Assembly: GCA_001648575.1 (NCBI GenBank)
Contig: LQXN01000063.1
Location: forward strand, 186,001-250,000
Length of the DNA: 64,000 nt
Source: Sutcliffiella horikoshii DSM 8719
GTDB taxonomy: Bacteria; Bacillota; Bacilli; Bacillales; Bacillaceae_I
Direction of reading: 5' to 3'
Positions within the stretch are counted from its first letter, which is position 1. Each line of letters starts with the position of its first letter. Below the pieces are notes generated by a model that searched no databases, was not told the DNA's origin, and saw only the letters and a program-made list of their open reading frames with translations. A program made the position numbers and the translations under genes. Positions 1-64,000 of the stretch are shown piece after piece.

Positions 1-68
1 CTTCCTAGTTGGATGGCTGCCTGCAAGCCCGCAATACCTCCCCCGATAATGATACAGTCATACACCAC
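1..68 (-). CDS. FAD/NAD(P)-dependent oxidoreductase, N-terminal fragment (cut by window edge)
   Basis: Only the first 22 or so codons are inside the window. The reading starts VVYDCIIIGGGIAGLQAA, a classic dinucleotide-binding beta-alpha-beta start with the GxGxxG motif (here GGGIAG) that binds the ADP part of FAD. Thioredoxin-reductase-like and related flavoproteins begin this way. The GTG at 68 was chosen because an AGGAGA ribosome binding site (about 75-80) lies six bases upstream; a second GTG follows at 65. The substrate cannot be told from this fragment. Confidence 0.75.
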   Translation of the reverse strand, partial: MVYDCIIIGGGIAGLQAAIQLG

Positions 69-162
69 AGTAAACTCTCCTTTCTTACTCTGCTTACTAG
101 TATTTGAAGTTTTTGGCGTATTATCAGAAAAGATAGGAGTACAAAAAAATTCACGAGAGCAT

Positions 163-188
163 GTTTCACTTTCTGTTCAGCCGGGTAT
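163..188 (+). promoter_or_regulatory. Sigma-B general stress promoter
   Basis: GTTTCA (163-168), a 14-base spacer and GGGTAT (183-188) match the Bacillus sigma-B consensus GTTTAA-N12-15-GGGTAT. It sits about 30 bases upstream of a YflT-domain stress protein gene, a class known to be under sigma-B in B. subtilis. Confidence 0.8.
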
Positions 189-219
189 CTTTATTACATA
201 ACCAAGGAGGCGATAAAAA

Positions 220-564
220 ATGAAACCAACTTATAAAGAGTTTCAAAATGATGAACAAGTAGTAGGAGCAGTACAAGAGCTAAAAACTAGAGGTGTTCAT
301 GAAGATGATATTTATGTCATCACTCATGATGATGACCGAACTAAACGTGTAGCTGAAAATGCTGATGCTAAAACTGTCGGCGCCGGTGAAGTTGGTTTAG
401 ATACTTATGTGAAGAATATTTTCCGCAGTAAAGGTGATGAGCTTCGCGCTCAATTCCAAGAGTTAGGATTCACAGCTCCTGAAGCGGAACAATTGGAAGA
501 AAAGCTTGATCACGGTAAAGTGATCTTAGTTGTTAAAGATACAACGGCTAGCTCTACATTCTAA
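220..564 (+). CDS. YflT-domain general stress protein (GSP17M family)
   Basis: A 114-residue acidic, soluble protein of the heat-induced stress protein YflT domain family. The family is induced by general stress in Bacillus; its molecular role is not known. The sequence opens with a short beta-alpha unit (KPTYKEFQNDEQVVGAVQEL) and a charged central part, with no signal peptide or membrane segment. The ATG at 220 follows AAGGAGGCGA with ideal spacing. A sigma-B promoter directly upstream (163-188) fits the family. A strong terminator (603-645) ends it, so it appears to be a single-gene unit. Confidence 0.85.
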   Translation: MKPTYKEFQNDEQVVGAVQELKTRGVHEDDIYVITHDDDRTKRVAENADAKTVGAGEVGLDTYVKNIFRSKGDELRAQFQELGFTAPEAEQLEEKLDHGKVILVVKDTTASSTF

Positions 565-602
565 TTTTTGAATGAAGTTTGACTCCCCCCCTTAAAATAT
601 AG

Positions 603-645
603 AGAAGAGGATGGCCATTGGTCGTCCTCTTCTTCGTTTTTCCTT
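603..645 (+). terminator. Rho-independent terminator after the YflT-domain gene
   Basis: Stem AGAAGAGGA (603-611) pairs with TCCTCTTCT (625-633), followed by a T-rich tract. Confidence 0.75.
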
Positions 646-718
646 TTTTACTTTTTCATGTTACACTCTATATAAGCAATCTCTTAAAAAGGCGTACGAC
701 CAATTAGGAGGGAAATAT

Positions 719-2116
719 ATGAAAAATGAAACGATGACATTAAATATCCAACACGAGAAAAAACACTTACATCTAATACCCGAAAAGCTCTTCATGTATC
801 AAGGTTTTCAAATCATAGAAGCCTATAATAAAGAGCAATCAGAATGTTATTATTTATTTTTTTATAAAACATCCTACCTCACTGGAAAAAGTACAATAAA
901 AATCAAGCGAAAGTCCCAATTAAGCACCATCCTGAAAAAAGGCATACACTTCTCATCAGATCATCCACTATTATCTTATCTACTCAACCATAACAAAATC
1001 CATTCATTTCCTGCCCTGATCCCACTCTGGGAAAAAATCCAGAAAAGATACTCGCCACTTGAAGCTTCTAACATCCTTACCATTTTTGACTCCTACATGA
1101 AAAAGGAAAAAATCATCAAAGTGATGAAAGATTCCGCATTACAATACCGCAGGGAAGGTCAGCTTCTACACACCTACCAGCTTTTGCGACTAATAACCGA
1201 TATATATCCATCTAATAAATGGGCACAAGAAATGTCCAAAAACCTTCAATATCAGTCCTATCAATCACTCTACACGTCCCATCCATCTTCCCTGGTTTCC
1301 AAGGATCCACTTTATGTCGAAAAATACTGCTATCAGCATTTAGAACATGATGATTCCATTTCCCTTCTCCTGCAATTATTGCAAAAAGAAAACAGGACAA
1401 CAGAACAACTCTGCCTATTCACACACTTACTTGTCACAAATACCAGCGATGACCCCGCTCTCTATAAACAAATGCTCGCAAGCTTACCGCTTGATTTCAC
1501 ACTTGATGAGAAAGTGGAGCTCCTAAGCTATATCTTAAGAAATCACCATAGTCCCCATGAATGGTTATGTCGGGATTTGCTCGGTTTATTGAAAAAATCC
1601 AATCGATATGAAGACCTTTTGATCCTTCTTACAAAGAACAAGGCTCTCATCACCTCCAAAGATCTACCATACCTGCATGAAGCACTGCTGCATGTGAACT
1701 GGATGGAAAATTCCGGTTGGCTTAGCGAGCTCACCTTCCATTTCGATGATGAAATATCATCCTCACAAGTACAGACACTGTTTCAAACGTTTGTGCCAAA
1801 CCTCCTTCATTTAAAAGGGCTGGAATATACAGAGCAGTGGATTTCGCCTTATTGCTCGAGGTACCCCGGCATCCCAATCTTCATGAAGATAAAGAAGATG
1901 GCTTCCTTGAAGGACGACCCGGACCAAATGTACGCACTTGGGGAACTCTATTATGAATTTAAACAGTTATCAGAGGCGGTGGAATGCTTTAACTGGGAGC
2001 TGGAGCTAGATCCGACAAATACCCGGTCTATCAAATGGTTATCAAAGCTCTACCTGGAGATGGGAATGGTGGAGGAATCGAAGTCGTATCAGTATATGTT
2101 GAGGGAAGGATCATAA
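719..2116 (+). CDS. Helical-repeat (TPR-like) protein of unknown function
   Basis: A 465-residue cytoplasmic protein with no signal peptide. The ATG at 719 was preferred over an upstream in-frame ATG at 611 because it follows AGGAGGG by seven bases and the upstream part overlaps the preceding terminator. The N-terminal ~100 residues are rich in Lys, His and aromatic residues; the middle is leucine-rich helical; the C-terminal ~60 residues (LGELYYEFKQLSEAVECF, then LSKLYLEMGMVEES) look like two tetratricopeptide repeats, which usually bind protein partners. It stands alone between terminators. No close family is recognised, so the function is left open. Confidence 0.6.
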   Translation: MKNETMTLNIQHEKKHLHLIPEKLFMYQGFQIIEAYNKEQSECYYLFFYKTSYLTGKSTIKIKRKSQLSTILKKGIHFSSDHPLLSYLLNHNKIHSFPALIPLWEKIQKRYSPLEASNILTIFDSYMKKEKIIKVMKDSALQYRREGQLLHTYQLLRLITDIYPSNKWAQEMSKNLQYQSYQSLYTSHPSSLVSKDPLYVEKYCYQHLEHDDSISLLLQLLQKENRTTEQLCLFTHLLVTNTSDDPALYKQMLASLPLDFTLDEKVELLSYILRNHHSPHEWLCRDLLGLLKKSNRYEDLLILLTKNKALITSKDLPYLHEALLHVNWMENSGWLSELTFHFDDEISSSQVQTLFQTFVPNLLHLKGLEYTEQWISPYCSRYPGIPIFMKIKKMASLKDDPDQMYALGELYYEFKQLSEAVECFNWELELDPTNTRSIKWLSKLYLEMGMVEESKSYQYMLREGS

Positions 2117-2195
2117 ATATTGGTTGATAAATATGTACTGAATTTGAAAAGAATCGACAGCTGTATGCTTCTTTTGATGTTTTGAGACAGCTTTA

Positions 2196-2223
2196 AAGGA
2201 GCCAGCTAATATGCTGGCTCCTT
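2196..2223. terminator. Hairpin terminator, left copy of a duplicated pair
   Basis: AAGGAGCCAGC (2196-2206), loop TAATAT, GCTGGCTCCTT (2213-2223). It ends transcription from the TPR-like gene. A near-identical hairpin occurs at 2493-2522, on the other side of the GC-rich repeat. Confidence 0.7.
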
Positions 2224-2262
2224 CAGTGTGTAGACAGAGCTTTAAAATCTTGATATTCCTTA

Positions 2263-2446
2263 GTTGATCGCTGTGGAGGGAGCGAAGACTCCTCGAAAAT
2301 GCTAACGCATTTTCTTCGTGCGATGTATCGCTGCCGAGCCTTCCTTGTCCTGCGGGAGGAAGGGACATGTAATACCCCGCAGGCGGAGCCGAGGAGGCAA
2401 CGGACCGCCCGCTGGAAAGCGAAGCTCATGCAACGAAGATCAACTG
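2263..2446. repeat. GC-rich dispersed intergenic repeat, copy 1 (expanded)
   Basis: Starts GTTGATCG and ends GATCAACT. Shares with the copies near 22.4, 23.9, 47.8 and 63.3 kb the blocks GCGAAGACTCCT, CTGCGGGAGG, CCCCGCAGGC, GAGGAGGC and GGAAAGCGAAG. It is longer than the others by an inserted stretch with its own small hairpin. No coding potential is convincing across it. Confidence 0.65.
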
Positions 2447-2492
2447 TTCCAACAGATAACCTAACAATAGTAAATAAGTTTGTCAACAGTCT

Positions 2493-2526
2493 AAAGGAGC
2501 CAGCTTATGTGCTGGCTCCTTTTCTT
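2493..2526. terminator. Hairpin terminator, right copy; serves converging genes
   Basis: AAAGGAGCCAGC (2493-2504), loop TTATGT, GCTGGCTCCTTT (2511-2522), then T-rich. It lies against the stop codon of the minus-strand methyltransferase gene. Confidence 0.7.
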
Positions 2527-3734
2527 TATCCAATCCTTTTTATAAATAATACCTTCAAATAGTTCCCTTCCTTAAACTCCTTGATGGTCGCGAAGTCGCT
2601 TGGCAGGGAGAACTCTTCTACAATTTTGTATTTCACTTTGTTTTCCTTAAAAGCTTGGTCGATAAAGCCTTTGAACTTGTCCATGCCGAAAGTAGCGGCG
2701 TTGGTGGAAGCGACTATAAGGCCATTCTTATCGGTTATGGCGATTGCATCGGATACTAAGCTAGTGTAGTCTTTCTCTGCTCGGAATGTCACCTTTTTGG
2801 AGCGCGCAAAGCTTGGTGGATCCATGATGACTATATCGAATTTCAAATTTTTCTTTTTCGCATATTTGAAGTAATGGAATACTTCTTCAACGAGAATGAC
2901 CTGAGTTTTTTCGTCGATGTTATTTACATTGAATTGCTCGTTTGTTTTTGGCAGACTGCGTTTGGCCAAGTCTACACTAGTCGTTTTGACGGCACCGCCT
3001 AATGCTGCATAGACAGAGAAAGCTCCTGTGTAGGAGAAGGTATTTAAGACCGTTTTCCCTTTTGCGTATTTGTCCCGGATGGTTTTTCTTACTTCTCGTT
3101 GATCAAGGAATACACCGACCATCGCACCATCGTTTAAATGCACGGCAAAATTGACGCCGTTTTCTTTGATGATGAGGGGTGATGGCGCGCGTTCTCCTTT
3201 TACAAAATCATCGTCCTCAACATATTGTCCGTCTGTGTTGAATCGCTTCTTTTCGTAAATCCCTTTGTACTCAATGATGCCTTCGATTGCTTCAAAGATT
3301 TCTTTGCTGAAAGAATAGATTCCTTTGCTGTACCAGTTGATGACAAGGTAGCGGTCAAAGTATTCAATGGTAAACCCACCGATTCCGTCACCTTCTCCGT
3401 TAAAAAGGCGGAATGCATTGGTGTCTTCCGCTTTCATCAGTGCGGAACGTTTGTTTACAGCTTTTTGGAGCGCATGTTTAAAGAAAGGGATGTCCATTTC
3501 TTCATTGGGATCTTTACTGACAATCCAGCCGTACCCTTTGTTTTGGTTTCCATAGTAGCCTTTGCCGAGGAAGTTATTTTGTTCGTCTACCAGCTTTACA
3601 AGTGTGCCCTCTTCTTTTAGGTCATTGCCGTTGATGAGAGATTGCTTGGAGATAAGCGGGTATCCATTTTTGTATGGTTTCGCGAATTTATTTTTCACTT
3701 TAAGTGTCAATTGCTGTCGCATGCTTTCATCCAT
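2526..3734 (-). CDS. Class I rRNA methyltransferase, RlmI/YwbD type
   Basis: A 402-residue SAM-dependent methyltransferase of the PUA-containing RlmI family (23S rRNA cytosine-5 methyltransferases; B. subtilis YwbD is the homologue). The N-terminal ~75 residues match the PUA RNA-binding domain (LKEEGTLVKLVDEQNNFLGKGY). The Rossmann catalytic domain shows LDQREVR, the SAM-binding NTFSYTGAFSVYAALGGA, and the catalytic-loop DPPSFARSK. Length is usual for the family. Two ATGs are close together (3734 and 3722); neither has a strong ribosome binding site, so the exact start is uncertain. Exact target base is inferred from family only. Confidence 0.85.
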   Translation of the reverse strand: MDESMRQQLTLKVKNKFAKPYKNGYPLISKQSLINGNDLKEEGTLVKLVDEQNNFLGKGYYGNQNKGYGWIVSKDPNEEMDIPFFKHALQKAVNKRSALMKAEDTNAFRLFNGEGDGIGGFTIEYFDRYLVINWYSKGIYSFSKEIFEAIEGIIEYKGIYEKKRFNTDGQYVEDDDFVKGERAPSPLIIKENGVNFAVHLNDGAMVGVFLDQREVRKTIRDKYAKGKTVLNTFSYTGAFSVYAALGGAVKTTSVDLAKRSLPKTNEQFNVNNIDEKTQVILVEEVFHYFKYAKKKNLKFDIVIMDPPSFARSKKVTFRAEKDYTSLVSDAIAITDKNGLIVASTNAATFGMDKFKGFIDQAFKENKVKYKIVEEFSLPSDFATIKEFKEGNYLKVLFIKRIG

Positions 3735-3866
3735 TCTTTTTGGGTTTTTTGTGTGGTTGTATTATAACGCAAAAGTGGGTGGAAGACGAATCTTGGCAGT
3801 GAAAATCTTCCTGGACTATTGGTGTAAGAGCGGGGCGGGGTGGTGTTGAAACCTATCAAGCAACAG

Positions 3867-4097
3867 TTATCCAAAGTGATGATGAAAAGACAAAACAATA
3901 AGAAGCATACTAACCAGTCCCCAAGCAGTGGCACTCACTATCCACCAAATTATAGATTTAGCTTTTTTGGGACTTTCCTTGTCTTCTGTATTTGCTTTTA
4001 TAAAAGCGAGCTTACTTTCCATACCTTTTTTCATAGAAATGAGTATAACAAGTCCTGTTATGATAAAGCCAATAGTTAGCCATGGTAATAAGTCCAC
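3867..4097 (-). CDS. Small two-helix membrane protein, unknown function
   Basis: A 76-residue protein with two hydrophobic segments, about residues 5-22 (LPWLTIGFIITGLVILIS) and 48-68, joined by a charged loop with many Lys and Glu. The GTG start at 4097 is supported by a strong GGAGGT seven bases upstream. It lies 19 bases after the stop of the L12-like protein gene on the same strand, so the two are probably co-transcribed. No family recognised. Confidence 0.6.
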   Translation of the reverse strand: MDLLPWLTIGFIITGLVILISMKKGMESKLAFIKANTEDKESPKKAKSIIWWIVSATAWGLVSMLLIVLSFHHHFG

Positions 4098-4116
4098 TTT
4101 TTACACCTCCTTTTTT

Positions 4117-4392
4117 TCATTGTTTTTCTGATTTCAAGTTATCAATATATTCTTTTCCTTCTAGGAGTGAGAGTCCCCATTCCTCTCTAACTTTTTTAAT
4201 CGCTTTTATGTCCTTTCCCTCTTTTATCAGCTTACGAAGCTCATCATTTATTGGATTTTCCGGTATTTCTGAATGTTTGGCTACGTGATTAATGGTGTAT
4301 TGCATTTTTTTCATGCGTCCCTCTAATTTACTTACCTTAGTTGATAAATTCACTATTATCAGTGAGAGTAATAAAATTAGTACGTATTCCAT
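4117..4392 (-). CDS. Membrane-anchored protein with ribosomal bL12 C-terminal-like domain
   Basis: A 91-residue protein. Residues 1-17 form a hydrophobic anchor (MEYVLILLLSLIIVNL), followed by a short helix and a domain of about 35 residues (LIKEGKDIKAIKKVREEWG, then LSLLEGKEYIDNL) that resembles the C-terminal domain of ribosomal protein bL12 (pattern K-AIK-VRE--GL-L-EAK--VD). Similar small proteins are common in Bacillus; their function is not established. It precedes the two-helix membrane protein at 3867-4097 in an apparent two-gene operon. Confidence 0.65.
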   Translation of the reverse strand: MEYVLILLLSLIIVNLSTKVSKLEGRMKKMQYTINHVAKHSEIPENPINDELRKLIKEGKDIKAIKKVREEWGLSLLEGKEYIDNLKSEKQ

Positions 4393-4517
4393 TTACTTTA
4401 ACCTCCATTTCAGTAGAATCCTATACTATTACATACGGTTAGGAAGTATTAATGTTTCATCACGAGTACTAAATAGCCTTATTTTAAATGCTGAAACGCT
4501 GTCATATCAACAAAAAT

Positions 4518-4550
4518 AGCAGGGTTGATTCTTTTGGGAATCAGCCTGCT
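4518..4550 (-). terminator. Rho-independent terminator
   Basis: AGCAGG plus TGATTC (4518-4531) pair with GAATCA plus CCTGCT (4538-4550). On the minus strand the stem is followed by ATTTTTG, so it can stop transcription leaving the dynamin gene. The stretch 4393-4689 holds no gene, only this and the next hairpin. Confidence 0.65.
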
Positions 4551-4590
4551 AATTAGTGTGGTATTAATTATGATTTTGGGTAGAGCGGGT

Positions 4591-4654
4591 GGGGTCAGGC
4601 ACCTGCATTTTATGTGGTAGTTCTTTTGGTTGTTTGTTTTAGGTGCCAGACCCC
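4591..4654. repeat. Inverted repeat GGGGTCAGGCACCT / AGGTGCCAGACCCC
   Basis: Fourteen-base arms (4591-4604 and 4641-4654) with a single A-A mismatch and a 36-base loop. The GGGGTC...GACCCC core recurs in the hairpins at 42.8 and 59.45 kb. Confidence 0.6.
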
Positions 4655-4689
4655 AGCCTTTTATTTTTTCACTAATTTTGGTTGATGTT

Positions 4690-7428
4690 TTAATGCGTTG
4701 GGAGCATTTCGTTTTCTTCGCATGCTTTGACCATGAATTCGTATTGAAGTAGGCGTACTTCGAATAGTTTCAGTGGGTCGTAGTAGCGCTCTGGGCTTGA
4801 TTTCATTTGTTCGAGTTTCTTGTTTGCATTATGGATGGCAAGCTCTGTATCTGCGACTGTCTGGTTCAGTTCTGTGAATGGTGCTTCGTAGAACATGTTG
4901 ATGTCTGCTTTCAGGGCTTTTTCAAACAGGTCGAATTCCAGGAAGAACTTATCCACGACTGATTGGGCTACATCGGTGAAGCGTTCGTTTTCAATGTACT
5001 TTTTATATTGGGTAAAGAGCAGCTGGTTGCTCTGCTGCAGGGATCCGAAAAGGCGGCCTGCCCCTTTTAAAAGGTACTGAGTGGTGCTTTGTCGGTTCAG
5101 GATGTTTTCCTTCTCCACTTCCACCCTGCTTAAGACTCTGTTTATGTCACGGCGCCAGTCGTCCATGACCTTAAAATCACAATTAAGATGCATTTTTTCT
5201 TCCTTGTACAGGCCGTTGAACGTTGCACTCATTTCCTGTAGATATTCCTGGCTCTCAATCAATTCACGGTTGGATGTATCCAGCCATAACTGGAGCTCCT
5301 GTCGTAACCTCGGAAGCAGGTCGGAATGCATGTATGTCCGAATCGTCTCATTCATTCGCTCATTCAACTCAAGATGCAAGGTTTTAAAGTTGCTATCTTC
5401 TTTCACATAACTTGAGCATTCTCTTAGCAAACGTGGTATAGCTTTTGAAGCTTCCCGTTTCATCTCAATTGTCACTGCGCGGTAATTCTCTGTAATGCTA
5501 CGGATCTTTTCGGATTCCGCATCATGCAGATGATTGATGAAACCACTTAGTCTACTTAAGATATCTTCATTGAACTCTACCGTACTTTTTAGATTATTTT
5601 CCATTGCAATACGGCTATCAAGCAATTCAGTCAACGTGGAACGAATCAATTGAAGCAGCTTGGTCGTACGGCGCGCTTCCACTGCTTTGGCTCGAAGCTT
5701 GAAATTGGCTTCCATGAAGCTTCCCAAAACTTGGTGCTGTTTGCTTGCAGAACGAAGGGAAGAATATGGGAACACCCTTGCATCAGGGAAAAATTCATTG
5801 ATACGATGCTTTGCTTCTTCTACAATCTGTGCTGCTTCCGCTTCATGAAAGGCTGTATCCATTTTATTTATGATAAAATGCACTGGTACTTCCGGTGCCC
5901 GTTCTTTAATTTTCACCAAAACCTTCAGTTCATCTTCGGTAAATGGCGTCTGCGCATCCAAAATATAAAGCAATCCATCGGATAACGGTATATATTTCAT
6001 TGTTTCATTGTTTTCTATTTGATCCACACTGAATTCCGCTGTGCTTATCAAAGAGTATTCCCCATCCTCAAGAAATTGTGATGGCCATTTCAGATCGATC
6101 AAGGATTCTTGCTGATGCTCTCTGATATCCCCTAATGCAGATGTGCCTGTCGTAGAGATTTCATTCATCTCTGCAATATCCCCGTCAGATGATACAAATA
6201 CCGGAACCGTTTCATCTCCAAGAAGCTTCTCTCCTATAAGAGAATTGATGAACGACGACTTCCCGTTTTGTACAGTACCTGTAACAACAAGATGTTTTCT
6301 ATTTAGATTGCTGAGTTGAGCGAATAGCCATTTCTTTTGATGTGCCACTTCTAAATGATTGTCTTGCGCCCAGTTTATCAATGTTTTGAACAATTCTACA
6401 GTGTAATTGAGCTGTATGCTGTCATGCTCATAATGGAATATCCTATTTTCCGCATCCTCCAGGACATGGGCAGGCAATGCAGTAGGAAAAACCTCATTCC
6501 AGGACATGACTGCTGCAGAGGCGAATAAGGATTTGGAACGATTAGATACCTTCAACCAGTTTCCTAGTAAATCAGGAACAATTCCCTGTAGCTCTTTAAT
6601 CAAGTATCTTCCTTCGATGAGTGACAGGTAGGTCCGTTGATGTAATTCCTCCACTTTCGACCAGGACACTTCTGAATCTCTCTCCAATGACATAAATAGG
6701 CTGTTAGCCGTTTTCACCCAATCCAGGTATAAATGGTGACCTTCATAACTATTCCATAGAGCAGCCGTGATTTGTTCGAATTTTTGTTGATTCAGTTCAA
6801 ACAACTGATTAAGCACCTCTTGAAAATAATCAGGGGCAAAGTCTTTTGTATAACCGATTTCTATATAATTTTTCAAGCAATCGTACCATGCTTCTGAACC
6901 AGTCCGGAGCGCTTCGCTTACCGCAAGTTCCACAGCGTTCTGACTATCCTGCTGCTCCTCATAAAATGTCCGTGCGGTTTGGGTGACATGAGGGTAGTCA
7001 GGGTTGATGGCAATCGCCTTTTTAATATTTTTATAGGCATGATCCAGCTTGCCTCGTTGGATATACAGAGTGAATAATTGCAATGCCACTTCTATTTTCA
7101 AGGTAGTATTATCTGTTTGGATCTTTGTGTATATATCTTCCGCTTCTACAAGCATCCCTAGCTCATAATAGGCGTCAGCGATATTTTTCTTTGCCCATGG
7201 TTCCAGTTCATTTTGAACATTTTCCCATTTGAAAATAGCAGTCTCATAATCTTTGCTGTGGAAGTAGACTTCCCCCTGCGCATAGCGTATAAATGAGAGA
7301 TCATATACCTCGTTTGTCTGCTCGTTTAAGAAGGCCTCCCCAAGTACTTGAACAGGATGCCTTGTTTCCATATCCAGCATAAAGGTTTCATAATACGTTT
7401 TACTGATAAACTTGTTTTCTTGTGTCAT
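4690..7428 (-). CDS. Dynamin-family GTPase with N-terminal TPR region
   Basis: A 912-residue protein. The first ~330 residues contain tetratricopeptide-like helices (YDLSFIRYAQGEVYFHSKDY; YKNIKKAIAINPDYPH), expected to bind partners. A GTPase domain follows with the P-loop GTVQNGKSSF near residue 385 and the base-specificity motif NKMD near 530. The C-terminal ~340 residues are helical and charged like the stalk of bacterial dynamin-like proteins, which bind and remodel membranes. The ATG at 7428 was chosen because GGTGGAGGAT precedes it; the longer frame would need a TTG at 7443 with no ribosome binding site. It is a single-gene unit. Role (membrane repair, stress or phage defence) cannot be settled from sequence. 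Confidence 0.8.
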   Translation of the reverse strand: MTQENKFISKTYYETFMLDMETRHPVQVLGEAFLNEQTNEVYDLSFIRYAQGEVYFHSKDYETAIFKWENVQNELEPWAKKNIADAYYELGMLVEAEDIYTKIQTDNTTLKIEVALQLFTLYIQRGKLDHAYKNIKKAIAINPDYPHVTQTARTFYEEQQDSQNAVELAVSEALRTGSEAWYDCLKNYIEIGYTKDFAPDYFQEVLNQLFELNQQKFEQITAALWNSYEGHHLYLDWVKTANSLFMSLERDSEVSWSKVEELHQRTYLSLIEGRYLIKELQGIVPDLLGNWLKVSNRSKSLFASAAVMSWNEVFPTALPAHVLEDAENRIFHYEHDSIQLNYTVELFKTLINWAQDNHLEVAHQKKWLFAQLSNLNRKHLVVTGTVQNGKSSFINSLIGEKLLGDETVPVFVSSDGDIAEMNEISTTGTSALGDIREHQQESLIDLKWPSQFLEDGEYSLISTAEFSVDQIENNETMKYIPLSDGLLYILDAQTPFTEDELKVLVKIKERAPEVPVHFIINKMDTAFHEAEAAQIVEEAKHRINEFFPDARVFPYSSLRSASKQHQVLGSFMEANFKLRAKAVEARRTTKLLQLIRSTLTELLDSRIAMENNLKSTVEFNEDILSRLSGFINHLHDAESEKIRSITENYRAVTIEMKREASKAIPRLLRECSSYVKEDSNFKTLHLELNERMNETIRTYMHSDLLPRLRQELQLWLDTSNRELIESQEYLQEMSATFNGLYKEEKMHLNCDFKVMDDWRRDINRVLSRVEVEKENILNRQSTTQYLLKGAGRLFGSLQQSNQLLFTQYKKYIENERFTDVAQSVVDKFFLEFDLFEKALKADINMFYEAPFTELNQTVADTELAIHNANKKLEQMKSSPERYYDPLKLFEVRLLQYEFMVKACEENEMLPTH

Positions 7429-7627
7429 TTTATCCTCCACCAATCATTTCACATTATTTTAAAATGATCTAGTATCTTCTTCTCTTACATCTATTATAGG
7501 TCTACTGTTATATAGTTCGCATATCATCCGGTTTTTAGGACCATTCTATACTATACCCTTTTCACAGTTGCTATAACTAACTTTCCAAATAATTTAATGA
7601 CACCATCCTACCATATTTCCCGGGAAT

Positions 7628-7654
7628 AAAAAAAGAGCCTAAACAATTAGACTC
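7628..7654 (-). terminator. Rho-independent terminator after the CBO0543/small-ORF pair
   Basis: On the minus strand GAGTCTAA pairs with TTTAGGCTC (one G-T pair), followed by seven Ts. Confidence 0.75.
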
Positions 7655-7661
7655 CAGCCTA

Positions 7662-7772
7662 CTATCGTCTCTCTTTTTTGATTGTCCTCCCGATATAAAC
7701 CCACATAATGATGTAGGCAGAAAACAAAAGTGTTAAAAACACCGGAACAGACAAAACATCACGTATGATCAC
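7662..7772 (-). CDS. Single-helix small membrane protein (36 aa), unknown function
   Basis: A short open frame starting with GTG at 7772, 17 bases downstream of the CBO0543-family gene, with AGAGGTG about seven bases before the start. The product runs MIIRDVLSVPVFLTLLF, then a further apolar stretch SAYIIMWVYIG, and ends in a basic tail RTIKKERR, i.e. one transmembrane helix with a positive C-terminus. The stop lies just before a good terminator, so it fits as the second gene of a two-gene transcript. No family recognised. Confidence 0.5.
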   Translation of the reverse strand: MIIRDVLSVPVFLTLLFSAYIIMWVYIGRTIKKERR

Positions 7773-7789
7773 TGACTAAACACCTCTTA

Positions 7790-8305
7790 TCACTTGAGAC
7801 TTTCCCAAGGGATTGGGAATAGGGATATAAATAGTATCCCCAATACAATAGAAACCAATAAGGCTCTAACCGGATTCTTATCATGCATTCTTAAAATGAC
7901 AAAAAATATTATGTTCAGAATGATGTTATACCAGTTGTTCCATCCATTAGCATACACATACATTCCTTTTAAGGAAAAGAGCCACTCTAAAGCTGTATAG
8001 AAGGCTACCCATACGGCTAAATAGATAAATTGATTTCGTTTTTGTTTAGGGAAACGCTGTAAGAAGATGAAAATCCCTGCCGGTACGATGATAAATGTAA
8101 ACCCAAGATTAATGATAGTGTGATTTAACCAGTCTAATGTAACTCCCCTGAAAGCCCATAACGTATGATTGAAATAAAGCATATTATGCGTCATATTAAC
8201 GACGATAAAAAATAGCACGGTCGGATAGTGTTTTTTCCAATCGGCCCAATCAATGAACCGATATGCAAACAAAATCCAAACTATAACAACCAATAATAAA
8301 TACAT
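7790..8305 (-). CDS. CBO0543-family multi-pass membrane protein
   Basis: A 171-residue integral membrane protein with about five hydrophobic segments (residues ~2-16, 28-44, 62-85, 95-112, 125-165). The WADWKKHYPTVLFF segment and the ILRMHDKNP loop are typical of the CBO0543 family found in Firmicutes, a family of unknown function. The ribosome binding site is weak. A 36-residue membrane peptide gene follows closely on the same strand. Confidence 0.65.
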   Translation of the reverse strand: MYLLLVVIVWILFAYRFIDWADWKKHYPTVLFFIVVNMTHNMLYFNHTLWAFRGVTLDWLNHTIINLGFTFIIVPAGIFIFLQRFPKQKRNQFIYLAVWVAFYTALEWLFSLKGMYVYANGWNNWYNIILNIIFFVILRMHDKNPVRALLVSIVLGILFISLFPIPWESLK

Positions 8306-8571
8306 AAGACCCCTGCTCCCGTCTCTAGCTTTTTTGTTATGGCTCTTTTCTCAAAGATTGTTGCTATTCACGTGTGAAAAGTCGGCGATTCGATTTTCCA
8401 TTTCTTGCATAGCCTTGAATTTGCATGCAGCATTCTAAGCCCAAAAGTAATTAATATACCGAGTTGCCAGGAAAATACGAAAAAGCAGCAATCTTTACGA
8501 AATTAGCCTTTATTATCAGTTATGGTCATTTCAGGGGAGATCTATTCTTTTTTCAGGAAAAAAACATAGAT

Positions 8572-8602
8572 AAAAAGGCCGCTAACTTGATAGCGGCCTT
8601 TT
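8572..8602. terminator. Terminator downstream of the ParR-like gene
   Basis: AAGGCCGCTA (8575-8584) pairs with TAGCGGCCTT (8591-8600); A-run before and T-run after make it usable from both sides. The rest of 8306-8571 shows no gene or clear signal. Confidence 0.85.
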
Positions 8603-8609
8603 ATGTGAA

Positions 8610-9182
8610 TCACTTATTCATATGTGAAAGGAAATCACCCAACAGCTTGTCTACGTCTTCTACATCCAATTCTTCCTCATCCTCGGTGGATGCTTGCTCT
8701 TGGAGTGCAGCATCCCAGTCAAAAGAGTCTAAATCGTCATCGTTTAACACGCTAGTGTTTTTCGATTCCTCCGTCTCTTCTGCAGGTTTGTACGGCTTTG
8801 CCTCCTGAAGATATAATGCTTGGTCAATATCTGTGGAGTTACTGTTCATCGCCGCCAATATACTTGTTGCCCGGACAGGGTCTGAGAGCAACTGATAAAC
8901 TATATTGCCTAGCAATGCTTCTGAATGCTGGTGCTTCAACCAATCCCTTTGTGACTTAGATAAAGACTTTGGGAGTGGAATGGAAATCGTCTCTTTTTCC
9001 CGGGCATGTGAGCTTGTCACACCTTGAAGGACAAATTCCGCTATTTTACTAGAGAAATTCCTTCTTTCCGTCTCTTTAAGACGCTGCAAATGCTTTATTA
9101 GATGGTCAGGCGTATCAGAAGGAATCCGAAATGATATAGCTTGTCCCCTCTGAATCCCCTGACTTGAACTGGTATTCTTCAT
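8610..9182 (-). CDS. ParR-like DNA-binding adaptor of an actin-type partition system
   Basis: A 190-residue protein encoded 13 bases downstream of the ParM-like gene. Residues ~15-60 (ISFRIPSDTPDHLIKHLQ, then NFSSKIAEFVLQGV) have the beta-strand plus two-helix pattern of a ribbon-helix-helix DNA-binding domain, as in ParR/StbB adaptors. The C-terminal ~60 residues are very acidic (DDDLDSFDWD; EDEEELDVEDVDKLL), as expected of a tail that contacts the actin filament. The ATG at 9182 follows AGGTGAT. In ParMRC systems ParR binds parC iterons and caps the ParM filament. The assignment rests on position, fold pattern and the nearby iterons rather than strong sequence identity. Confidence 0.65.
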   Translation of the reverse strand: MKNTSSSQGIQRGQAISFRIPSDTPDHLIKHLQRLKETERRNFSSKIAEFVLQGVTSSHAREKETISIPLPKSLSKSQRDWLKHQHSEALLGNIVYQLLSDPVRATSILAAMNSNSTDIDQALYLQEAKPYKPAEETEESKNTSVLNDDDLDSFDWDAALQEQASTEDEEELDVEDVDKLLGDFLSHMNK

Positions 9183-9195
9183 CAGATCACCTTAT

Positions 9196-10377
9196 TTATG
9201 CTTTCACAGGTTTTTGTTGATCTTTGGACTCTTTATCCTTGCCTGTTTTCTTGACATAGTCAGCAACCAATTTGTAGTAGGCATTCGCCATCATCCAGAT
9301 GCTTTCCTTCTCATCTTCAAAGAAATCGATGTTGTAGCCGTCCAGATTGTTGTTAAGCGTTTTTAAGTATTCTTTTAATACAGTGGAACCGCCGCCGACA
9401 AAGTAGCAGATTTCTGTTTGGGAATTTTTCTGCCAAACATTTCTCAATAGACGATATTGTTTTTTCGCAAGATCCAAGAGAATGCGATCCGTAATATCAT
9501 GTACGCTCGTTCTGCTGCCGCGTACCATGATGTGGTTACGGTCATTTTTCTTTGTGATTATTTCAACGACATCTCTTCTGCTATCAAGCTCGATCCCGTG
9601 CTTGGAACGGATTTCTTCACGAATTTGTTCCAGTGCTTCAGATACTCCAAGATTGAAGCCTTGTGCTTTATCGTCATCTACATTTCGGTTCTTGATGACA
9701 GCGATATCGGTGGAAAGGCCGCCAATATCTTGAATCAAAATGCGTTTGTCGATCAGATCTTTATTGATGATGTTTCCGTTGTTGTCCAGAACAAGGTTTA
9801 TGTAAGCTGCAAATCCCTCTGGATATACCTTGATCTCATCAAATTTAATATTCACTTTAAGGCCTTGGTATTTAGGAGTAATCAGGAATTCTACTTGATG
9901 GACGGAACCTAGCAATTTAGAACGATATCCGGCATCCTTTCCTTCTTTAACTTCTCTTAGTGGAAGACCTGTTCCTAATGTGTAATTTGCATCCACCACA
10001 TTTTTATTGCGAGGGAATGTTTTTTCATTTTGTGCGCTCACTGCATCCAAAGCTAGAGTAGCGAATAGCATTACCAATGTCTGGTCTTCTTCGGATTTAC
10101 TGCTGCCAGGGTCTAGTTCTGTGGCATTATTGCTTTTAGTCGCCAAGTTCCCAATACGGTAGATGGCGTTATTGTCCATCAGGGCAGGGGAGTGAACACG
10201 AACATGGATACCATCTAATGGATCCTTGCTGTCCAATTCCTCGATTCCAATTACTGGGCGATCTTCAATATCTCTTGCGATAACATTCGGGATGTTTAAT
10301 TCAGAATCTAACTTTCCAAAAATAGCTTTAATAGAATCATTACCTACGTCAACTGCTGCAATTCTTGAGTAACTCAT
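9196..10377 (-). CDS. ParM/StbA-family actin-like ATPase
   Basis: A 393-residue actin-fold protein of the ParM/StbA family, which polymerises into filaments that push DNA copies apart. The phosphate-1 motif is AAVDVGNDSIKAIFG (residues ~7-21), the phosphate-2 motif is IQDIGGLSTDIAVI (~215), and the adenosine motif is FVGGGSTVLKEYL (~330). The start has GGAAG seven bases upstream. It is followed by the ParR-like gene and preceded by an iteron array at 10518-10684, the same order (parC-parM-parR) as plasmid R1. Surrounding genes look chromosomal, so this may be a resident or captured plasmid/phage partition cassette. No replication initiator gene is visible nearby. Confidence 0.85.
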   Translation of the reverse strand: MSYSRIAAVDVGNDSIKAIFGKLDSELNIPNVIARDIEDRPVIGIEELDSKDPLDGIHVRVHSPALMDNNAIYRIGNLATKSNNATELDPGSSKSEEDQTLVMLFATLALDAVSAQNEKTFPRNKNVVDANYTLGTGLPLREVKEGKDAGYRSKLLGSVHQVEFLITPKYQGLKVNIKFDEIKVYPEGFAAYINLVLDNNGNIINKDLIDKRILIQDIGGLSTDIAVIKNRNVDDDKAQGFNLGVSEALEQIREEIRSKHGIELDSRRDVVEIITKKNDRNHIMVRGSRTSVHDITDRILLDLAKKQYRLLRNVWQKNSQTEICYFVGGGSTVLKEYLKTLNNNLDGYNIDFFEDEKESIWMMANAYYKLVADYVKKTGKDKESKDQQKPVKA

Positions 10378-10517
10378 TATTCATCTTCCTTTCTTTTCCT
10401 CATTACCTTATTTGTTTCCTTTAGAAGAAAATAAATCTAGTAAGTATACGTTAAGCGTACAGAAAGTTTCTTTACTATTCAATCATTCTCTTGAAAAGTA
10501 ATGAAAGTGTAAAAATT

Positions 10518-10684
10518 GTTTACAACTCCGTATACAATTGTGTACAAGTAAACACGTTTTGTATACTTGTATTCTTTTATGTACACATGCCTTTAAACCA
10601 ACTTGTACACGCTTTTGTATACAAGTTTACTCTTTTGTCTACATTTGTATACAAGTTGTAAACAAGTCTACATATTTCGTATAC
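10518..10684. repeat. Iteron array, candidate parC centromere
   Basis: Fourteen GTNNAC hexamers occur in 167 bases (starts 10518, 10530, 10540, 10548, 10561, 10581, 10605, 10617, 10625, 10637, 10647, 10658, 10666, 10679), many within a longer TTGTATACAAGT core. Spacings cluster around 8-13 or 20-24 bases, close to one or two DNA turns. An additional GTATAC is at 10444. This is what a ParR-bound centromere looks like, and it sits directly upstream of the ParM-like gene. No gene lies in 10378-10714. Confidence 0.75.
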
Positions 10685-10714
10685 TTTGCATGTGCCCCCT
10701 TTTTTTCAACTACT

Positions 10715-11674
10715 TCATTGGTACCCAATCTTGAGTTTTTCTGTTTTACTTCTGGAAACACAAGGTAAAAAACTCATTTGTGCTATTTTTTGATTAGTTG
10801 TTAAGAAAGAATCGTGATGATCAGCCTCCCCTTCCAAAAGCGGGAGCTCACATGTACCACATCGACCTACTTTACAGGAGTAGGGAACAGGGTAACCAGC
10901 TTCCAGTAAAGTATCCAAGGTAGACTTTTCGTCAGAAACAGACAGTAAACTACCATTTTTGAGTTCCAAAGTGAAGGGACGTGGATTAAATATGTTGGGT
11001 GATGAAAAATACTCGTAATGAATGCTTGCAGAAGGATAACCATAGGTAGCAGCAGCTGCAGAAAAAGAGGAAGTAAACCTCTCAGGACCACATAGATAAA
11101 CATGGGTACCTATATATTGTTCTGATAGTATACTGGAATCCACTCGACTACCATCTATAGAAAAGTAGAAATTAGTCTGTTGAGGGTATTCTTTTAATAA
11201 ATAGGAGTAGAAAGCACAATCTTTTATTGTTTTTGTAGAATAATGAAGTTCAAATGATTTACCTTGTGCTTTCAGTTCATGCATCATCGATATAAAAGGG
11301 GTAATCCCAATTCCTGCAGCACAAAAAACGTGGTGCCTGGCATGAAAACTAAGGGGAAAATAGTTTTTCGGAAAACTAATTTCCAAAATATCTCCTATTC
11401 GGGCATCAGTATGTAAATAACTTGACCCCCCTGTGGACCTTTCTTGATGTTTAACAGCAATTTGGTAGTCATATGTACATTCAGAACTCCCAACAAGCGA
11501 ATATCGCCTTTCAAGCTCCCCTCCCCTACTCTTTATGTATACGATTATATGGGAACCAGCACTAAAAGCCGGTAACGGTTCTTCATTTGTCTGCTCAAAA
11601 GAAAAACGCTTAATCGTATCGGTTTCTTTTGTTATTGCTTTTATCCTGACTTCTAACCTGATATCTGGTCCCAC
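10715..11674 (-). CDS. PDR/VanB-type ferredoxin reductase (DmmB-like electron-transfer subunit)
   Basis: About 319 residues in three parts: an FMN/FAD-binding barrel with RRYSL, an NAD(P)-binding Rossmann domain with FCAAGIGITPFISMM, and a C-terminal plant-type [2Fe-2S] ferredoxin domain with CKVGRCGTCELPLLEG and a final Cys (FLPCVS). This order is that of phthalate dioxygenase reductase and VanB. GTG at 11674 was preferred because AAAGGGGG lies six bases upstream; ATG at 11680 overlaps that site. It lies about 20 bases downstream of a DmmA-like gene and a haem oxidase gene, so it probably passes NAD(P)H electrons to them. Confidence 0.8.
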   Translation of the reverse strand: MGPDIRLEVRIKAITKETDTIKRFSFEQTNEEPLPAFSAGSHIIVYIKSRGGELERRYSLVGSSECTYDYQIAVKHQERSTGGSSYLHTDARIGDILEISFPKNYFPLSFHARHHVFCAAGIGITPFISMMHELKAQGKSFELHYSTKTIKDCAFYSYLLKEYPQQTNFYFSIDGSRVDSSILSEQYIGTHVYLCGPERFTSSFSAAAATYGYPSASIHYEYFSSPNIFNPRPFTLELKNGSLLSVSDEKSTLDTLLEAGYPVPYSCKVGRCGTCELPLLEGEADHHDSFLTTNQKIAQMSFLPCVSRSKTEKLKIGYQ

Positions 11675-11694
11675 AACCATCCCCCTTTCACTAC

Positions 11695-12168
11695 TTAACT
11701 TTCTACCACATAACCAAAAAAGGCATCTTTTATCGGAGAGTAATGATCTGACAATTCCAGTTTGAAGCCGCAACTTGTACAGATCATATACCCATCTGGA
11801 GAAATTGATCTATTTACCATTGATATGAAATGACATTTAGAGCAAAAAATACTTTTTTGTTCTTCTCCTATCCTAATAAACTGCGATTCTTGAGCAGAAT
11901 ACCCAAGCTTACTAGCTAAACCAATAATTTCTCTTAACTTCTCCCCTTCTGCAGCAGCATATAAATAGGTTCCTATTTTCTGTTTTCCGAGCACTTCGTC
12001 CACCTCAGAAATACACTTGGAATTAAGGTGTATTTCCTCAAAGGACAATAGTCCTTTCATTAAGATTTCCTTAATTGAATGGAGTCTTTTGAAGCCAAGA
12101 TCGTCCCCGCAAAGAATGTAGTGCTTTTTGCCTGGCTGGAAGATTGGCTTGTTCTTTATATCGGTCAC
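11695..12168 (-). CDS. DmmA-like subunit of a dimethylamine-type monooxygenase
   Basis: A 157-residue protein whose C-terminal part has four Cys in a zinc-ribbon-like pattern (FCSKC and ICTSC). It resembles the DmmA family, the small subunit of the dimethylamine monooxygenase described in methylotrophs. Its start overlaps the stop of the upstream haem-enzyme gene by four bases (ATGA-type, 12165-12168), and the reductase gene follows, a three-gene order matching dmm clusters. The N-terminal half (HYILCGDDLGFKRLHSI) may be a small alpha/beta domain. The physiological amine in this organism is not known. Confidence 0.6.
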   Translation of the reverse strand: MTDIKNKPIFQPGKKHYILCGDDLGFKRLHSIKEILMKGLLSFEEIHLNSKCISEVDEVLGKQKIGTYLYAAAEGEKLREIIGLASKLGYSAQESQFIRIGEEQKSIFCSKCHFISMVNRSISPDGYMICTSCGFKLELSDHYSPIKDAFFGYVVES

Positions 12169-13115
12169 AAATCACTCTCCCCTTTCTGTTCCATATACGC
12201 CACAACCTTATCCTTGAATAATGACATCCCTTTATAATCTGCTATATGTGAAGGAAGCTCGGTTAAAATTTCATATAGTTGTCGACGCCACTCAGGAATT
12301 CCTAATAGTTTATCCAGAGGTAGAAGATGAGTATGAATAGTAAATAAAATCGCATTGGAACGCGGCAATCGAAAAAGCTTTTGGACCTCTACGCGAAGGT
12401 GGACAAACTCACCTGCATTATCTATCGTTACCTTTTTTCTATCTTTACCCCAAATATCAAAGGTTTCAATAGAGGTATCCATCCTATATCCCGCCATGAG
12501 AGACCAGTTTTTCCTTCCCCAAGGATTACCTGCCTCCAAATTCAATAAAAACCTAAGTATTCTATCGTCCAATCCTTCTTCTTTAAATCCTGGAATGGGA
12601 AAGTGAATATTCTTGAAGCTCAGGCCATGATTAAAGGCAAGTGACCAATTGCCAGGAAAGCACAGTTGGCCGGCATCAAGATATAGATCGCCGTCCCGCT
12701 GCATCATGAGCAGTAGATCTTCTTGTACATGCCGCCCAATAAAATCGAGGGGCTCATAGGGTAAAGTGGAGTCATCGCCCATTATGAATTCGTGCTTTTC
12801 ATTAAGTATATGGTTAGTGAAGATGTGTGAATCACCTTCCGATTTGAATGAAAAGTTTTCTGGGAAATAGGTGGCCAGATGTGTCATTACAAGTTCCAGC
12901 ACCTCCCACTGTGCTTTGTTGGTATAAGGATAGGATTGATAACACCGGGCATGATGTTCGGTTAATAACGATCTTTTCAGGTTTACTTCTTTTAGATAGC
13001 CCCCTGAGATATCAATGCATTTGGGAGGAGTCAGAAGTGTCGAATTATTAGAATAGCGATAAGTATCGCCTTTAAATGGATAAGGGAAATTTTTTAATTC
13101 CTTGGTCAAGTTCAA
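12165..13115 (-). CDS. Haem-dependent oxidative N-demethylase-like protein (DUF3445)
   Basis: About 316 residues, matching the DUF3445/haem-dependent oxidative N-demethylase family that includes a dimethylamine monooxygenase subunit; these use a PAS-like fold to hold haem and remove methyl groups from amines. Conserved-looking segments are FIGRHVQEDLLLMM, GQLCFPGNWSL, KNIHFPIPGF and LFTIHTHLLPLD. A TTG at 13115 with AGGTGAT four bases upstream is the best start; an in-frame ATG at 13145 has a GAAGG placed too close. It is the first gene of the dmm-like operon. Enzyme class is likely; substrate is inferred. Confidence 0.65.
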   Translation of the reverse strand: MNLTKELKNFPYPFKGDTYRYSNNSTLLTPPKCIDISGGYLKEVNLKRSLLTEHHARCYQSYPYTNKAQWEVLELVMTHLATYFPENFSFKSEGDSHIFTNHILNEKHEFIMGDDSTLPYEPLDFIGRHVQEDLLLMMQRDGDLYLDAGQLCFPGNWSLAFNHGLSFKNIHFPIPGFKEEGLDDRILRFLLNLEAGNPWGRKNWSLMAGYRMDTSIETFDIWGKDRKKVTIDNAGEFVHLRVEVQKLFRLPRSNAILFTIHTHLLPLDKLLGIPEWRRQLYEILTELPSHIADYKGMSLFKDKVVAYMEQKGESDL

Positions 13116-13184
13116 GTTGATCACCTCTTTTTCTGAAAATTCCATACCTTCATTCTAAGGAAAAAGACCTGGTACATCAAGACG

Positions 13185-13224
13185 AAGGGCCTGGCCAGTT
13201 CATTACAACTGTGGCCAAGCCCTT
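13185..13224. terminator. Hairpin between hydrolase and dmm-like operon
   Basis: AAGGGCCTGGCC (13185-13196) pairs with GGCCAAGCCCTT (13213-13224) with one mismatch. No clear U-run follows on the minus strand, so termination is probable but not strong. Confidence 0.4.
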
Positions 13225-13225
13225 T

Positions 13226-14029
13226 CTAAAGTGATTTTATGAACTTGGAAACTTCCTCGTTGAACCTTTCAGATTCTTCCAGGAACGGACAATGACAACT
13301 TTCCTCAAAAAGAACCAGTTCACTATTTGAAATTGCTTCCTTCAAATGCTCACCAGCTGCTACAGGTATGAGCTTTTCCTCTTTTCCAAAACAAAGCAAA
13401 GTTGGCTTGGTTAAAGTAGAAAAAGTAGAACGATAATCTACAATGGATTGATCAAAGAGAATGGCGCTTGCAACCCCAGCCGAGGGCTTCAACGTCTCCT
13501 CAAGCATCCAGTCCATTTCTTTCGCTGCCATATCCTGCTTGAACATGAGGGGGATAAACCCCTTCAGGAAGCCCTCCCTGTTATCTTGGACCTCTCTCAT
13601 AAAGTGGGTGAGAGTGGGCAGGTCAAAGGCACCGATTGGGAAATCCGGCCATTTGAAATCAGACGCGAGTTCATCTACAATGACTGTCCCTTTTACATTC
13701 ACTTCTCCAAACTGCTGCAAGTATTCCCATATGACAAATGCGCCCATGGACCAGCCAACCAGCACCACGTCCTTCAGGTCCAGCTTCGAAATGAATGATT
13801 GCAGATCCTTCGCATACGTAGATATGGTGTGACCATCCCTCACTTTTGCAGAGTCGCCATGCCCCCTCAAATCTATGGTGATGATACGGTGTTCCTTTCT
13901 GAAGAAGGACAGCTGATCCTTGAAGAATTTTCTGCTCATCCATACCCCGTGAATAAAGATGACCGGTGTTCCTTCTCCCTGATCGTCATAATAGAGCTCT
14001 ACCCCAGGATTAACTTCAATTTTAGGCAA
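13226..14029 (-). CDS. Alpha/beta-fold hydrolase
   Basis: About 267 residues. The nucleophile elbow is GWSMG (Ser in GxSxG), the oxyanion region is FIHGVW after strand 3, and the likely catalytic His lies in ESCHCPF near the C-terminus; an acid is probably in the FGKEEKLIP loop. RGHGDS is typical of epoxide hydrolase/haloperoxidase-like members. A TTG at 14029 was chosen because GGGGGG lies five to six bases upstream; the outer ATG at 14071 would add 14 residues that do not fit the family. Substrate unknown. It lies between the XRE regulator and the dmm-like operon on the same strand. Confidence 0.75.
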   Translation of the reverse strand: MPKIEVNPGVELYYDDQGEGTPVIFIHGVWMSRKFFKDQLSFFRKEHRIITIDLRGHGDSAKVRDGHTISTYAKDLQSFISKLDLKDVVLVGWSMGAFVIWEYLQQFGEVNVKGTVIVDELASDFKWPDFPIGAFDLPTLTHFMREVQDNREGFLKGFIPLMFKQDMAAKEMDWMLEETLKPSAGVASAILFDQSIVDYRSTFSTLTKPTLLCFGKEEKLIPVAAGEHLKEAISNSELVLFEESCHCPFLEESERFNEEVSKFIKSL

Positions 14030-14093
14030 AATATCCCCCCTAATAACTTCTCTACAAAAGTATATTTTCATAAGGGGGAAATTATCTCTCTTG

Positions 14094-14300
14094 TTACGAC
14101 TCTTCCCAGAATAATTGATCTAATGTTTTAGATAAGGCTTTGCATATAGAAAGGCATAGACTAAGACTTGGATTGTATTTACCAAGTTCGATCAGACCGA
14201 TTGTCTGCCTGGATACCCCAACGATCTTAGCCAGTTCTTCTTGAGACAAGTCCTTTTCCACCCGGGCCATTTTCATTTTAATATTTTTCATATTCTTCAC
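14094..14300 (-). CDS. Small XRE-family transcriptional regulator
   Basis: A 65-68 residue stand-alone helix-turn-helix protein: [21 protein letters not shown] is the XRE DNA-binding motif (helices 2-3), and [12 protein letters not shown] is the typical ending of this YozG-like class. It may start at the GTG at 14300, which overlaps the stop of the preceding gene (GTGA), or at the ATG at 14291 after GCGGTGAAGA. Such regulators are usually co-transcribed with a small membrane protein gene, here the DUF6773-like gene, and may control it. Confidence 0.75.
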
Positions 14301-14821
14301 CGCTCTTCATCGTCTTCATGTAATTCTTTTTCTGCCGCTTTTTCGCTACGTTTTAAAGCAGCAATGAACGTGCCTCCCGATAACAATGCCAGAAACGGTA
14401 TATATATCATCAAGGAAACGAAGAACACCATGAAAAAGTAATAATAGGCCTGCGGAGTACTGTCTGCATAATTAAGGGCACTGTTAAGCCCAAGAAAGAT
14501 GGAAAAGATGACACCACCTGCCAACCCAAAATAAAGAGTCTTCCACTTCATTGGTACCTTGCTTTTCCGATCATGCATCTCCACCTCATCAGACAACACC
14601 CCAAGGCTTGAGCCCCTTATTGTATAATAAATCCCTTGCAGGAACAGTATTACAAGCTCTGTGGAGATAGGGCCAACTCTATAACCGTAATGATAAATCT
14701 TAAAACCAATGGAAACTAGACAAATCGCCAACACCAGATAATAAATTTCCCGATATATTTTGTTTTGTGTGTGCAAGATCCGCTCATCTTCCACCTTTGT
14801 TGCTCTGCCGAAAAAACTCAT
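14297..14821 (-). CDS. DUF6773-like membrane protein
   Basis: A 174-residue protein with four hydrophobic segments (about residues 24-42, 52-68, 95-113 and 125-150) and charged ends, including a Glu/Asp-rich C-terminal tail ([15 protein letters not shown]). The pairing with an overlapping XRE regulator is typical for DUF6773-type proteins in Bacillus. Function unknown; family name is given from memory of the pattern and is moderate in certainty. Confidence 0.6.
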
Positions 14822-14969
14822 TTCCCATCACCTCTTCGTAAAATATGGAACTTATAATCTTATTATACATTTTATTATTCTTTATGCAATATATATTTGT
14901 CATTTAGTCATATATATTTTTATTATTGCTGTAATTGGTTGGCGCGGAGAGAAAAGTGATGATTTAACT

Positions 14970-15165
14970 TACTGCCCTGCATACATGCCGTATCGGGAGG
15001 GGTACTGTCCAAACTGTTAAAATACGAGCGGAACGGAGCCGTTTACTGTCCAAAATCCCTTAAATACAAGGAACTGACCCATTTACTGTCCAAACTTCCT
15101 ATAATACAAGCCAAACAACAAATCGGGACAGATACTGACAACACCCCAATCTCCTACCACTTTCT
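14970..15165. repeat. ~40-bp tandem repeat, locus A
   Basis: Units beginning TACTG start at 14970, 15003, 15044, 15084 and 15133. The best three share TACTGTCCAAA, then AATACGAG or AATACAAG, then a CCAAAC-like or GGAACNGA part and a CCATTTA/CCGTTTA end. A related array lies at 37542-37670. The stretch 14822-15212 has no gene; it holds this array and a terminator. Confidence 0.65.
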
Positions 15166-15170
15166 AAACA

Positions 15171-15200
15171 AAAAAAGCCGGGAAGTGATCCCGACTTTTC
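15171..15200 (-). terminator. Rho-independent terminator after the MDR oxidoreductase gene
   Basis: CGGGA (15179-15183) pairs with TCCCG (15189-15193), extended by flanking A/T pairs; the minus strand ends in a run of seven Ts. Confidence 0.75.
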
Positions 15201-15212
15201 AGTGTGCTAGTA

Positions 15213-16190
15213 CTAAATTTTCACTATGATTTTCCCCTTCACATGCCTTCCTTGAAGCTCCTCCAGACCTTTCACCAGTTCCTCACGGGGAAGAACTTTT
15301 GTCACAAGGGATTCCAAGCGACCTTCTTGCAACATTCCCATTAACTCTTCGGCCATGAATGCCAGATTCTTGACTGCCCGTTCCTCTCCACTTAAGTGTG
15401 CAGCCCCCAGTGCCACCTCGTGAATCGATGGAGACAGCGTGAATGGTTTGACACCGGAGAGGTCTGGAGCGCCTGCAATGTACGCCAGCTGGCCAGAGAA
15501 TGCGAGGCGGTCTAAATCTTCTGTGGCCACTTCCCTGCCAACTGTATTGAATATCAAGTCTGCTCCCCGCCCGTTTGTTTCTTCCATAATTCGCTCTGAT
15601 ACATTTTCCTCTTTATAATCGATGGCTACATCAGCGCCGAGTTTCTTCACCCAATCATGATTGGAAGCTGAAGCAGTAGTAAACACTTTCAGGCCCTGCA
15701 TTTTCGCCAACTGGATGGCAAAACCACCAACACCGCCTGCACCCGCATGAACAAGGATGTTTTTCTTATGGGTAGCATTCAATTTTTGTACCACTGCTTC
15801 GAATGCAGTCATGCCGGCACATAAAATGGATGCGGCATCTTCAAAAGAAACCTTATCAGGAATATGTCCTGCGGCTCTGGCATCCACAACCGCAAGCTCT
15901 GCAAATGCACCCTTCTTAGCCAAACTGGTATGAACTGCAACACGGTCGCCCGCTTTAAAATCCCCTACGCCTTCTCCAACCGATATCACTTCACCTGCAA
16001 GGTCCACCCCGACGATATGAGGATAATCCCAAGCAGGATTGCCGTTCAACGCAACTTTATAATCAACAGGATTCAAGGCAACCGCCCTTACTTTAACAAG
16101 TAGCTCTCCTTTTCCCTCTTTTGGGTCCTCGATTTCCCCCCATTCCATGTTTTCAAGACTGCCGGCTTCTTTCAATAACCATGCTTTCAT
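15213..16190 (-). CDS. Zinc-independent MDR-family NADPH:quinone oxidoreductase-like protein
   Basis: A 325-residue medium-chain dehydrogenase/reductase. The N-terminal GroES-like domain has ALNPVDYKV and HIVGVDLAGEV; the Rossmann domain has HAGAGGVGGFAIQLAK for NADP binding, followed by GADVAIDYKEE. Catalytic zinc ligands are absent, which points to the quinone oxidoreductase branch acting on reactive carbonyls or quinones. AGGAGG precedes the ATG. It lies 16 bases downstream of the VOC-family gene in one operon, divergent from an HxlR regulator, a layout typical of electrophile or oxidative stress response units. Confidence 0.85.
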   Translation of the reverse strand: MKAWLLKEAGSLENMEWGEIEDPKEGKGELLVKVRAVALNPVDYKVALNGNPAWDYPHIVGVDLAGEVISVGEGVGDFKAGDRVAVHTSLAKKGAFAELAVVDARAAGHIPDKVSFEDAASILCAGMTAFEAVVQKLNATHKKNILVHAGAGGVGGFAIQLAKMQGLKVFTTASASNHDWVKKLGADVAIDYKEENVSERIMEETNGRGADLIFNTVGREVATEDLDRLAFSGQLAYIAGAPDLSGVKPFTLSPSIHEVALGAAHLSGEERAVKNLAFMAEELMGMLQEGRLESLVTKVLPREELVKGLEELQGRHVKGKIIVKI

Positions 16191-16206
16191 AACATATCCC
16201 TCCTAA

Positions 16207-16698
16207 TTAATAAGCACCTTCTGAGTATGTCAGCTCATAGGAGTGCGAATAAATTTCAACTAAATTGCCGCATGGATCTTCACAGTAGACCATGCGATAC
16301 GGCTTTTCTCCAGGGTAATATTCACGGATCGGCATGCGCTGTTTGCCGCCATGCTCGACGATTTTCTCTACAAGTCCTTCTACATCGGGATCTTGGACGC
16401 AGTAATGAAAAATGCCTGTCTTCCAGTATTCGAAGTTGTTTTCCGGCTGTTCATTTTCAGGAAACTCAAAAAGCTCAATCCCGATTTTATCTCCGGTGGC
16501 AAGATGGGCGATGCGGAATTCCCCCCATCCCTTTCCAAAAACATCCGTACACATGACACCAATGGCAGAGTCATCTTCCACCACTACTGCTGGTTCCATG
16601 ATGACATACCATCCCATCACTTCTGTATAAAATTTAACGGCTTGTTCCAGATTGGGAACAGATAATCCTATATGCGAAAATGTTCTTGGATAACTCAT
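16207..16698 (-). CDS. VOC-superfamily protein (glyoxalase/dioxygenase fold)
   Basis: A 163-residue vicinal-oxygen-chelate protein with two beta-alpha-beta-beta-beta modules. Candidate metal ligands are His in FSHIGLSV, Glu in IGIELFEF, His in GIFHYCVQD and Glu in NLVEIYSH. The ending DPCGNLVEIYSH is characteristic of glyoxalase/bleomycin-resistance-like family members. GGAGGAAGT precedes the ATG. It is the first gene of the two-gene operon facing the HxlR gene. The substrate is unknown. Confidence 0.8.
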   Translation of the reverse strand: MSYPRTFSHIGLSVPNLEQAVKFYTEVMGWYVIMEPAVVVEDDSAIGVMCTDVFGKGWGEFRIAHLATGDKIGIELFEFPENEQPENNFEYWKTGIFHYCVQDPDVEGLVEKIVEHGGKQRMPIREYYPGEKPYRMVYCEDPCGNLVEIYSHSYELTYSEGAY

Positions 16699-16777
16699 AT
16701 GACTTCCTCCTCAGTTAAAAAAGTTTGCTAATACTAATAGGGTAAAATATAATGCTTAAATAAAAAAGTACGCACTT

Positions 16778-16794
16778 TCAGGTAACTGACCTGA
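16778..16794. promoter_or_regulatory. Inverted repeat, candidate HxlR operator
   Basis: TCAGGT (16778-16783), five bases, ACCTGA (16789-16794), in the 116-base region between the divergent VOC/MDR operon and the HxlR gene. Placement fits autoregulation. Confidence 0.45.
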
Positions 16795-16814
16795 CAAAGA
16801 AAGGACTGTTTCAC

Positions 16815-17129
16815 GTGGAACCGACAAAATTCCCTGTAAATCGCGCACTGAATGTCATTGGTGGCAAATGGCGTCCCCAAGTATATTGCGCACTTGAAGA
16901 GGGTCCTAAACGTTTTTCCGAGCTTGAAAGAGAGATTCCCGAAATCAACCGCAAGGTGCTGACTGACCAACTCAGAGAGCTCGAGCAACTAGGAATGGTT
17001 AAAAGAACAGAGTACTCCGGAAAAATATTGCATGTTCAGTATGAACTGACAGAAGAAGCCCTCACACTGCAGCCTATGATGAAATCGTTGTGCAAATGGG
17101 GGATGGATGAGTGTGAAGCTGGAGAGTAG
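16815..17129 (+). CDS. HxlR-family winged-helix transcriptional regulator
   Basis: A 104-residue regulator with the HxlR signature VIGGKWRPQVYCALEEGPKR and the winged-helix segment INRKVLTDQLRELEQLGMV. Start is GTG at 16815 with AAAGGA nine bases upstream. Many HxlR proteins of the YodB/HypR group carry a redox Cys at the position before PV near the N-terminus; here it is Phe (FPVNRALN), while a Cys is present later (VYCAL). It is divergent from the VOC/MDR operon and probably represses it in response to reactive electrophiles. Confidence 0.85.
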   Translation: MEPTKFPVNRALNVIGGKWRPQVYCALEEGPKRFSELEREIPEINRKVLTDQLRELEQLGMVKRTEYSGKILHVQYELTEEALTLQPMMKSLCKWGMDECEAGE

Positions 17130-17247
17130 ATCCTTGACTGGCCTTTCCTGTTTTAGTACCACTAGCAAAAAGTCGGCATTTGGACTTTTTGTCCTCTTAC
17201 CTGCTCTAAAATGATCAAGTAAACCTTACATAAATAGAGAAAATAAT

Positions 17248-17281
17248 AAAACAGCCCAATCATACCAGCTAATTGGGCTGC
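17248..17281. terminator. Terminator between converging hxlR-type and katE genes
   Basis: CAGCCCAAT (17252-17260) pairs with ATTGGGCTG (17272-17280); minus strand continues TTTTATTATTTT. Confidence 0.8.
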
Positions 17282-17324
17282 CTTAACTTACTAAATCTTA
17301 AAAATCCCGAACCGAGAAGCTATT

Positions 17325-19367
17325 TTAAACCACTTCCCTGTTCCAATGCCTATGCGCCGAAACAGCTTCTACAAAGCTATTCACGAACCCATCTGCCTCT
17401 TCACCGCTCACTACACCTGGAGCATTCGTGATTTCCAGCTTCTCCAACCACTGTTTTCCTTCATGTGTAGCACCTATCGGTTTGAAGTGATCATAAGCTT
17501 CCTCCACGAAATAGGTTGTCTCGCGGTCGAATTTCTTATCGACGTCCTTCCCACCGACAACGTATAGGGCATCGAACAGAACAGAATCACATGTCAAGAA
17601 AGTGTGGTCTACCTCAATTTCAACGCCGCCAACCCCAGTAACCTTACCGAGTTTGGCACTGATGATCTCAGGCTTCATACCTTTCTCCTTTAAGGATTCA
17701 AGCACAGAAGACACTTCCTTGCCGTTGAAATCATTAGAAATTATAACACCCACTTTTCGGGTGGCAGGCTTTTTCACCGTATTTTCCTGACTGAGAGCAG
17801 GGGAAGATTTGGTGACAGTTGACCCTGTCCCTGTTGGCGGAGTTGCACCAATCTCACCTGCCACTGCTTGTGCAAGCTCCATGCTGACATTGGCAAACAT
17901 GTCTACCACCTGCTGTCTCACATCTTCACTTTTCACTTTTCCAAGCTCAAAGCTGAATGCCTCTTTGATATGCTCTTTCTCAGGCTTACTCATGCTGTTC
18001 CAGAAAAGGGTTGCTTGTGTGAAATGATCCTTGAAGCTGTCACTTCTGGCTCTCACTTTTCTTCCTTCCACTTTCTCCTGATAGTGGACATAGCCGCCTT
18101 CCTCTTCACTTGCCGTCCTAGGGGTATTAGAAGCCAAGGAGTTTTTATGGTAGCTTACCTGCCCCCTATTGATCGTTTGGCGGCCGTAGCCATCACGCTG
18201 ATTATTATGGAACGGACATACCGGTCTGTTGATCGGCAGTTCATGGAAGTTCGGGCCGCCCAGGCGTATCAATTGTGTATCTGTATAGGAGAACAGACGC
18301 CCCTGCAACAACGGGTCATTGGAAAAATCAATGCCCGGCACGACATGGCCCGGGTGGAATGCCACTTGTTCCGTTTCGGCAAATACATTGTCGACATTAC
18401 GGTTCAAGGTCAATTTCCCGATGACTTTCACGGGAATTTCTTCCTCTGGCCAAATTTTTGTCGGGTCAAGGATATCAAAGTCGAATTTAAACTCGTCTTC
18501 TTCCGCAAGTAATTGGACACCAAACTCATACTCCGGGTAGTCCCCGTTTTCAATGGACTCCCAAAGGTCTCGACGGTGGAAGTCGGGATCTTTCCCGTTT
18601 ATTTTCTGCGCTTCATCCCAGACTAGAGAATGGGTTCCAAGCACCGGCTTCCAGTGGAATTTCACAAAATGCGCTTTCCCTTCTGCATTGACAAAACGGA
18701 ATGTATGGACGCCAAATCCACCCATCATGCGAAGACTTCTTGGGATAGCGCGGTCAGACATCGCCCACATCACCATGTGAGCCGATTCCTGATTATTGGC
18801 GACAAAGTCCCAGAAGGTGTCATGAGCTGAGGCAGCCTGCGGTATTTCGTTATGCGGTTCAGGCTTTAAGGCATGAACCAAATCAGGGAATTTCATAGCA
18901 TCCTGAATGAAAAATACAGGAATATTGTTACCTACAAGGTCATAATTCCCTTCCTCTGTATAAAATTTCGTGGAAAAACCACGAGCGTCGCGAACCGTCT
19001 CTGCAGAACCCCTAGATCCTGCAACCGTTGAAAACCTCACAAAGACAGGAGTTTTAACTTTGGGATCCTGGAGGAATTTCGCTTTTGTATATTTAGCCAT
19101 GGATTCGTATAACTCAAATTCGCCATGTGCCGCAAATCCACGGGCATGGACAATCCTTTCCGGGATGCGCTCATGGTCGAAGTGTGTCATCTTTTCTCTG
19201 AAATGGAAGTCTTCCATCAGGGTCGGTCCGCGTTCACCGGCTTTTAAGGAGAACTCGTCCTCTGAAACCTTGACTCCCTGATTGGTCGTCATTATCTTAC
19301 CTTTATCATCCACCCTGTACTGATCTAATTGGTCATGTTTGCTCTGCTCATTCACTTTTTTGCTCAC
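17325..19367 (-). CDS. katE: Large-subunit catalase, HPII/KatE type
   Basis: A 680-residue clade-2 monofunctional catalase that breaks down hydrogen peroxide. The distal haem His is in IVHARGFAAHGE (residue ~74), the Asn in NYDLVGNNIPVFF, and the proximal haem-ligand Tyr in LFSYTDTQLIRLGGPN (around residue 355). The C-terminal ~150 residues (KVGVIISNDFNGKEVSSVLE) form the DJ-1/PfpI-like domain of large catalases. Length matches B. subtilis KatE (about 686). GTG at 19367 follows a GGAG site. A clear sigma-B promoter upstream (19421-19446) supports stress induction. Confidence 0.95.
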   Translation of the reverse strand: MSKKVNEQSKHDQLDQYRVDDKGKIMTTNQGVKVSEDEFSLKAGERGPTLMEDFHFREKMTHFDHERIPERIVHARGFAAHGEFELYESMAKYTKAKFLQDPKVKTPVFVRFSTVAGSRGSAETVRDARGFSTKFYTEEGNYDLVGNNIPVFFIQDAMKFPDLVHALKPEPHNEIPQAASAHDTFWDFVANNQESAHMVMWAMSDRAIPRSLRMMGGFGVHTFRFVNAEGKAHFVKFHWKPVLGTHSLVWDEAQKINGKDPDFHRRDLWESIENGDYPEYEFGVQLLAEEDEFKFDFDILDPTKIWPEEEIPVKVIGKLTLNRNVDNVFAETEQVAFHPGHVVPGIDFSNDPLLQGRLFSYTDTQLIRLGGPNFHELPINRPVCPFHNNQRDGYGRQTINRGQVSYHKNSLASNTPRTASEEEGGYVHYQEKVEGRKVRARSDSFKDHFTQATLFWNSMSKPEKEHIKEAFSFELGKVKSEDVRQQVVDMFANVSMELAQAVAGEIGATPPTGTGSTVTKSSPALSQENTVKKPATRKVGVIISNDFNGKEVSSVLESLKEKGMKPEIISAKLGKVTGVGGVEIEVDHTFLTCDSVLFDALYVVGGKDVDKKFDRETTYFVEEAYDHFKPIGATHEGKQWLEKLEITNAPGVVSGEEADGFVNSFVEAVSAHRHWNREVV

Positions 19368-19420
19368 TTAGCCGCTCCACTCCTTAAATTAGATTATGTA
19401 AAAAAGACATACTCTTTTCC

Positions 19421-19446
19421 GTACCCTTATAAAAAGAGGAACAAAC
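19421..19446 (-). promoter_or_regulatory. Sigma-B promoter of katE
   Basis: On the minus strand GTTTGT (19446-19441), 14-base spacer, GGGTAC (19426-19421), close to the consensus GTTTAA-N12-15-GGGTAT and 54 bases before the katE start. B. subtilis katE is a known sigma-B gene. Confidence 0.8.
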
Positions 19447-19505
19447 TGGATATGAGGAAAAATTCAAGGCTATTTTCTAAATAAATGCTGCACACAGCCT
19501 AAATC

Positions 19506-19542
19506 AAAAAAGGCACACATCTCAGTTGGAATGCATGCCTTT
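19506..19542 (-). terminator. Terminator after murQ
   Basis: AGGCACACA (19511-19519) pairs with TGCATGCCT (19532-19540) allowing G-T pairs; minus strand ends TTTTTT. Confidence 0.6.
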
Positions 19543-19550
19543 CATATTAA

Positions 19551-20468
19551 CTATTTTCTTTTCTCGAGCTCCTTAATCGCCTTTGGAAAGTGGTCATGGT
19601 TCTCACGAATGATGTTCTTTGCTTCCTGTACATCCAATCCATACATGATCATCAGTATGGCCACTCTAGTATCCCCATTGGCTTTACCATTCATCTCTTT
19701 TGCCGTCGCCTCATCTGTTCCGGTGATATCTTGGATGATAGAAATGGACCGTTTCCTAAGCTTATCATTTGTTGCTTGTACATTGACCATCAGATTGTTA
19801 TAGACCTTGCCCAGCTTGATCATGGTTGCAGTCGTAATCATGTTCAGGACCATTTTCTGGGCTGTTCCGGCCTTTAATCTGGTCGACCCTGTCACAACCT
19901 CTGGCCCTACCGGAAGATCGATCGGATACTCAGATAAGGAGCACAATACAGAACCTTCGTTACAGGATATACCCACAGTCGGGATACCGAGCTCATTTGC
20001 TTTTTTAATGGCGCCAAGAACGTAAGGCGTCCTTCCGCTAGAAGCAATCCCCACGAGCACATCCTGTTTCGTCAGGAGGTTCCCTACCTCTTCTGCACCG
20101 GCCTGTTCATCATCTTCAGCATTTTCGATAGGGTGGCGGATGGCTTGCTCCCCGCCTGCAATAATCCCGTTTACCAATGTGCCCGGCACACCAAATGTCG
20201 GAGGGCACTCGGATGCATCCAGCACACCAAGGCGGCCGCTCGTACCCGCCCCTATATAAAAGAGCCTGCCACCTGATTCAAGCGCGGTTGTGATGGCGTC
20301 AATGGCCTTTGCTATTTGAGGCAGTGCATGTTCTACCACATCGGCAACCGTTTTATCTTCTTGATTCATCACTTGGATAATTTTCATGGTAGAAAAATCA
20401 TGAAGATTTTCCGAGTGATGATTTTTCATTTCTGTTAAATGTATAGGGTTGATATCAAAATCGTTCAT
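19551..20468 (-). CDS. murQ: N-acetylmuramic acid 6-phosphate etherase
   Basis: A 305-residue SIS-domain lyase that cleaves the lactyl ether of MurNAc-6-phosphate to give GlcNAc-6-phosphate and D-lactate, a step in cell-wall recycling. The signature YIGAGTSGRLGVLDASECPPTFG region lies at residues ~70-93 (catalytic Glu included), with ASSGRTPYVLGA typical of the SIS phosphosugar site. GGAGGAACAT precedes the ATG. It is the last gene of an operon with an RpiR/MurR regulator, a serine hydrolase and a sugar ABC importer, so it defines the pathway as muropeptide or MurNAc use. Confidence 0.95.
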   Translation of the reverse strand: MNDFDINPIHLTEMKNHHSENLHDFSTMKIIQVMNQEDKTVADVVEHALPQIAKAIDAITTALESGGRLFYIGAGTSGRLGVLDASECPPTFGVPGTLVNGIIAGGEQAIRHPIENAEDDEQAGAEEVGNLLTKQDVLVGIASSGRTPYVLGAIKKANELGIPTVGISCNEGSVLCSLSEYPIDLPVGPEVVTGSTRLKAGTAQKMVLNMITTATMIKLGKVYNNLMVNVQATNDKLRKRSISIIQDITGTDEATAKEMNGKANGDTRVAILMIMYGLDVQEAKNIIRENHDHFPKAIKELEKRK

Positions 20469-20500
20469 TATGTTCCTCCAATCCGGTTAAAACAGACACT

Positions 20501-21325
20501 TTACTTCACGGCCCCGGCTGTCAGGCCATCCATAAATTGTTTAGATGCAACAAAGAATAAGATGATCATAGGAAGGGAGGATAAAGTCAATCCTGCAAAA
20601 AGCGTCCCCCAGTCCGCGGAATATTCCCCAAATAGTGAAAGCATACCCACAGGGATTGTCTTTTTCATTTCATCGGTAATAAATATTAACGGGAAGAAGA
20701 AATCATTCCATGAAGAGATGAAGTTAATGATCATCACTGTCCCTAAAGCCGGTCGTATCAATGGGATCAGTACGCTCCATAAGACTCTGAGATCACTTGC
20801 ACCATCCATCCTTGCCGCTTCCTCCAACTCCACAGGCATCGTCCGGAAGAAACCGGTCAATATGAGAATCGATAATGGAATCCCTCCTGCAGTGTACATA
20901 AAGATAAGGGACCAAAGGGAATTCAACAAACCAAGGTCTTTCATCAGGATGAATAATGGTACAATTCCCAATTTTATCGGAATCATCATCCCCATCAGGA
21001 AAAAGAAAAATAAAATATTATTCCACCAAAACGTATATCTGGCAATATAAAAGGCAGCTAACGATGTTGTGATCAAAACAAGGAGCACAGATATAACACT
21101 TACAAAGACACTGTTGAAGAAATAGGTTCCAAACGGCACTTCCTCTAACAGCCTCCTATACGTATCCAAGCTGAAGCTCTTTGGAAAAGATAGGGGATTC
21201 ATGAATATCTCTGCACTCGGTTTAAAGGAGGACAACACCATTAACAGAATGGGATACAAGCTGATCGTGGCGAATGCAAAGGCAATGATATAGTATATTG
21301 GTTTCGTCCATAATGTCTGTTTCAC
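20501..21325 (-). CDS. Carbohydrate ABC importer permease (MalG type)
   Basis: A 274-residue permease with six hydrophobic segments; the EAA loop is EEAARMDGASDLRVLWSVLIPLI region (residues ~185-207), which docks the ATPase. GTG at 21325 follows AGGTGG. It is 11 bases downstream of the partner permease. With the murQ context the substrate is probably MurNAc, anhydro-MurNAc or a muropeptide sugar; this is inferred. No ATPase is encoded here, as is usual for Bacillus sugar importers that share MsmX. Confidence 0.85.
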   Translation of the reverse strand: MKQTLWTKPIYYIIAFAFATISLYPILLMVLSSFKPSAEIFMNPLSFPKSFSLDTYRRLLEEVPFGTYFFNSVFVSVISVLLVLITTSLAAFYIARYTFWWNNILFFFFLMGMMIPIKLGIVPLFILMKDLGLLNSLWSLIFMYTAGGIPLSILILTGFFRTMPVELEEAARMDGASDLRVLWSVLIPLIRPALGTVMIINFISSWNDFFFPLIFITDEMKKTIPVGMLSLFGEYSADWGTLFAGLTLSSLPMIILFFVASKQFMDGLTAGAVK

Positions 21326-21335
21326 CTTTTTCCAC

Positions 21336-22289
21336 CTACATTTCCACTTGTTTTTTCTGCATGAATTTAAGTAATAGAGCTGTACATGTCGCGATAAATA
21401 AGAACAATACCACGGCCAGCGCAGAACCTAAGCCGACTGCAGTTGAACTGCCTGCGGAAGAACCTCCGAATGCCAATCTGTAAAAGAATACGGCAAGAAG
21501 ATCTGTCGAGTAATAAGGCTCACCTTGTGACCCCTGCATGGCATAGACAAGTTCAAATGCCTCAAAGGATTGAATGAATGTTAATACCGTCATAATCATG
21601 ATGGAGGGAACCATTAATGGAAGAATGATCTTGGTGATCACCTTCGTCCCATTTGCCCCGTCGAGCTTTGCCGCTTCCACCAGCTCTTTTGGAATGGATT
21701 GCAGCCCCGCCAGGAAAATTAACATCGCGAATCCGATGCCAAACCAACAGTTAACCAGAATGATTGCCATTAACGCTGTCTTAGGGTCGCCAAGCCAAGC
21801 CTTTTGTAAGGATTCCAATCCAAATTCCCCTAAAATGACATTCAGCGCACCAAAGTTCGGGTTCAAGATCAGCTTCCATAGGAAACCTACAACGATGACG
21901 GATAATAATCGCGGTAAAAAATAAGCAATCTTGAAAAATTCCGCGCCTTTGATTTTTTTGTAGATGATAAAAGCCAAAACGAATGCTATTCCATTTTGAA
22001 CAATCATTTGGACGACAAAATACAAAACATTGTTCTGTGCTGCATTCCAGAACATACTGCTGAAAGGTTGCAACGTGAATAGATCGATGAAGTTCTTAAA
22101 CCCTACAAATGCCCCTCTTGTAATTCCATTCCAGTCGTAAAAACTGTAAGATAAGGCTGCTACTAGTGGATAAACGATGAAAATACTGAAGATAAGCAGG
22201 GCGGGAACAGGGAAAAGATGGATGGCCCATCTTTTCCAGTTTCTTGTTTTCTTTTGTTTGACTATGGGTGTACTGGTTTCGATTTGCAT
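21336..22289 (-). CDS. Carbohydrate ABC importer permease (MalF type)
   Basis: About 317 residues with six membrane segments. The EAA loop is VEAAKLDGANGTKVITKIILP (shortened here to its core), and the N-terminal helix is in PVPALLIFSIFIVYPLVAAL. The ATG at 22289 was preferred over the GTG at 22301 because AAGGTGG is eight bases upstream of it. It forms the translocation pore with the MalG-type permease at 20501-21325. A GC-rich repeat (22334-22460) separates it from the binding-protein gene. Confidence 0.85.
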   Translation of the reverse strand: MQIETSTPIVKQKKTRNWKRWAIHLFPVPALLIFSIFIVYPLVAALSYSFYDWNGITRGAFVGFKNFIDLFTLQPFSSMFWNAAQNNVLYFVVQMIVQNGIAFVLAFIIYKKIKGAEFFKIAYFLPRLLSVIVVGFLWKLILNPNFGALNVILGEFGLESLQKAWLGDPKTALMAIILVNCWFGIGFAMLIFLAGLQSIPKELVEAAKLDGANGTKVITKIILPLMVPSIMIMTVLTFIQSFEAFELVYAMQGSQGEPYYSTDLLAVFFYRLAFGGSSAGSSTAVGLGSALAVVLFLFIATCTALLLKFMQKKQVEM

Positions 22290-22333
22290 ATTCTCCGCCA
22301 CCTTACATTATTGTGCTGACTTGCTTTAACTCC

Positions 22334-22460
22334 GCTGTTGATTTCCGCCCTGGGCTTCGCTTTCCGCGGGGCGCCTGGGGAGCCTCCTCGGCAAGCCTGC
22401 GGGGTCTCCCCTATCCGCTACCTCCCGCAGGAGTCTTCGCCCCGGGCTCCAATCAATGCT
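22334..22460. repeat. GC-rich dispersed intergenic repeat, copy 2
   Basis: Starts GCTGTTGATTTCCG and ends GGCTCCAATCAATGC; inside are CTTCGCTTTCCGCGGGG, AGCCTCCTCGGCAAGC, CTGCGGGGTCTCC and CTCCCGCAGGAGTCTTCGCC. Lies inside the murR-murQ operon between binding-protein and permease genes. Confidence 0.8.
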
Positions 22461-22475
22461 AGAAAACTATATTAC

Positions 22476-23756
22476 TTATTGGAACGGCTCAAACCAAGTT
22501 TCTGTGTTTTCTTGCAACGTTTTAACGACTCCGTCTACATCTTGCTCACCGATATACATTCCTTGAAGCTCCGTTTCTATGGTTACTTTTGAAGATGGGT
22601 TACCACCAGCAAAGTAAACAAGCATCATATAAGGTGTAGAGTAGTCGCTTACAGCCGCGCTAAGGTCATTTACCAATTCGTTATCAGACTGAACGCCTGG
22701 AATGGCGCTGATCATCTTGAAGTTGGTTGTGAACAGTTCACCAAACTCTTCTGTTGTTAAGAATTCCAAGAATTTCTTCGCTTCTTCTTTATGCTCGGAG
22801 TTGGCATTGATACCAAAGGAACCATCTACCCAAGTCGTTAATGTAGGCTCGCCGCCAACAGCTGAAGGCATCGGGAAGAAACCAAGCTCCAAATCAGGGT
22901 TCATTTCACGCAATACTTCAATTTCCCAGCTACCTAACGGGAACATTGCCGCCTGTCCTGTGAAGAACAGTGTACGGATATCTTCCATCCCAAGACCTTC
23001 TGAGTTGTTAGGGAAGTATTCTTTCAGCTCTTCCATCACTTCAATGGATTTCACGAACTCAGGGCTTGTGAAATCTGTTTCGCCTTTAGAGATCTTCTCT
23101 ACGAAATCATTTCCACCCCAATGTGCAGGACCGAAGATACCGTGAGCTAAAGATAACAACCAGCCTTCTTTTGTTCCGAATGCAAGTGGTGTAACTCCTT
23201 CTTCTTTCAACTTATCGTTGATTGCCATGAACTCATCCCAAGTTTTAGGCTCTTCTAGACCATGCTCTTCGAAAATTGCTTTATTATAAAATACTTGTGT
23301 TGTACTCAAGTTCAAAGGAACGCCATATTGTGTGCCGTCTTCGCCTCTAGAAGCTTGCAAAGTTTCATCTGGGAACGTATCTAATCCGTTTAATCCGTCG
23401 ATTGGCTCTATATAGCCCGCTTTTGCCAACTCAAGACCTGGTGCATATGGACGCAGGTGAATGATGTCCGGACCTTCTCCTGCTTGCAGGGAAGTGTTAA
23501 GAATCGTGTTATATTCCGTGTTTTTGGACGGTTTGAATTCTACTTTGATGTCCGGGTGCTTTTCGTTGAATGCTTCGATCACTTTTTTATAATTTGGTCC
23601 ATCCTCTGTTCTCCAGCTGCCGATTGTTAGTGTGACACTGTTTTCGCCGTTGTTGTTGTCGTTGTTTGCTCCTCCAGATTCGTTGGAACATGCCGCTGAA
23701 ACGACTAGCATCAATGCCATTAAGCCTAATAAACAAATTCTCCCTATACCCTTCAC
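22476..23756 (-). CDS. Extracellular sugar-binding lipoprotein of an ABC importer
   Basis: A 426-residue solute-binding protein of the family-1 (MalE-like) class. A lipoprotein signal peptide ends at LMLVVSAAC (lipobox, Cys ~23), followed by an Asn/Gly-rich linker and TLTIGSWR. GTG at 23756 follows GGGGGATTC. It is placed between GC-rich repeats (22334-22460 and 23801-23928). Because it shares an operon with murQ and murR, its ligand is probably MurNAc or a peptidoglycan fragment; a different sugar cannot be excluded. Confidence 0.85.
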   Translation of the reverse strand: MKGIGRICLLGLMALMLVVSAACSNESGGANNDNNNGENSVTLTIGSWRTEDGPNYKKVIEAFNEKHPDIKVEFKPSKNTEYNTILNTSLQAGEGPDIIHLRPYAPGLELAKAGYIEPIDGLNGLDTFPDETLQASRGEDGTQYGVPLNLSTTQVFYNKAIFEEHGLEEPKTWDEFMAINDKLKEEGVTPLAFGTKEGWLLSLAHGIFGPAHWGGNDFVEKISKGETDFTSPEFVKSIEVMEELKEYFPNNSEGLGMEDIRTLFFTGQAAMFPLGSWEIEVLREMNPDLELGFFPMPSAVGGEPTLTTWVDGSFGINANSEHKEEAKKFLEFLTTEEFGELFTTNFKMISAIPGVQSDNELVNDLSAAVSDYSTPYMMLVYFAGGNPSSKVTIETELQGMYIGEQDVDGVVKTLQENTETWFEPFQ

Positions 23757-23800
23757 TGTGAATCCCCCTTGTTTTTAAAATATGGCTCTGTTCGTACACC

Positions 23801-23928
23801 GCTGTTGATTTCCGCGCTAGGCTTCGCTTTCCGCGGGGACCTGCTGAAGCCTCCTCGGCAAGCCTGCGGGGTCTCCACCAAGCTCTACCTCCCGCAGGAG
23901 TCTTCGCCTATCGCTCCAATCAACAGCT
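23801..23928. repeat. GC-rich dispersed intergenic repeat, copy 3
   Basis: Starts GCTGTTGATTTCCGCG and ends CGCTCCAATCAACAGC, an imperfect palindrome. Flanked by GGCTCT on the left (about 23784) and AGAGCC on the right (about 23950). Very similar to copy 2. Confidence 0.85.
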
Positions 23929-23976
23929 AGAAATACCATGTATTATAAGAGCCAAAAATATTTATGAAATCTCCTC

Positions 23977-24987
23977 TTAGATGGAGGAGTATATCATTGT
24001 GTGTAATGTTTTTCTGATGGTTCTTATGTTGGTGGACCTTCCGTAATGGACCGCATTGGTCAGGAATACCACTACAAGTTCCTTCTGCGGTTCCACCCAG
24101 ACACTGGTACCGGTGAAGCCTGTATGACCGAAAGATCCAATAGGCCAACTACCTCCACAAGAAAGCGGGTCCCCTTCCCCGTTCCATACTTCAAAACCAA
24201 GTCCCCTGTTTGATTGCTTATGACTTGTTGCCAAACGCATCAGTTCTGGTGGAATGACGTCCTGTTCCTCTGGATACAGAAAATGTGTTGCAAACCCAGC
24301 GACATCTTCTGCTGTGGAAAATAACCCTGCACTGCCACTAACACCTCCCAGATGGAAGGCTTTTTCATCATGAACTTCCCCTTGAACAAAACGGCCCCCG
24401 ACCTTTTCTGTTGAAGCAGAGAGCGCTTTCAGTTTTTCCGGAAGATTGAACCCTGTATTATGTACTCCCCATGGTGTGAAAATATGCTCCCTCGTAAATA
24501 CATCAAGTGGAATATCTGTGATTTTCTCGAGGATTTTCCCTAATAAGATCATCCCCAGGTCACTATACGCAACCATCTTCCCCGGAGTTTGCTGAAGCTC
24601 GGTTTGATAGATGACCGCCATCACATCTCTTTGCCCGTCCCTTGCCACATATGGAAGATCCGGTGGCAAGCCTGAGCGGTGTGATAGAAGATCCGCCACT
24701 TTCACCTCGGCATGCTTAAATGCAGGGAGATAATATTGCACTTGTTTTTCAAAATCCAGTTCTCCCTTGCCCAATAACAATAAACTTGCGGGCAATGTTG
24801 CCATCACCTTGGTCAGGGAGGCAATATCAAATAAAGTATTTTTTGTTATAGGATATTCTTGCTCATCCGTCCCTATAAAGCTACCGAATGCTTGATGGCA
24901 CAGAGTTTGCTTTTTTCTGCTCACATGAAGGACGGCACCTGGAAGCTCCTTGTTTTCTATCAAACTATCTACATATTTTTTATACAT
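23977..24987 (-). CDS. Class C beta-lactamase-fold serine hydrolase (AmiE-like)
   Basis: A 336-residue serine hydrolase with SLTK (SxxK, nucleophile Ser near residue 57), YSD (YxN-like) and HTGFTGT (KTG-like box). There is no signal peptide, so it should act in the cytoplasm. In B. subtilis the murQRP operon includes AmiE, an N-acetylmuramoyl-L-alanine amidase of the same fold, so a role in removing peptide stems from imported muropeptides is likely. AmiE of B. subtilis is longer and exported; this one differs in both. It overlaps the murR gene by eight bases. Confidence 0.75.
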   Translation of the reverse strand: MYKKYVDSLIENKELPGAVLHVSRKKQTLCHQAFGSFIGTDEQEYPITKNTLFDIASLTKVMATLPASLLLLGKGELDFEKQVQYYLPAFKHAEVKVADLLSHRSGLPPDLPYVARDGQRDVMAVIYQTELQQTPGKMVAYSDLGMILLGKILEKITDIPLDVFTREHIFTPWGVHNTGFNLPEKLKALSASTEKVGGRFVQGEVHDEKAFHLGGVSGSAGLFSTAEDVAGFATHFLYPEEQDVIPPELMRLATSHKQSNRGLGFEVWNGEGDPLSCGGSWPIGSFGHTGFTGTSVWVEPQKELVVVFLTNAVHYGRSTNIRTIRKTLHTMIYSSI

Positions 24988-25840
24988 GCTGCTTGGACGC
25001 CTCCACTGCCTTACGCGTTTTATCCAATGCTTTAATGTTCCGTTCTTGATCCAGCTTCATCACCCCGAAAAATAATATATCAATGACATTCAGCTGGGCA
25101 ATCCTGGAGCTTGTAGCACCACTGCGGACATTCCGTTCAAGGCTTGTCGTATTCAATTTCACATCCGCTAGTGAAGAGGTTGGGTTCTCCCCGGATCTTG
25201 TGAGACTAATGACAGATGCCCCGTTTTCCTTGGCCACTTTCAATGATTCGATGATATCCTTCGTCTGCCCGCTATAGGAGATGCCAAATGCCACATCCAC
25301 TTCTGATAAATTGGCGGCAATCGTCACCTGGGTGTCCTTGTCATATGCCGCTTCACACCATTTGTTGATACGAGTGAGCTTCTGTTTGAAGTCCATGGCA
25401 ATAAGCCCGGATGCCCCTATTCCATATACAGCAACCACTCTCGCTTTTGAAATCAGTTCGATCGCCTTCTCCAGCTCCGCTTCATCCAGTACCTCTATCG
25501 TGTTGTGGATTGCCTGGATATTGTTGTGAGAAACAGAATGGATCATGGAGGAAACTGAATCATCCCTTGGAATATCCTCGTAGCCTTCAAGCTTTTTTTC
25601 TGCTTTTGCCTTTGCGAGATCATAGGCAATTTTTAGTTTTAATTCTTTAAATCCCCTGCACTGAAGAGAACGGGACAGACGAATGATGGTCGCTTCGCTG
25701 ACCTGTGCACTCTCAGCCAGCTTCTGGATGGAGATATTCACCACTTCAGCCGGTTTTTCCAGAATGAATTCAGCTACTTTCCGTTCTGATGGCTTAAAGG
25801 TATGTAAACTTTCCTGGATAAAAATTAACTCTCTATTCAT
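24980..25840 (-). CDS. murR: MurR/RpiR-family transcriptional regulator
   Basis: A 286-residue regulator with an N-terminal helix-turn-helix (VSEATIIRLSRSLQCRGFKE, residues ~47-66) and a C-terminal SIS sugar-phosphate domain (AVYGIGASGLIAMDF; GISYSGQTKDIIESLK). MurR proteins repress MurNAc genes and respond to MurNAc-6-phosphate. AGAGGAAG precedes the ATG. First gene of the operon; a good sigma-A promoter lies 37-66 bases upstream. Confidence 0.85.
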   Translation of the reverse strand: MNRELIFIQESLHTFKPSERKVAEFILEKPAEVVNISIQKLAESAQVSEATIIRLSRSLQCRGFKELKLKIAYDLAKAKAEKKLEGYEDIPRDDSVSSMIHSVSHNNIQAIHNTIEVLDEAELEKAIELISKARVVAVYGIGASGLIAMDFKQKLTRINKWCEAAYDKDTQVTIAANLSEVDVAFGISYSGQTKDIIESLKVAKENGASVISLTRSGENPTSSLADVKLNTTSLERNVRSGATSSRIAQLNVIDILFFGVMKLDQERNIKALDKTRKAVEASKQHV

Positions 25841-25876
25841 AAGGTCTTCCTCTTTTTCAGATATTTCTTACTTTTC

Positions 25877-25905
25877 ATTCTATAAAATAAAGTTTCATAA
25901 ATCAA
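25877..25905 (-). promoter_or_regulatory. Sigma-A promoter of the murR-murQ operon
   Basis: On the minus strand TTGATT (25905-25900), 17-base spacer, TAGAAT (25882-25877). TGAAAC in the spacer and GAATGAAA at the -10 could be part of a MurR operator, but this is only suggestive. Confidence 0.6.
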
Positions 25906-25996
25906 TCATTATTTTGTAGTTTTGTTTCACACATTAAAAAAACCCCATACCTACTTTGTCTATACTGAGGGATTCCTGATGAAACAGAGACCGCAA

Positions 25997-26038
25997 ATTA
26001 AAAAGCACTTTGACGGAAAGCTATCCGCCAAAGTGCTT
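25997..26038 (-). terminator. Terminator after the DUF1761 gene
   Basis: AAGCACTTTG-CGGA (26003-26016) pairs with TCCG-CAAAGTGCTT (26024-26038 region); minus strand ends TTTTTAATTT. Confidence 0.85.
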
Positions 26039-26045
26039 CTCTCAC

Positions 26046-26438
26046 TTACATACCAATTAAGAATCCATGAAGCCCGCCCAATATCGTGAACACGATTAAG
26101 TGGTCACCCGCAGCAATGAAAAACGCTTTTTTTGACAACAGTCCAAACAATGTATTCTTCAAATAGACCAATGTGATTGATAACCCAATCCCCAATCCCA
26201 CAGCAAAACCGGTCAGGACACTTTCCCCTCCAGCTGCCTGTACGAAGGCAGATACTATAAACGAACTAATAAACGCAATAATTACAGAAACAATATATTT
26301 CAGTGGTCCTTCTGTCTGTTTGAACTGCAGGTCTTTTCTTTTCCCAAGCATGACAGAATAATAAATTCCACCATAGACTGCATAGAGAACAGCTCCAATT
26401 AATATTGCAACAATATTCAACCCTAACCAATCTATCAT
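26046..26438 (-). CDS. DUF1761 membrane protein
   Basis: A 130-residue protein with four hydrophobic helices (about residues 6-28, 47-66, 74-93, 105-127) and the DUF1761-like pattern GAVLYAVYGGIYYSVMLGK near the N-terminus. Function unknown. GAGGAG precedes the ATG. It is 35 bases downstream of an AraC-family regulator on the same strand and is likely co-transcribed with it. Confidence 0.7.
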   Translation of the reverse strand: MIDWLGLNIVAILIGAVLYAVYGGIYYSVMLGKRKDLQFKQTEGPLKYIVSVIIAFISSFIVSAFVQAAGGESVLTGFAVGLGIGLSITLVYLKNTLFGLLSKKAFFIAAGDHLIVFTILGGLHGFLIGM

Positions 26439-26473
26439 TTTAACTAATCTCCTCTTCTTATCGATCTAACCTT

Positions 26474-27409
26474 CTATTTGGGTTCAATGGCCAATGCAAT
26501 TGCCCTAACTTTAAAATCCACTTCCAAGCCGCCTTTTTTAGGTGCCATATATAGCAGTTCCAATGGATTATCCAAGTATTTATATCCGCTCTTAGGAAGC
26601 CAAAAGCTGTATAGTTCCGAATAGCATTCTATTAGCTTACTGCGATCTAAATAATCTACCGGTTCCTCAAACTCATAGACTACATATTTCCCGCCTTTAT
26701 AAGGATAAGTCACTAAATTTTCATCAATGATACCTTCCACAGCAAGGTGACATTCATATCTGCTCAATTCCGGCGGGGTGATATAAGGATTATTCTTAGG
26801 CACGCCAAACATAAACGATGTGTCTGTTATTAAATCTCGAGCTTTTCCCCAATGGTACATTGCTTCCCAAACATTCGGTATCCCTTCGGTGTATGGACCG
26901 ACATTTTGCTTTTTCACAGTTGTGCACACTGGAAATTCCATGATCTTCACTTTTTCAAGATCGAGCCACTGAAATTTATTGTAGCCTATGTTGGTTTGTT
27001 GCTCTTGCTCCTTATTGCTAAGCTGTTTAGATTTCTTGCTATTATTATCGTATTCTCTTGGAAACCTTTCTAAATAGGCACCTTCTCTCCATTTTGTGGG
27101 ACTGAATTTAAAATAGGATTGAAAAGAGGTGGTAAAGTAGGAAAGCGATGAAAAGCCACATATTAAGGCAATTTGGGTAACAGGCAATTCGTGTTCATAG
27201 ATCAGTAGATGCGCCGCTTTCTCCATCCTGAGACGCTTTACGTATGCAGTGGGCGATTCTCCCACTAGCCCTTTAAATATTCGTTGAAAATGAAAGGGAG
27301 AATAGGTGGAGATGGAAGCGAGCTTTTCAAGGGACAGGGAGCTTTCTAAATTCTTTTCTATGTATTCCATAACTTGATCCATCAGTTTTTCATGTTCAGA
27401 AGTGTACAT
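26474..27409 (-). CDS. AraC-family regulator with GyrI-like effector-binding domain
   Basis: A 311-residue protein. Residues ~10-110 are a double helix-turn-helix AraC domain (LEKLASISTYSPFHFQRIFK; VTQIALICGFSSLSYFTTSF). The C-terminal ~150 residues (KVKIMEFPVCTTVKKQNVGPY to the end) match the GyrI-like/Rob effector-binding fold that binds hydrophobic or cationic small molecules. AGGAGA precedes the ATG. The partner membrane protein downstream may be its target. Confidence 0.85.
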   Translation of the reverse strand: MYTSEHEKLMDQVMEYIEKNLESSLSLEKLASISTYSPFHFQRIFKGLVGESPTAYVKRLRMEKAAHLLIYEHELPVTQIALICGFSSLSYFTTSFQSYFKFSPTKWREGAYLERFPREYDNNSKKSKQLSNKEQEQQTNIGYNKFQWLDLEKVKIMEFPVCTTVKKQNVGPYTEGIPNVWEAMYHWGKARDLITDTSFMFGVPKNNPYITPPELSRYECHLAVEGIIDENLVTYPYKGGKYVVYEFEEPVDYLDRSKLIECYSELYSFWLPKSGYKYLDNPLELLYMAPKKGGLEVDFKVRAIALAIEPK

Positions 27410-27460
27410 ATATTAATCTCCTTATCTTGTTATCCTCCTTTCATTATAACAACCAGAACA

Positions 27461-27494
27461 AAAAAGGAATCGGAAATTTCCCCCGATTCCTTTT
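27461..27494. terminator. Terminator after the gltS-like gene
   Basis: AAAGGAATCGG pairs with CCGATTCCTTT around a short loop; A- and T-runs on both sides. Confidence 0.85.
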
Positions 27495-27526
27495 GCAAAC
27501 TATGATTTGATCATTCTTGAGCTACT

Positions 27527-28936
27527 CTAACTTTCCTTCTTTCTTCCAAAGTGGAAAATTCCTAACAACAACCAACCAATCATGACAACAGTTGTGAAAA
27601 TGAGAGCGGGAATCGGTCCAAACGCTACAATGATAGGGATCGATGCAGCAGTGGCTATCCCACCACCGACAATTAGATCAAGTAACAGCTGTTTATAGCT
27701 GAATCCTTCCTTTGCAGGGCTTTTTCCATCCGGATCCGCCAAATTAATCAGCAATACACCTGCTGCACTCATTCCCATTGCTTGTCCAAAATCACCGATC
27801 CCTCTTTCAAACCAATAATTTGGCATTATTCGTGGGGCTATGAAGATAAAGGCCAGAACATTCCACCCGATTGCCGTCACCGACATAAGTAAGAATGGCA
27901 GCCAATATTCTCCAATCACAGTAAGTGAGAGGGTGGCAATCGCAGAAGCTATGAGCAGATCCAGGGCAAATCCTTGTATTCTGTTAACGATTCCAACATC
28001 CAAAATGTGGCGCTTCACAAACTTGTTCATCAGAAGTTGGACAATGATGGCACCCACCATCGCGAGCGGGAATAATGGTAAATGCGTGAACAGTTCGATT
28101 TGATCTACCCAGAATGCTTCCTCAAGAAGAATCAATCCCTCCAATATAAGGAATCCAATCCCGATGGCAACACCTATGTAAGCAAAATGAACAGTGAACG
28201 TCTCAATAAATTCTGAGCGGGTCGTTTTTTTTCCTACCGGTGCATCTTCCTGATCTTCTTTTGCAATAATTCCGACCAGCTGTTCACCAGAAATGTCTTT
28301 AGGGCTTGAAAGAATTTCGGTCTTCCCCTTTCGTGCCCCCCAGTTTATAAGTGCCATCCCTAGCAGTACTCCTGAAAGTACACCGACAGTCGCCAACCCA
28401 ACCGCCAGATCTTTGCCTTCCTCAAAGTCTACACTTGAAAAGGTTCCTGATAAACCAGCTGCAGTCCCATGACCACCTACAAAACTTATCTCAAGCAATG
28501 CACCAGCTGCAGGGTTCAAGTCAAATAGCGGAGTGAGGACCAAAACGGCCAACGTGATGCCAACCACATACTGTCCCCATGAAAGAAAGTGGGCAAAAGT
28601 TATTTGAGGTCCGGAGATTTTCCAGATTTTCTTAATGTTCGGTATGGTTTTTCCAAGGAAAAAAGAAGCAAAAACAACACTGATCAACAATCCAGGGAGC
28701 TCTCCCCATACCTTTTGCATATTATCCGGAAAAAGTCCGCCGGTATCAAACAGGTCCACCCCAAGCTTGCCTAATATTTCAGGTCCTAAAAGCAAACCGA
28801 TAAGGCCTGCAAGAATGGAACTCGGGACAAAGATTTTTTGCAAAAACGGAAGTGATACACGCAACCATTTTCCGATAATCAAAAGGGCTCCTAAAATGAT
28901 GAAACTGAAACCGATTAATTCAGGAGACATGTTCAA
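27527..28936 (-). CDS. GltS-type sodium/glutamate symporter
   Basis: A 469-residue integral membrane protein with about 11-12 hydrophobic segments. The conserved re-entrant region ISFVGGHGTAAGLSGTF (residues ~149-165) is the hallmark of the GltS family, which imports glutamate with sodium; a second FERGIGDFGQAMGMSAAGVL loop is its repeat. Length is a little above E. coli GltS (401), with a longer cytoplasmic loop near residue 210-240. A TTG at 28936 with GGGGGG nine bases upstream, or the ATG at 28930, is the start. Single-gene unit. Confidence 0.85.
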   Translation of the reverse strand: MNMSPELIGFSFIILGALLIIGKWLRVSLPFLQKIFVPSSILAGLIGLLLGPEILGKLGVDLFDTGGLFPDNMQKVWGELPGLLISVVFASFFLGKTIPNIKKIWKISGPQITFAHFLSWGQYVVGITLAVLVLTPLFDLNPAAGALLEISFVGGHGTAAGLSGTFSSVDFEEGKDLAVGLATVGVLSGVLLGMALINWGARKGKTEILSSPKDISGEQLVGIIAKEDQEDAPVGKKTTRSEFIETFTVHFAYIGVAIGIGFLILEGLILLEEAFWVDQIELFTHLPLFPLAMVGAIIVQLLMNKFVKRHILDVGIVNRIQGFALDLLIASAIATLSLTVIGEYWLPFLLMSVTAIGWNVLAFIFIAPRIMPNYWFERGIGDFGQAMGMSAAGVLLINLADPDGKSPAKEGFSYKQLLLDLIVGGGIATAASIPIIVAFGPIPALIFTTVVMIGWLLLGIFHFGRKKES

Positions 28937-29191
28937 ACGGCCATTCCCCCCTTGTAAACTCTATTTTTAATATAAAATCAGTACCCTATTAGACAGAGGG
29001 ATAATCATGGAGAAAGTAAGGTGTAATGGCTGGGTGGGGGATGGTGGAACCACTTGTTTCATAAGAAAGCGCCCCTATGCAACCACCACTGCTTCAAAAT
29101 TGAGCTTGTCAGTCGTCATAACGGACCTATGCAACCCAAAAATACAAGTGTATCGTCCCTACTTAACAAAGAAAGGAGATGATTGCCACAT

Positions 29192-29223
29192 AAAAAGGAA
29201 CCGGAATTTCCTCCGGTTCCTTT
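29192..29223. terminator. Terminator after the small XRE gene
   Basis: AAAGGAACCGG pairs with CCGGTTCCTTT. The rest of 28937-29191 shows no gene. Confidence 0.85.
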
Positions 29224-29231
29224 GAAAACTC

Positions 29232-29435
29232 TTATATGGACATGTCTCCAACAGAGAATGAGCATCTTAACACTTCAGAGAGCTTATGTAGGGTGGATAC
29301 TTGCACGTCTAGTGTGCCTGCCTCTATTGCCGCGATAGTGTCTGCAGGCAAGCCTGATAACGAGGCAAGATGGTCAATCTCTATCTCTTGTCTAGTTCTT
29401 GCGTTCTTAAGCTGATTTCCAATATGGTTCACCAT
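29232..29435 (-). CDS. Small XRE-family regulator
   Basis: A 67-residue helix-turn-helix protein (QEIEIDHLASLSGLPADT, then IAAIEAG; the recognition helix is atypical, with ADTIAAIE in place of the usual SxxxISxIE). GGAGGGGG precedes the ATG. A cre-like site lies 23-38 bases upstream of the start. It is downstream of the BMC operon on the same strand but separated by a terminator. Target unknown. Confidence 0.65.
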   Translation of the reverse strand: MVNHIGNQLKNARTRQEIEIDHLASLSGLPADTIAAIEAGTLDVQVSTLHKLSEVLRCSFSVGDMSI

Positions 29436-29457
29436 GATCCCCCTCCAAATACTATGT

Positions 29458-29473
29458 TTGCAAACGCTTACAA
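29458..29473 (-). promoter_or_regulatory. CcpA cre-like site
   Basis: TTGCAAACGCTTACAA matches WTGNAANCGNWNNCW fully. It lies just upstream of the small XRE gene start and downstream of the deoC terminator. Confidence 0.6.
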
Positions 29474-29601
29474 TATATTATATAAAAATATTTAGAATTT
29501 TTCAATATTTAAATTCCCCCTATACACCACTGAAGAATTTTTCACCCATCTGGAGCTGGTTAAGCCTCTTCGGTAAAACTTCCATGGCTCCATATAGTGC
29601 T

Positions 29602-29648
29602 AAAAAAACAACAGGATGCCTAGGGATTTATCCATTTGGCTTCCTGTT
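29602..29648 (-). terminator. Terminator of the BMC operon
   Basis: AACAGGATGCC (29610-29620) pairs with GGCTTCCTGTT (29638-29648) with one mismatch; on the minus strand it is followed by GTTTTTTTAG. Confidence 0.75.
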
Positions 29649-29657
29649 ATCAACATG

Positions 29658-30470
29658 TTAGTATCCAGTTCCTTTTCCGCCTGTTACGATGGCGATTCCG
29701 GAGCTAGCGCCGATTCTTGTGGCACCTGCTTGAACCAGCTTTCTTGCTGTATCAAGGTCACGTACGCATGCAGATGCTTTAACGCCCATGTCAGGGCCGA
29801 CTGCTTCACGCATAAGCTTGATGTCTTCTGCCGTTGCACAGCCTGGTCCGAAGCCTGTGGACGTTTTGACGAAATCCGCTCCTGCCATTTTTGCCAGAAT
29901 ACAAGCCTTTTTCTTTTCTTCTGTTTCCAAAAGACCTGTTTCAATAATTACTTTTACTGGTGCATGGCCTTTTGCAGCAAGAACGACCGCTTCGATATCT
30001 TTTTTGACCGTTTCAAAGTCGCCTGATTTAAGGGCACCGATGTTCATGACCATGTCAATTTCCGTAGCCCCGCTTGCGATTGCGTCACGGGTTTCGGAAA
30101 CTTTTACAAAACTGTTGGTAGCACCAAGGGGGAAACCGACTACAGTCGTAATTCCCACATTGGAACCCTTCAGTTCTTGGGCAGCTGTAGGTACCCAGTA
30201 AGGATTGACACATACTGTTGCGAAGTTGTATTCTTTCGCTTCTTCACATAGTTTGACGACCTGCTCTTTTGTGCTTTCTGGCTTTAATAGAGTATGGTCG
30301 ATCATTCTTGCGATAGAAGGTCCTGTGATCAGGTTGGATGATGCATTCGCATAGCTGTTGCCGGTAGAAGTAGTTGAAGCTGCGGGTTTTCCTTCTGCCA
30401 GCTGTTGTTTATTTGTCAGTTGTTCCATGATTTGATTCGTAATTTGTTCCACCAATGCTTCCATTTGCAT
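29658..30470 (-). CDS. deoC: Deoxyribose-phosphate aldolase with encapsulation peptide
   Basis: About 270 residues; cleaves 2-deoxyribose-5-phosphate into glyceraldehyde-3-phosphate and acetaldehyde. The class I aldolase core starts at IDHTLLKP (~55 residues in) and has the acidic residue in EIDMVMNIG, the Schiff-base Lys in VKTSTGF and the second active-site Lys in GVKAS. The N-terminal ~50 residues are extra: an amphipathic helix [16 protein letters not shown] plus a Ser/Ala/Thr linker, the form of a BMC encapsulation peptide. ATG at 30470 sits after GAGGTGA. Odd: the phosphate-binding GGVR of ordinary DeoC is ACVR here. Last gene of the 12-gene BMC operon. Confidence 0.9.
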
Positions 30471-30485
30471 TGTGTTCACCTCGCA

Positions 30486-30749
30486 TTAATGTAATCGGTC
30501 GACAATACCGGCAATGACGGCATCAAAAGAGCCTTTCGGGTCTTCTAATATATCTCTTGCCGCTCCACCTTCTTCGAGTATCAGTACATAGTCCCCAACC
30601 CCTGCGTGAAAGCGGTCAAAAGCAATCATGGCCTCGCCACATTCCTTGCCGCTCGCGTCCACCGGGATGACGACCATGAGCTTTTTGTTTTTATGACTTG
30701 GTGTTTTAATCGTCGAAACGACATTTCCAACGACTTTTGCTAGTTTCAT
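30486..30749 (-). CDS. BMC pentameric vertex protein (EutN/CcmL family), paralogue 1
   Basis: An 87-residue single-domain EutN/CcmL protein; five copies make the pentamer that closes the shell vertices. Family features are the opening [14 protein letters not shown], the central [11 protein letters not shown] and [15 protein letters not shown], and the ending [11 protein letters not shown]. It overlaps the BMC-H gene by four bases (ATGA), so translation is coupled. One of three divergent pentamer genes in this operon. Confidence 0.9.
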
Positions 30750-31021
30750 AGAGTGGTAGGAAGGATTTTCTCGATATCGGAATGTGGTCTTGGAATCACA
30801 TGCACAGATAGGAATTCGCCTACACGTTGAGCTGCATCCGCTCCCGCTTCTGTCGCCGCCTTAACAGCTCCTACATCACCACGTACCAATACAGTGATTA
30901 AACCTCCGCCAACTTGAACTTTTCCTACTAAGGAAACGTTCGCTGCCTTCATCATTGCGTCTGCTGCTTCAATTGCACCTACTAGACCTTTTGTTTCAAT
31001 CATTCCCAATGCGTTGCTCAT
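30746..31021 (-). CDS. BMC-H hexameric shell protein, short form
   Basis: A 91-residue single BMC (Pfam 00936) domain protein that tiles shell facets as hexamers. Hallmarks: [20 protein letters not shown] at the start, [26 protein letters not shown] in the centre (pore loop about GG-GG region), and VHVIPRPH near the end. GGAGG precedes the ATG. Very similar to the second BMC-H gene at 32628 in the core domain, so the pair arose by duplication. Confidence 0.95.
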
Positions 31022-31306
31022 TTATATTTCCTCCATTCGCTTTACGTTGTAATAGTCGATGATTCCAAGTATCCCTGCATCCGATGGGACGAGGTCTTTG
31101 TTCAATGGCAGAGAGGATTCCCTGCTTTTAGCAAGATAAACAAGGTCCCCTTCTCCCGATTGACCGATTGTGTCTATAGCAACAAGTGGTTTGCCTTTAT
31201 CCTGCAACTGATCATCTACTGGTTGGACGATTAATAGCTTCAACCCTCTCAGGTTTTCGTCTTTATGGGTACAGATCATATTTCCAATCACTTTTGCTAC
31301 GAACAT
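31022..31306 (-). CDS. BMC pentameric vertex protein (EutN/CcmL family), paralogue 2
   Basis: A 94-residue EutN/CcmL protein: FVAKVIGNMICTHKDENLRG, LLIVQPVDDQ, LVAIDTIGQSGEGDLVYLAKS and GILGIIDYYNV. The ending is longer and more acidic than the other two paralogues. It ends directly against the BMC-H start. Vertex protein; the reason for three paralogues is unknown but mixed SPU and other loci often have several. Confidence 0.9.
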   Translation of the reverse strand: MFVAKVIGNMICTHKDENLRGLKLLIVQPVDDQLQDKGKPLVAIDTIGQSGEGDLVYLAKSRESSLPLNKDLVPSDAGILGIIDYYNVKRMEEI

Positions 31307-31321
31307 GCTCTAAACCTGCTT

Positions 31322-31777
31322 TCAGCGTTTTATAAAACGACTTTCGATTTCCATTACTTTTGTGACGCGACGATCGTGGCGGCCGCCTGCAAATTCGGTT
31401 TCCAGCCATTTCTTCACCAATTGCTTGGCAAGGCCTTCCCCGATGAACTGGCCACCGATGGATAAGACGTTGGCATTATTGTGTTCCCGGCTGTTGATGA
31501 CAGAGGAGAGGTCCCAGCAGACCGCACCACGGACACCCGGAATCTTGTTCAATACCATTCCGCTACCTACGCCGACTCCGTCAATCATGATGCCGACGTA
31601 ATCTGGATTTGTTGCTACACATTCCCCGACGAAGAATGCGATATCTGGATAATCCACCGATTCATTTGCTTTACAGCCGAAATCAAGGTATTCATATCCC
31701 AGTTCCGTCAAATAGCCTTTTAACGCTTCTTTCAGCTCGTATCCACCGTGGTCGCTACCGATTGCAACTTTTTTCAT
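31322..31777 (-). CDS. RpiB/LacA-family sugar-phosphate isomerase, altered active site
   Basis: A 151-residue RpiB/LacAB-fold protein. Conserved: IGSDHGGYELK (phosphate and substrate end), REHNNANVLSIGG (the His that opens the sugar ring) and EFAGGRHDRRV. In E. coli RpiB the catalytic base is Cys and a Thr follows two residues on (ICGTG); here that stretch reads IDGVG, so Cys is Asp and Thr is Val. LacA subunits of galactose-6-phosphate isomerase also have Asp there (IDAYG). It may therefore act on another sugar phosphate or with a partner. No encapsulation peptide is seen. AAAGGAG precedes the ATG. Confidence 0.85.
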   Translation of the reverse strand: MKKVAIGSDHGGYELKEALKGYLTELGYEYLDFGCKANESVDYPDIAFFVGECVATNPDYVGIMIDGVGVGSGMVLNKIPGVRGAVCWDLSSVINSREHNNANVLSIGGQFIGEGLAKQLVKKWLETEFAGGRHDRRVTKVMEIESRFIKR

Positions 31778-31780
31778 TTT

Positions 31781-32614
31781 CTACGCTCCTTTGGCAAATA
31801 CAGCGATTATTTTCTGAAAAGAATCAACCTTCAAGCTTGCACCGCCGACAAGGACACCATCAATGTCGGTCATTGCCGCGAACTCTTGTGCATTGTTCTC
31901 ATTGACAGAGCCACCATATAAAATGCTGACCTTCTCCGCGTTCTCTTTATCAAGATGAGCGAGAACGGCTCGGATGTATGCATGGATGCGCTGTGCTTCC
32001 TCCGCTGTAGCGGATTCCCCGGTTCCGATTGCCCAAACCGGCTCGTATGCGAAAACCACTTCGGATGCATCAATACCTTCCAACGCTCCTAGCATTTGGG
32101 TCGTCAACACTTTTTCTGTCTGGTTCTGTTGCTTTTGTTGCAAGGTTTCTCCGATGCATATGATAGGGGTCAGACCCCTTTTTAAGGCTTGTTTTGCTTT
32201 CAGGTTCACGGTTGCGTCATCTTCTTGTGCGTATTGCCTTCTTTCGGAGTGTCCGATGATGCAGTGAGAGCAGCCTATTTCTTTTAACAGGCTTGCTGCC
32301 GTTTCGCCTGTGTAGGCGCCATTTTCCTCTTGATGAGTATTTTGTGCGCCTATGTGAATGTCTTTATTTTGTCCTTGTACATAAAGCTTTGCTGGATACA
32401 GGAGTGGTGCAGGCGGGCAAACCACCACTTCCACTCCGTTTCCTTCTTTAAGCTGTTGTAAAAAATCCAGCATTTCCTGGAGGGTTTTGTTCATCTTCCA
32501 ATTTGCAATCACATATTGTGTCCTGCCTGTCGGCAAACTCCCTGGCAGACCAGGGGATTGCTGTACTGCCTCTTGGACAAGTAGTTTGATATAGGCTTTT
32601 ATGGATTGATCCAT
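31781..32614 (-). CDS. tpiA: Triose-phosphate isomerase with encapsulation peptide
   Basis: A 277-residue TIM-barrel enzyme that interconverts glyceraldehyde-3-phosphate and dihydroxyacetone phosphate. All catalytic parts are intact: NWKMNK (Lys), IIGHSERR (His), AYEPVWAIGTG (Glu) and LYGGSV (phosphate). The N-terminal ~30 residues are extra: SIKAYIKLLVQEAVQQ is an amphipathic helix, followed by a Pro/Gly linker, as in BMC cargo tags. A second, glycolytic copy should exist elsewhere. It lets the DeoC product leave as DHAP. Confidence 0.93.
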   Translation of the reverse strand: MDQSIKAYIKLLVQEAVQQSPGLPGSLPTGRTQYVIANWKMNKTLQEMLDFLQQLKEGNGVEVVVCPPAPLLYPAKLYVQGQNKDIHIGAQNTHQEENGAYTGETAASLLKEIGCSHCIIGHSERRQYAQEDDATVNLKAKQALKRGLTPIICIGETLQQKQQNQTEKVLTTQMLGALEGIDASEVVFAYEPVWAIGTGESATAEEAQRIHAYIRAVLAHLDKENAEKVSILYGGSVNENNAQEFAAMTDIDGVLVGGASLKVDSFQKIIAVFAKGA

Positions 32615-32627
32615 CCTACTCTACCTA

Positions 32628-33017
32628 CTATTTCGCTGCCGGTAGAATTCCGTTGACTTCGGAGTTTGGACGTGGGATCACGTGTACAGATACTAGGTTC
32701 CCTACTCTTCCGGCTGCATCCGCTCCCGCTTCTGTTGCCGCTTTTACAGCCCCTACATCACCACGGACCATCACTGTGACTAGGCCGCCACCTACGAATT
32801 CTTTTCCTACAAGTGTTACGTTTGCTGCCTTTACCATTGCGTCTGCTGCTTCGATTGCCCCGATTAGACCTTTTGTTTCGATCATTCCTAATGCTTCTTG
32901 ACTCATTTGAATTCCTCCTAATGGTTGTTTAATAGTTTTGGATTTTGATTGCTTTTTCTTATTTTTAGGTGGTTCCACAGGCTGTCCCTCTTGAGGTAGT
33001 TCATTCAGTTCTGCCAT
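32628..33017 (-). CDS. BMC-H hexameric shell protein with N-terminal extension and internal start
   Basis: The open frame gives 129 residues: a ~37-residue basic, Pro-rich, likely disordered extension ([18 protein letters not shown]) before a standard BMC-H domain ([20 protein letters not shown] ... [10 protein letters not shown]). The outer ATG (33017) has AGGAGGGGG upstream. A second in-frame ATG at 32906, exactly where BMC-H domains normally start, has a perfect GGAGG seven bases upstream. Both starts appear usable, so the gene may make a long and a short shell subunit. The short form would be 92 residues. Confidence 0.9.
32906..32920 (-). promoter_or_regulatory. Internal ribosome binding site and start within the extended BMC-H gene
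   Basis: GGAGGAATTCAAATG on the minus strand: GGAGG, seven-base spacing, ATG at 32906, in frame with the longer product. Confidence 0.75.
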
Positions 33018-33031
33018 TTTTCATCCCCCTC

Positions 33032-34465
33032 CTAAATGATTCTGAAGCTGTCTACCATCACACAGCGTCTTTGGCGGGTGAAGGTTTTGGCTGATGTCAG
33101 CCCTTCTCCCGTCGGCCCTGCTATGGTGAGGGTGGTAAATCCTTCGCTCTGATAGCCAAGCCCTGCAACAGATGGACCGTTTTTCACAAAAATGGTCGCT
33201 TGAATTTCTTTTGCCATCTTTGTCAGGTTGGTGACATTCTGAGAATGCATGATGGCTGTATGTCTGTTGCCTTTTTCAGCTTTTACAGCAAGGCTGATGG
33301 CTTTATTCACATCTGGCACCCTGACAATTGGCAGGATCGGCATGAGCATTTCTGTGTGTATCAAAGGGTGATCTTCCTTTGTTTCGGCAATGATGAGTTT
33401 TACTTTGGAGTCTGCCCTGATCCCTGCCGCTTCGAGCAGAACGGATGCGTTCTTTCCGATAAAATCGCGGTTTGGATAATATTTCTCCCCTTTTTTGATC
33501 AATACTTTTTCAAGCAGCTTGTCCAACTGGTATCCTTTCATTTCGACAGCACCATTTTTAGTCATCTCACTTTTTAAGGAGTTGGCTACTTTTTCGACAA
33601 CGAATACTTCTTTTTCCGCTGTACAGAGGACATTGTTATCAAAGCTTGCTCCCGTTACGATGTCCTTTGCAGCCTTGGGGATGATTGCTGTTTCATCCAC
33701 CACAACCGGCGGGTTCCCGGGACCTGCGGCTATCACTTTCTTCCCGGAGCTCATTGCCGCCTGAACCACTATGCCACCGCCTGTTACGACTAACGCCTTC
33801 ACTTTCGGGTGCTTCATCACTTCATTTGACGTCTCAATGTTGGGACTCGCAACGGAAGTAAGCGTGTTGGCAGGCCCTCCTGCAGCCACAATCGCCTCAT
33901 TTAAAAGCTGCATCGCCTTAATGGATACTTGTTTAGCACTTGGATGCGGGTTGAAAACCACCGCGTTGCCTGCTGCTACTAGAGAAATGGAGTTGTTGAT
34001 GATGGTTGCTGCCGGATTGGTGGATGGTGTGATGGCACCGTAAACACCAACTGGTGAATACTCGACAACAGTCAGACCCCCATCCCCTGAATAAGTCGTG
34101 GCCACAATATCTTCCACTCCAGGTGTTTTATCAGCAGCCAAAAGGTTTTTCGCCACCTTGTCCTCCACTCGTCCAAGCCCGGTTTCTTTGACTGCGAGTT
34201 CAGCAAGTTCTTGGGCATGCTGCCTGCTTACTTCCCGCATTTTCTCTATCATGTTCTTTCTCGTTTCAAGTGGGGTCGCTCTCAGCTTATCCCATGCATC
34301 CGTTGCAGCATCTGCCGCTTCATCGACGCTATGAAACACGCCATTTCCCAGTGGGATCTCACTGTTTCCCCGTTCACTGGAAACGGAGGAGGTTTTGCCC
34401 TCATTCCCAAGCTTAGCAAGGACTTGAGCAACCATTTCTTTTATGTCGCTTTCCTTGATTTGCAC
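33032..34465 (-). CDS. CoA-acylating aldehyde dehydrogenase, BMC type (EutE/PduP-like)
   Basis: A 477-residue enzyme that oxidises acetaldehyde with NAD and CoA to acetyl-CoA. The catalytic Cys is in FDNNVLCTAEKE, the cofactor region has VYGAITPSTNPAAT, and TGEGLTSAKTFTRQRRC is typical of the EutE/PduP branch. The first ~18 residues (IKESDIKEMVAQVLAKLG) are an amphipathic encapsulation helix, followed by a Ser-rich linker. GTG at 34465 uses a GGAGGT that lies in the last codons of the upstream EutN gene. Central enzyme for aldehyde made by DeoC. Confidence 0.93.
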   Translation of the reverse strand: MQIKESDIKEMVAQVLAKLGNEGKTSSVSSERGNSEIPLGNGVFHSVDEAADAATDAWDKLRATPLETRKNMIEKMREVSRQHAQELAELAVKETGLGRVEDKVAKNLLAADKTPGVEDIVATTYSGDGGLTVVEYSPVGVYGAITPSTNPAATIINNSISLVAAGNAVVFNPHPSAKQVSIKAMQLLNEAIVAAGGPANTLTSVASPNIETSNEVMKHPKVKALVVTGGGIVVQAAMSSGKKVIAAGPGNPPVVVDETAIIPKAAKDIVTGASFDNNVLCTAEKEVFVVEKVANSLKSEMTKNGAVEMKGYQLDKLLEKVLIKKGEKYYPNRDFIGKNASVLLEAAGIRADSKVKLIIAETKEDHPLIHTEMLMPILPIVRVPDVNKAISLAVKAEKGNRHTAIMHSQNVTNLTKMAKEIQATIFVKNGPSVAGLGYQSEGFTTLTIAGPTGEGLTSAKTFTRQRRCVMVDSFRII

Positions 34466-34467
34466 GT

Positions 34468-34767
34468 TTAATTACCTCCTTTTGTAAAGGTCAGGGATCC
34501 GTTCAGTTCTATCTGATCCACGATGCCCACTATGGCAGCATCGACGGGTACCCCGTTCGTAATTTCTGTCTGCCTTGCAGAGCTTCCGCTTACAATCAAC
34601 ACGACTTCTCCTACGCCAGACCCGACTGTGTCGATCGCAACAATTGGCTTGCCATCCTCTTCGATTGTGGTCATATCAAGCGGTGTGACGATCAAAAGTT
34701 TCTTGCCTCTGAGCTTTTCTGCTTTGGTGGTTGCGACGATTGAGCCTGTTACTTTAGCAATGATCAT
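34468..34767 (-). CDS. BMC pentameric vertex protein (EutN/CcmL family), paralogue 3
   Basis: A 99-residue EutN/CcmL protein: IIAKVTGSIVATTKAEKLRG, LLIVTPLDMT, VAIDTVGSGVGEVVLIVSGSSAR and VDAAIVGIVDQIEL. The last is the usual end of the fold, followed by a short Thr/Gly tail. AGGAGG lies ten bases before the ATG. Its stop overlaps the ribosome binding site of the aldehyde dehydrogenase gene, implying coupled translation. Confidence 0.9.
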   Translation of the reverse strand: MIIAKVTGSIVATTKAEKLRGKKLLIVTPLDMTTIEEDGKPIVAIDTVGSGVGEVVLIVSGSSARQTEITNGVPVDAAIVGIVDQIELNGSLTFTKGGN

Positions 34768-34800
34768 GATTGCGTTGCCTCCTTTCTAGGAGTTCGTTAC

Positions 34801-35541
34801 TTATTCTTTTAAAATCTGAATCTTCATTTCCCTTGCCATGTCTTTTGCGACCGGGGAGATTTTGCTATTCTTAGGAACCGTAACAGCTTTGACATTTTCT
34901 CTTGATGCACGCTCAATGTGCTTCGAGAGGACAAGTGGTTGTTTATCCTTATATAACTGATGTTGTTCTTTTGCTGTGCGTACAAGCTTATTCAAAGGCA
35001 CCCATTTAACCTGGTCCTTTTGAGTGGTGCGCATGTAGCCTTGCAGCTTTTCTTGAACAGAATGCGTTGCAAGAATTTGTTGATAAACTCCAAGCTCCAC
35101 TTCATTGTTGGCGATGACGACCGGCTTGCCTAACAGCTGGAACTGGATGGCTGTCTTGGTTGCCTTGTCGTCATCAAGCATCAGGGCAAGCTTCGAAACA
35201 AGCTGGAAGGATGCAACCGGGAGAATCAGAAGGTCTGTCGATGTCCAAAGTGACTGCAGCTCCTGGTAATCTGCGCTATCCAACGATAATATTCCTTCTT
35301 CGCCTTCCAGCAGCTCCTCCCATTCCTTTGAAGCCACTATCCTCACCTGAAAAGATGACTTTATTTCCGTAACCGCTTTCAAAATATTGTTAGGATCTGT
35401 AGATTGATAGCTTAATAGTAAGGTGATCAACGGTTTTTTTATTTGCGCGGGGGTTATGGTGTCCTCAGTTTGTTCGGACATATAAGCTTCGACAGCTTTT
35501 CTGACAAGCTCTCTAACCGTTTCCTTTACATCCACAGCCAC
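34801..35541 (-). CDS. BMC-associated flavoprotein-like protein with encapsulation-type helix
   Basis: About 246 residues. GTG at 35541 was chosen because AAGGAGG lies six bases upstream; the open frame upstream of it lies inside pduL. The new N-terminus VKETVRELVRKAVEAYM is an amphipathic helix like the cargo tags of its neighbours. The middle (LITLLLSYQSTD; DLLILPVASFQLVSKLALM; QFQLLGKPVVIANNE) resembles the flavoprotein (HFCD-type) fold seen in some ethanolamine-BMC loci. The last ~60 residues are basic. It overlaps pduL by 29 bases. Possible flavin-dependent or structural cargo; function unknown. Confidence 0.65.
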   Translation of the reverse strand: MAVDVKETVRELVRKAVEAYMSEQTEDTITPAQIKKPLITLLLSYQSTDPNNILKAVTEIKSSFQVRIVASKEWEELLEGEEGILSLDSADYQELQSLWTSTDLLILPVASFQLVSKLALMLDDDKATKTAIQFQLLGKPVVIANNEVELGVYQQILATHSVQEKLQGYMRTTQKDQVKWVPLNKLVRTAKEQHQLYKDKQPLVLSKHIERASRENVKAVTVPKNSKISPVAKDMAREMKIQILKE

Positions 35542-36202
35542 AACCACCCTCCTTTTCCGGAGAACATCGTATTGCGATGATTTCGCCAAGCTGGCCATTT
35601 TTAATATTGGCAGCATTGGCCTCATCCAGATCGATGTGCATCTCCAATTTGTATTTTGGCGAGACACGGATAAGTACATTGGAGTAGGTGATGCCGCGTG
35701 GACCATCAACTTTTATGTCCACCATGTCTCCTGCCTTCACGCCAAATCTTTCTCCATCATCCGGGTGCATATGGATATGGCGGGAGGCGCAAATCAAGCT
35801 TTCCTCCACTTTGATTTGCCCTCTTGGACCCATGATCGTGATGGATTCCGAGCCTGCAAGGTCTCCTGATTGGCGAATTGGGGGAGTCACCCCTATGCCG
35901 TAGCCATCAAACAAGGAGATTTCCACTTGGGTTTTCCCTCTGGCCGGCCCCAGCACCCGTACATTAGGGATTCTTCCTTTTGGACCTATCAATGTTACCG
36001 TTTCTTTTGCCGCAAACTGATTGGGCTGCGAGAGGTCCTTCTGCTTTTTCAGCTCATGCCCCCGACCGAACAGTCGCTCCACATGTTCGGGAGACAGGTG
36101 GACATGCCGGTTGGATACGGCAATCGGCACCTGCTTGGTTGAAACGTGCAAGGTGTTCTGAACCACCTCTTGCACCAGCGCCTTAATGGTCGCTCGATCC
36201 AT
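35513..36202 (-). CDS. pduL: Phosphate acyltransferase PduL with encapsulation peptide
   Basis: A 229-residue BMC phosphotransacylase; converts acetyl-CoA and phosphate to acetyl-phosphate, releasing CoA for the aldehyde dehydrogenase. Two PduL barrels are seen, with zinc-ligand motifs SNRHVHLSPEH (residues ~30-40) and CASRHIHMHPDDGERFG (~140-156), and GYGIGVTPPIRQSGD between. The first ~16 residues (RATIKALVQEVVQNTL) form the encapsulation helix. Odd: a C-terminal tail GGCGCGCKGNG with four Cys, not usual for PduL. The start overlaps the regulator gene by 20 bases. Confidence 0.93.
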   Translation of the reverse strand: MDRATIKALVQEVVQNTLHVSTKQVPIAVSNRHVHLSPEHVERLFGRGHELKKQKDLSQPNQFAAKETVTLIGPKGRIPNVRVLGPARGKTQVEISLFDGYGIGVTPPIRQSGDLAGSESITIMGPRGQIKVEESLICASRHIHMHPDDGERFGVKAGDMVDIKVDGPRGITYSNVLIRVSPKYKLEMHIDLDEANAANIKNGQLGEIIAIRCSPEKEGGCGCGCKGNG

Positions 36203-37154
36203 TGTTACTCTCCCCCATTTCCAGCAAAGCTTTTGCTGTATATTGATCGGTTATCAGGACATTGGCATAATTACCGTTAAGTGCCCCTAGTATGCCTTCC
36301 ACTTTCTTGTTACCGCCTGCCACAAGAATGCTGTAGTCTTTTTCGGCCAATTGGGAAAGCTCTATTCCGATGGTGCGGTCATTCAGGGATTGATTACTGA
36401 TATGGCCATTGATGTCGATGAAGCGCGAGCAGATATCCGCCACGGTTGCATTCTTCTTCAATGTTTCCACATCACTGTCTAAAAAATATCCCGCCCGCAT
36501 AAGTGTCGATTGCTCCCCGGCTTCCCCTACTGTGTAGATTGCAATATTGGCTTTACGTCCAAGTTCCAGCACCTTGTTTATATGTCTGTCTGCGACAATC
36601 GCCTGCTTCACGACAGGATGATCGACCACTGCCGGGACAGGCAGGAAGTGTGGGGTGGTATGGAATGCCATTGCAAGGCCATTGATGATGTCAGATGCGT
36701 GCGTATTAAGCTCTGAATAGCTAACACCGCCATTCAATTGCACAATTTTCACATCATGAACAGTTTTAGGATTAAGCTGCTGGGAAAGTTGATAAAGTGT
36801 CGTCCCCCAAGTAATTCCGATCGTATCGCCATTTTTCACAATGCCGTACAAGTATTCGGCTGCCGCTTCCCCAATTTTCACTTTAATGTGCGAATCTTCA
36901 TACGCCGGGACGGAAGTGACAACACAATCTTTCAGATGGAAAGTTTCTTGGAGCCTTGCTGCCAGTCCATTCACATCTTCTGTCGGATCACAGATTTTAA
37001 TATGTACGACCCCATCCTGTTTTGCCTGATCGAGCAGACGGGATACGGTAGGGCGAGATACGCCAAGCTTTTGGGCGATTTCCTGTTGACTGTAATTGAA
37101 TAGATAATACATTTTAGCCACTTCTACCAAACGGGCTATTTTTTCGTTTTGCAT
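36183..37154 (-). CDS. SorC/DeoR(Bacillus)-type sugar-binding transcriptional regulator
   Basis: About 323 residues. The N-terminal helix-turn-helix is YSQQEIAQKLGVSRPTVSRL (residues ~20-40), and the rest is the SorC sugar-phosphate-binding domain (GDTIGITWGTTLYQLSQQL; VQLNGGVS; AGGNKKVEGILGAL). B. subtilis DeoR, which senses deoxyribose-5-phosphate, belongs to this family. ATG at 37154 follows GGGTGA by seven bases. It heads the BMC operon and very likely controls it and the nup importer through the 14-bp TGAAC-type sites described separately. Confidence 0.88.
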   Translation of the reverse strand: MQNEKIARLVEVAKMYYLFNYSQQEIAQKLGVSRPTVSRLLDQAKQDGVVHIKICDPTEDVNGLAARLQETFHLKDCVVTSVPAYEDSHIKVKIGEAAAEYLYGIVKNGDTIGITWGTTLYQLSQQLNPKTVHDVKIVQLNGGVSYSELNTHASDIINGLAMAFHTTPHFLPVPAVVDHPVVKQAIVADRHINKVLELGRKANIAIYTVGEAGEQSTLMRAGYFLDSDVETLKKNATVADICSRFIDINGHISNQSLNDRTIGIELSQLAEKDYSILVAGGNKKVEGILGALNGNYANVLITDQYTAKALLEMGESNNGSSDH

Positions 37155-37171
37155 GCTCTTTTCACCCGATT

Positions 37172-37185
37172 TCAAATTATGTTCA
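37172..37185 (-). promoter_or_regulatory. Candidate operator, leader site of the BMC operon
   Basis: TGAACATAATTTGA on the minus strand, 12 of 14 matches to the nup-promoter site; lies in the leader close to the regulator start. Confidence 0.4.
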
Positions 37186-37265
37186 TTATACGTGTATAAA
37201 AGTGCTTAGAATCATGGTGGTTCTTGTTGAAATTTAGCATTTTTCTATGAAGATGGATCTGTGTG

Positions 37266-37301
37266 TGAACTTTTGTTAATATACGTTTGAACATATGTTA
37301 A
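37266..37301 (-). promoter_or_regulatory. Twin operators in the BMC promoter
   Basis: TGAACTTTTGTTAA (37266-37279) and TGAACATATGTTAA (37288-37301), imperfect palindromes spaced 22 bases, two helical turns. The second begins five bases after the -10 box, overlapping the expected transcription start, which fits repression by the SorC/DeoR-type regulator. Confidence 0.65.
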
Positions 37302-37305
37302 TTTT

Positions 37306-37333
37306 ATTATAAACCTAGTAAAAATTCTGTCAA
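37306..37333 (-). promoter_or_regulatory. Sigma-A promoter of the BMC operon
   Basis: On the minus strand TTGACA (37333-37328), 16-base spacer, TATAAT (37311-37306): both hexamers are perfect consensus. Confidence 0.8.
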
Positions 37334-37359
37334 TATATTTTATTCTTAATAGTCAGATA

Positions 37360-37373
37360 TGTAAGCGCTTGTT
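37360..37373 (-). promoter_or_regulatory. CcpA cre-like site upstream of the BMC promoter
   Basis: TGTAAGCGCTTGTT, one mismatch to TGNAANCGNWNNCW. Centred roughly 65-70 bases upstream of the expected start, a position where CcpA can activate as well as repress in Bacillus. Confidence 0.55.
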
Positions 37374-37541
37374 TTTGGTGGGGGAGGATGGCTATTGCTA
37401 GGGCAAGGGAAGCATATTTGATAGATTTAGTTCAAAATTTGAGTGAATTTATGACTTTATGTAGTCCTTTTAGTCGCAAATCGGGTAAAAGCTGCTCCCT
37501 GGGTGTTCAAAATCTCTTTGGACCTGACGTCGAGAGCGACT

Positions 37542-37670
37542 TACTTTCCAAAGTCACGACTTTACTTTCCGTTTGGGGACAAATACTTTCCGAACTTTGA
37601 AAATACGAGCCAAACAGAGCCATTTACTTTCCAAACTCCCTGCAATACATGCCAAACGACAAGTGACATC
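37542..37670. repeat. ~40-bp tandem repeat, locus B
   Basis: TACTTTCC-starting units at 37542, 37563, 37584 and 37625 (periods 21, 21, 41). The fuller units share AATACGAGCCAAAC or AATACATGCCAAAC with locus A at 14970-15165. The region 37374-37758 has no convincing gene besides this array. Confidence 0.65.
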
Positions 37671-37758
37671 AAGATTCGACATCTGCACCAAACCCTCTCA
37701 CCGGCCATCACTTACCCTGCACCCGGCCCCCACCCGCCCAAACACCCCATTTCTCCAC

Positions 37759-37797
37759 AAAAAAAAGCACGCCCTCCATCTTAAAGAGAACGTGCCC
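37759..37797 (-). terminator. Terminator after the nup operon
   Basis: GCACG (37767-37771) and CGTGC (37791-37795) with inner CTC/GAG pairs; minus strand ends in eight Ts. Confidence 0.7.
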
Positions 37798-37809
37798 AAA
37801 ACTTCTATC

Positions 37810-38760
37810 TTATCGTTTCCCAGAATCAAACGGTTCACCAACAGCTTTAGGTGCCTGAGAAGATTTCGAGAAAATGATCAATGCGATCAATGTGACCACG
37901 TAAGGGAATACCTTCAAGAATACCGGCGGAATGACAGCCAATGAAGGGACTACCTGTGATACGTTCGCAACCGTAGTCGCAAAGCCGAAGAACAGCGTTG
38001 CCGCCAGGATTCCAAGTGGCTTCCATTGTCCGAAGATCAAGGATGCAAGTGCCAAGAAACCAAGGCCTGCAACCGTACCGTTGAATTCCCCACCTGTCGT
38101 CACGATGAATACCGCACCGCCAAGTCCAGAGAAAGCCCCGGAGATCATAACACCGATATAACGCATTTTGTATACGCTGATCCCCGCTGCTTCTGCAGCA
38201 TGCGGATGCTCCCCGCAAGAACGCAAGCGCAAGCCAAATGGCGTTTTATAAAGTAAGAACGCACTTAAAAGCAAAATGCCGAGTACTAGCCAGGTAGTTG
38301 CGTATGTCCGTGTGAAAAATAAGCTTCCAATCACAGGGATGTCATTCAGAAACGGAACATTGAATGGTTTCAGCGTACTGATTTGGATGTTTCCGCTTCC
38401 TGTGATATTACGCGCCAAGAATACCGTGATGGCAGCAGCAATCATATTGATGGCTGTACCACTGATGATCTGATTGGCATGGAGATTGATACTTGCAAAG
38501 GCATGGAGGAGGGAGAACAATAATCCCATCAAGGTTGCCAAGGCAAGACCGATCCAGATTGCTTTTTGCTGACCGGGCATCATCGCCTGCATTTTGAGGA
38601 TGACAAGGGCACCTGTGAAAGCACCAATGACCATCAATCCTTCCAAACCGATGTTTACAACACCGCTTCGTTCACTGAATAAAGCTCCCAGGGCTGTGAT
38701 CAAAAGAGGGATAGTAAAGATAATTGCATACGGAGCTATTTGCTGAATCGTTGTCCACAT
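37810..38760 (-). CDS. nupQ: Nucleoside ABC importer permease NupQ
   Basis: A 316-residue RbsC-type permease with about eight to ten hydrophobic segments; GLEGLMVIGAFTGALV and YKTPFGLRLRSCGEHPHAAEAAGISV (core of the coupling loop, around residue 175-200) are typical of BmpA-linked nucleoside importers. It follows nupP by three bases. B. subtilis NupNOPQ (YufNOPQ) takes up guanosine and related nucleosides. Here the importer sits next to a deoxyribose-phosphate BMC, so deoxynucleosides are the likely cargo. Confidence 0.88.
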   Translation of the reverse strand: MWTTIQQIAPYAIIFTIPLLITALGALFSERSGVVNIGLEGLMVIGAFTGALVILKMQAMMPGQQKAIWIGLALATLMGLLFSLLHAFASINLHANQIISGTAINMIAAAITVFLARNITGSGNIQISTLKPFNVPFLNDIPVIGSLFFTRTYATTWLVLGILLLSAFLLYKTPFGLRLRSCGEHPHAAEAAGISVYKMRYIGVMISGAFSGLGGAVFIVTTGGEFNGTVAGLGFLALASLIFGQWKPLGILAATLFFGFATTVANVSQVVPSLAVIPPVFLKVFPYVVTLIALIIFSKSSQAPKAVGEPFDSGKR

Positions 38761-38763
38761 ATC

Positions 38764-39858
38764 TTATACCTCCTCCTTCTTCTCAGTCTCGGTCGTGTTA
38801 CGAACGATTGCTGGTTGTTTTTTATTCTTCTTTTTATTGAGGAAGTAGCGAATCATTCTATCTATCAAGATGCTTGTCGCAGCAAAATAGATGATGATGG
38901 CAATGATAGAATCTGCAATCTCTGGTGGGATATCTGTCATCGCATTCATGAATCCACGGCCGGAATAAAGAAGACCGAAGAAAATCGCTGCCAATAATAC
39001 CCCGATTCCAGTGTTTGCTCCAAGAAGTGCCACCGCAATCCCATCGAAGCCTTGTGTCGGCAAGATCCCGATTTGGATGCTCGTCGCATTTCCTGCATAA
39101 AATGCCACTCCGCCAAGACCTGCAAGTCCACCTGCAATGACCATGGACGTAATGATGCTTCTGTTTACCGCAATCCCGGCATACTCCGCTGAATCACGGT
39201 TGAATCCTACTGCTTTCAACTCGTATCCGAGTGTTGTTTTATTAATGATAAAAGAGAAAATGATGACGGTGATGGCCGCAATGAATAATCCTAAGTTAAT
39301 GTAAGAGCCATCAAACATATCTGTTAAGATTGGCGTGCGCAAAGATGCAGATTCCGGTAGTTTTTTAGATTCTGTTTCCAAAAACTCACCTTTAAAGTAA
39401 GTCGGCACCGCGTAATAAACCGTCCAGTAAGCAATCCAGTTCATCATGATGGTGGATACTACTTCATGAACATTGTATCTTGCCTTTAACAGGCCCGGAA
39501 CGAATGCCCAAAGTGCCCCGCCGATGAATCCAGCCGCCACCATGCATACAAGTAATAATGGTCTGGAAAAATCAAACGTCAAGCCAACGGCAACCGCACA
39601 AAAGCCTCCGAATAGCATTTGACCGGCAGCTCCGATATTGAACAAGCCAGTACGGAATGCAAAGGCTACGGATAATCCGGTGAAAATCAGCGGTGTAGCT
39701 GTTGCCAGCGTATTCCCTATTCTAGAAAGGTTTTTCAATCCGCCTTCAAACAAGTATTTATATCCTTCCACAGGATTGTGCCCTGTGACTGCCATCAATA
39801 TCGCACCTGCTATCAGACCGAAAAGGACAGCAAGCAACGAGATTATGCCATTTCTCAT
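38764..39858 (-). CDS. nupP: Nucleoside ABC importer permease NupP
   Basis: A 364-residue permease of the same family, with an N-terminal segment SLLAVLFGLIAGAILMAVTG and the coupling motif TLGYELKAVGFNRDSAEYAGI. A Lys/Glu-rich cytoplasmic tail ends the protein. It overlaps nupO by four bases, so the operon is translationally coupled. Works as a heterodimer with NupQ. Confidence 0.88.
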   Translation of the reverse strand: MRNGIISLLAVLFGLIAGAILMAVTGHNPVEGYKYLFEGGLKNLSRIGNTLATATPLIFTGLSVAFAFRTGLFNIGAAGQMLFGGFCAVAVGLTFDFSRPLLLVCMVAAGFIGGALWAFVPGLLKARYNVHEVVSTIMMNWIAYWTVYYAVPTYFKGEFLETESKKLPESASLRTPILTDMFDGSYINLGLFIAAITVIIFSFIINKTTLGYELKAVGFNRDSAEYAGIAVNRSIITSMVIAGGLAGLGGVAFYAGNATSIQIGILPTQGFDGIAVALLGANTGIGVLLAAIFFGLLYSGRGFMNAMTDIPPEIADSIIAIIIYFAATSILIDRMIRYFLNKKKNKKQPAIVRNTTETEKKEEV

Positions 39859-41378
39859 TCTTCTTCCCCCTTCATCACGCCAGCCATCATCAGACCAAGT
39901 TCGTTTTCGTTCGTTTCTTTTGCATTCACGATCCCGACTAATTGGCCATTATTCACAACGGCAATGCGATCTGAAACATTTATTACTTCATCCAATTCCA
40001 AGGATACAAGCAGAACCGCTTTACCTTTGTCCCTTTGTTCCACAAGTCTTCTATGGATGTATTCAATCGAACCAACATCCAAGCCACGAGTAGGCTGAAC
40101 AGCAATCAAGAGGGTTGGATCGAGCTCGATTTCCCGTCCGATAACCGCTTTTTGCTGATTTCCTCCTGACAGGGAACGGGCGATCGATTTCCCACCTTCG
40201 CCTGAACGGACATCAAAGCTTTTGATAATGGAATCTGCATGCTTTTTAATGGCGGAAAAATTCAGAACGCCACGTTTGGAGTATGGTTGTTTGTGGTATA
40301 ACTCAAGTACCATGTTTTCCTCGATCGTATAATCCAGGACAAGTCCATGCTTATGACGGTCTTCAGGTATATGAGCGATTCCGCTTGCAATTCTTGAACG
40401 AACCGGCATTTTTGTAATGTCTTTTCCTTCAAAAAGAATCGATCCGGAGTCTGCTTGCTTCAATCCTGTAATACTTTCCACAATTTCAGACTGACCGTTT
40501 CCATCGACTCCCGCAATTCCAAGGATTTCTCCTTTTTTGAGTTCCAATGACATGTTTTTAAGTGCGATTACATCTTTGCCCTTTTTAACAGACACGTTGT
40601 CCATTTTTAGGACGATTTCACCTGGTGTCGCTTCTTTTTTGCTGACTTTGAAGTTTACTTCGCGTCCGACCATCATTTCTGCCATTTGTTCTTTCGACGT
40701 TTCCGCCACGTTTACAGTGCCAATTGTCTTTCCTCTTCTGATAACGGTACAACGATCTGCCATCGCTTTGATTTCTTTCAGCTTATGGGTGATGATGATG
40801 ATCGACTTTCCTTCTGCAATAAGGTTTTTCAGGATCTTCCCAAGTTCGATGATCTCCTGAGGTGTAAGAACCGCAGTAGGCTCGTCCAAAATCAACACGT
40901 CTGCCTGACGATACAACATCTTCAAAATTTCCACACGCTGTTGCATCCCAACGGAAATGTCTTCAATTTTTGCATGAGGATCAACGTTCAGTCCATACTT
41001 TTTGGACAAATCCTCAATTCTTTTGCTGGCAGTCTTTTTATCGAGTACATACATCTTATGCAACTCGGAACCTAGCATGATATTTTCTGTTACCGTAAAG
41101 TTACTGACCAGTTTGAAGTGTTGGTGAACCATTCCGATTCCAAGCTTCGTCGCGACGTTAGGATTGGCAATCTTCATTTCTTTGCCATTGATTTTTATCG
41201 ACCCTCTATCCGGTTGATACATTCCGAACAGTATCGCCATCAACGTTGATTTCCCGGCACCATTTTCCCCAAGGAGGGCGTGAATTTCTCCCTGCTTCAG
41301 ACGAAGTGTAATATCATCATTGGCAACTATTCCAGTAAACTCTTTCCGGATATTGAGCATCTCCACTACATAGTCCAT
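39855..41378 (-). CDS. nupO: Nucleoside ABC importer ATPase NupO (tandem ATP-binding domains)
   Basis: A 507-residue protein with two fused ABC ATPase domains. The first has a normal Walker A (GENGAGKSTL), a divergent signature (SVGMQQRVEILK) and Walker B (DVLILDEPTAVL). The second has a degenerate Walker A (GVDGNGQSEI, no Lys-Ser/Thr), a good signature (LSGGNQQKAVIGRE) and altered Walker B (TLLIAVQPTRGLD), as is normal in the RbsA/YufO class. A terminator lies between nupN and this gene (41447-41473). Confidence 0.9.
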   Translation of the reverse strand: MDYVVEMLNIRKEFTGIVANDDITLRLKQGEIHALLGENGAGKSTLMAILFGMYQPDRGSIKINGKEMKIANPNVATKLGIGMVHQHFKLVSNFTVTENIMLGSELHKMYVLDKKTASKRIEDLSKKYGLNVDPHAKIEDISVGMQQRVEILKMLYRQADVLILDEPTAVLTPQEIIELGKILKNLIAEGKSIIIITHKLKEIKAMADRCTVIRRGKTIGTVNVAETSKEQMAEMMVGREVNFKVSKKEATPGEIVLKMDNVSVKKGKDVIALKNMSLELKKGEILGIAGVDGNGQSEIVESITGLKQADSGSILFEGKDITKMPVRSRIASGIAHIPEDRHKHGLVLDYTIEENMVLELYHKQPYSKRGVLNFSAIKKHADSIIKSFDVRSGEGGKSIARSLSGGNQQKAVIGREIELDPTLLIAVQPTRGLDVGSIEYIHRRLVEQRDKGKAVLLVSLELDEVINVSDRIAVVNNGQLVGIVNAKETNENELGLMMAGVMKGEEE

Positions 41379-41446
41379 AGAGCGATTCTCCCTTTTTTGT
41401 TTTTTTATCCCAAGAGGACAGACAACTAACCTCTTTCTTTGGCATT

Positions 41447-41473
41447 AAAAAAGGCGGGACCCCCCGCCTTTTT
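41447..41473 (-). terminator. Intra-operon terminator between nupN and nupO
   Basis: GGCGGG (41453-41458) pairs with CCCGCC (41463-41468), minus strand followed by TTTTTT. It probably lets only part of transcription continue, giving more binding protein than transporter. Confidence 0.8.
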
Positions 41474-41500
41474 CTTTTTTCATATGCCAGGCATTATTTA

Positions 41501-42607
41501 TTATTTGATTAAATCGCCTTGATCAGAAGAAACTTCCACTTCACCGGATTTAATCAATTCAAAGATTTCATTTACTTTAGTAGTTGTCTCATCACTAAGG
41601 TTTGGATTTTCTTCAGGAAGTCCAACTCCGTCGTTTGTCGCATCAAATGTAAGAGTTTCTCCACCAGGGAACTCGCCATCGATTTCTGCTTTGATCATGT
41701 CAGCAGCTGCGGTGTCGATTTTCTTGACTGCAGAAGTCAGGATAACAGAATCTCCATTGTCCATTTTACCTTCTTCATATTGGTCAACGTCAACGCCGAC
41801 CATCCATACATCATCTCCGCCTCCAACACGTGTTTTAGCTTCGTTGATTGCCCCAACTCCAACTCCACCCGCTGCTGCGAAAATAACATTTACTCCACGA
41901 TCGAACATTGCTGCAGCAATTTGTTGTCCAGCTGCTACATCGTCAAAAGTACCTTGGTATACAACGTTTTCTGCTTTGATGCTTACATTTGTGTCAAGGT
42001 TTTCATTTGCATATGCAATACCTTGTTGGAAGCCCCAGTTGAATTTTTGAACCGGAGGAATTTCCATACCACCGATGAATCCAGCTTCGCCCTCTTTTAA
42101 TTCTAAAGCTGTTGCAATACCAGCTAGGAATCCAGCCTCATGCTCAGCAAAGAAAATAGAAACTGTGTTTTCTCCTATTACTGGATTGAAGTCACCATTG
42201 TGTGGAGATCCATCGATCAATACGAATTTAGCATCTTCGAATTGGCTTTGTGCGTTGAATACAGCCGTTTCGAATTTGAAACCTGGTGTTACGATGAATT
42301 TGTAGTCTGCATCATACAGGTTTGTGATCTCTTGCATGTAATCAGCTTCTGTAGTACCTGCAGGCTTTAAGTATTTCTCTTTAATCCCTAATTCTTCTTT
42401 AGCTTGTAAAATCCCGTTCCATGTACCTTCATTAAAAGATTTGTCATCAATCGTACCAGCGTCCGTTACCATTCCGACTAACATGCCAGAACCGCTGTTA
42501 TCGCCTGATGCAGATTCAGAACCGCCCTTATTGTCTGTTCCGCAACCTACCAAAAAGATCATCGTTGTTAAAACAGTGATGATCGTTGCAATTAATCCCT
42601 TTTTCAT
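41501..42607 (-). CDS. nupN: BmpA-family nucleoside-binding lipoprotein NupN
   Basis: A 368-residue solute-binding lipoprotein. Signal peptide and lipobox: TVLTTMIFLVGCG (Cys ~22), then a Gly/Ser-rich linker and MLVGMVTDAGTIDDKSFNEG, the hallmark opening of BmpA/PnrA purine-nucleoside-binding proteins. First gene of nupNOPQ. Its promoter resembles the BMC promoter in detail. Confidence 0.92.
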   Translation of the reverse strand: MKKGLIATIITVLTTMIFLVGCGTDNKGGSESASGDNSGSGMLVGMVTDAGTIDDKSFNEGTWNGILQAKEELGIKEKYLKPAGTTEADYMQEITNLYDADYKFIVTPGFKFETAVFNAQSQFEDAKFVLIDGSPHNGDFNPVIGENTVSIFFAEHEAGFLAGIATALELKEGEAGFIGGMEIPPVQKFNWGFQQGIAYANENLDTNVSIKAENVVYQGTFDDVAAGQQIAAAMFDRGVNVIFAAAGGVGVGAINEAKTRVGGGDDVWMVGVDVDQYEEGKMDNGDSVILTSAVKKIDTAAADMIKAEIDGEFPGGETLTFDATNDGVGLPEENPNLSDETTTKVNEIFELIKSGEVEVSSDQGDLIK

Positions 42608-42710
42608 GCCTTAACTCCCCCAAAATTTAAAATTAATAGTAAATTGAAAACCTTTACTATCATTACTATATTCGTAAACTTCCAATATTTCAATATATGT
42701 TTTCCAAAGA

Positions 42711-42724
42711 TGAACATATTTTCA
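42711..42724 (-). promoter_or_regulatory. Candidate SorC/DeoR operator in the nup promoter
   Basis: TGAACATATTTTCA (plus strand), palindromic TGAA...TTCA. It shares TGAACATAT with the BMC operator and lies at the same 25-base distance from the shared ACCTAGTAAAAA block. Confidence 0.6.
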
Positions 42725-42728
42725 TGAA

Positions 42729-42757
42729 TAAAATTACCTAGTAAAAAATATTGTCGA
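42729..42757 (-). promoter_or_regulatory. Promoter of nupNOPQ, homologous to the BMC promoter
   Basis: Minus-strand -35 TCGACA (42757-42752) is followed by a spacer containing the same 12-base block (42736-42747, ACCTAGTAAAAA on plus) as the BMC promoter. The -10 is less well conserved (ATTTTA at the matching place). Confidence 0.55.
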
Positions 42758-42780
42758 AAAATTGTTGATAAATACTGGGT

Positions 42781-42794
42781 TTTTAGCGCTTTCA
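42781..42794 (-). promoter_or_regulatory. CcpA cre-like site upstream of the nup promoter
   Basis: TGAAAGCGCTAAAA on the minus strand; core AAAGCGCT is ideal, the last arm is weak. Same relative place as the cre of the BMC promoter (28 versus 31 bases from the -35 box). Confidence 0.5.
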
Positions 42795-42812
42795 TTGGCA
42801 GAAATTACATAA

Positions 42813-42837
42813 AAGGGGTCTGACCCGCTCCCCTTTA
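42813..42837. repeat. Hairpin with GGGGTCTGACCC core
   Basis: AAAGGGG...CCCCTTT around TCTGACCCGCT. The rest of 42608-43000 holds the nup promoter, an AATGCGT...ACGCATT hairpin (about 42844-42872) and no gene. Confidence 0.4.
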
Positions 42838-43000
42838 AAGCGCTAATGCGTCACCAAACCACCCCCACGCATTGATAGGTTCGATGTCTATTTGTAAGCA
42901 GTCCTTTGTTTATTGTATGATAGGGTACATATATAGAGTTATTCCTCTCCTCTTCCTATATAAGGGTGAGTTTATTTTTCATATAAGGACGTGGGTTTGA

Positions 43001-43708
43001 ATGAGAATTAATAAATTTATCAGTGATTCCGGTGTTGCTTCGAGGCGTGGGGCAGATAAATTGATTGAAGAAGGTAGAGTTAAGATTAATGGGAAGGTTG
43101 CCAAGATCGGCGGACAGGTCAACCCCGGAGATGAGGTATTGGTGAACGGCCAGCTCATCCGGATAGCCAGGGACAATGTCTATATTGCTTTGAACAAGCC
43201 GATAGGGATTACTTCTACTACCGAAAAGCACGTTAAAGGCAATATCATCGATCTTGTAAACCATCCTCTGCGCCTGTCCCATATCGGACGCCTGGACAAG
43301 GAATCAGAAGGGCTTATCCTGCTGACCAATGACGGCGACATCATCAATGAAATTTTGCGGCCAGAAAACAAGCATGAGAAAGAATACATCGTCTCTGTCG
43401 ATAAGCCGATCACCCAGGACTTTGTGAAACAAATGTCAGAAGGTGTGAAAATCCTAGGTACCAAGACCTTTCCATGTGAAGTAGAACAACTGTCAAAATT
43501 CGATTTCAAAATCATTTTGACTCAAGGGCTCAACCGACAGATCCGCCGTATGTGTGCGGAACTTGGATATGAGGTACTGCGCCTGCAGCGGACCCGGATC
43601 ATGAATATCGAGCTCGGCAACCTGCCTATGGGCCAGTGGCGGGATCTAAGCAAAAAGGAAAAGCGCCAGCTATTTTCAGAATTGAATTACGAACCTAAAG
43701 AATGGTAA
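43001..43708 (+). CDS. rluF: 23S rRNA pseudouridine synthase, RluF type
   Basis: A 235-residue RsuA/RluB/E/F-family pseudouridine synthase. The N-terminal S4 RNA-binding domain is [20 protein letters not shown] to about residue 60; the catalytic Asp is in [28 protein letters not shown] is also conserved. RluF acts on U2604 of 23S rRNA in E. coli. The ATG is weakly served (AAGGACGTGGG). Single gene followed by a strong terminator. Confidence 0.88.
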
Positions 43709-43714
43709 GAATAA

Positions 43715-43765
43715 ACGCCTGTCCCCGTTGTCCATAAATTGGCTTGGGGGACAGGCGTTTTTATT
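43715..43765 (+). terminator. Terminator after rluF
   Basis: ACGCCTGTCCCC (43715-43726) pairs with GGGGACAGGCGT (43747-43758), then TTTTTATT. Confidence 0.9.
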
Positions 43766-43858
43766 ATTGTATTTTGAAACCATTACTGTATAATTGTTCC
43801 GAATCACGAATTATTATACTTTAAAATAAATTTAGTTTTGATATATAGGGAGGTTGCT

Positions 43859-44971
43859 ATGACTAACGCAATTATTCAGTTCAAAGATGTTCGCAAGCAG
43901 TTCGACAACGATCCTGCTGTACTTAATGATGTCAGCTTCGAAATTGAACGGGGAAAATTTTACACCCTGCTTGGTCCTTCCGGTTGCGGGAAGACTACGA
44001 TTCTCAGGCTGATTGCCGGGTTTACCGAAACATCTGCCGGTGACATTTATTTTAACGGCAAAAAAATGAACGATGTACCTGCCAACAAACGTCAGGTGAA
44101 CACCGTTTTTCAGGACTACGCTCTATTTCCTCACCTGAATGTATTTGAAAATGTAGCATTCGGGCTGAAAATAAAAAAAATGAAAAAAGCTGATATTGAA
44201 AAGAAAGTTACCGAAGCGCTGAGCTTTGTGAATCTCGAAGGCTTTGAATCTCGTGAAATCCGGGAAATGTCCGGCGGTCAGCGCCAGCGTGTCGCGATTG
44301 CGCGTGCCATCGTTAATGAACCGGAAGTAATTCTGCTAGATGAACCTCTATCAGCACTGGACCTGAAACTGCGCACGGAAATGCAGTATGAATTAAGGGA
44401 GCTTCAGCAACGCCTTGGCATCACCTTCATTTTTGTCACCCATGACCAGGAAGAGGCGCTTGCGATGTCAGATGAGATCTTCGTCCTTAATGAAGGGAAA
44501 ATCATTCAAAGCGGAACCCCGACAGATATTTATGATGAGCCGATCAACCGCTTTGTAGCAGACTTTATCGGTGAATCCAATATTGTCGAAGGCCGGATGA
44601 TCAAAGATTTCCTTGTGGAATTTGCCGGAAAACAATTTGAATGTGTGGACAAAGGGTTAAAGGACGATGAGAAGGTGGATATTGTCATCCGACCTGAGGA
44701 CCTTGCCATCACTACTCCAGATGAAGGGAAATTGCAGGTGCGAGTGGATTCTCAATTGTTCCGTGGTGTTCATTATGAGATAAGCAGCTATGACCAAGAG
44801 GGGAATGAGTGGCTGGTTCACTCAACCAAGAAAGCGACTGTCGGGGACCAGATCGGTTTATTCTTTGATCCAGAAGCCATCCATGTCATGCGCCTTGGGG
44901 AATCGGAAGAAGATTTTGACAGACGACTTGAAGGCTATTCACATGCAAGTGGAGAGAGCCATGGAAAATAG
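43859..44971 (+). CDS. potA: Spermidine/putrescine ABC importer ATPase
   Basis: About 370 residues. ABC ATPase with Walker [10 protein letters not shown], signature [14 protein letters not shown] and Walker [14 protein letters not shown]-loop [11 protein letters not shown]. The C-terminal ~110 residues form the TOBE-type regulatory domain of PotA. ATG at 43859 was chosen over the outer start because GGGAGG precedes it. First gene of the potABCD operon; overlaps potB by 11 bases. Confidence 0.92.
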
Positions 44972-45764
44972 ACTCACGAAAAACCTTTATTTTATTCCTT
45001 ATGCTCTTTGGATTGCGCTGTTCGTCATAGCCCCGATCTTGCTTGTACTCTATTATTCTTTTTTCAATATTGAGGGCAATCTATCATTAGAGAACTATCA
45101 GAAATTCTTTACACCTGTCTATTTGAAAATGACGCTGAGTTCATTTTGGTATGCATTTTTAATTACAGCCATCACACTTCTGATTGCCTACCCGACGGCA
45201 TTACTATTAACACGGACCCGTCATAAGTATCTGTGGCTGTTGTTGCTGATTGTCCCGAGCTGGATCAATCTGTTGCTGAAAGCCTATGCTTTCTTGGGGA
45301 TATTCGGCACATATGGAGTTGCCAACAGTTTCTTGGAAGTGATCGGAATCGGCTCCACGCAAATATTATTCACGGACTTTAGCTTTGTGTTCGTTTCGGT
45401 CTATATATTTATTCCGTTTATGATCTTGCCGATATTCAACGCCTTGAATGAATTGAATCCGACTCTGATTGATGCCGCAAATGACCTTGGGGCATCCCGA
45501 TTGACCACCTTTTGGAGGGTGACACTTCCCCTTACCATGGACGGGGTCAAGGTCGGATGTCAGATTGTCTTTATTCCGGCACTATCTTTATTCATGCTTA
45601 CGAGATTAATAGCCGGGAACCGCGTCATCACCCTCGGTACAGCAATTGAACAGCATTTCCTTGTGACCCAGGACTGGGGTATGGGATCGACAATTGCAGT
45701 GTTTTTGATCATCATCATGTTCCTTTTCATGAAATTGACAAGCAGCAGAAAGCGAGGAATCTAA
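44961..45764 (+). CDS. potB: Spermidine/putrescine ABC importer permease PotB
   Basis: About 267 residues with six membrane helices (starting [20 protein letters not shown]) and the EAA loop [23 protein letters not shown] at 44961 follows GGAGAG; the longer open frame upstream belongs to potA in another frame. Forms the channel with PotC. Confidence 0.9.
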
Positions 45765-45765
45765 C

Positions 45766-46572
45766 ATGGGTAATAGAAAAACAACTCCGTTATCAACGTT
45801 ATTTCTCGTTTTGATTTTTGCCATTCTATATTTGCCGATTTTCTTTCTTGTCTTCTATTCATTTAACAGCGGGGGAACGATGTATGACTTTGAAAGTTTT
45901 ACACTTGAGTGGTACAGGGAGCTTTTCGATGACACGCGACTGCTTATTATTGTACTGAACACGCTACTGATCGCCCTGCTTTCGGCATTGATTTCAACCG
46001 TGATCGGTGTCATGGGAGCAATTGCTATTTATTCTTTTAAAAATAGAAGAACAAAAAACACCTTATTATCTTTAAATAACGTTTTGATTGTCAGCCCGGA
46101 TGTCATCATCGGTGCGTCCTTTCTGATCCTGTTTACAATGGCAGGGATTAAGCTTGGCATGTATTCCGTCCTTCTTTCCCATATTGCCTTCTGTGTACCG
46201 ATTGTTGTATTGATGGTATTGCCGAAGCTTTTGGAAATGAGCCCTACATTGATAGATGCGGCACATGATTTGGGGGCAAGCCGCTGGGATGTCATGAGAA
46301 AAGTTATCCTGCCATATATCACTCCTGGTATTTTTGCCGGATTCTTTATGGCACTAACGTATTCCTTAGATGATTTTGCTGTCACTTTCTTTGTGACAGG
46401 GAATGGATTCACGACACTATCTGTTGAGATTTACTCGCTTGCCCGCCGTGGAATCGCCTTGAACATCAACGCCCTTTCCACCCTCCTGTTCCTGTTTACC
46501 ATCGTGCTTGTGGTTGTTTATTACTTCATCACCGTACGCAATAAACCTAATGGAATGGGGGTTAGACGATGA
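45766..46572 (+). CDS. potC: Spermidine/putrescine ABC importer permease PotC
   Basis: A 268-residue permease with six helices and EAA loop TLIDAAHDLGASRWDVMRKV. The ATG follows GAGGA and comes one base after the potB stop. Overlaps potD by four bases (ATGA). Confidence 0.9.
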   Translation: MGNRKTTPLSTLFLVLIFAILYLPIFFLVFYSFNSGGTMYDFESFTLEWYRELFDDTRLLIIVLNTLLIALLSALISTVIGVMGAIAIYSFKNRRTKNTLLSLNNVLIVSPDVIIGASFLILFTMAGIKLGMYSVLLSHIAFCVPIVVLMVLPKLLEMSPTLIDAAHDLGASRWDVMRKVILPYITPGIFAGFFMALTYSLDDFAVTFFVTGNGFTTLSVEIYSLARRGIALNINALSTLLFLFTIVLVVVYYFITVRNKPNGMGVRR

Positions 46573-47642
46573 AAAAGCTCGTTCAGTTTTTCCTCGCCGT
46601 TGTCGTTGCCTCGTCCGTACTCTGGTATGCCATCACCGAGCTGAACTCTTCCCAAGGGTACTCAGGCGGCAACACCCTGACCATCTACAACTGGGGTGAT
46701 TACATCAATATGGATGTAGTCAGACAGTTTGAAGAGGAAACGGGTGTGAAGGTGATTTATGAAACCTTCGACTCCAATGAAGCGATGAAAACGAAAATTG
46801 AACAAGGTGGAACGACCTATGATATCGCCGTTCCATCTGAATATATGATTGATAAAATGATCCAAGAGGACCTGCTCATCCCGCTTGATCATTCCAAACT
46901 TCCGAATCTCGGAAATATTGATGAGCGTTTTATGGATCTTCCTTTTGATCCCGAAAATAAATACTCCATCCCTTATTTCTGGGGGACGGTCGGAATTGTC
47001 TACAACCCTTCCATGATTGGAGGAAAAGAGATCACTAGCTGGAACGACCTTTGGGATGAAGATCTAAGAAATGAGATCCTCCTGATTGACGGTGCCCGCG
47101 AAGTGATGGGAATGGGGCTTAACAGTCTAGGCTATTCCCTCAATGATACAAATAAAGAGCATCTGCTTGAGGCTAAAAGAAAGCTGGATACCCTGACGCC
47201 TAATATTAAGGCGGTTGTAGGGGATGAAAGCCGCATGCTGCTTGAGAACGAAGAAGCGGCAATCGGACTTGTCTGGTCCGGGGTTGCAGCTGAGCTGATG
47301 TGGGAAAATGAGGACCTAGAATATGTTGTGCCGATAGAAGGTTCCAATCTATGGTTTGATAACATGGTCATTCCGAAGACGTCCAAAAACGTCGAGGCTG
47401 CTCATCAATTCATCAATTTTATCCTTGATGCAGAGGTTGCAGCGGAAAACACCGATTATGTAAGCTATTCCACTCCGAATAAAGCAGCACTGCCGTTGCT
47501 CGATGAGGAACTGACGGGTGACGAACGCTTCTACCCGCCACCTGAGCTTACGGAAAAGCTTGAGGTGTATGAGAACCTTGGTAAGCGGAATTTAGCTTAT
47601 TATAATGAATTGTTTTTGGAATTCAAAATGCATAGTAAATGA
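46569..47642 (+). CDS. potD: Spermidine/putrescine-binding protein PotD, membrane-anchored
   Basis: A 357-residue periplasmic-binding-type protein; the mature fold starts at LTIYNWGDYINMDVVRQFEE, and WSGVAAELMWENEDLEYVVP and NFILDAEVAAENTDYVSY are typical of PotD. The N-terminus (KKLVQFFLAVVVASSVLWYA) is hydrophobic but has no lipobox Cys, unlike most Gram-positive binding proteins, so it is likely held by an uncleaved helix or secreted. Last gene of potABCD, followed by a terminator. Confidence 0.9.
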   Translation: MKKLVQFFLAVVVASSVLWYAITELNSSQGYSGGNTLTIYNWGDYINMDVVRQFEEETGVKVIYETFDSNEAMKTKIEQGGTTYDIAVPSEYMIDKMIQEDLLIPLDHSKLPNLGNIDERFMDLPFDPENKYSIPYFWGTVGIVYNPSMIGGKEITSWNDLWDEDLRNEILLIDGAREVMGMGLNSLGYSLNDTNKEHLLEAKRKLDTLTPNIKAVVGDESRMLLENEEAAIGLVWSGVAAELMWENEDLEYVVPIEGSNLWFDNMVIPKTSKNVEAAHQFINFILDAEVAAENTDYVSYSTPNKAALPLLDEELTGDERFYPPPELTEKLEVYENLGKRNLAYYNELFLEFKMHSK

Positions 47643-47645
47643 CCA

Positions 47646-47690
47646 GGAAGGTGCCACCACTCCATTCGGAGAAGGTCGGCACCTTCTTTT
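47646..47690 (+). terminator. Terminator after potD (left of a duplicated hairpin pair)
   Basis: AAGGTGCC (47648-47655) pairs with GGCACCTT (47678-47685); GAAGGT/ACCTTC also forms an inner hairpin; then CTTTT. Confidence 0.75.
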
Positions 47691-47798
47691 ACTATGTTAT
47701 CTGTTGGAACAGATGAATTCCGCTTCAGGAGTTTCGCTTTCTGCAGGCAGTCCCCTGGCCACTGAAAACCGAATAACTAATCATTTTTAAATTTTCCA

Positions 47799-47925
47799 GC
47801 TGTTGATTGGAGCAATAGGCGAAGACTCCTGCGGGGGGATAGCGACATTCTTGAGACCCCGCAACGGAGTGAGGAGGCTCAAGGTCGCCCCGCGGAAAGC
47901 GCAGCCGTTTGTGGAAATCAACAGC
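47799..47925. repeat. GC-rich dispersed intergenic repeat, copy 4 (with partial copy at 47701-47760)
   Basis: Starts GCTGTTGATTGGAGC and ends GAAATCAACAGC, opposite orientation to copies 2 and 3; contains GGCGAAGACTCCTGCGGGG, GACCCCGCAACGGAGTGAGG and CCGCGGAAAGCGC. A degenerate fragment (CGCTTCAGGAGTTTCGCTTTC) precedes it. Region 47643-48066 has no gene. Confidence 0.8.
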
Positions 47926-48023
47926 GGTATGAAACAGATTACTAAAACAATGTACTTTTTCAGTGGCCTTGGCATGCACCTCGGGGTCTTCCATGTCTTT
48001 TTATTCAGCATTATCTACATACT

Positions 48024-48050
48024 GGCGGAAGGTCCGCACCTTCTTTTTTT
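48024..48050 (+). terminator. Hairpin upstream of the bceR-like gene (right of the pair)
   Basis: GAAGGT (48028-48033) pairs with ACCTTC (48038-48043), then seven Ts. Nearly the same as the inner hairpin at 47671-47690. Confidence 0.65.
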
Positions 48051-48106
48051 CCATTTTTTCCGTTACAATGAAAGGAAATATTTCCTTGAAACGTGTGGTG
48101 TTCCCT

Positions 48107-48805
48107 TTGTTCAAAATTTTTATCATTGAAGATGACCAAACATTGTTTGCTGAGATGGAAGAACGCTTGGAGCAATGGACTTATGATGTATATGGAGTGT
48201 CTGATTTCAATTCTGTCCTGCAGGAATTCACAACAATAGAACCTGACCTTGTCATCATTGATATTCAGCTTCCAAAATATGATGGATTTCACTGGTGCAG
48301 GATGATCCGCAATCATTCCAAGGTCCCCATCATATTCCTTTCCTCCAGGGACCATCCGACTGACATGGTCATGTCCATGCAACTCGGTGCGGATGACTTC
48401 GTTCAAAAGCCGTTCCATTTTGATGTACTTATCGCCAAAATACAAGCTACATTAAGACGTGTCTATAATTACAGTGCAGAAAAAATTCATGCCAAGACCT
48501 GGAATGGAGCCACCATTCATTATGAAAAGAACACGGTGGTGAACCCTGCAGGAACCATTGAGCTAAGTAAAAATGAAATGTTTATTTTGCAATTATTGAT
48601 TGAACATAAAAACACGATCGTCAGCAGGGACGAACTGATAAACCGATTGTGGGACGACAAAAGATTTGTAAGTGATAATACGTTGACCGTTAACGTCAAC
48701 CGGCTTCGCAAGCGCTTGGAGGAAATCGGCCTGGGAAAATACATTGAGACAAAGGTGGGGCAGGGCTATATGGCCTGGGAAGAGGAGACGGTGGTGCATG
48801 ATTAA
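48107..48805 (+). CDS. BceR-like OmpR-family response regulator
   Basis: About 232 residues. Receiver domain: FIIEDDQTLF (acid pocket), VIIDIQLPKYDG (phospho-Asp), IIFLSSRD (Thr/Ser switch) and FVQKPFHFD (Lys). C-terminal winged helix: SKNEMFILQLLIEHKN and NTLTVNVNRLRKRLEEIG. The N-terminus by family should be FKIFIIEDD, giving a TTG at 48107; in-frame GTG (48098) and ATG (48068) exist but none has a good ribosome binding site, so the start is unsure. Pairs with the overlapping sensor kinase and the ABC transporter downstream. Confidence 0.85.
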   Translation: MFKIFIIEDDQTLFAEMEERLEQWTYDVYGVSDFNSVLQEFTTIEPDLVIIDIQLPKYDGFHWCRMIRNHSKVPIIFLSSRDHPTDMVMSMQLGADDFVQKPFHFDVLIAKIQATLRRVYNYSAEKIHAKTWNGATIHYEKNTVVNPAGTIELSKNEMFILQLLIEHKNTIVSRDELINRLWDDKRFVSDNTLTVNVNRLRKRLEEIGLGKYIETKVGQGYMAWEEETVVHD

Positions 48806-49802
48806 GCTCTTTATAAAAGAAAGACGTAGTTGGCTGGCATTCTATGTGGCAATGCAATTGCTGCTTCTTTTCATCGCTTACTTGGATACCTCTATCCGTC
48901 TGACCTCCGTCACTTATTTCACCTTCCTTTCAACAATTGCCTTAGTCGGCTTCCTTTTCCTACGCTATCAAAAAGAAACACCGTTTTACAAGGAACTGAA
49001 GGACTTGGATCCTTCCATGGATTTATCAGAGATCGTGCAGGCAAATCAGCCATTTGAAGAATTATCCCTAACTGCACTGACCAATCATGCTCTACACCAG
49101 AAACGCCAGCAAGCCCATAATCTGAATGAGCTGGAACTTGAGAAGGAAGAGATGCTTGCCTGGATTCATGAAGTGAAGACCCCACTGACGGCAATGAAAC
49201 TGATGATAGACCGGCTAGAGGACACAAAAATGAAAAAGCAGCTTACTTATGAGTGGTTGCGCATTCATCTCTTACTCGACCAGCAGCTGCATCAGCGCAG
49301 AATCTCTTCTATGGAAAATGATTTATATATGGAAAAAGTAGATATGGAGGCACTCATATATGGAGAAATCAAAACACTACAATCATGGTGCATTCAAAAA
49401 GGGATAGGGTTTGACGTGGAATTAACGGAAAAGGTCATTTTGAGTGACAGCAAGTGGCTTTCCTTCATCATTAGGCAACTCCTTTCCAATGCTGTCAAGT
49501 ACAGTGATTCTGGGGATATTAAAGTGAAAAGCTTCCTTGTTGATGATGCCATAAAATTATCCATCACAGATGATGGTCAAGGTATAAGCAACCGTGATTT
49601 GCCGAGAATATTCGATAAAGGGTTCACTTCCACCACCAATCACTATAATCAGTCGGCAAGTGGGATGGGGTTGTTTTTAGCCAAAAGGGCTGCTGATGCA
49701 CTCAACATAACCATCGAAGTTGAGTCAGCCCCATCTAAAGGCTCCACCTTCGCCCTCACCTTCTCCAAAAACAATCGATTCGTAGACGTTTGGAGCATGT
49801 GA
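48798..49802 (+). CDS. BceS-like intramembrane-sensing histidine kinase
   Basis: A 334-residue kinase with two N-terminal helices (AFYVAMQLLLLFIAYLD and YFTFLSTIALVGFLFL) and almost no extracellular loop, the mark of intramembrane-sensing kinases. H-box: MLAWIHEVKTPLTAMKLM; ATP site: LSFIIRQLLSNAVKYSD (N box), ITDDGQGI (G1) and ASGMGLFLAKRA (G2). ATG at 48798 overlaps the regulator stop by eight bases. In Bce systems the kinase listens to the flux of the BceAB transporter. Confidence 0.9.
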   Translation: MIKLFIKERRSWLAFYVAMQLLLLFIAYLDTSIRLTSVTYFTFLSTIALVGFLFLRYQKETPFYKELKDLDPSMDLSEIVQANQPFEELSLTALTNHALHQKRQQAHNLNELELEKEEMLAWIHEVKTPLTAMKLMIDRLEDTKMKKQLTYEWLRIHLLLDQQLHQRRISSMENDLYMEKVDMEALIYGEIKTLQSWCIQKGIGFDVELTEKVILSDSKWLSFIIRQLLSNAVKYSDSGDIKVKSFLVDDAIKLSITDDGQGISNRDLPRIFDKGFTSTTNHYNQSASGMGLFLAKRAADALNITIEVESAPSKGSTFALTFSKNNRFVDVWSM

Positions 49803-49813
49803 CAAAACTGTCA
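49800..49813 (+). promoter_or_regulatory. BceR-type operator upstream of the transporter genes
   Basis: TGACA-AAAC-TGTCA fits the known BceR binding pattern TNACA-N4-TGTNA perfectly. It overlaps the kinase stop codon, about 60 bases upstream of a TATACT -10 box (49867-49872) that lacks a good -35, as expected for an activated promoter. Confidence 0.75.
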
Positions 49814-49897
49814 CACGCTTTTTCATTTTGTTAGGTGAATCGAAGGAAAGGAAAAAGTCTCCGTACTATACTGGTGTTAGAAAAGGAGAGTGAACGC

Positions 49898-50659
49898 ATG
49901 AGTATCCTGCATGCATCAAATATTCAAAAAAGTTACGGTAATCGATTCAATAGACAAGAGGTCTTAAAAGGGATTGATCTTACATTGGAGGAAGGCGAAT
50001 TTGTCAGCATCATGGGAGCTTCCGGCTCTGGAAAAACCACCTTGTTAAATGTCCTATCCTCCATCGATAAAGTGACAGATGGCAATATTCAAATCCAAAA
50101 TAAAGAAATCACCATCATGAAAGAAAAACAGTTAGCAGAATTTCGAAAGCACCATCTCGGCTTTATATTCCAGGAATATAACCTGCTTGACACATTGACC
50201 GTAAAAGAAAATATTCTTCTGCCACTTTCCGTTGCAAAGGTCTCAAAGAAGACAGCAGATGAAAAATTCAAGGCAGTAGCGGATGAATTGGGCATATATG
50301 AAATAAAAGACAAATATCCCAACCAAATATCCGGCGGCCAGAAGCAAAGAACCTCTGCAGCAAGGGCCTTCATCCATGAACCGAGCATCATTTTTGCAGA
50401 CGAACCAACAGGGGCATTGGATTCCAAAGCTGCTTCTGATTTGTTAAATAAGTTGAGTGATTTAAATAAAAAACGTAAAGCAACCATCATCATGGTCACA
50501 CACGACCCTGTGGCAGCAAGCTATTGCAGCCGAATCATCTTCATCAAGGATGGACAGGTTTACACCCAACTGAACAGAGGGGATGAAACGCGTCAGGATT
50601 TCTTCAAGGATATTATGCGGACACAAGGGGTTCTTAGCGGGGTGCAATATGAGCACTAA
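49898..50659 (+). CDS. BceA-like ABC transporter ATPase (antimicrobial peptide detoxification)
   Basis: A 253-residue ATPase of the MacB/BceA class: Walker [12 protein letters not shown]-loop [10 protein letters not shown], signature [14 protein letters not shown] (Thr-Ser in place of the usual Val-Ala), Walker [22 protein letters not shown] precedes the ATG at 49898. Overlaps the permease gene by 11 bases. Together with the permease it frees lipid II-cycle intermediates from peptides such as bacitracin; the actual drug is unknown. Confidence 0.88.
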
Positions 50660-52595
50660 TCAATTAATCCTAAAAAACCTTAGGAAAAACCTTAAGAATT
50701 ATCTGCTCTATGTTTTTGCATTGGTATTTACTGTTGCCCTTTATTTTTCCTTTGTGACGCTCCAATTCGATCCGTCCATGGATGCAGCTGAAGGTTCTGT
50801 CAGAGGGGCTGGTGCAATTAAAGCCGCCTCAGTATTATTAATCGTGATCGTCACTGTCTTCTTGCTTTATGCCAACACGATTTTCATCAAGCGACGCAGC
50901 AAGGAGATTGGGCTCTTTCAACTAATCGGCATGACAAAGGGGAAAATTTTCCGGATCTTGACAATGGAGAACTTCATTCTTTACTTCTCTTCCATCTTGG
51001 TTGGGGTTGTGGCCGGATTCTCCTTCTCTAAGCTCATACTATTGGTGTTGTTTAAAGTTACAGGTGTCGATTCTGTTGCACAATTGCATTTTGCGCCTGA
51101 AGCACTTTCCCAGACCTTGCTAGTGTTTGGTGGCATCTTTTTGCTGATCATGGCAATGAATTATCTCTTTATCAAAAAACAGACCATTCTTTCCTTGTTC
51201 CGGGTCCTCTCTTCATCAGAGGAAATGGTCAAACGAATTTCTGTTTGGGAAATCCTCATAGGCATTACGGGGTTATTACTCATCAGTTCCGGATACTATA
51301 TGTCATCTAAAATGTTTGAAGGTGATTTGACTTCTGTTACCATGCTCTTCTTGACCATGATCTATATACTTGGTTCGGTCATAATCGGGACGTATTTATT
51401 TTATAAAGGCTCTGTTCGTTTTATTTTTCATTTGATTCGAAAGAAAAAAGATGGTTATTTGTCCATCAACGAAGTATTGTCCCTTTCATCCATCATGTTC
51501 CGAATGAAATCGAATGCCTTTTTATTAACCGTCATCACCACCGTTTCTGCCTTGGCAATCGGATTGTTGTCATTAAGTTATATTTCTTATTACTCTGCTG
51601 AAAAAACTGCCGGACAGAATGTACCCAATGACTTCTCCATCTATCACTCCGAGGATGCAGATTCCTTCAAAAAGGCGTTAGATGATGCAAATATTCCTTT
51701 TTCTGTAAAGGAAATAGAAGTATATCAAGCAGATGTAAATATGGAAAATGTATTGAATTCCAGTGCGGGAGGATTGAACTTTGACCCTTCTGCAGTCCAG
51801 ACACCTGTTATTGGTGCTAGCTCCGTTGAGGGACTGGAATTAGCTGAAGGAGAAGCGATTCTAAGTGGATACAGCAGTATGCTCGCATCGATTATCACGT
51901 TTGAAGATTCCGGGAAGATCGAAGTTAACGGATTGACGGAGCAATTTCCGCTTGAATACTCTGAATTACAGGATGACTTCTTGATATCACTTCCTTTTAC
52001 AACAGGTGGTTTCCCCATCGTGGTAGTCGATGATTCCACCTTGGAAAAATTGGCTTCAGATTTAGATCCTGAGATTCAACGTTCTTCTTCCTTGTATACG
52101 GGAATTGATATCACTCATCCTGAGGATACAGATCAAGCCATCAATATTTTTACGGAACTTGATTTAGAGAACACAGGACCAAACGACTCTCAGCAGCTAA
52201 CAAGTATCGCCATGAAAAACAATATGGGCTTCATGATGTTCATCGTAGGGTTCCTTGGACTGACCTTCCTTGTCACTTCCGGCTGCATTCTTTACTTTAA
52301 ACAGGTGGATGAAAGTGAAGAGGAAAAGCCTAACTATACAATCTTACGAAAATTAGGTTTTACTCAATGGGACTTGCTAAGAGGCATTCAGGCTAAACAG
52401 TTATTCAACTTTGGCATTCCGCTTGTCGTCGGATTGCTCCACAGTTATTTCGCCGTTCAATCGGGTTGGTTCTTCTTCGGATCCGAAGTATGGACACCGA
52501 TGATCATCGTGATGTTAATCTATACAGGACTATACTCCATCTTTGGATTCCTTTCAGTCCTGTCTTATAAAAAAGTCATCAAGGATTCACTATAG
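50649..52595 (+). CDS. BceB-like ABC transporter permease
   Basis: A 648-residue permease with the BceB layout: a first helix ([21 protein letters not shown]), further helices to about residue 310, a large extracellular domain of roughly 200 residues between helices 7 and 8 (about residues 320-530), and a last group of three helices including [18 protein letters not shown]. The extracellular domain senses the antibiotic. ATG at 50649 is inside the end of the ATPase gene. Last gene of the module, followed by a terminator. Confidence 0.88.
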
Positions 52596-52629
52596 TAGGA
52601 AAGGGAATTGCTCCCTTCCTACTTTTTTA
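52595..52629 (+). terminator. Terminator after the bceB-like gene
   Basis: GTAGGAAAGGGA pairs with TCCCTTCCTAC around ATTGC, then TTTTTT. Confidence 0.85.
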
Positions 52630-52652
52630 TGTTCTCCTAATGGCATTGAAAG

Positions 52653-55316
52653 CTATCGCCACACAGAATATCGTTCCGCATTCTCGGTCAAGTTCGCGCT
52701 GAGGGAGTTGGTGCGTGCCCTCAGCAATTCTTTTCTGCCTTCCAAGGTACGGGTATAGATAAGTTCTGATTTCCCGATCCTTTTTGACCACAGTTGGTGA
52801 AAGTGTTCGGCCGCTTGTTTGTTTCTGCCGATTTCTTCTGGAACCGCATGATAGTCAGTCGAAGCAAATGGCCCAAAGCTTGATTTGCGCTTAATCAAAT
52901 AGCGCGGATTATCTATTGGGAGATGAATTTCTTGGACAGCTTGCAGCAAAAGTACCTGCTCGAATTTCGTCCCACCATCGATCCAAAAATGAATGACCCC
53001 ATTTTTAAACGTATCTTCAGCCTGTACTGTAAATCGGTCTATGTCTGTCTTCACCTGTCCACCTTGATGTAACGTATGCAGCACCGTCTCTCCTATTTCC
53101 TTCGCACTTGCCTCTACCGTCCCATATCTGATCCATAGCCAAAGTCCTTTTATTAATCTAGGGAGTGTCACAAGTACGGAAATGAAAAGGGCAAATAGAA
53201 GAAATATGAATAAACCTCTTAGTGAATTACTTCTGGCTACCATTTCCAATGACTGAAAGAATGCTACGATCCCCCCTGTAATCGCCTGGAGCAACAAGGC
53301 CTTAATGGTAAATGGAAAAATGGCGCTCTTTGGAATGACTTCCGGCTCAATGGCTATTTCCTCCACCATTTTCTGCCCGTCACTTCTATCTATTGCATGT
53401 TGCCAGTGGCTTTTGAGGGCGTGCCGATCTCTGGCATGCTCTTTCATGCGGGTATTGGACTCTTTCCATTCCCCCGGCTTTATCGGGGAACGGGGGAGTC
53501 CTATTCGTTCCAAGCCATTTTCAATTATTCTGCCATCGTAGGATACCCCGACAAAGCCTTTGAAACGTCTTGTCAAGGTGGCCATATCATATCCCGCGGA
53601 TTGATCGGTCGGATCGATGCAGACTAGATGCCAAATGGTCGAGGTCTTCTCTTCATTCCCGCGTTCAACCCTGATCGCCCTTCCCCTCATCTGATTGGAA
53701 AGCATAAAGGAACCTACATAAGAAGCAAGGATCATGGCATTGATACTCGGCGCATCCCAGCCTTCCCCCAACAATGCGGTGGTACCGGTCAACACGTGAA
53801 TTTCCCCCGCTGTGAACAAAGCCGTCATGATCTTTACGATTTGTTGGTTATGCGCCCCCTTCAACTCCAAGGTGACATAAGCATCATCATGTAAAAGGGG
53901 CTTCACCCGAATGTCTTCGGTATCGAGGAATCCATTTTGTATTAACTCGTGTAACGCCTTGATCCCCTCTTTTGGCAAAATCGCAATGGCACCGCAAAGC
54001 ACACCTAACTTTACCCCTTCTACCTTCTTCCTTCTAAGTAGCTCGAAAATGGGAATGACGCCCAATCTGCTCAATGGCTTCTCGTCCTCAAGCGTCTTCG
54101 GCATATCCTCCATCCGGATATAATCGGTCAAAATGACCATCCGCAATTTTTCTTTTAATACACTTGATTCAAATGCGACAATCTCTGCCATACTGCTTAA
54201 CTTCGAGGCGCTGGTCAGGAGCATCCGATCCACTCTTTTCGTAGATTCCAACTGAACTTTCCTTCGTTCTATCGCCCCGGCACGACTGAGCCTTTTCTTT
54301 AATTCTTTTATCAGCACTTCATTTTCCGCCATCGTATAGGCGTCTTTGAAAAGAAAGCCGATTAATAATACTTCTAACCATTCTAAATCTAGTTTGGGTA
54401 GTGCCTTTTTATTCGTTCCAAGGATATGCTCATATTCCTTCCATTCCAAGTCTGTTGCTTCATTCAAAAAGATTAATAAGCTGGAAAAGTATGACGGATC
54501 CCCCAGTAACTCTTCTAAATGAAGTTCGGCCTCCTGTATCCAAGGGTGTTGGCCTAGGACCTCAATAAAAGCCTGATTGTTCACTAAATCATGTTTAAAC
54601 GATTCAATTTCATCCCGGTATTCCATTATGATGTCCCTCTCCACTTTAGAGGGGGTGGACATGAAAACATAGTCTTGGTGTGGGCACAAATCTTCCTCAA
54701 GCATCAACTCAGGTACGCTGATCTCTAAATCTATCGGTCCACAAAGCTCTATGTATCGCTGCCATTCCGAAAAGGAAACGTCGTAGGGGGGTGTCGCCGT
54801 TAACGCGACCATGGTGGGATCCTTTAAACTTTTCCGGAACGTCAACGTACTTTTCCACCAGGATGCCCTTAAATGGTGAGCTTCGTCCATGATCAACGTC
54901 CGAAAGCCCGCCTGCTCCAATTTATGTATGGTGCCTTCTGGAATGATATCCCCTTCCTCTCCTTCTCCCGCTTGATTTGCCACCGCACTGTGGAGCGCTT
55001 GATAAGTGGTGATCGTCAAGAATTTGGGGTCACTCAGTTTCATGGATATCCACTCAGGCATTTCTTTTTCTTGCAAAAATAGCTCTAGGAATCTATCCAG
55101 CCATTGGTTCTTGATGGCGAGTGTCGGAGCGAGAATCAGCGTCGGTCCATTGATACGAAGCATCACTTCCAGGCCTAACACTGTTTTCCCTGAACCTGGA
55201 GGGGCAATTAAATGAAGGTGTTTATTTTGCAGATGTTCGTCCAAGGATTCTATCACCCGTTGTTGATACGTTCGCCACTTATAGGCAAAGGTAATCCCTT
55301 CTGGAAATCTATTCAT
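52653..55316 (-). CDS. SF2 DEAD/DEAH helicase-like protein with two membrane segments
   Basis: An 887-residue protein. The N-terminal ~560 residues are a superfamily 2 helicase: Walker A APPGSGKTV (~residue 41), motif Ia APTLAIK, DEAH box (MDEAHH, ~143), motif III ALTATPP, then a long helical insert, GTTALLGEGWDAP (motif V) and QMRGRAIRV (motif VI). Two hydrophobic helices follow (about 668-690 and 697-722), unusual for a helicase, and a ~160-residue soluble C-terminal domain that binds something unknown. The ATG at 55316 lacks a strong ribosome binding site. Not part of an operon. Role unknown; nucleic-acid stress or defence is possible. Confidence 0.8.
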   Translation of the reverse strand: MNRFPEGITFAYKWRTYQQRVIESLDEHLQNKHLHLIAPPGSGKTVLGLEVMLRINGPTLILAPTLAIKNQWLDRFLELFLQEKEMPEWISMKLSDPKFLTITTYQALHSAVANQAGEGEEGDIIPEGTIHKLEQAGFRTLIMDEAHHLRASWWKSTLTFRKSLKDPTMVALTATPPYDVSFSEWQRYIELCGPIDLEISVPELMLEEDLCPHQDYVFMSTPSKVERDIIMEYRDEIESFKHDLVNNQAFIEVLGQHPWIQEAELHLEELLGDPSYFSSLLIFLNEATDLEWKEYEHILGTNKKALPKLDLEWLEVLLIGFLFKDAYTMAENEVLIKELKKRLSRAGAIERRKVQLESTKRVDRMLLTSASKLSSMAEIVAFESSVLKEKLRMVILTDYIRMEDMPKTLEDEKPLSRLGVIPIFELLRRKKVEGVKLGVLCGAIAILPKEGIKALHELIQNGFLDTEDIRVKPLLHDDAYVTLELKGAHNQQIVKIMTALFTAGEIHVLTGTTALLGEGWDAPSINAMILASYVGSFMLSNQMRGRAIRVERGNEEKTSTIWHLVCIDPTDQSAGYDMATLTRRFKGFVGVSYDGRIIENGLERIGLPRSPIKPGEWKESNTRMKEHARDRHALKSHWQHAIDRSDGQKMVEEIAIEPEVIPKSAIFPFTIKALLLQAITGGIVAFFQSLEMVARSNSLRGLFIFLLFALFISVLVTLPRLIKGLWLWIRYGTVEASAKEIGETVLHTLHQGGQVKTDIDRFTVQAEDTFKNGVIHFWIDGGTKFEQVLLLQAVQEIHLPIDNPRYLIKRKSSFGPFASTDYHAVPEEIGRNKQAAEHFHQLWSKRIGKSELIYTRTLEGRKELLRARTNSLSANLTENAERYSVWR

Positions 55317-55468
55317 GAAAACTCACCACCTAAATTTTACATTTTATCTTTTGATAGTAGCATAATTTAACCTCGCTTGCTTCTACTCCTGCTTTTCACT
55401 GAAAATATTTCTCAATTAGGCATTGACAACAATAATTGATAGTCTTATAGTAATACTTGTAACGAAAC

Positions 55469-55483
55469 TGATAATCATTATCA
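55469..55483 (+). promoter_or_regulatory. Fur box upstream of the siderophore importer operon
   Basis: TGATAATCATTATCA is a perfect match to the Bacillus 7-1-7 Fur motif TGATAATNATTATCA, 36 bases upstream of the ATPase start. Confidence 0.9.
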
Positions 55484-55518
55484 TTAGTGTAAACATACTA
55501 TAAACTGGGGGTTACATA

Positions 55519-56364
55519 ATGGTTCGCCTACACACAAAAGACCTGAACATCGGTTACGGTGAACGCTTGATCATAAAGGATTTATCCATCGAGATACCAG
55601 ATAAGCAAATCACCACGATCATCGGATCCAACGGCTGCGGTAAATCCACCCTTTTAAAAGCCATCACCAGAATTATCGCCCACCAGTCTGGAACCATTTT
55701 GCTGGATGGTCAGGAAATCGCCAAGGAAAATACTAAATCACTTGCTAAAAAAATGGCTATTCTCCCGCAAACACCTGATAGTGTAAGCGGATTAACAGTA
55801 GGCGAATTAGTATCCTACGGTCGTTTCCCCTATCAAAAGGGATTCGGACGGTTGACCAAGGAAGACTATGAGGTCATAGACTGGGCGCTTGAAGTGACGG
55901 GGACAACTGAATTTAAATATCGTTCTGTTGATGCCCTCTCAGGCGGACAGCGACAACGCGTGTGGATTGCGATGGCGCTTGCCCAGGAAACAGAAATCAT
56001 TTTCTTAGATGAACCAACCACCTATTTGGATATGGCCCATCAACTGGAAGTGCTGGAGCTATTGCAACGGCTCAACCGCGAGCAGGAACGCACCATTATC
56101 ATGGTCCTCCATGATTTGAACCAGGCTGCAAGATTCGCAGATTACCTGATTGCCTTAAAAGATGGGAACATCATAAAGTCGGGTGATTGTGAAGAAGTAA
56201 TAACCCGTGATGTGTTAAGAAATGTATTTCAAATCGATGCCGAAATTGGCCGCGACCCAAGAACCAATAAGCCTATGTGCTTAACTTACAACTTACTTAA
56301 AGGAGACAACCATGATGAAAAAATTAATGATTCCATTCGTATTCCTGCTATTGCTGGTCGTTAG
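55519..56364 (+). CDS. Iron-siderophore ABC importer ATPase (FecE/YusV type)
   Basis: A 281-residue ATPase: Walker A GSNGCGKST, signature [14 protein letters not shown], Walker B IIFLDEPTTYLDM, then HDLNQAARFAD. This matches ferric-siderophore importers such as YusV. GGGGG precedes the ATG. The gene overlaps the binding-protein gene by 53 bases, so its C-terminal tail is encoded in the overlap. Fur-controlled by the box at 55469. Confidence 0.9.
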   Translation: MVRLHTKDLNIGYGERLIIKDLSIEIPDKQITTIIGSNGCGKSTLLKAITRIIAHQSGTILLDGQEIAKENTKSLAKKMAILPQTPDSVSGLTVGELVSYGRFPYQKGFGRLTKEDYEVIDWALEVTGTTEFKYRSVDALSGGQRQRVWIAMALAQETEIIFLDEPTTYLDMAHQLEVLELLQRLNREQERTIIMVLHDLNQAARFADYLIALKDGNIIKSGDCEEVITRDVLRNVFQIDAEIGRDPRTNKPMCLTYNLLKGDNHDEKINDSIRIPAIAGR

Positions 56365-57256
56365 TGCCTGCGGCAACACAAATAATGATGCAACTAATAG
56401 CAATACTGATAATTCCAGCGAGGGAAATGCTTCCTCCTCTGAAACCATCACATATCAAGCCGAAACAGGACCGATTGAAGTCCCGGCAGATCCACAAAGA
56501 ATCGTCGTCATCAACTCATTCGTAGCAGGAAATGTCATGGCCCTTGGAAATAATATTGTCGGGACGGATGCATGGGCAATGGACAATCCGCGTTACGAGG
56601 AATACCTGAAAGATGCAGAAGTAGTAAGTGATCAAGATTTAGAAAAAATCATCGAATTAGATCCAGATTTAATAATCGCTGCTTCCAATGCAAACAACCT
56701 TGATAAGCTTGGGGAAATTGCTCCTACTGTTGCATACACCTATGGAAAAGTGGATTATCTTACACAGCATGTTGAAATTGGAAAACTATTAAACAAAGAA
56801 GAAGAAGCTCAAAAATGGGTGGATGACTTCAAGGCTCGAGCAAAGGAAGCGGGAGAAGAGATTCGCGCTAAAATCGGCGAGGATGCTACAGTCTCCGTTA
56901 TCGAAAACTTTGATAAAGAGCTTTACGTTTTCGGCGACAACTGGGGACGCGGAACAGAAATAATTTATCAAGAGATGAAGCTGAAGATGCCCGAGAGAGT
57001 AAAAGAAGAAGCGTTAGAAGCTGGGTATCACATGCTTTCCTTTGAAGTGTTACCTGAATTTGCAGGTGATTATGTTGTCTTTAGTAAAAATTCCGAGGGA
57101 GATACTTCTTTCCAGGAAACGGATACGTATAAGAATATCCCTGCTGTGAAGAATGGACAGGTTTTTGAGGCGGATGCGAAAGAGTTCTATTTTAATGATC
57201 CGATTTCCCTTGATTTCCAATTGGAATTCTTTAAGGATAGCTTTTTAGGAAACTAA
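56312..57256 (+). CDS. Ferric-siderophore-binding lipoprotein
   Basis: A 314-residue FhuD/FepB-like binding lipoprotein. Signal peptide with lipobox LLLLVVSAC (Cys ~20), an Asn/Ser-rich linker, then IEVPADPQRIVVINSF, the usual opening of the fold. AAAGGAG precedes the ATG. A terminator and repeat fragment (57267-57390) separate it from the two permease genes. Confidence 0.9.
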   Translation: MMKKLMIPFVFLLLLVVSACGNTNNDATNSNTDNSSEGNASSSETITYQAETGPIEVPADPQRIVVINSFVAGNVMALGNNIVGTDAWAMDNPRYEEYLKDAEVVSDQDLEKIIELDPDLIIAASNANNLDKLGEIAPTVAYTYGKVDYLTQHVEIGKLLNKEEEAQKWVDDFKARAKEAGEEIRAKIGEDATVSVIENFDKELYVFGDNWGRGTEIIYQEMKLKMPERVKEEALEAGYHMLSFEVLPEFAGDYVVFSKNSEGDTSFQETDTYKNIPAVKNGQVFEADAKEFYFNDPISLDFQLEFFKDSFLGN

Positions 57257-57266
57257 GACTTTTTTT

Positions 57267-57302
57267 GAGGGATGCTTCTTTAATTAGAAGGTCCCTCTTA
57301 TT
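57267..57302 (+). terminator. Terminator after the siderophore-binding protein gene
   Basis: GAGGGA-CTTCT (57267-57279) pairs with AGAAG-TCCCTC (57286-57297), followed by TTATT. Confidence 0.65.
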
Positions 57303-57341
57303 CTATAGTTACCACTGTCTTACTATCGTTTTTGCTTGAGC

Positions 57342-57390
57342 TCGTTGATCTCCGTTCCAGGCGCACCGCCTTCCACTGCGATCATTAAGG
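57342..57390. repeat. Truncated GC-rich intergenic repeat, copy 5
   Basis: GTTGATCTCCGTTCCAGGCG then CCTTCCACTGCGATCA: the two ends of the family joined with the centre deleted. Lies between binding-protein and permease genes of one importer. Confidence 0.55.
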
Positions 57391-57418
57391 GTAAAGCTCC
57401 CATTCTGATATAGAAAAG

Positions 57419-58441
57419 ATGAGGATTATGAAAATAGCGTTGGAAAGAAGCATTCCTTTTACAGTTAAATTTATTGTGGCGCTCATCGTCTTTGGGGCGG
57501 TGTTTTTTGCTGCCATGGTGTTTGGTGCCGCTGATACTTCCATTCGGGATGTGTGGCTGGCCTTGACTTCCCCCACATCAAGTGGAGATAAAATCCTGAT
57601 CATCCGTGAAATCAGGCTACCACGTGAAGTAGCTGCGATATTCGTCGGTGCTGGCTTGTCGGTTGCAGGTGCCATCATGCAGGGGATGACCAGAAACCCT
57701 CTTGCTGATCCAGGACTGCTTGGGTTGACGGCCGGGGCGAATGCTGCCCTTGCTATTACCCTCGCTTTCCTTCCTTCGGTCAACTATTACGGAATCACCA
57801 TTGCTTGTTTTATCGGGGCAGCAGTAGGGGCTGTCATGGTGTTTGGTTTAGGCGCGATGAAAAAGGGTGGGTTCTCCCCTCTTCGCATCGTTTTGGCTGG
57901 TGCAGCAGTCTCTGCCTTTCTTTTTGCCATTGCTGAAGGAGTGGCATTGACCTTTAAACTGTCGCGTAATGTCTCTATGTGGACAGCGGGCGGGATTATC
58001 GGGACCACATGGGGGCAGCTGCAGTTGATTATTCCATTGATCACGGTCGGCTTGCTTGTGGCGCTATACCTCTCCAGACAGCTTACCATCCTTAGTCTCA
58101 GCGAGGAAGTTGCTGTTGGGTTGGGGCAAAAGATTGCCTTGGTCAAAGCTGTATTATTTGTCGTCATCATTTTATTGACTGGTGCATCTGTAGCACTTGT
58201 CGGAAATATGGCCTTTATCGGATTGATGGTCCCGCATATCGTGCGTGCGATCGTGGGCACCGATTACCGCTTTATCTTGCCGATGTCAGCAGTCGTTGGA
58301 GCCAGCTTCATGCTTTTTGCAGATACAATGGGCCGTACCATCAACGCCCCATTTGAAACACCAGTGGCTGCCATCATTGCAATGATCGGGCTCCCCTTCT
58401 TCCTTGTCATTGTCCGTAAAGGAGGGAAAGCATTCTCATGA
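57419..58441 (+). CDS. Iron-siderophore ABC importer permease 1 (FecCD family)
   Basis: About 340 residues with the FecCD pattern: LPREVAAIFVGAGLSVAGAI, MTRNPLADPGLLGLTAGANA, SEEVAVGLGQ (coupling), FIGLMVPHIVRAIVG. Ten hydrophobic segments. Two near ATGs (57419 and 57428); GAGGA lies between them, so the start is uncertain by three codons. Overlaps permease 2 by four bases. Confidence 0.9.
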   Translation: MRIMKIALERSIPFTVKFIVALIVFGAVFFAAMVFGAADTSIRDVWLALTSPTSSGDKILIIREIRLPREVAAIFVGAGLSVAGAIMQGMTRNPLADPGLLGLTAGANAALAITLAFLPSVNYYGITIACFIGAAVGAVMVFGLGAMKKGGFSPLRIVLAGAAVSAFLFAIAEGVALTFKLSRNVSMWTAGGIIGTTWGQLQLIIPLITVGLLVALYLSRQLTILSLSEEVAVGLGQKIALVKAVLFVVIILLTGASVALVGNMAFIGLMVPHIVRAIVGTDYRFILPMSAVVGASFMLFADTMGRTINAPFETPVAAIIAMIGLPFFLVIVRKGGKAFS

Positions 58442-59442
58442 TTCATCCGTCTATTATTAAAAAACAACGTATCATTGTATTTCTTTTAGCTTTGTTAATC
58501 TTATTCACCGTGATTGTCGGTATTGGCGTTGGACCTGCCTCCTTGTCCTTTGACCGGTTGATACCAACGATTTTGGGGCAAGGAACTTTTAAAGAAGAGT
58601 TTGTTTTGTTTTCCATTAGGCTCCCGCGTATTGTGATCACGATCCTTGCCGGCATGGCGCTCGCATTATCAGGTGCCATTCTCCAAGGGATCACCCGTAA
58701 CGACCTGGCGGACCCTGGGATCATTGGGATAAACGCCGGGGCAGGTGTCGCAATATCCATTTTCTTCTTATATGTTCCGATTAATGCAGGCTCATTTGTC
58801 TATATGTTACCGGCGGTTGCCTTTATAGGTGCGCTGATTACAGCGATATTGATTTATTTGTTCTCTTATCAGAGGGTCGGGGGCCTTCAGCCTGTCAGGC
58901 TTGTATTGGTCGGAGTCGGTTTTTCAATGGCGCTTTCAGGTATGATGATCATCTTGATTTCTTCTGCTGAGCAAGTAAAAGTCGATTTCATCGCCAGATG
59001 GCTTGCAGGTAACATTTGGGGATCGGATTGGCCATTTATACTCGCTTTGCTGCCATGGCTGCTTGTGTTGGTTCCTTTTACCCTATATAAAGCCAATCGT
59101 TTAAACCTGCTTGGCATGAGTGAACCCGTAGCCATTGGGGTTGGGGTATCGCTTGAAAAAGAGCGCGTGGTATTGTTGTTGACGGCAGTAGCCTTGGCAG
59201 CTTCGGCGGTGTCGGTGACTGGTGGAATAGCCTTTGTCGGGCTGATGGCACCTCATATCGCCAAATCATTGGTTGGGCCAAGAAACCAATTGTTTCTTCC
59301 TGTAGCGATCTTGATTGGTGGCTGGCTCTTATTGTTTGCCGACACAATCGGACGAAACCTGATCGATAGCGGAATTCCAGCAGGCATCATGGTAGCTTTG
59401 ATTGGAGCGCCATATTTTATGTATTTGTTGTTGAAGAAATGA
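58438..59442 (+). CDS. Iron-siderophore ABC importer permease 2 (FecCD family)
   Basis: A 334-residue FecCD permease: LPRIVITILAGMALALSGAI, ITRNDLADPGIIGINAGAG, SEPVAIGVG and FVGLMAPHIAKSLVG. Forms the heterodimer with permease 1. Last gene of the operon, followed by a strong bidirectional terminator. Confidence 0.9.
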   Translation: MIHPSIIKKQRIIVFLLALLILFTVIVGIGVGPASLSFDRLIPTILGQGTFKEEFVLFSIRLPRIVITILAGMALALSGAILQGITRNDLADPGIIGINAGAGVAISIFFLYVPINAGSFVYMLPAVAFIGALITAILIYLFSYQRVGGLQPVRLVLVGVGFSMALSGMMIILISSAEQVKVDFIARWLAGNIWGSDWPFILALLPWLLVLVPFTLYKANRLNLLGMSEPVAIGVGVSLEKERVVLLLTAVALAASAVSVTGGIAFVGLMAPHIAKSLVGPRNQLFLPVAILIGGWLLLFADTIGRNLIDSGIPAGIMVALIGAPYFMYLLLKK

Positions 59443-59445
59443 GAT

Positions 59446-59500
59446 AAAAAAGGGGTCTGACCTTCACCGCTGTAAAGCGGTGAGGGTCAGACCCCTCTTT
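59446..59500. terminator. Long bidirectional terminator between the two iron importers
   Basis: Arms 59451-59471 and 59476-59496 form a 21-bp stem with one wobble and a GTAA tetraloop; A-run left, T-rich right. Carries the GGGGTCTGACC motif also found at 4.6 and 42.8 kb. Confidence 0.9.
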
Positions 59501-59506
59501 ATCCCT

Positions 59507-60184
59507 TTAACTCATCACCAAGTCACAGGCTCTATTGACCAGTTGTCCCTCGTCTATGTAGAGGATGCGGTCGGCGATGGCTTTGGCGTCTGCGAAGTCA
59601 TGGGTGACGAAGATGGATGTGATTTGTGCTTTTTTCAGGATCTCTTTTAGTTCGTCCCGGATCTTTTCTTGTAAGTGGGCATCCAGGTTGCTGAAAGGCT
59701 CATCAAGCAGCAAGAGTGATGGTTCCGGAGCCAACGCACGTGCGAGTGCAACACGCTGCTGTTGTCCACCACTCAGCTCGTACGGATATCGATGGCCGTA
59801 CTCTGCCAAGTTAATCAAGCTAAGCATTTCTTCGAGTCGCTCCTGTTTTTGCTTCCGGTTCAACTTTCTCAATCCATACTTGATATTCTGCGCAACGGTC
59901 ATATGGGGAAACAATGCGTAGTCCTGGAATACTACTCCGATTCCACGCTTTTCCGGGACAATGAAGGTCTTTGCATCGAACATCACATTTCCATCCACTT
60001 TCATGCTGCCGGCAGTGGGATTCTCAAGGCCAGCAATAATTCGTAACAGTGTACTTTTTCCGCTTCCGCTTTTCCCGAGAATAGAAACAATCTCTCCCTT
60101 GTTAATGTCCACCTGAATATGGTCGAGGGTATTTTTTTTTGTATTTTTATATTGGAATTGCAATTCTCTGATCTGGATAAACAT
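59507..60184 (-). CDS. Fe(III) ABC importer ATPase (FbpC type)
   Basis: A 225-residue ATPase: Walker A GKSGSGKSTL, Q-loop [10 protein letters not shown], signature LSGGQQQRVALARA, Walker B LLLLDEPFSNLD. Shorter than typical FbpC, without the C-terminal regulatory domain. Its ATG overlaps the permease stop by one base (TAATG). Confidence 0.88.
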   Translation of the reverse strand: MFIQIRELQFQYKNTKKNTLDHIQVDINKGEIVSILGKSGSGKSTLLRIIAGLENPTAGSMKVDGNVMFDAKTFIVPEKRGIGVVFQDYALFPHMTVAQNIKYGLRKLNRKQKQERLEEMLSLINLAEYGHRYPYELSGGQQQRVALARALAPEPSLLLLDEPFSNLDAHLQEKIRDELKEILKKAQITSIFVTHDFADAKAIADRILYIDEGQLVNRACDLVMS

Positions 60185-61833
60185 TAGTTTGCCTCCTTAT
60201 CAAGCACACGGTGAAAGATGAAGATACACAATGCACTTATCAAGATGATCATCAGGGAAGCGATGGAAGCCTCCTGTACTCGTTCATCATTTGCATATTT
60301 GAAAGCCTGAGTGGCAAGCGTCGAAAAGTTGAACGGCTGTAGAAATAAGGTTAACGGTAATTCTTTTAGAATATCCACAAACACGAGAATAAACCCGCTT
60401 GCAATCGCACCACGCAACAGAGGAACATCGACAAGGAAGAATGTCCGCAAAGTCGATGCGCCAAGCATCCTCGAGGTTTCCGAGTATCTGTTTCCTATCT
60501 TCTCAAAACCAGCCTCGATATTATTGAACCCGATGGCAAGGAATCGTATCACATAAGCGAAAATCAACATCACCAAGGTGGTACGTAAGACGAATTCCGG
60601 TTTCAAGTTGAATTGCGCCAAGAACGTCACTATATACTGATCTAATGAAATGAAGATAGTAATGACGGCGATGGCGATGGCAGCTCCCGGTATGGAGTAG
60701 CCGAGTGTCGTCACCCTTGAAATGAACTTGGTCAATAATCCTGACTGCAGCCTCGTATAGTTTGAAATGATCAGTGCAATAAATATAATGATGACTGATG
60801 CAATGGTCGCTACAAGGACCGAGTTCTTTGCAAGCACGATAAATTGTGCATTAAACACTTTCTCGTATGTCATGAACGCCCAACGCAGAAGCTGCAGCAA
60901 CGGAATGATGAATGCAATGGTGAAAATTCCGAAACAGTAAGCAAATACTCCCCAAGCCTTCGCTCCGGTAAGTTTTTTCGGCTGGATTGGACGAACTTTG
61001 GAAGAAGGATCAAAGAATTTTTTCCTTCCTCTCAACAACCTTTCAAACATCAAGACGAACATAACTATGATCATCAAGGTCCCTGCAAGCTTCAACGCTG
61101 AATCGAGGTCCATCATTCCATACCACGTACGGAAGATGGCAGTACTGACGGTCTGAATGCCAAAGTAGCTCGTAACTCCATAATCATTCAGGACTTCGAG
61201 GATGACAAGTGTCACGCTTCCCACAATTGCCGCCCTTGAAATCGGCAGTGCAACCCGGAAAAACGTATCAATATCATTTCCCCCTAGCAATCTCGCATTC
61301 TCCAATACGGAAGCAGATAAGTTTTGGAAGAAGCTTCTCGTGATCGCATAAACGTATGGAAACAATGTGACCGTAAAAATGAAAATGGCACCTTGTATAC
61401 TCATGATATTGAAATACGACTGGTTGACCTGCATATCAAACGAGTTCCGCAGGGTGCTCTGGATCACACCGGTATAATTTAGAATCCCGTGGAAGGTATA
61501 TGCCGCGATATATGGCGGTATCGCCAAAGGAAGTATCAGCGCCCACTTCAGAAAGTTCCGCATCGGGAATTGATAAATCGTGATCAACCACGCAAGACTT
61601 GTGCCGATCAGCATCGTGGCAAGGGCAGTGAAGATAATGATCACTACTGAATTTTGAAGATAGTCCTTCAGTAAGTATTCCCTTATATGAAGCCAGTTCT
61701 CATTTCCTTCTGTAAAGAATTCAACTGCTATAAGTAGATTTGGAATTAATATAATTGTTATAAAAAGAAGACTAGCAAGAGCCCAGCCTTTATGGCGCAC
61801 CCTTGACCAATGGAACCGATTCACAGATGACAC
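60184..61833 (-). CDS. Fe(III) ABC importer permease, fused double unit (FbpB type)
   Basis: A 549-residue permease made of two fused six-helix units, as in FbpB/SfuB. EAA-type loops are LENARLLGGNDIDTFFRVALP (core, ~residue 190) and SETSRMLGASTLRTFFLVDVP (~455). A weaker Fur-like box lies upstream at 61886-61900. Works with the ATPase and with the Fe(III)-binding lipoprotein encoded upstream. Confidence 0.88.
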   Translation of the reverse strand: MSSVNRFHWSRVRHKGWALASLLFITIILIPNLLIAVEFFTEGNENWLHIREYLLKDYLQNSVVIIIFTALATMLIGTSLAWLITIYQFPMRNFLKWALILPLAIPPYIAAYTFHGILNYTGVIQSTLRNSFDMQVNQSYFNIMSIQGAIFIFTVTLFPYVYAITRSFFQNLSASVLENARLLGGNDIDTFFRVALPISRAAIVGSVTLVILEVLNDYGVTSYFGIQTVSTAIFRTWYGMMDLDSALKLAGTLMIIVMFVLMFERLLRGRKKFFDPSSKVRPIQPKKLTGAKAWGVFAYCFGIFTIAFIIPLLQLLRWAFMTYEKVFNAQFIVLAKNSVLVATIASVIIIFIALIISNYTRLQSGLLTKFISRVTTLGYSIPGAAIAIAVITIFISLDQYIVTFLAQFNLKPEFVLRTTLVMLIFAYVIRFLAIGFNNIEAGFEKIGNRYSETSRMLGASTLRTFFLVDVPLLRGAIASGFILVFVDILKELPLTLFLQPFNFSTLATQAFKYANDERVQEASIASLMIILISALCIFIFHRVLDKEAN

Positions 61834-61885
61834 ATCCTTCTTGGTAAAAGCCTGTTGCCTCTATTTTCTCCAATCTAAATTATAA

Positions 61886-61900
61886 CGAAAATCATTCTCA
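61886..61900 (-). promoter_or_regulatory. Fur-like box upstream of fbpB-type gene
   Basis: CGAAAATCATTCTCA, 12 of 15 matches to TGATAATNATTATCA. Confidence 0.55.
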
Positions 61901-61923
61901 AATGGAACCGGAGATTGCAAATA

Positions 61924-61960
61924 AATAGAACCGAAGCACTATCTGATGTGCTCCGGTTCA
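61924..61960 (-). terminator. Hairpin between Fe(III)-binding protein gene and permease gene
   Basis: GAACCG-AGCAC (61928-61939) pairs with GTGCT-CGGTTC (61948-61959); minus strand continues TATTTATTTG. Probably a partial terminator within the importer locus. Confidence 0.65.
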
Positions 61961-61975
61961 TGGTTTGTTCATAAA

Positions 61976-63073
61976 TTATTTCCAGCCAACCTCGTTAAAG
62001 ATGCGGATTGCATCTTGTTGGTTTTCTCCAAGGACAGAAAGGTTGATATCTTGCTCCTTGAACTCACCCCAAGATTTTAAAAGCTCAGATGGTTCAACAT
62101 TCTCATTTACAGGGTACTCAGAGTTTGCTTCTGCGAACTGACCTTGTGCTTCTTCCCCACTTAAGAATTCAATGAACTTGATGGCATTTTCTTGATTTTT
62201 CGCATGCTTTGTCACGCCTGCACCACTGATGTTGATGTGCGTACCAGTTGTTTCTTGGTTCGGGAAGAACACGCCTACGTTCTCAGCTACTTTCTTCTCC
62301 TCTTCATCCGCTCCGTTCAACATCACACCGATATAGTAAGTGTTCATGATTGCTACGTCCGCTTCACCTGCTACTACAGCCTTCGCTTGGTCGCGGTCTC
62401 CGCCTTCAGGATCACGTGCCATATTATCTGCAATTCCTTGCGCCCACTCTTTCGCTTGGTCCCTGCCCATAATGTCAATGAAAGATGCAAGTAATGACAT
62501 GTTGTACATATTTTCAGAAGATCTAACCACTACACGATCTTTCCACTCCGGTTCAGTCAACGCTTCATATGTGGAAAGTTCCTCTGGGCTTACACGCTCT
62601 TTATCATAAACGATAACACGTGCACGCTTTGTCAAACCGAACCATTGGTTGTCCACATCGCGTAATTTTTCCGGAATGTTTTCAGCTAAAACATCACTTT
62701 CAACAACTTGAAGAAGTTCAGCTTCTTTGGCTTGATGAAGGTTACCGGCGTCAGCTGTGATAAATACATCCGCATTTGTTGCGTCTCCTTCTCTATTCAA
62801 ACGTTCCATTAACTCTTCGCCTTTACCTTCAACCACGTTAACTTTAATTCCTGTTTCTTCCTCGAACTTTTTGTAAAGCATTTGATCCGCTTCATAGTGG
62901 CGGCTCGTATATACGTTCACTTCCCCGGACTCTTGCTCATTTGTTGCTTCTTCGTTGTTGCCTTCATTGTTCGGAGATGCTGTATTCCCATTATTGTTTG
63001 TGCTGCTTACACAGCCAGTCAACGCTAACATCAATGCTAGCACCAGGCTGAAAATGACATGAAACTTTTTCAC
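61976..63073 (-). CDS. Fe(III)-binding lipoprotein (FutA/FbpA type)
   Basis: About 365 residues. Signal peptide and lipobox: FSLVLALMLALTGC (Cys ~22), an Asn/Glu-rich linker, then VNVYTSRHYEADQMLYKKFEE, the hallmark of FutA/FbpA ferric-ion-binding proteins; YYIGVMLNG contains likely iron-ligand Tyr residues. GTG at 63073 was chosen because GGGAG lies nine bases upstream and the signal peptide begins there. Two Fur boxes lie upstream. Confidence 0.92.
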   Translation of the reverse strand: MKKFHVIFSLVLALMLALTGCVSSTNNNGNTASPNNEGNNEEATNEQESGEVNVYTSRHYEADQMLYKKFEEETGIKVNVVEGKGEELMERLNREGDATNADVFITADAGNLHQAKEAELLQVVESDVLAENIPEKLRDVDNQWFGLTKRARVIVYDKERVSPEELSTYEALTEPEWKDRVVVRSSENMYNMSLLASFIDIMGRDQAKEWAQGIADNMARDPEGGDRDQAKAVVAGEADVAIMNTYYIGVMLNGADEEEKKVAENVGVFFPNQETTGTHINISGAGVTKHAKNQENAIKFIEFLSGEEAQGQFAEANSEYPVNENVEPSELLKSWGEFKEQDINLSVLGENQQDAIRIFNEVGWK

Positions 63074-63111
63074 TCTTGGACACTCCCTATGTATGTAGTT
63101 TTCATTAAAAA

Positions 63112-63154
63112 TGATAATCACTCTCATTTACTATTGTAATGATAATCATTTTCA
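63112..63154 (-). promoter_or_regulatory. Two Fur boxes upstream of the futA-type gene
   Basis: TGATAATCACTCTCA (63112-63126, 13/15) and TGATAATCATTTTCA (63140-63154, 14/15) match the 7-1-7 Fur motif. Confidence 0.85.
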
Positions 63155-63294
63155 AGTCAATACTATTTTGACATTTTCCAAAAGAAATTTAATAACTATA
63201 AGAATGTTTCACATGAAACTTTTTCATTCTCCTAACCATAGATGCAAGCAATTACATGCAAGACTGTTGATAAACGATAAATTAGTAAAGTTAT

Positions 63295-63430
63295 CTGGTG
63301 GAACGGTTTATCTTCTTTCTAGGCTGTATGCTTATCCGAGGGCGGTCCGTAAGCCTCCTCACTCCGTTTAGGGGTCTTACCTCCCCTTACTAATGCGGGA
63401 GGCTTCGCGCCTTCCACTGTGATCAACTAG
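63295..63430. repeat. GC-rich dispersed intergenic repeat, copy 6 (degenerate)
   Basis: Contains TAAGCCTCCTCACTCCG, GGGGTCTTACCTCCCC, GCGGGAGGCTTCGCGCC and ends CACTGTGATCAAC. Region 63155-63494 has no gene. Confidence 0.6.
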
Positions 63431-63494
63431 GGACTTTTATGATATTGGAATTTTTCCTACACACGAAATGAAAGAAATCGCATCTTTCTTTCTG

Positions 63495-64000
63495 CTAGTT
63501 CATATCCTTCTCCCACCTTGCATATCCACCAAGCATATTATGGACATCCTTGAAACCATTTGCCTGCAGCAAACTTATGGCTATTGCCGAGCGAACCCCT
63601 GAGCCACACTGAAGGATTAGGGGGCGATCATTAGGCACTTCATCCAATCTATCAGACAAATCGCCAAGCATGATATGCTGGGCCCCTTCAATATGTCCGC
63701 TCTTCCACTCGGAATCATATCTCACATCAACTACCTGTGCACCTTCACTACTGATAAGTTCCTTCACTTCTTTGGGGGTTATGTCATGGTAGGATTCTAG
63801 CTCAGGTGTCATCCGGATTGCCAAATCTACATCCATATACCATTCCAATTTATCTATTCCAATGGATTGAAGGGCCATTTGAATCTCTTCCAGTTTATTG
63901 GGATCAGTTAAAAGGTAAAGCGGACGTTCATAGTCGATGATCCACCCAGCCCAATTAGTGAAGGCCTGATTAAATGGGATATTAATTGTCCCTTCAATAT
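63495..64000 (-). CDS. MBL-fold/rhodanese protein (CstB-like), C-terminal part, cut by window edge
   Basis: The frame is open from the right edge to 63495 (about 168 residues visible). A first part reads GTINIPFNQAFTNWAGWIID and RPLYLLTDPNKLEEIQMAL, a degenerate rhodanese domain without active Cys; the second is an active rhodanese with VVDVRYDSEWKSGHIEGA and the catalytic loop CGSGVRS. This pair of domains follows a metallo-beta-lactamase persulfide dioxygenase in CstB and B. subtilis relatives, which detoxify persulfides. The N-terminal enzyme domain is outside the window. Role in sulfide/persulfide oxidation is inferred from the family. Confidence 0.75.
   Translation of the reverse strand, partial: IEGTINIPFNQAFTNWAGWIIDYERPLYLLTDPNKLEEIQMALQSIGIDKLEWYMDVDLAIRMTPELESYHDITPKEVKELISSEGAQVVDVRYDSEWKSGHIEGAQHIMLGDLSDRLDEVPNDRPLILQCGSGVRSAIAISLLQANGFKDVHNMLGGYARWEKDMN

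Follow-up and report, generated by a model that had tools for sequence, protein, structure and literature searches.

The window analysed here, a stretch of 64,000 nucleotides (64 kb) from a Sutcliffiella genome, carries 12 SPU-type microcompartment genes, all on the minus strand at 29658-37175 and preceded by a nupNOPQ-type importer at 37810-42607. From the genes and their predicted operators, the locus appears to encode an SPU4-like compartment that catabolises 2-deoxyribose-5-phosphate (dR5P) derived from deoxynucleosides, and we put the probability of this explanation in full, including the regulon and the role of the RpiB-type protein, at roughly 0.75. Its feedstock is very likely deoxynucleosides or dR5P. 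The idea of a deoxyribose substrate for SPU compartments is not new: processing of dR5P from DNA was proposed in print in 2014 and 2021 (PMC4207490, PMC8217296, PMC8156839), a point on which an earlier note on this DNA is corrected. What appears to be added here is the presence of predicted DeoR operators at both promoters, a genus-specific nup link and a putative separate clade of RpiB proteins. SPU ranks among the most prevalent types of microcompartment, with >280 loci in 26 phyla (PMC8217296), and no experiments on SPU function are reported in the SPU literature searched. A locus from a Bacillus relative with predicted DeoR operators at the importer and compartment promoters provides a tractable system in which to test the DNA-sugar hypothesis.

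Locus layout, shell and cargo

The earlier note had described twelve same-strand SPU genes with nupNOPQ directly upstream. Pfam searches recover all twelve on the minus strand where it had located them, and nupQ-P-O-N do adjoin them (Table 1). One refinement is that the nup and SPU genes appear to be transcribed as separate units, judging from a terminator-like stem and a sigma-70 match between them. No tRNAs were found in the 64-kb window, and no RNA family reached its gathering score within 27000-46000.

Table 1 Features of the SPU locus and the adjoining importer (positions in the window).
Feature	Position	Strand	Basis
DeoC, deoxyribose-phosphate aldolase	29658..30479	-	Pfam DeoC; TIGR00126 273.1 vs cut-off 117.3
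EutN/CcmL shell pentamer	30486..30749	-	PF03319
BMC-H shell hexamer	30746..31021	-	PF00936
EutN/CcmL shell pentamer (second)	31022..31306	-	PF03319
SPU-type RpiB homologue	31322..31777	-	Pfam LacAB_RpiB; alignments; structure model
Triosephosphate isomerase (Tpi), N-terminal extension	31781..32614	-	PF00121 from residue 34; amphipathic N-terminus
BMC-H shell hexamer, Lys-rich N-terminal extension	32628..33017	-	PF00936 from residue 42
CoA-acylating aldehyde dehydrogenase (AldDH; PduP/EutE-like), N-terminal extension	33032..34465	-	Aldedh; PRK15398 subfamily 663.8 vs cut-off 403
EutN/CcmL shell pentamer (third)	34468..34767	-	PF03319
HFCD-fold flavoprotein cargo, start codon uncertain	~34801..35541	-	Pfam Flavoprotein slightly below cut-off; model; Foldseek
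PduL phosphotransacylase	35513..36202	-	PF06130 (PTAC/PduL)
DeoR (SorC family) repressor	36183..37175	-	SorC-type sugar-binding Pfam; NF053881 437.8 vs 420; 8r7y
Two predicted DeoR half-operators, 22 bp apart	37264..37303; cores 37266-37279, 37288-37301	-	scores 16.2, 19.7; ranks 2, 1 in window
Predicted sigma-70 promoter of deoR-SPU, TTGACA-16-TATAAT	37306..37333	-	12/12 matches
Terminator-like hairpin 3' of nupQ	37765..37797	-	13 pairs + T run
nupQ-type permease	37810..38760	-	PF02653
nupP-type permease	38764..39858	-	PF02653
nupO-type ATPase	39855..41378	-	PF00005, two stretches
nupN-type nucleoside-binding lipoprotein	41501..42607	-	PF02608; TmpC 2fqw E 6.9e-63
Predicted DeoR half-operator at nupN promoter	42709..42726; core 42711-42724	-	score 15.1, rank 3 in window; next 10.7

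A DeoC (pfam01791) and an RpiB-type protein (pfam02502) are encoded within this single shell locus, the pairing that defines SPU (Sutter 2021), together with both a CoA-acylating AldDH, for which that earlier assignment is upheld by the PRK15398 subfamily cut-off, and a phosphotransacylase. The shell genes comprise two BMC-H and three BMC-P genes and no BMC-T, the composition of SPU4; the only two BMC-domain matches in the whole genome both lie in the locus, as do three EutN/CcmL genes. Going by shell-gene counts only, the compartment, known here from its genes, would be SPU4-like.

DeoC carries an N-terminal extension of ~54 residues that resembles an encapsulation peptide, and its alignment with the best-matching solved structures begins at residue 55; the housekeeping DeoC copy elsewhere in the genome has 225 aa. 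When N-termini were shuffled, the number of equally amphipathic shuffles out of 2000 was 21 for the flavoprotein, 41 for DeoC, 54 for Tpi, 110 for AldDH, 176 for RpiB, 657 for PduL and 840 for DeoR. The first four N-termini appear encapsulation-peptide-like. The Bacillaceae SPU RpiB has no obvious encapsulation peptide, which weighs against the compartment explanation. The earlier flavoprotein-like assignment is supported by a high-confidence structure model (pLDDT 89.5), in which an N-terminal helix (residues 5-26) and a linker precede a flavodoxin-like domain. Its best Foldseek matches (E 2.6e-5) are the FMN-type decarboxylase/UbiX proteins PPC decarboxylase, TvaF and UbiX, the top two reaching TM values of 0.43-0.50 when normalised to query length, and PF02441 was found in 7 of 28 relatives. 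There is no alcohol dehydrogenase in the SPU locus to recycle NAD+, which also weighs against the compartment explanation.

The importer and its linkage to SPU genes

The best solved relative of NupN is TmpC (2fqw), which we take to be the Treponema nucleoside receptor PnrA. With a PnrA-like binding protein, two permeases and a double ATPase encoded together, we infer that NupNOPQ imports nucleosides. The nup and SPU genes are linked in all 12 SPU-bearing Sutcliffiella genomes. In Bacillus relatives beyond Sutcliffiella, 21 SPU loci were inspected over flanks of up to ~10 kb, some shorter; nup is directly upstream in none and ~5 kb downstream in one. The survey of importers that the earlier note had suggested thus indicates that nupNOPQ is a genus-specific rather than a general SPU neighbour. 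Nor are SPU loci elsewhere consistently tied to unrelated importers, the outcome that it had named as contrary: NupC with a second DeoC lies upstream at two of these 21 loci, both from Alkalicoccus, and a ribose-type ABC transporter with ribokinase at one, from Pseudogracilibacillus. At 17 of the 21, no such importer was recognised within the ~10 kb or less of flank, which weighs against our reading. In other lineages, pdp, nupC and deoB occur beside 3/37 SPU-type loci versus 0/24 Cys-type loci, numbers too small to weigh.

The DeoR regulator and its predicted operators

The regulator, assigned earlier to the SorC/DeoR type, is by sequence a Bacillus-type DeoR: it passes the Bacillus DeoR equivalog cut-off, and its best solved relative is 8r7y, annotated as Deoxyribonucleoside regulator. 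An operator model was trained on 20 deoR upstream regions of SPU loci, all from outside Sutcliffiella (training total 350 versus 178-189 in five mononucleotide-shuffled sets, for which half the seeds were used). Its top three places in the 64 kb are the SPU promoter, twice, and the nupN promoter, once; import and compartment therefore look co-regulated, and nupNOPQ and the SPU genes look to be under shared DeoR control. Under this model, the left half of the DeoR operator published for B. subtilis scores 13.3, and the tandem spacing there is, by our count, 22 bp, as here (PMC11229326).

The nupN site lies at -119 from the nupN start and is near-consensus in 10 of the 12 SPU-bearing Sutcliffiella genomes, which are not 10 independent cases because the genomes are closely related. 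It is degraded in two of the 12 (G010, G247), absent at nupN of SPU-bearing G371 and retained in G121, which has neither SPU genes nor DeoR; among five SPU-less genomes checked, it is weaker or absent in four. The degraded and missing sites, the persistence in G121 and a nupN score below those of the SPU sites weigh against a shared regulon. Genome-wide, the operator motif is not specific. A pattern search allowing up to one mismatch gave 57 matches (28 + 29) versus 55 (23 + 32) for a reversed control, and a genome-wide DeoR regulon was rejected for this lack of enrichment; the SPU and nupN promoters are among its three exact matches, but it was from these promoters that the pattern had been drawn. 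Other places in the genome score 19.6, 17.5 and 17.1 under the model (the last in piece L238), and high-scoring places by an HU-like gene (L159) and within a gene resembling a hydrolase (L157) are probably chance matches. The twelve pieces of the genome that were scored had mostly been chosen for pattern matches, and their scores provide no fair background. A search with the strict TTGAA-TTCAA form gave nothing consistent.

The nup linkage could instead be accidental, the SPU genes having been inserted beside an old nupNOPQ and the nupN palindrome serving another regulator or none. Consistent with this, each of the 18 family genomes searched has nupN, SPU-bearing or not, and in SPU-less G121 and G148 nupNOPQ is followed by araC, the SPU-bearing order minus SPU (gltS is also absent); the missing site in G371 and the motif matches elsewhere in the genome point the same way. 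We nevertheless consider it unlikely, given that an independently trained operator has its three top places in the window at SPU and nupN and that the -119 site, albeit in kin genomes, tends to be strong with SPU and weak or absent without it.

At the column of the lysine that we take to form the Schiff base in B. subtilis DeoR, all 37 SPU DeoR rows (window and duplicates counted) have Asn. As an SPU signature this replacement was rejected: 40 DeoRs from the order divide into 28 with Lys and 12 with Asn, and none of the genomes that supplied the latter has an SPU-type AldDH; one of them (G208) has a 49% AldDH match. In four pieces (L349-L352) from genomes that lack an SPU-type AldDH, an Asn-type DeoR has nupC and deoC as neighbours. 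The two highest-scoring motif places of each piece (7.0-13.1) are found upstream of deoR and nupC.

The RpiB-type protein

In RpiB, Cys66 is the base, Thr68 relays a proton between O2 and O1 and His99 opens the ring (PMC4783025, PMC3755991); Thr68 serves the 2-hydroxyl, a group that dR5P lacks. The window protein has Asp66, Val68, Ser72 and Asn95 and keeps His99, and thus has neither Cys66 nor Glu72, the base in M. tuberculosis; its model superposes on the RpiB structure 3he8 at 1.1 Å. It narrowly misses the TIGR01120 equivalog (134.4 vs 138.65) and passes the broader NF004051 subfamily (163.6 vs 135). Position 66 is Asp in 68/68 SPU-type rows and Cys in 39/39 others, and Asp66, Ser72 and Asn95 occur in all 68 versus none of the 39. 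Thr68 is lost in 67 of the 68 (Ala or Val in 66), whereas His99, Asn100 and the phosphate-binding Arg133/Arg137 are intact throughout. The split of the SPU type in the RpiB tree is supported at 100/93 with these signature columns; with the four columns removed it is still one change, and SH-aLRT falls to 73 (quick method). In these alignments, the SPU-type RpiB proteins form a clade of their own, in which the isomerase base and the proton relay have been lost and the ring-opening histidine retained. Ten loci have a D66 RpiB and no shell genes; nine of the ten genomes hold EutN/CcmL genes elsewhere and one (that of L089) has none, and since three of four Cys-type control genomes also have them there is no clean contrast. 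RpiB-DeoC fusions occur in five genomes of one lineage, probably from one event.

The earlier designation as an RpiB-like isomerase is thus called into question by the missing catalytic cysteine, and the SPU-type protein is probably not a ribose-5-phosphate isomerase. Against this reading, Asp66 could itself be the isomerase base, with the compartment also taking ribose from RNA or ribonucleosides. The retained fold, the phosphate-binding arginines, the ribose ABC transporter and ribokinase upstream of one SPU locus and the Glu base of the M. tuberculosis enzyme (PMC4783025) would fit such an isomerase; however, C69S and C69A kill the activity of characterised RpiBs (PMC4783025). Thr68 is also gone, and all 16 Sutcliffiella genomes searched hold another RpiB, with Cys66 in every distinct aligned row. 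R5P and Ru5P are, to our knowledge, not substrates of DeoC, and we judge this alternative to be unlikely. A non-catalytic scaffold or DeoC partner, which the lost base and the DeoC fusions might suggest, is highly improbable, since an invariant new residue set beside intact His99, Asn100 and Arg133/137 speaks for an active site kept under selection.

We tentatively propose that the protein that marks SPU loci is an unrecognised enzyme of an ancient Asp66-Ser72-Asn95 clade, which would open the dR5P ring or exchange its anomers for DeoC, a role resembling that of carbonic anhydrase in the carboxysome. Ring opening of dR5P itself is a possibility that we hold loosely. If the proposal is correct, the signature enzyme of the whole SPU class is misnamed, and it would be explained why an "isomerase" belongs to a pathway that starts from a sugar lacking the 2-hydroxyl on which isomerisation acts.

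Proposed pathway

The SPU type and deoxynucleoside feedstock put forward in the earlier note are supported, with DeoR identity and the predicted operators at the nup and SPU promoters as added basis. Its statement that nucleoside phosphorylase and phosphopentomutase are absent and must come from elsewhere holds for ~19.5-48.8 kb, where neither was found (20 proteins by Pfam, other ORFs by eye); elsewhere in the genome, deoB and genes for pyrimidine-nucleoside and, by eye, purine-nucleoside phosphorylases lie together on contig 36. By homology, NupNOPQ would bring in nucleosides, from which these cytosolic enzymes, in their family roles, would yield dR5P. dR5P, which B. subtilis DeoR binds covalently (PMC11229326), or a related sugar phosphate would release DeoR and open both promoters, as the operator pattern suggests. 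SPU-type RpiB may open the furanose ring or exchange anomers, giving DeoC the linear aldehyde. Within the shell, if family functions apply, DeoC would split dR5P into acetaldehyde and glyceraldehyde-3-phosphate, acetyl-CoA and acetyl phosphate would be formed from the acetaldehyde by AldDH and PduL, and the triose would become DHAP through Tpi.

In most SPU DeoC copies of Bacillus relatives (L046, L047, L048 and L129 differ), GG in what is presumably the phosphate loop is replaced by AC. Together with the Asn of DeoR, this could indicate that the compartment in fact uses a 2-deoxy or deoxy sugar phosphate other than dR5P. A substrate switch was set aside, the change being confined to Bacillus relatives and GG being kept in SPU DeoC of other phyla; moreover, genomes that lack SPU-type genes also have an Asn-type DeoR next to nupC-deoC, and Tpi and an acetaldehyde-type AldDH suit the products of dR5P. 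Another substrate is therefore very doubtful.

Comparison with known systems

The locus shares DeoC, an RpiB-family protein, an acylating AldDH, PduL and a shell with published SPU microcompartments (Axen 2014, Sutter 2021; PMC4207490, PMC8217296), for which DNA-sugar catabolism was proposed as it is here. It adds Tpi, which Axen noted in one Atribacteria SPU locus (PMC4207490), the flavoprotein cargo, DeoR and the nucleoside importer. In their passages on these loci, the published accounts name RpiB ribose-5-phosphate isomerase and make no mention of the Cys66 change. The regulator family, half-operator sequence and 22-bp spacing are those of B. subtilis DeoR with dra-nupC-pdp; in contrast, the Sutcliffiella DeoR adjoins a microcompartment operon as its predicted target and has Asn for the presumed Schiff-base Lys. 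With the RpiB/LacAB isomerases, the SPU-type protein shares the fold, His99 and the phosphate arginines, and it differs from them in Cys66 to Asp, Thr68 to Val/Ala, Ser72 and Asn95.

Identity of the locus

Gene calls and profile matches bear out all twelve sugar phosphate utilisation (SPU) genes and four importer genes named in the earlier note, and its assignment of the locus is also correct: this is a genuine SPU compartment locus of an already known type, in a genus with cultured members. No further PF00936 matches were found beyond the SPU locus in the whole 4.68-Mb genome. Judged by the RpiB homologue, the closest named species is Bacillus (Sutcliffiella) horikoshii, at 99%. The type was named by Axen 2014 (PMC4207490), whose account of it assigns most SPU enzymes to deoxyribose-5-phosphate degradation for DNA catabolism. 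The passages on SPU loci in Sutter 2021 (PMC8217296) count more than 280 of them in 26 phyla and propose DNA degradation products as the substrate, an account restated in the corresponding part of a 2021 human-microbiome survey (PMC8156839). In Bacillus sp. MUM 116 (locus L045), shell genes, DeoR, RpiB and DeoC occur together, with no PduL, Tpi, flavoprotein or SPU-type aldehyde dehydrogenase (AldDH) match beside the shell genes; a Tpi match is missing from locus L046.

Features of the window and of loci in relatives
Feature	Position	Strand	Remarks
SPU locus	window 29658-37175	minus	twelve genes
DeoC	window 29658-30479	minus	phosphate loop Ala-Cys instead of Gly-Gly, common to most SPU copies of Bacillus relatives, not in other phyla
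RpiB homologue	window 31322-31777	minus	Asp type
deoR	window 36183-37175	minus	
Operator, SPU promoter	window 37264		predicted, score 16.2
Operator, SPU promoter	window 37286		predicted, score 19.7
nupNOPQ	window 37810-42607		
Operator, nupN promoter	window 42709		predicted, score 15.1
MurQ etherase, sugar ABC transporter, beta-lactamase-like hydrolase, RpiR regulator (by eye)	window 19551-25840		resemble an operon for MurNAc recycling
Xylose isomerase and xylulokinase genes (by eye; genome of the same order)	L127:3366-6221		upstream of SPU locus
RpiB, Chloroflexota	L063:9803-10471		Asp type

Active-site change in the RpiB homologue

Of 107 distinct alignment rows (from 129), 68 have Asp and 39 have Cys at position 66, the catalytic position of RpiB, and none has another residue. 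The sample was drawn mostly from the best 80 loci of a search that started from the window protein; Asp types are over-sampled in it, and the window's own Bacillus-related clade makes up 31 of the 68 Asp rows. A shell gene lies on the locus of 58 Asp rows and DeoC only on that of eight; the other two have neither, on contigs of just 3.2-3.3 kb. None of the 39 Cys rows has a shell gene or DeoC on its locus, 15 of them being genus housekeeping copies viewed in 3.4-kb pieces only. The window genome carries its housekeeping copy ~140 kb from the SPU locus on the same contig. All 19 loci of the order that were found through AldDH (L113-L131) are Asp type. Only three columns pass the contrast between the two types, Asp66, Ser72 and Asn95, each in 68/68 vs 0/39 rows. 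At position 68 the Asp rows have Ala (39), Val (27) or Ile (1), Thr being kept in one, and all 68 retain Asp9, His10, His99, Asn100, Arg133 and Arg137.

The Asp types fall together on one side of a single branch (support 100/93, 100% of bootstraps; SH-aLRT 73 once the signature columns are removed), and their clade spans Bacillota, Chloroflexota, Gemmatimonadota, Acidobacteriota, Planctomycetota, Myxococcota and others. RpiB is fused to DeoC in five genomes, all Asp type; because these fusions cluster together (100/95), they probably go back to one event. A Marinimicrobia fusion is recorded in the SPU account of Axen 2014 (PMC4207490). A further Sutcliffiella RpiB-family protein (L282, genome G331) has Ser in place of His99 and sits on a very long branch. 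Locus L060 combines an Asp-type RpiB, DeoC and a pyrimidine-nucleoside phosphorylase on a contig with no shell genes; three EutN/CcmL genes lie on a different contig of that genome.

Importer linkage

The earlier note had the nucleoside importer physically linked to the SPU operon. Within the genus this holds, nupNOPQ lying immediately upstream in all 12 SPU-bearing Sutcliffiella (the window and L113-L123), but it is directly upstream in none of 21 SPU loci from other genera (L036-L050, L124-L129). The gene nupN is present in 18/18 genomes of the family. Two SPU-less genomes, G121 and G148, have the order rluF, nupNOPQ, araC, which is that of SPU-bearing L113 and L114 minus the SPU genes; gltS, which adjoins the SPU locus in the window, is missing from all four.

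Outside the genus, deoR is preceded in two Alkalicoccus loci (L049, L050) by NupC (in L049, TIGR00804 450.6 vs cut-off 442) and a further DeoC copy, with ~1.35 kb of small ORFs between this DeoC and deoR in L049; these loci look like the operon of L349-L352, described below, with compartment genes appended after deoR. In Pseudogracilibacillus (L048), deoR adjoins a ribokinase (TIGR02152 338.4 vs 299.65) and ABC genes of the ribose type, and in genome G371 nup lies ~5 kb downstream of the SPU locus. Query-set homology and inspection by eye recognised no importer of this kind in the remaining 17 of the 21 loci, within flanks of at most ~10 kb and sometimes shorter (0.55 kb upstream in L039). Near the SPU locus of L127 are xylose genes and an ABC pair resembling drug exporters. 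Among 37 SPU-type loci of other lineages (506 kb), L060 yielded pdp, L085 nupC and L088 deoB, and there were weak kinase or ATPase matches besides; the same queries on 24 Cys-type RpiB loci (374 kb) matched a general ABC ATPase only.

Regulation and nucleoside catabolism

A palindromic operator model of 18 bases, trained on the sequence upstream of deoR in 20 of the 21 outside-genus loci (L043 has no deoR match), reached a total score of 350 vs 178-189 in five mononucleotide-shuffled sets, which were given 200 starting points vs 400 for the real set. Its top three places in the 64 kb of the window are the tabulated predicted operators, and the fourth-ranked scores 10.7. Between them, nup and SPU have a stem resembling a terminator, and a strong promoter. 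The nupN site is near consensus in 10 of the 12 SPU-bearing Sutcliffiella. The best nupN-upstream score is 1.2 in SPU-bearing G371, and the five SPU-less genomes checked give 15.1 (G121), 7.1, 7.9, 3.5 and 1.2. The Sutcliffiella G121 (L313) has no DeoR match and a nupN operator copy the same as that of the window, which may be left over from a recent loss of SPU; the copy in G148 (L314) has decayed to 7.1. L349-L352 are pieces of 13-14 kb from genomes without SPU-type AldDH. In each, nupC and deoC are accompanied by an Asn-type DeoR like that of the window, and the two highest motif scores fall upstream of deoR and nupC (7.0-13.1, some weak).

A second half-site (score >2) is spaced 21 or 22 bp from the best one in 11/12 Sutcliffiella and 10/20 outside-genus deoR upstreams. 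On the operator sequence published for B. subtilis DeoR (PMC11229326) we count 22 bp.

Every one of the 15 genus genomes with a completeness of 90% or more has a housekeeping DeoC, and the 12 SPU-bearing of 16 have a second, longer one. All 16 have deoB and pyrimidine-nucleoside phosphorylase, which in the window's own genome adjoin a purine-nucleoside phosphorylase (named by eye). There, deoB and pdp are found twice with identical scores, on contigs 36 and 48, probably an assembly duplicate. Deoxynucleosides, proposed earlier as the feedstock, are now better supported as such than before.

Flavoprotein and cargo N-termini

The model of the flavoprotein has an N-terminal helix and a low-confidence linker, followed by a domain matched best in fold by FMN-type decarboxylases and UbiX. 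Flavin-binding families are described as frequent in BMC loci in the relevant text of Axen 2014 (PMC4207490). Because the SPU locus has no alcohol dehydrogenase, our guess is that the flavoprotein may be a candidate for NADH recycling. Only 1-3% of shuffles are as amphipathic as the N-termini of the flavoprotein, DeoC and Tpi; the figures are 5.5% for AldDH, 9% for RpiB and 33% for PduL. Unlike the window RpiB, that of L063 has an N-terminal extension resembling an encapsulation peptide.

Proposed role of the RpiB homologue

In its passage on pfam02502, Sutter 2021 (PMC8217296) describes an RpiB type that isomerises ribose-5-phosphate. Among the open-access papers listed by our searches and in the passages cited here, we found no mention of the residue change, of control by DeoR or of a linked importer at SPU loci. 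The clade-wide change in the RpiB active site is the part of the locus that a specialist would not expect. Deoxyribose-5-phosphate has no O2. According to mechanistic accounts of known RpiBs, Cys66 is the base, the O2-O1 proton transfer falls to Thr68, and the furanose ring is opened by His99 (PMC4783025, PMC3755991); activity is lost in C69S or C69A (PMC4783025). In the SPU homologue, fused to or beside DeoC, ring opening would be retained and both isomerisation residues lost. We infer that its features are those expected of a ring-opening helper for DeoC.
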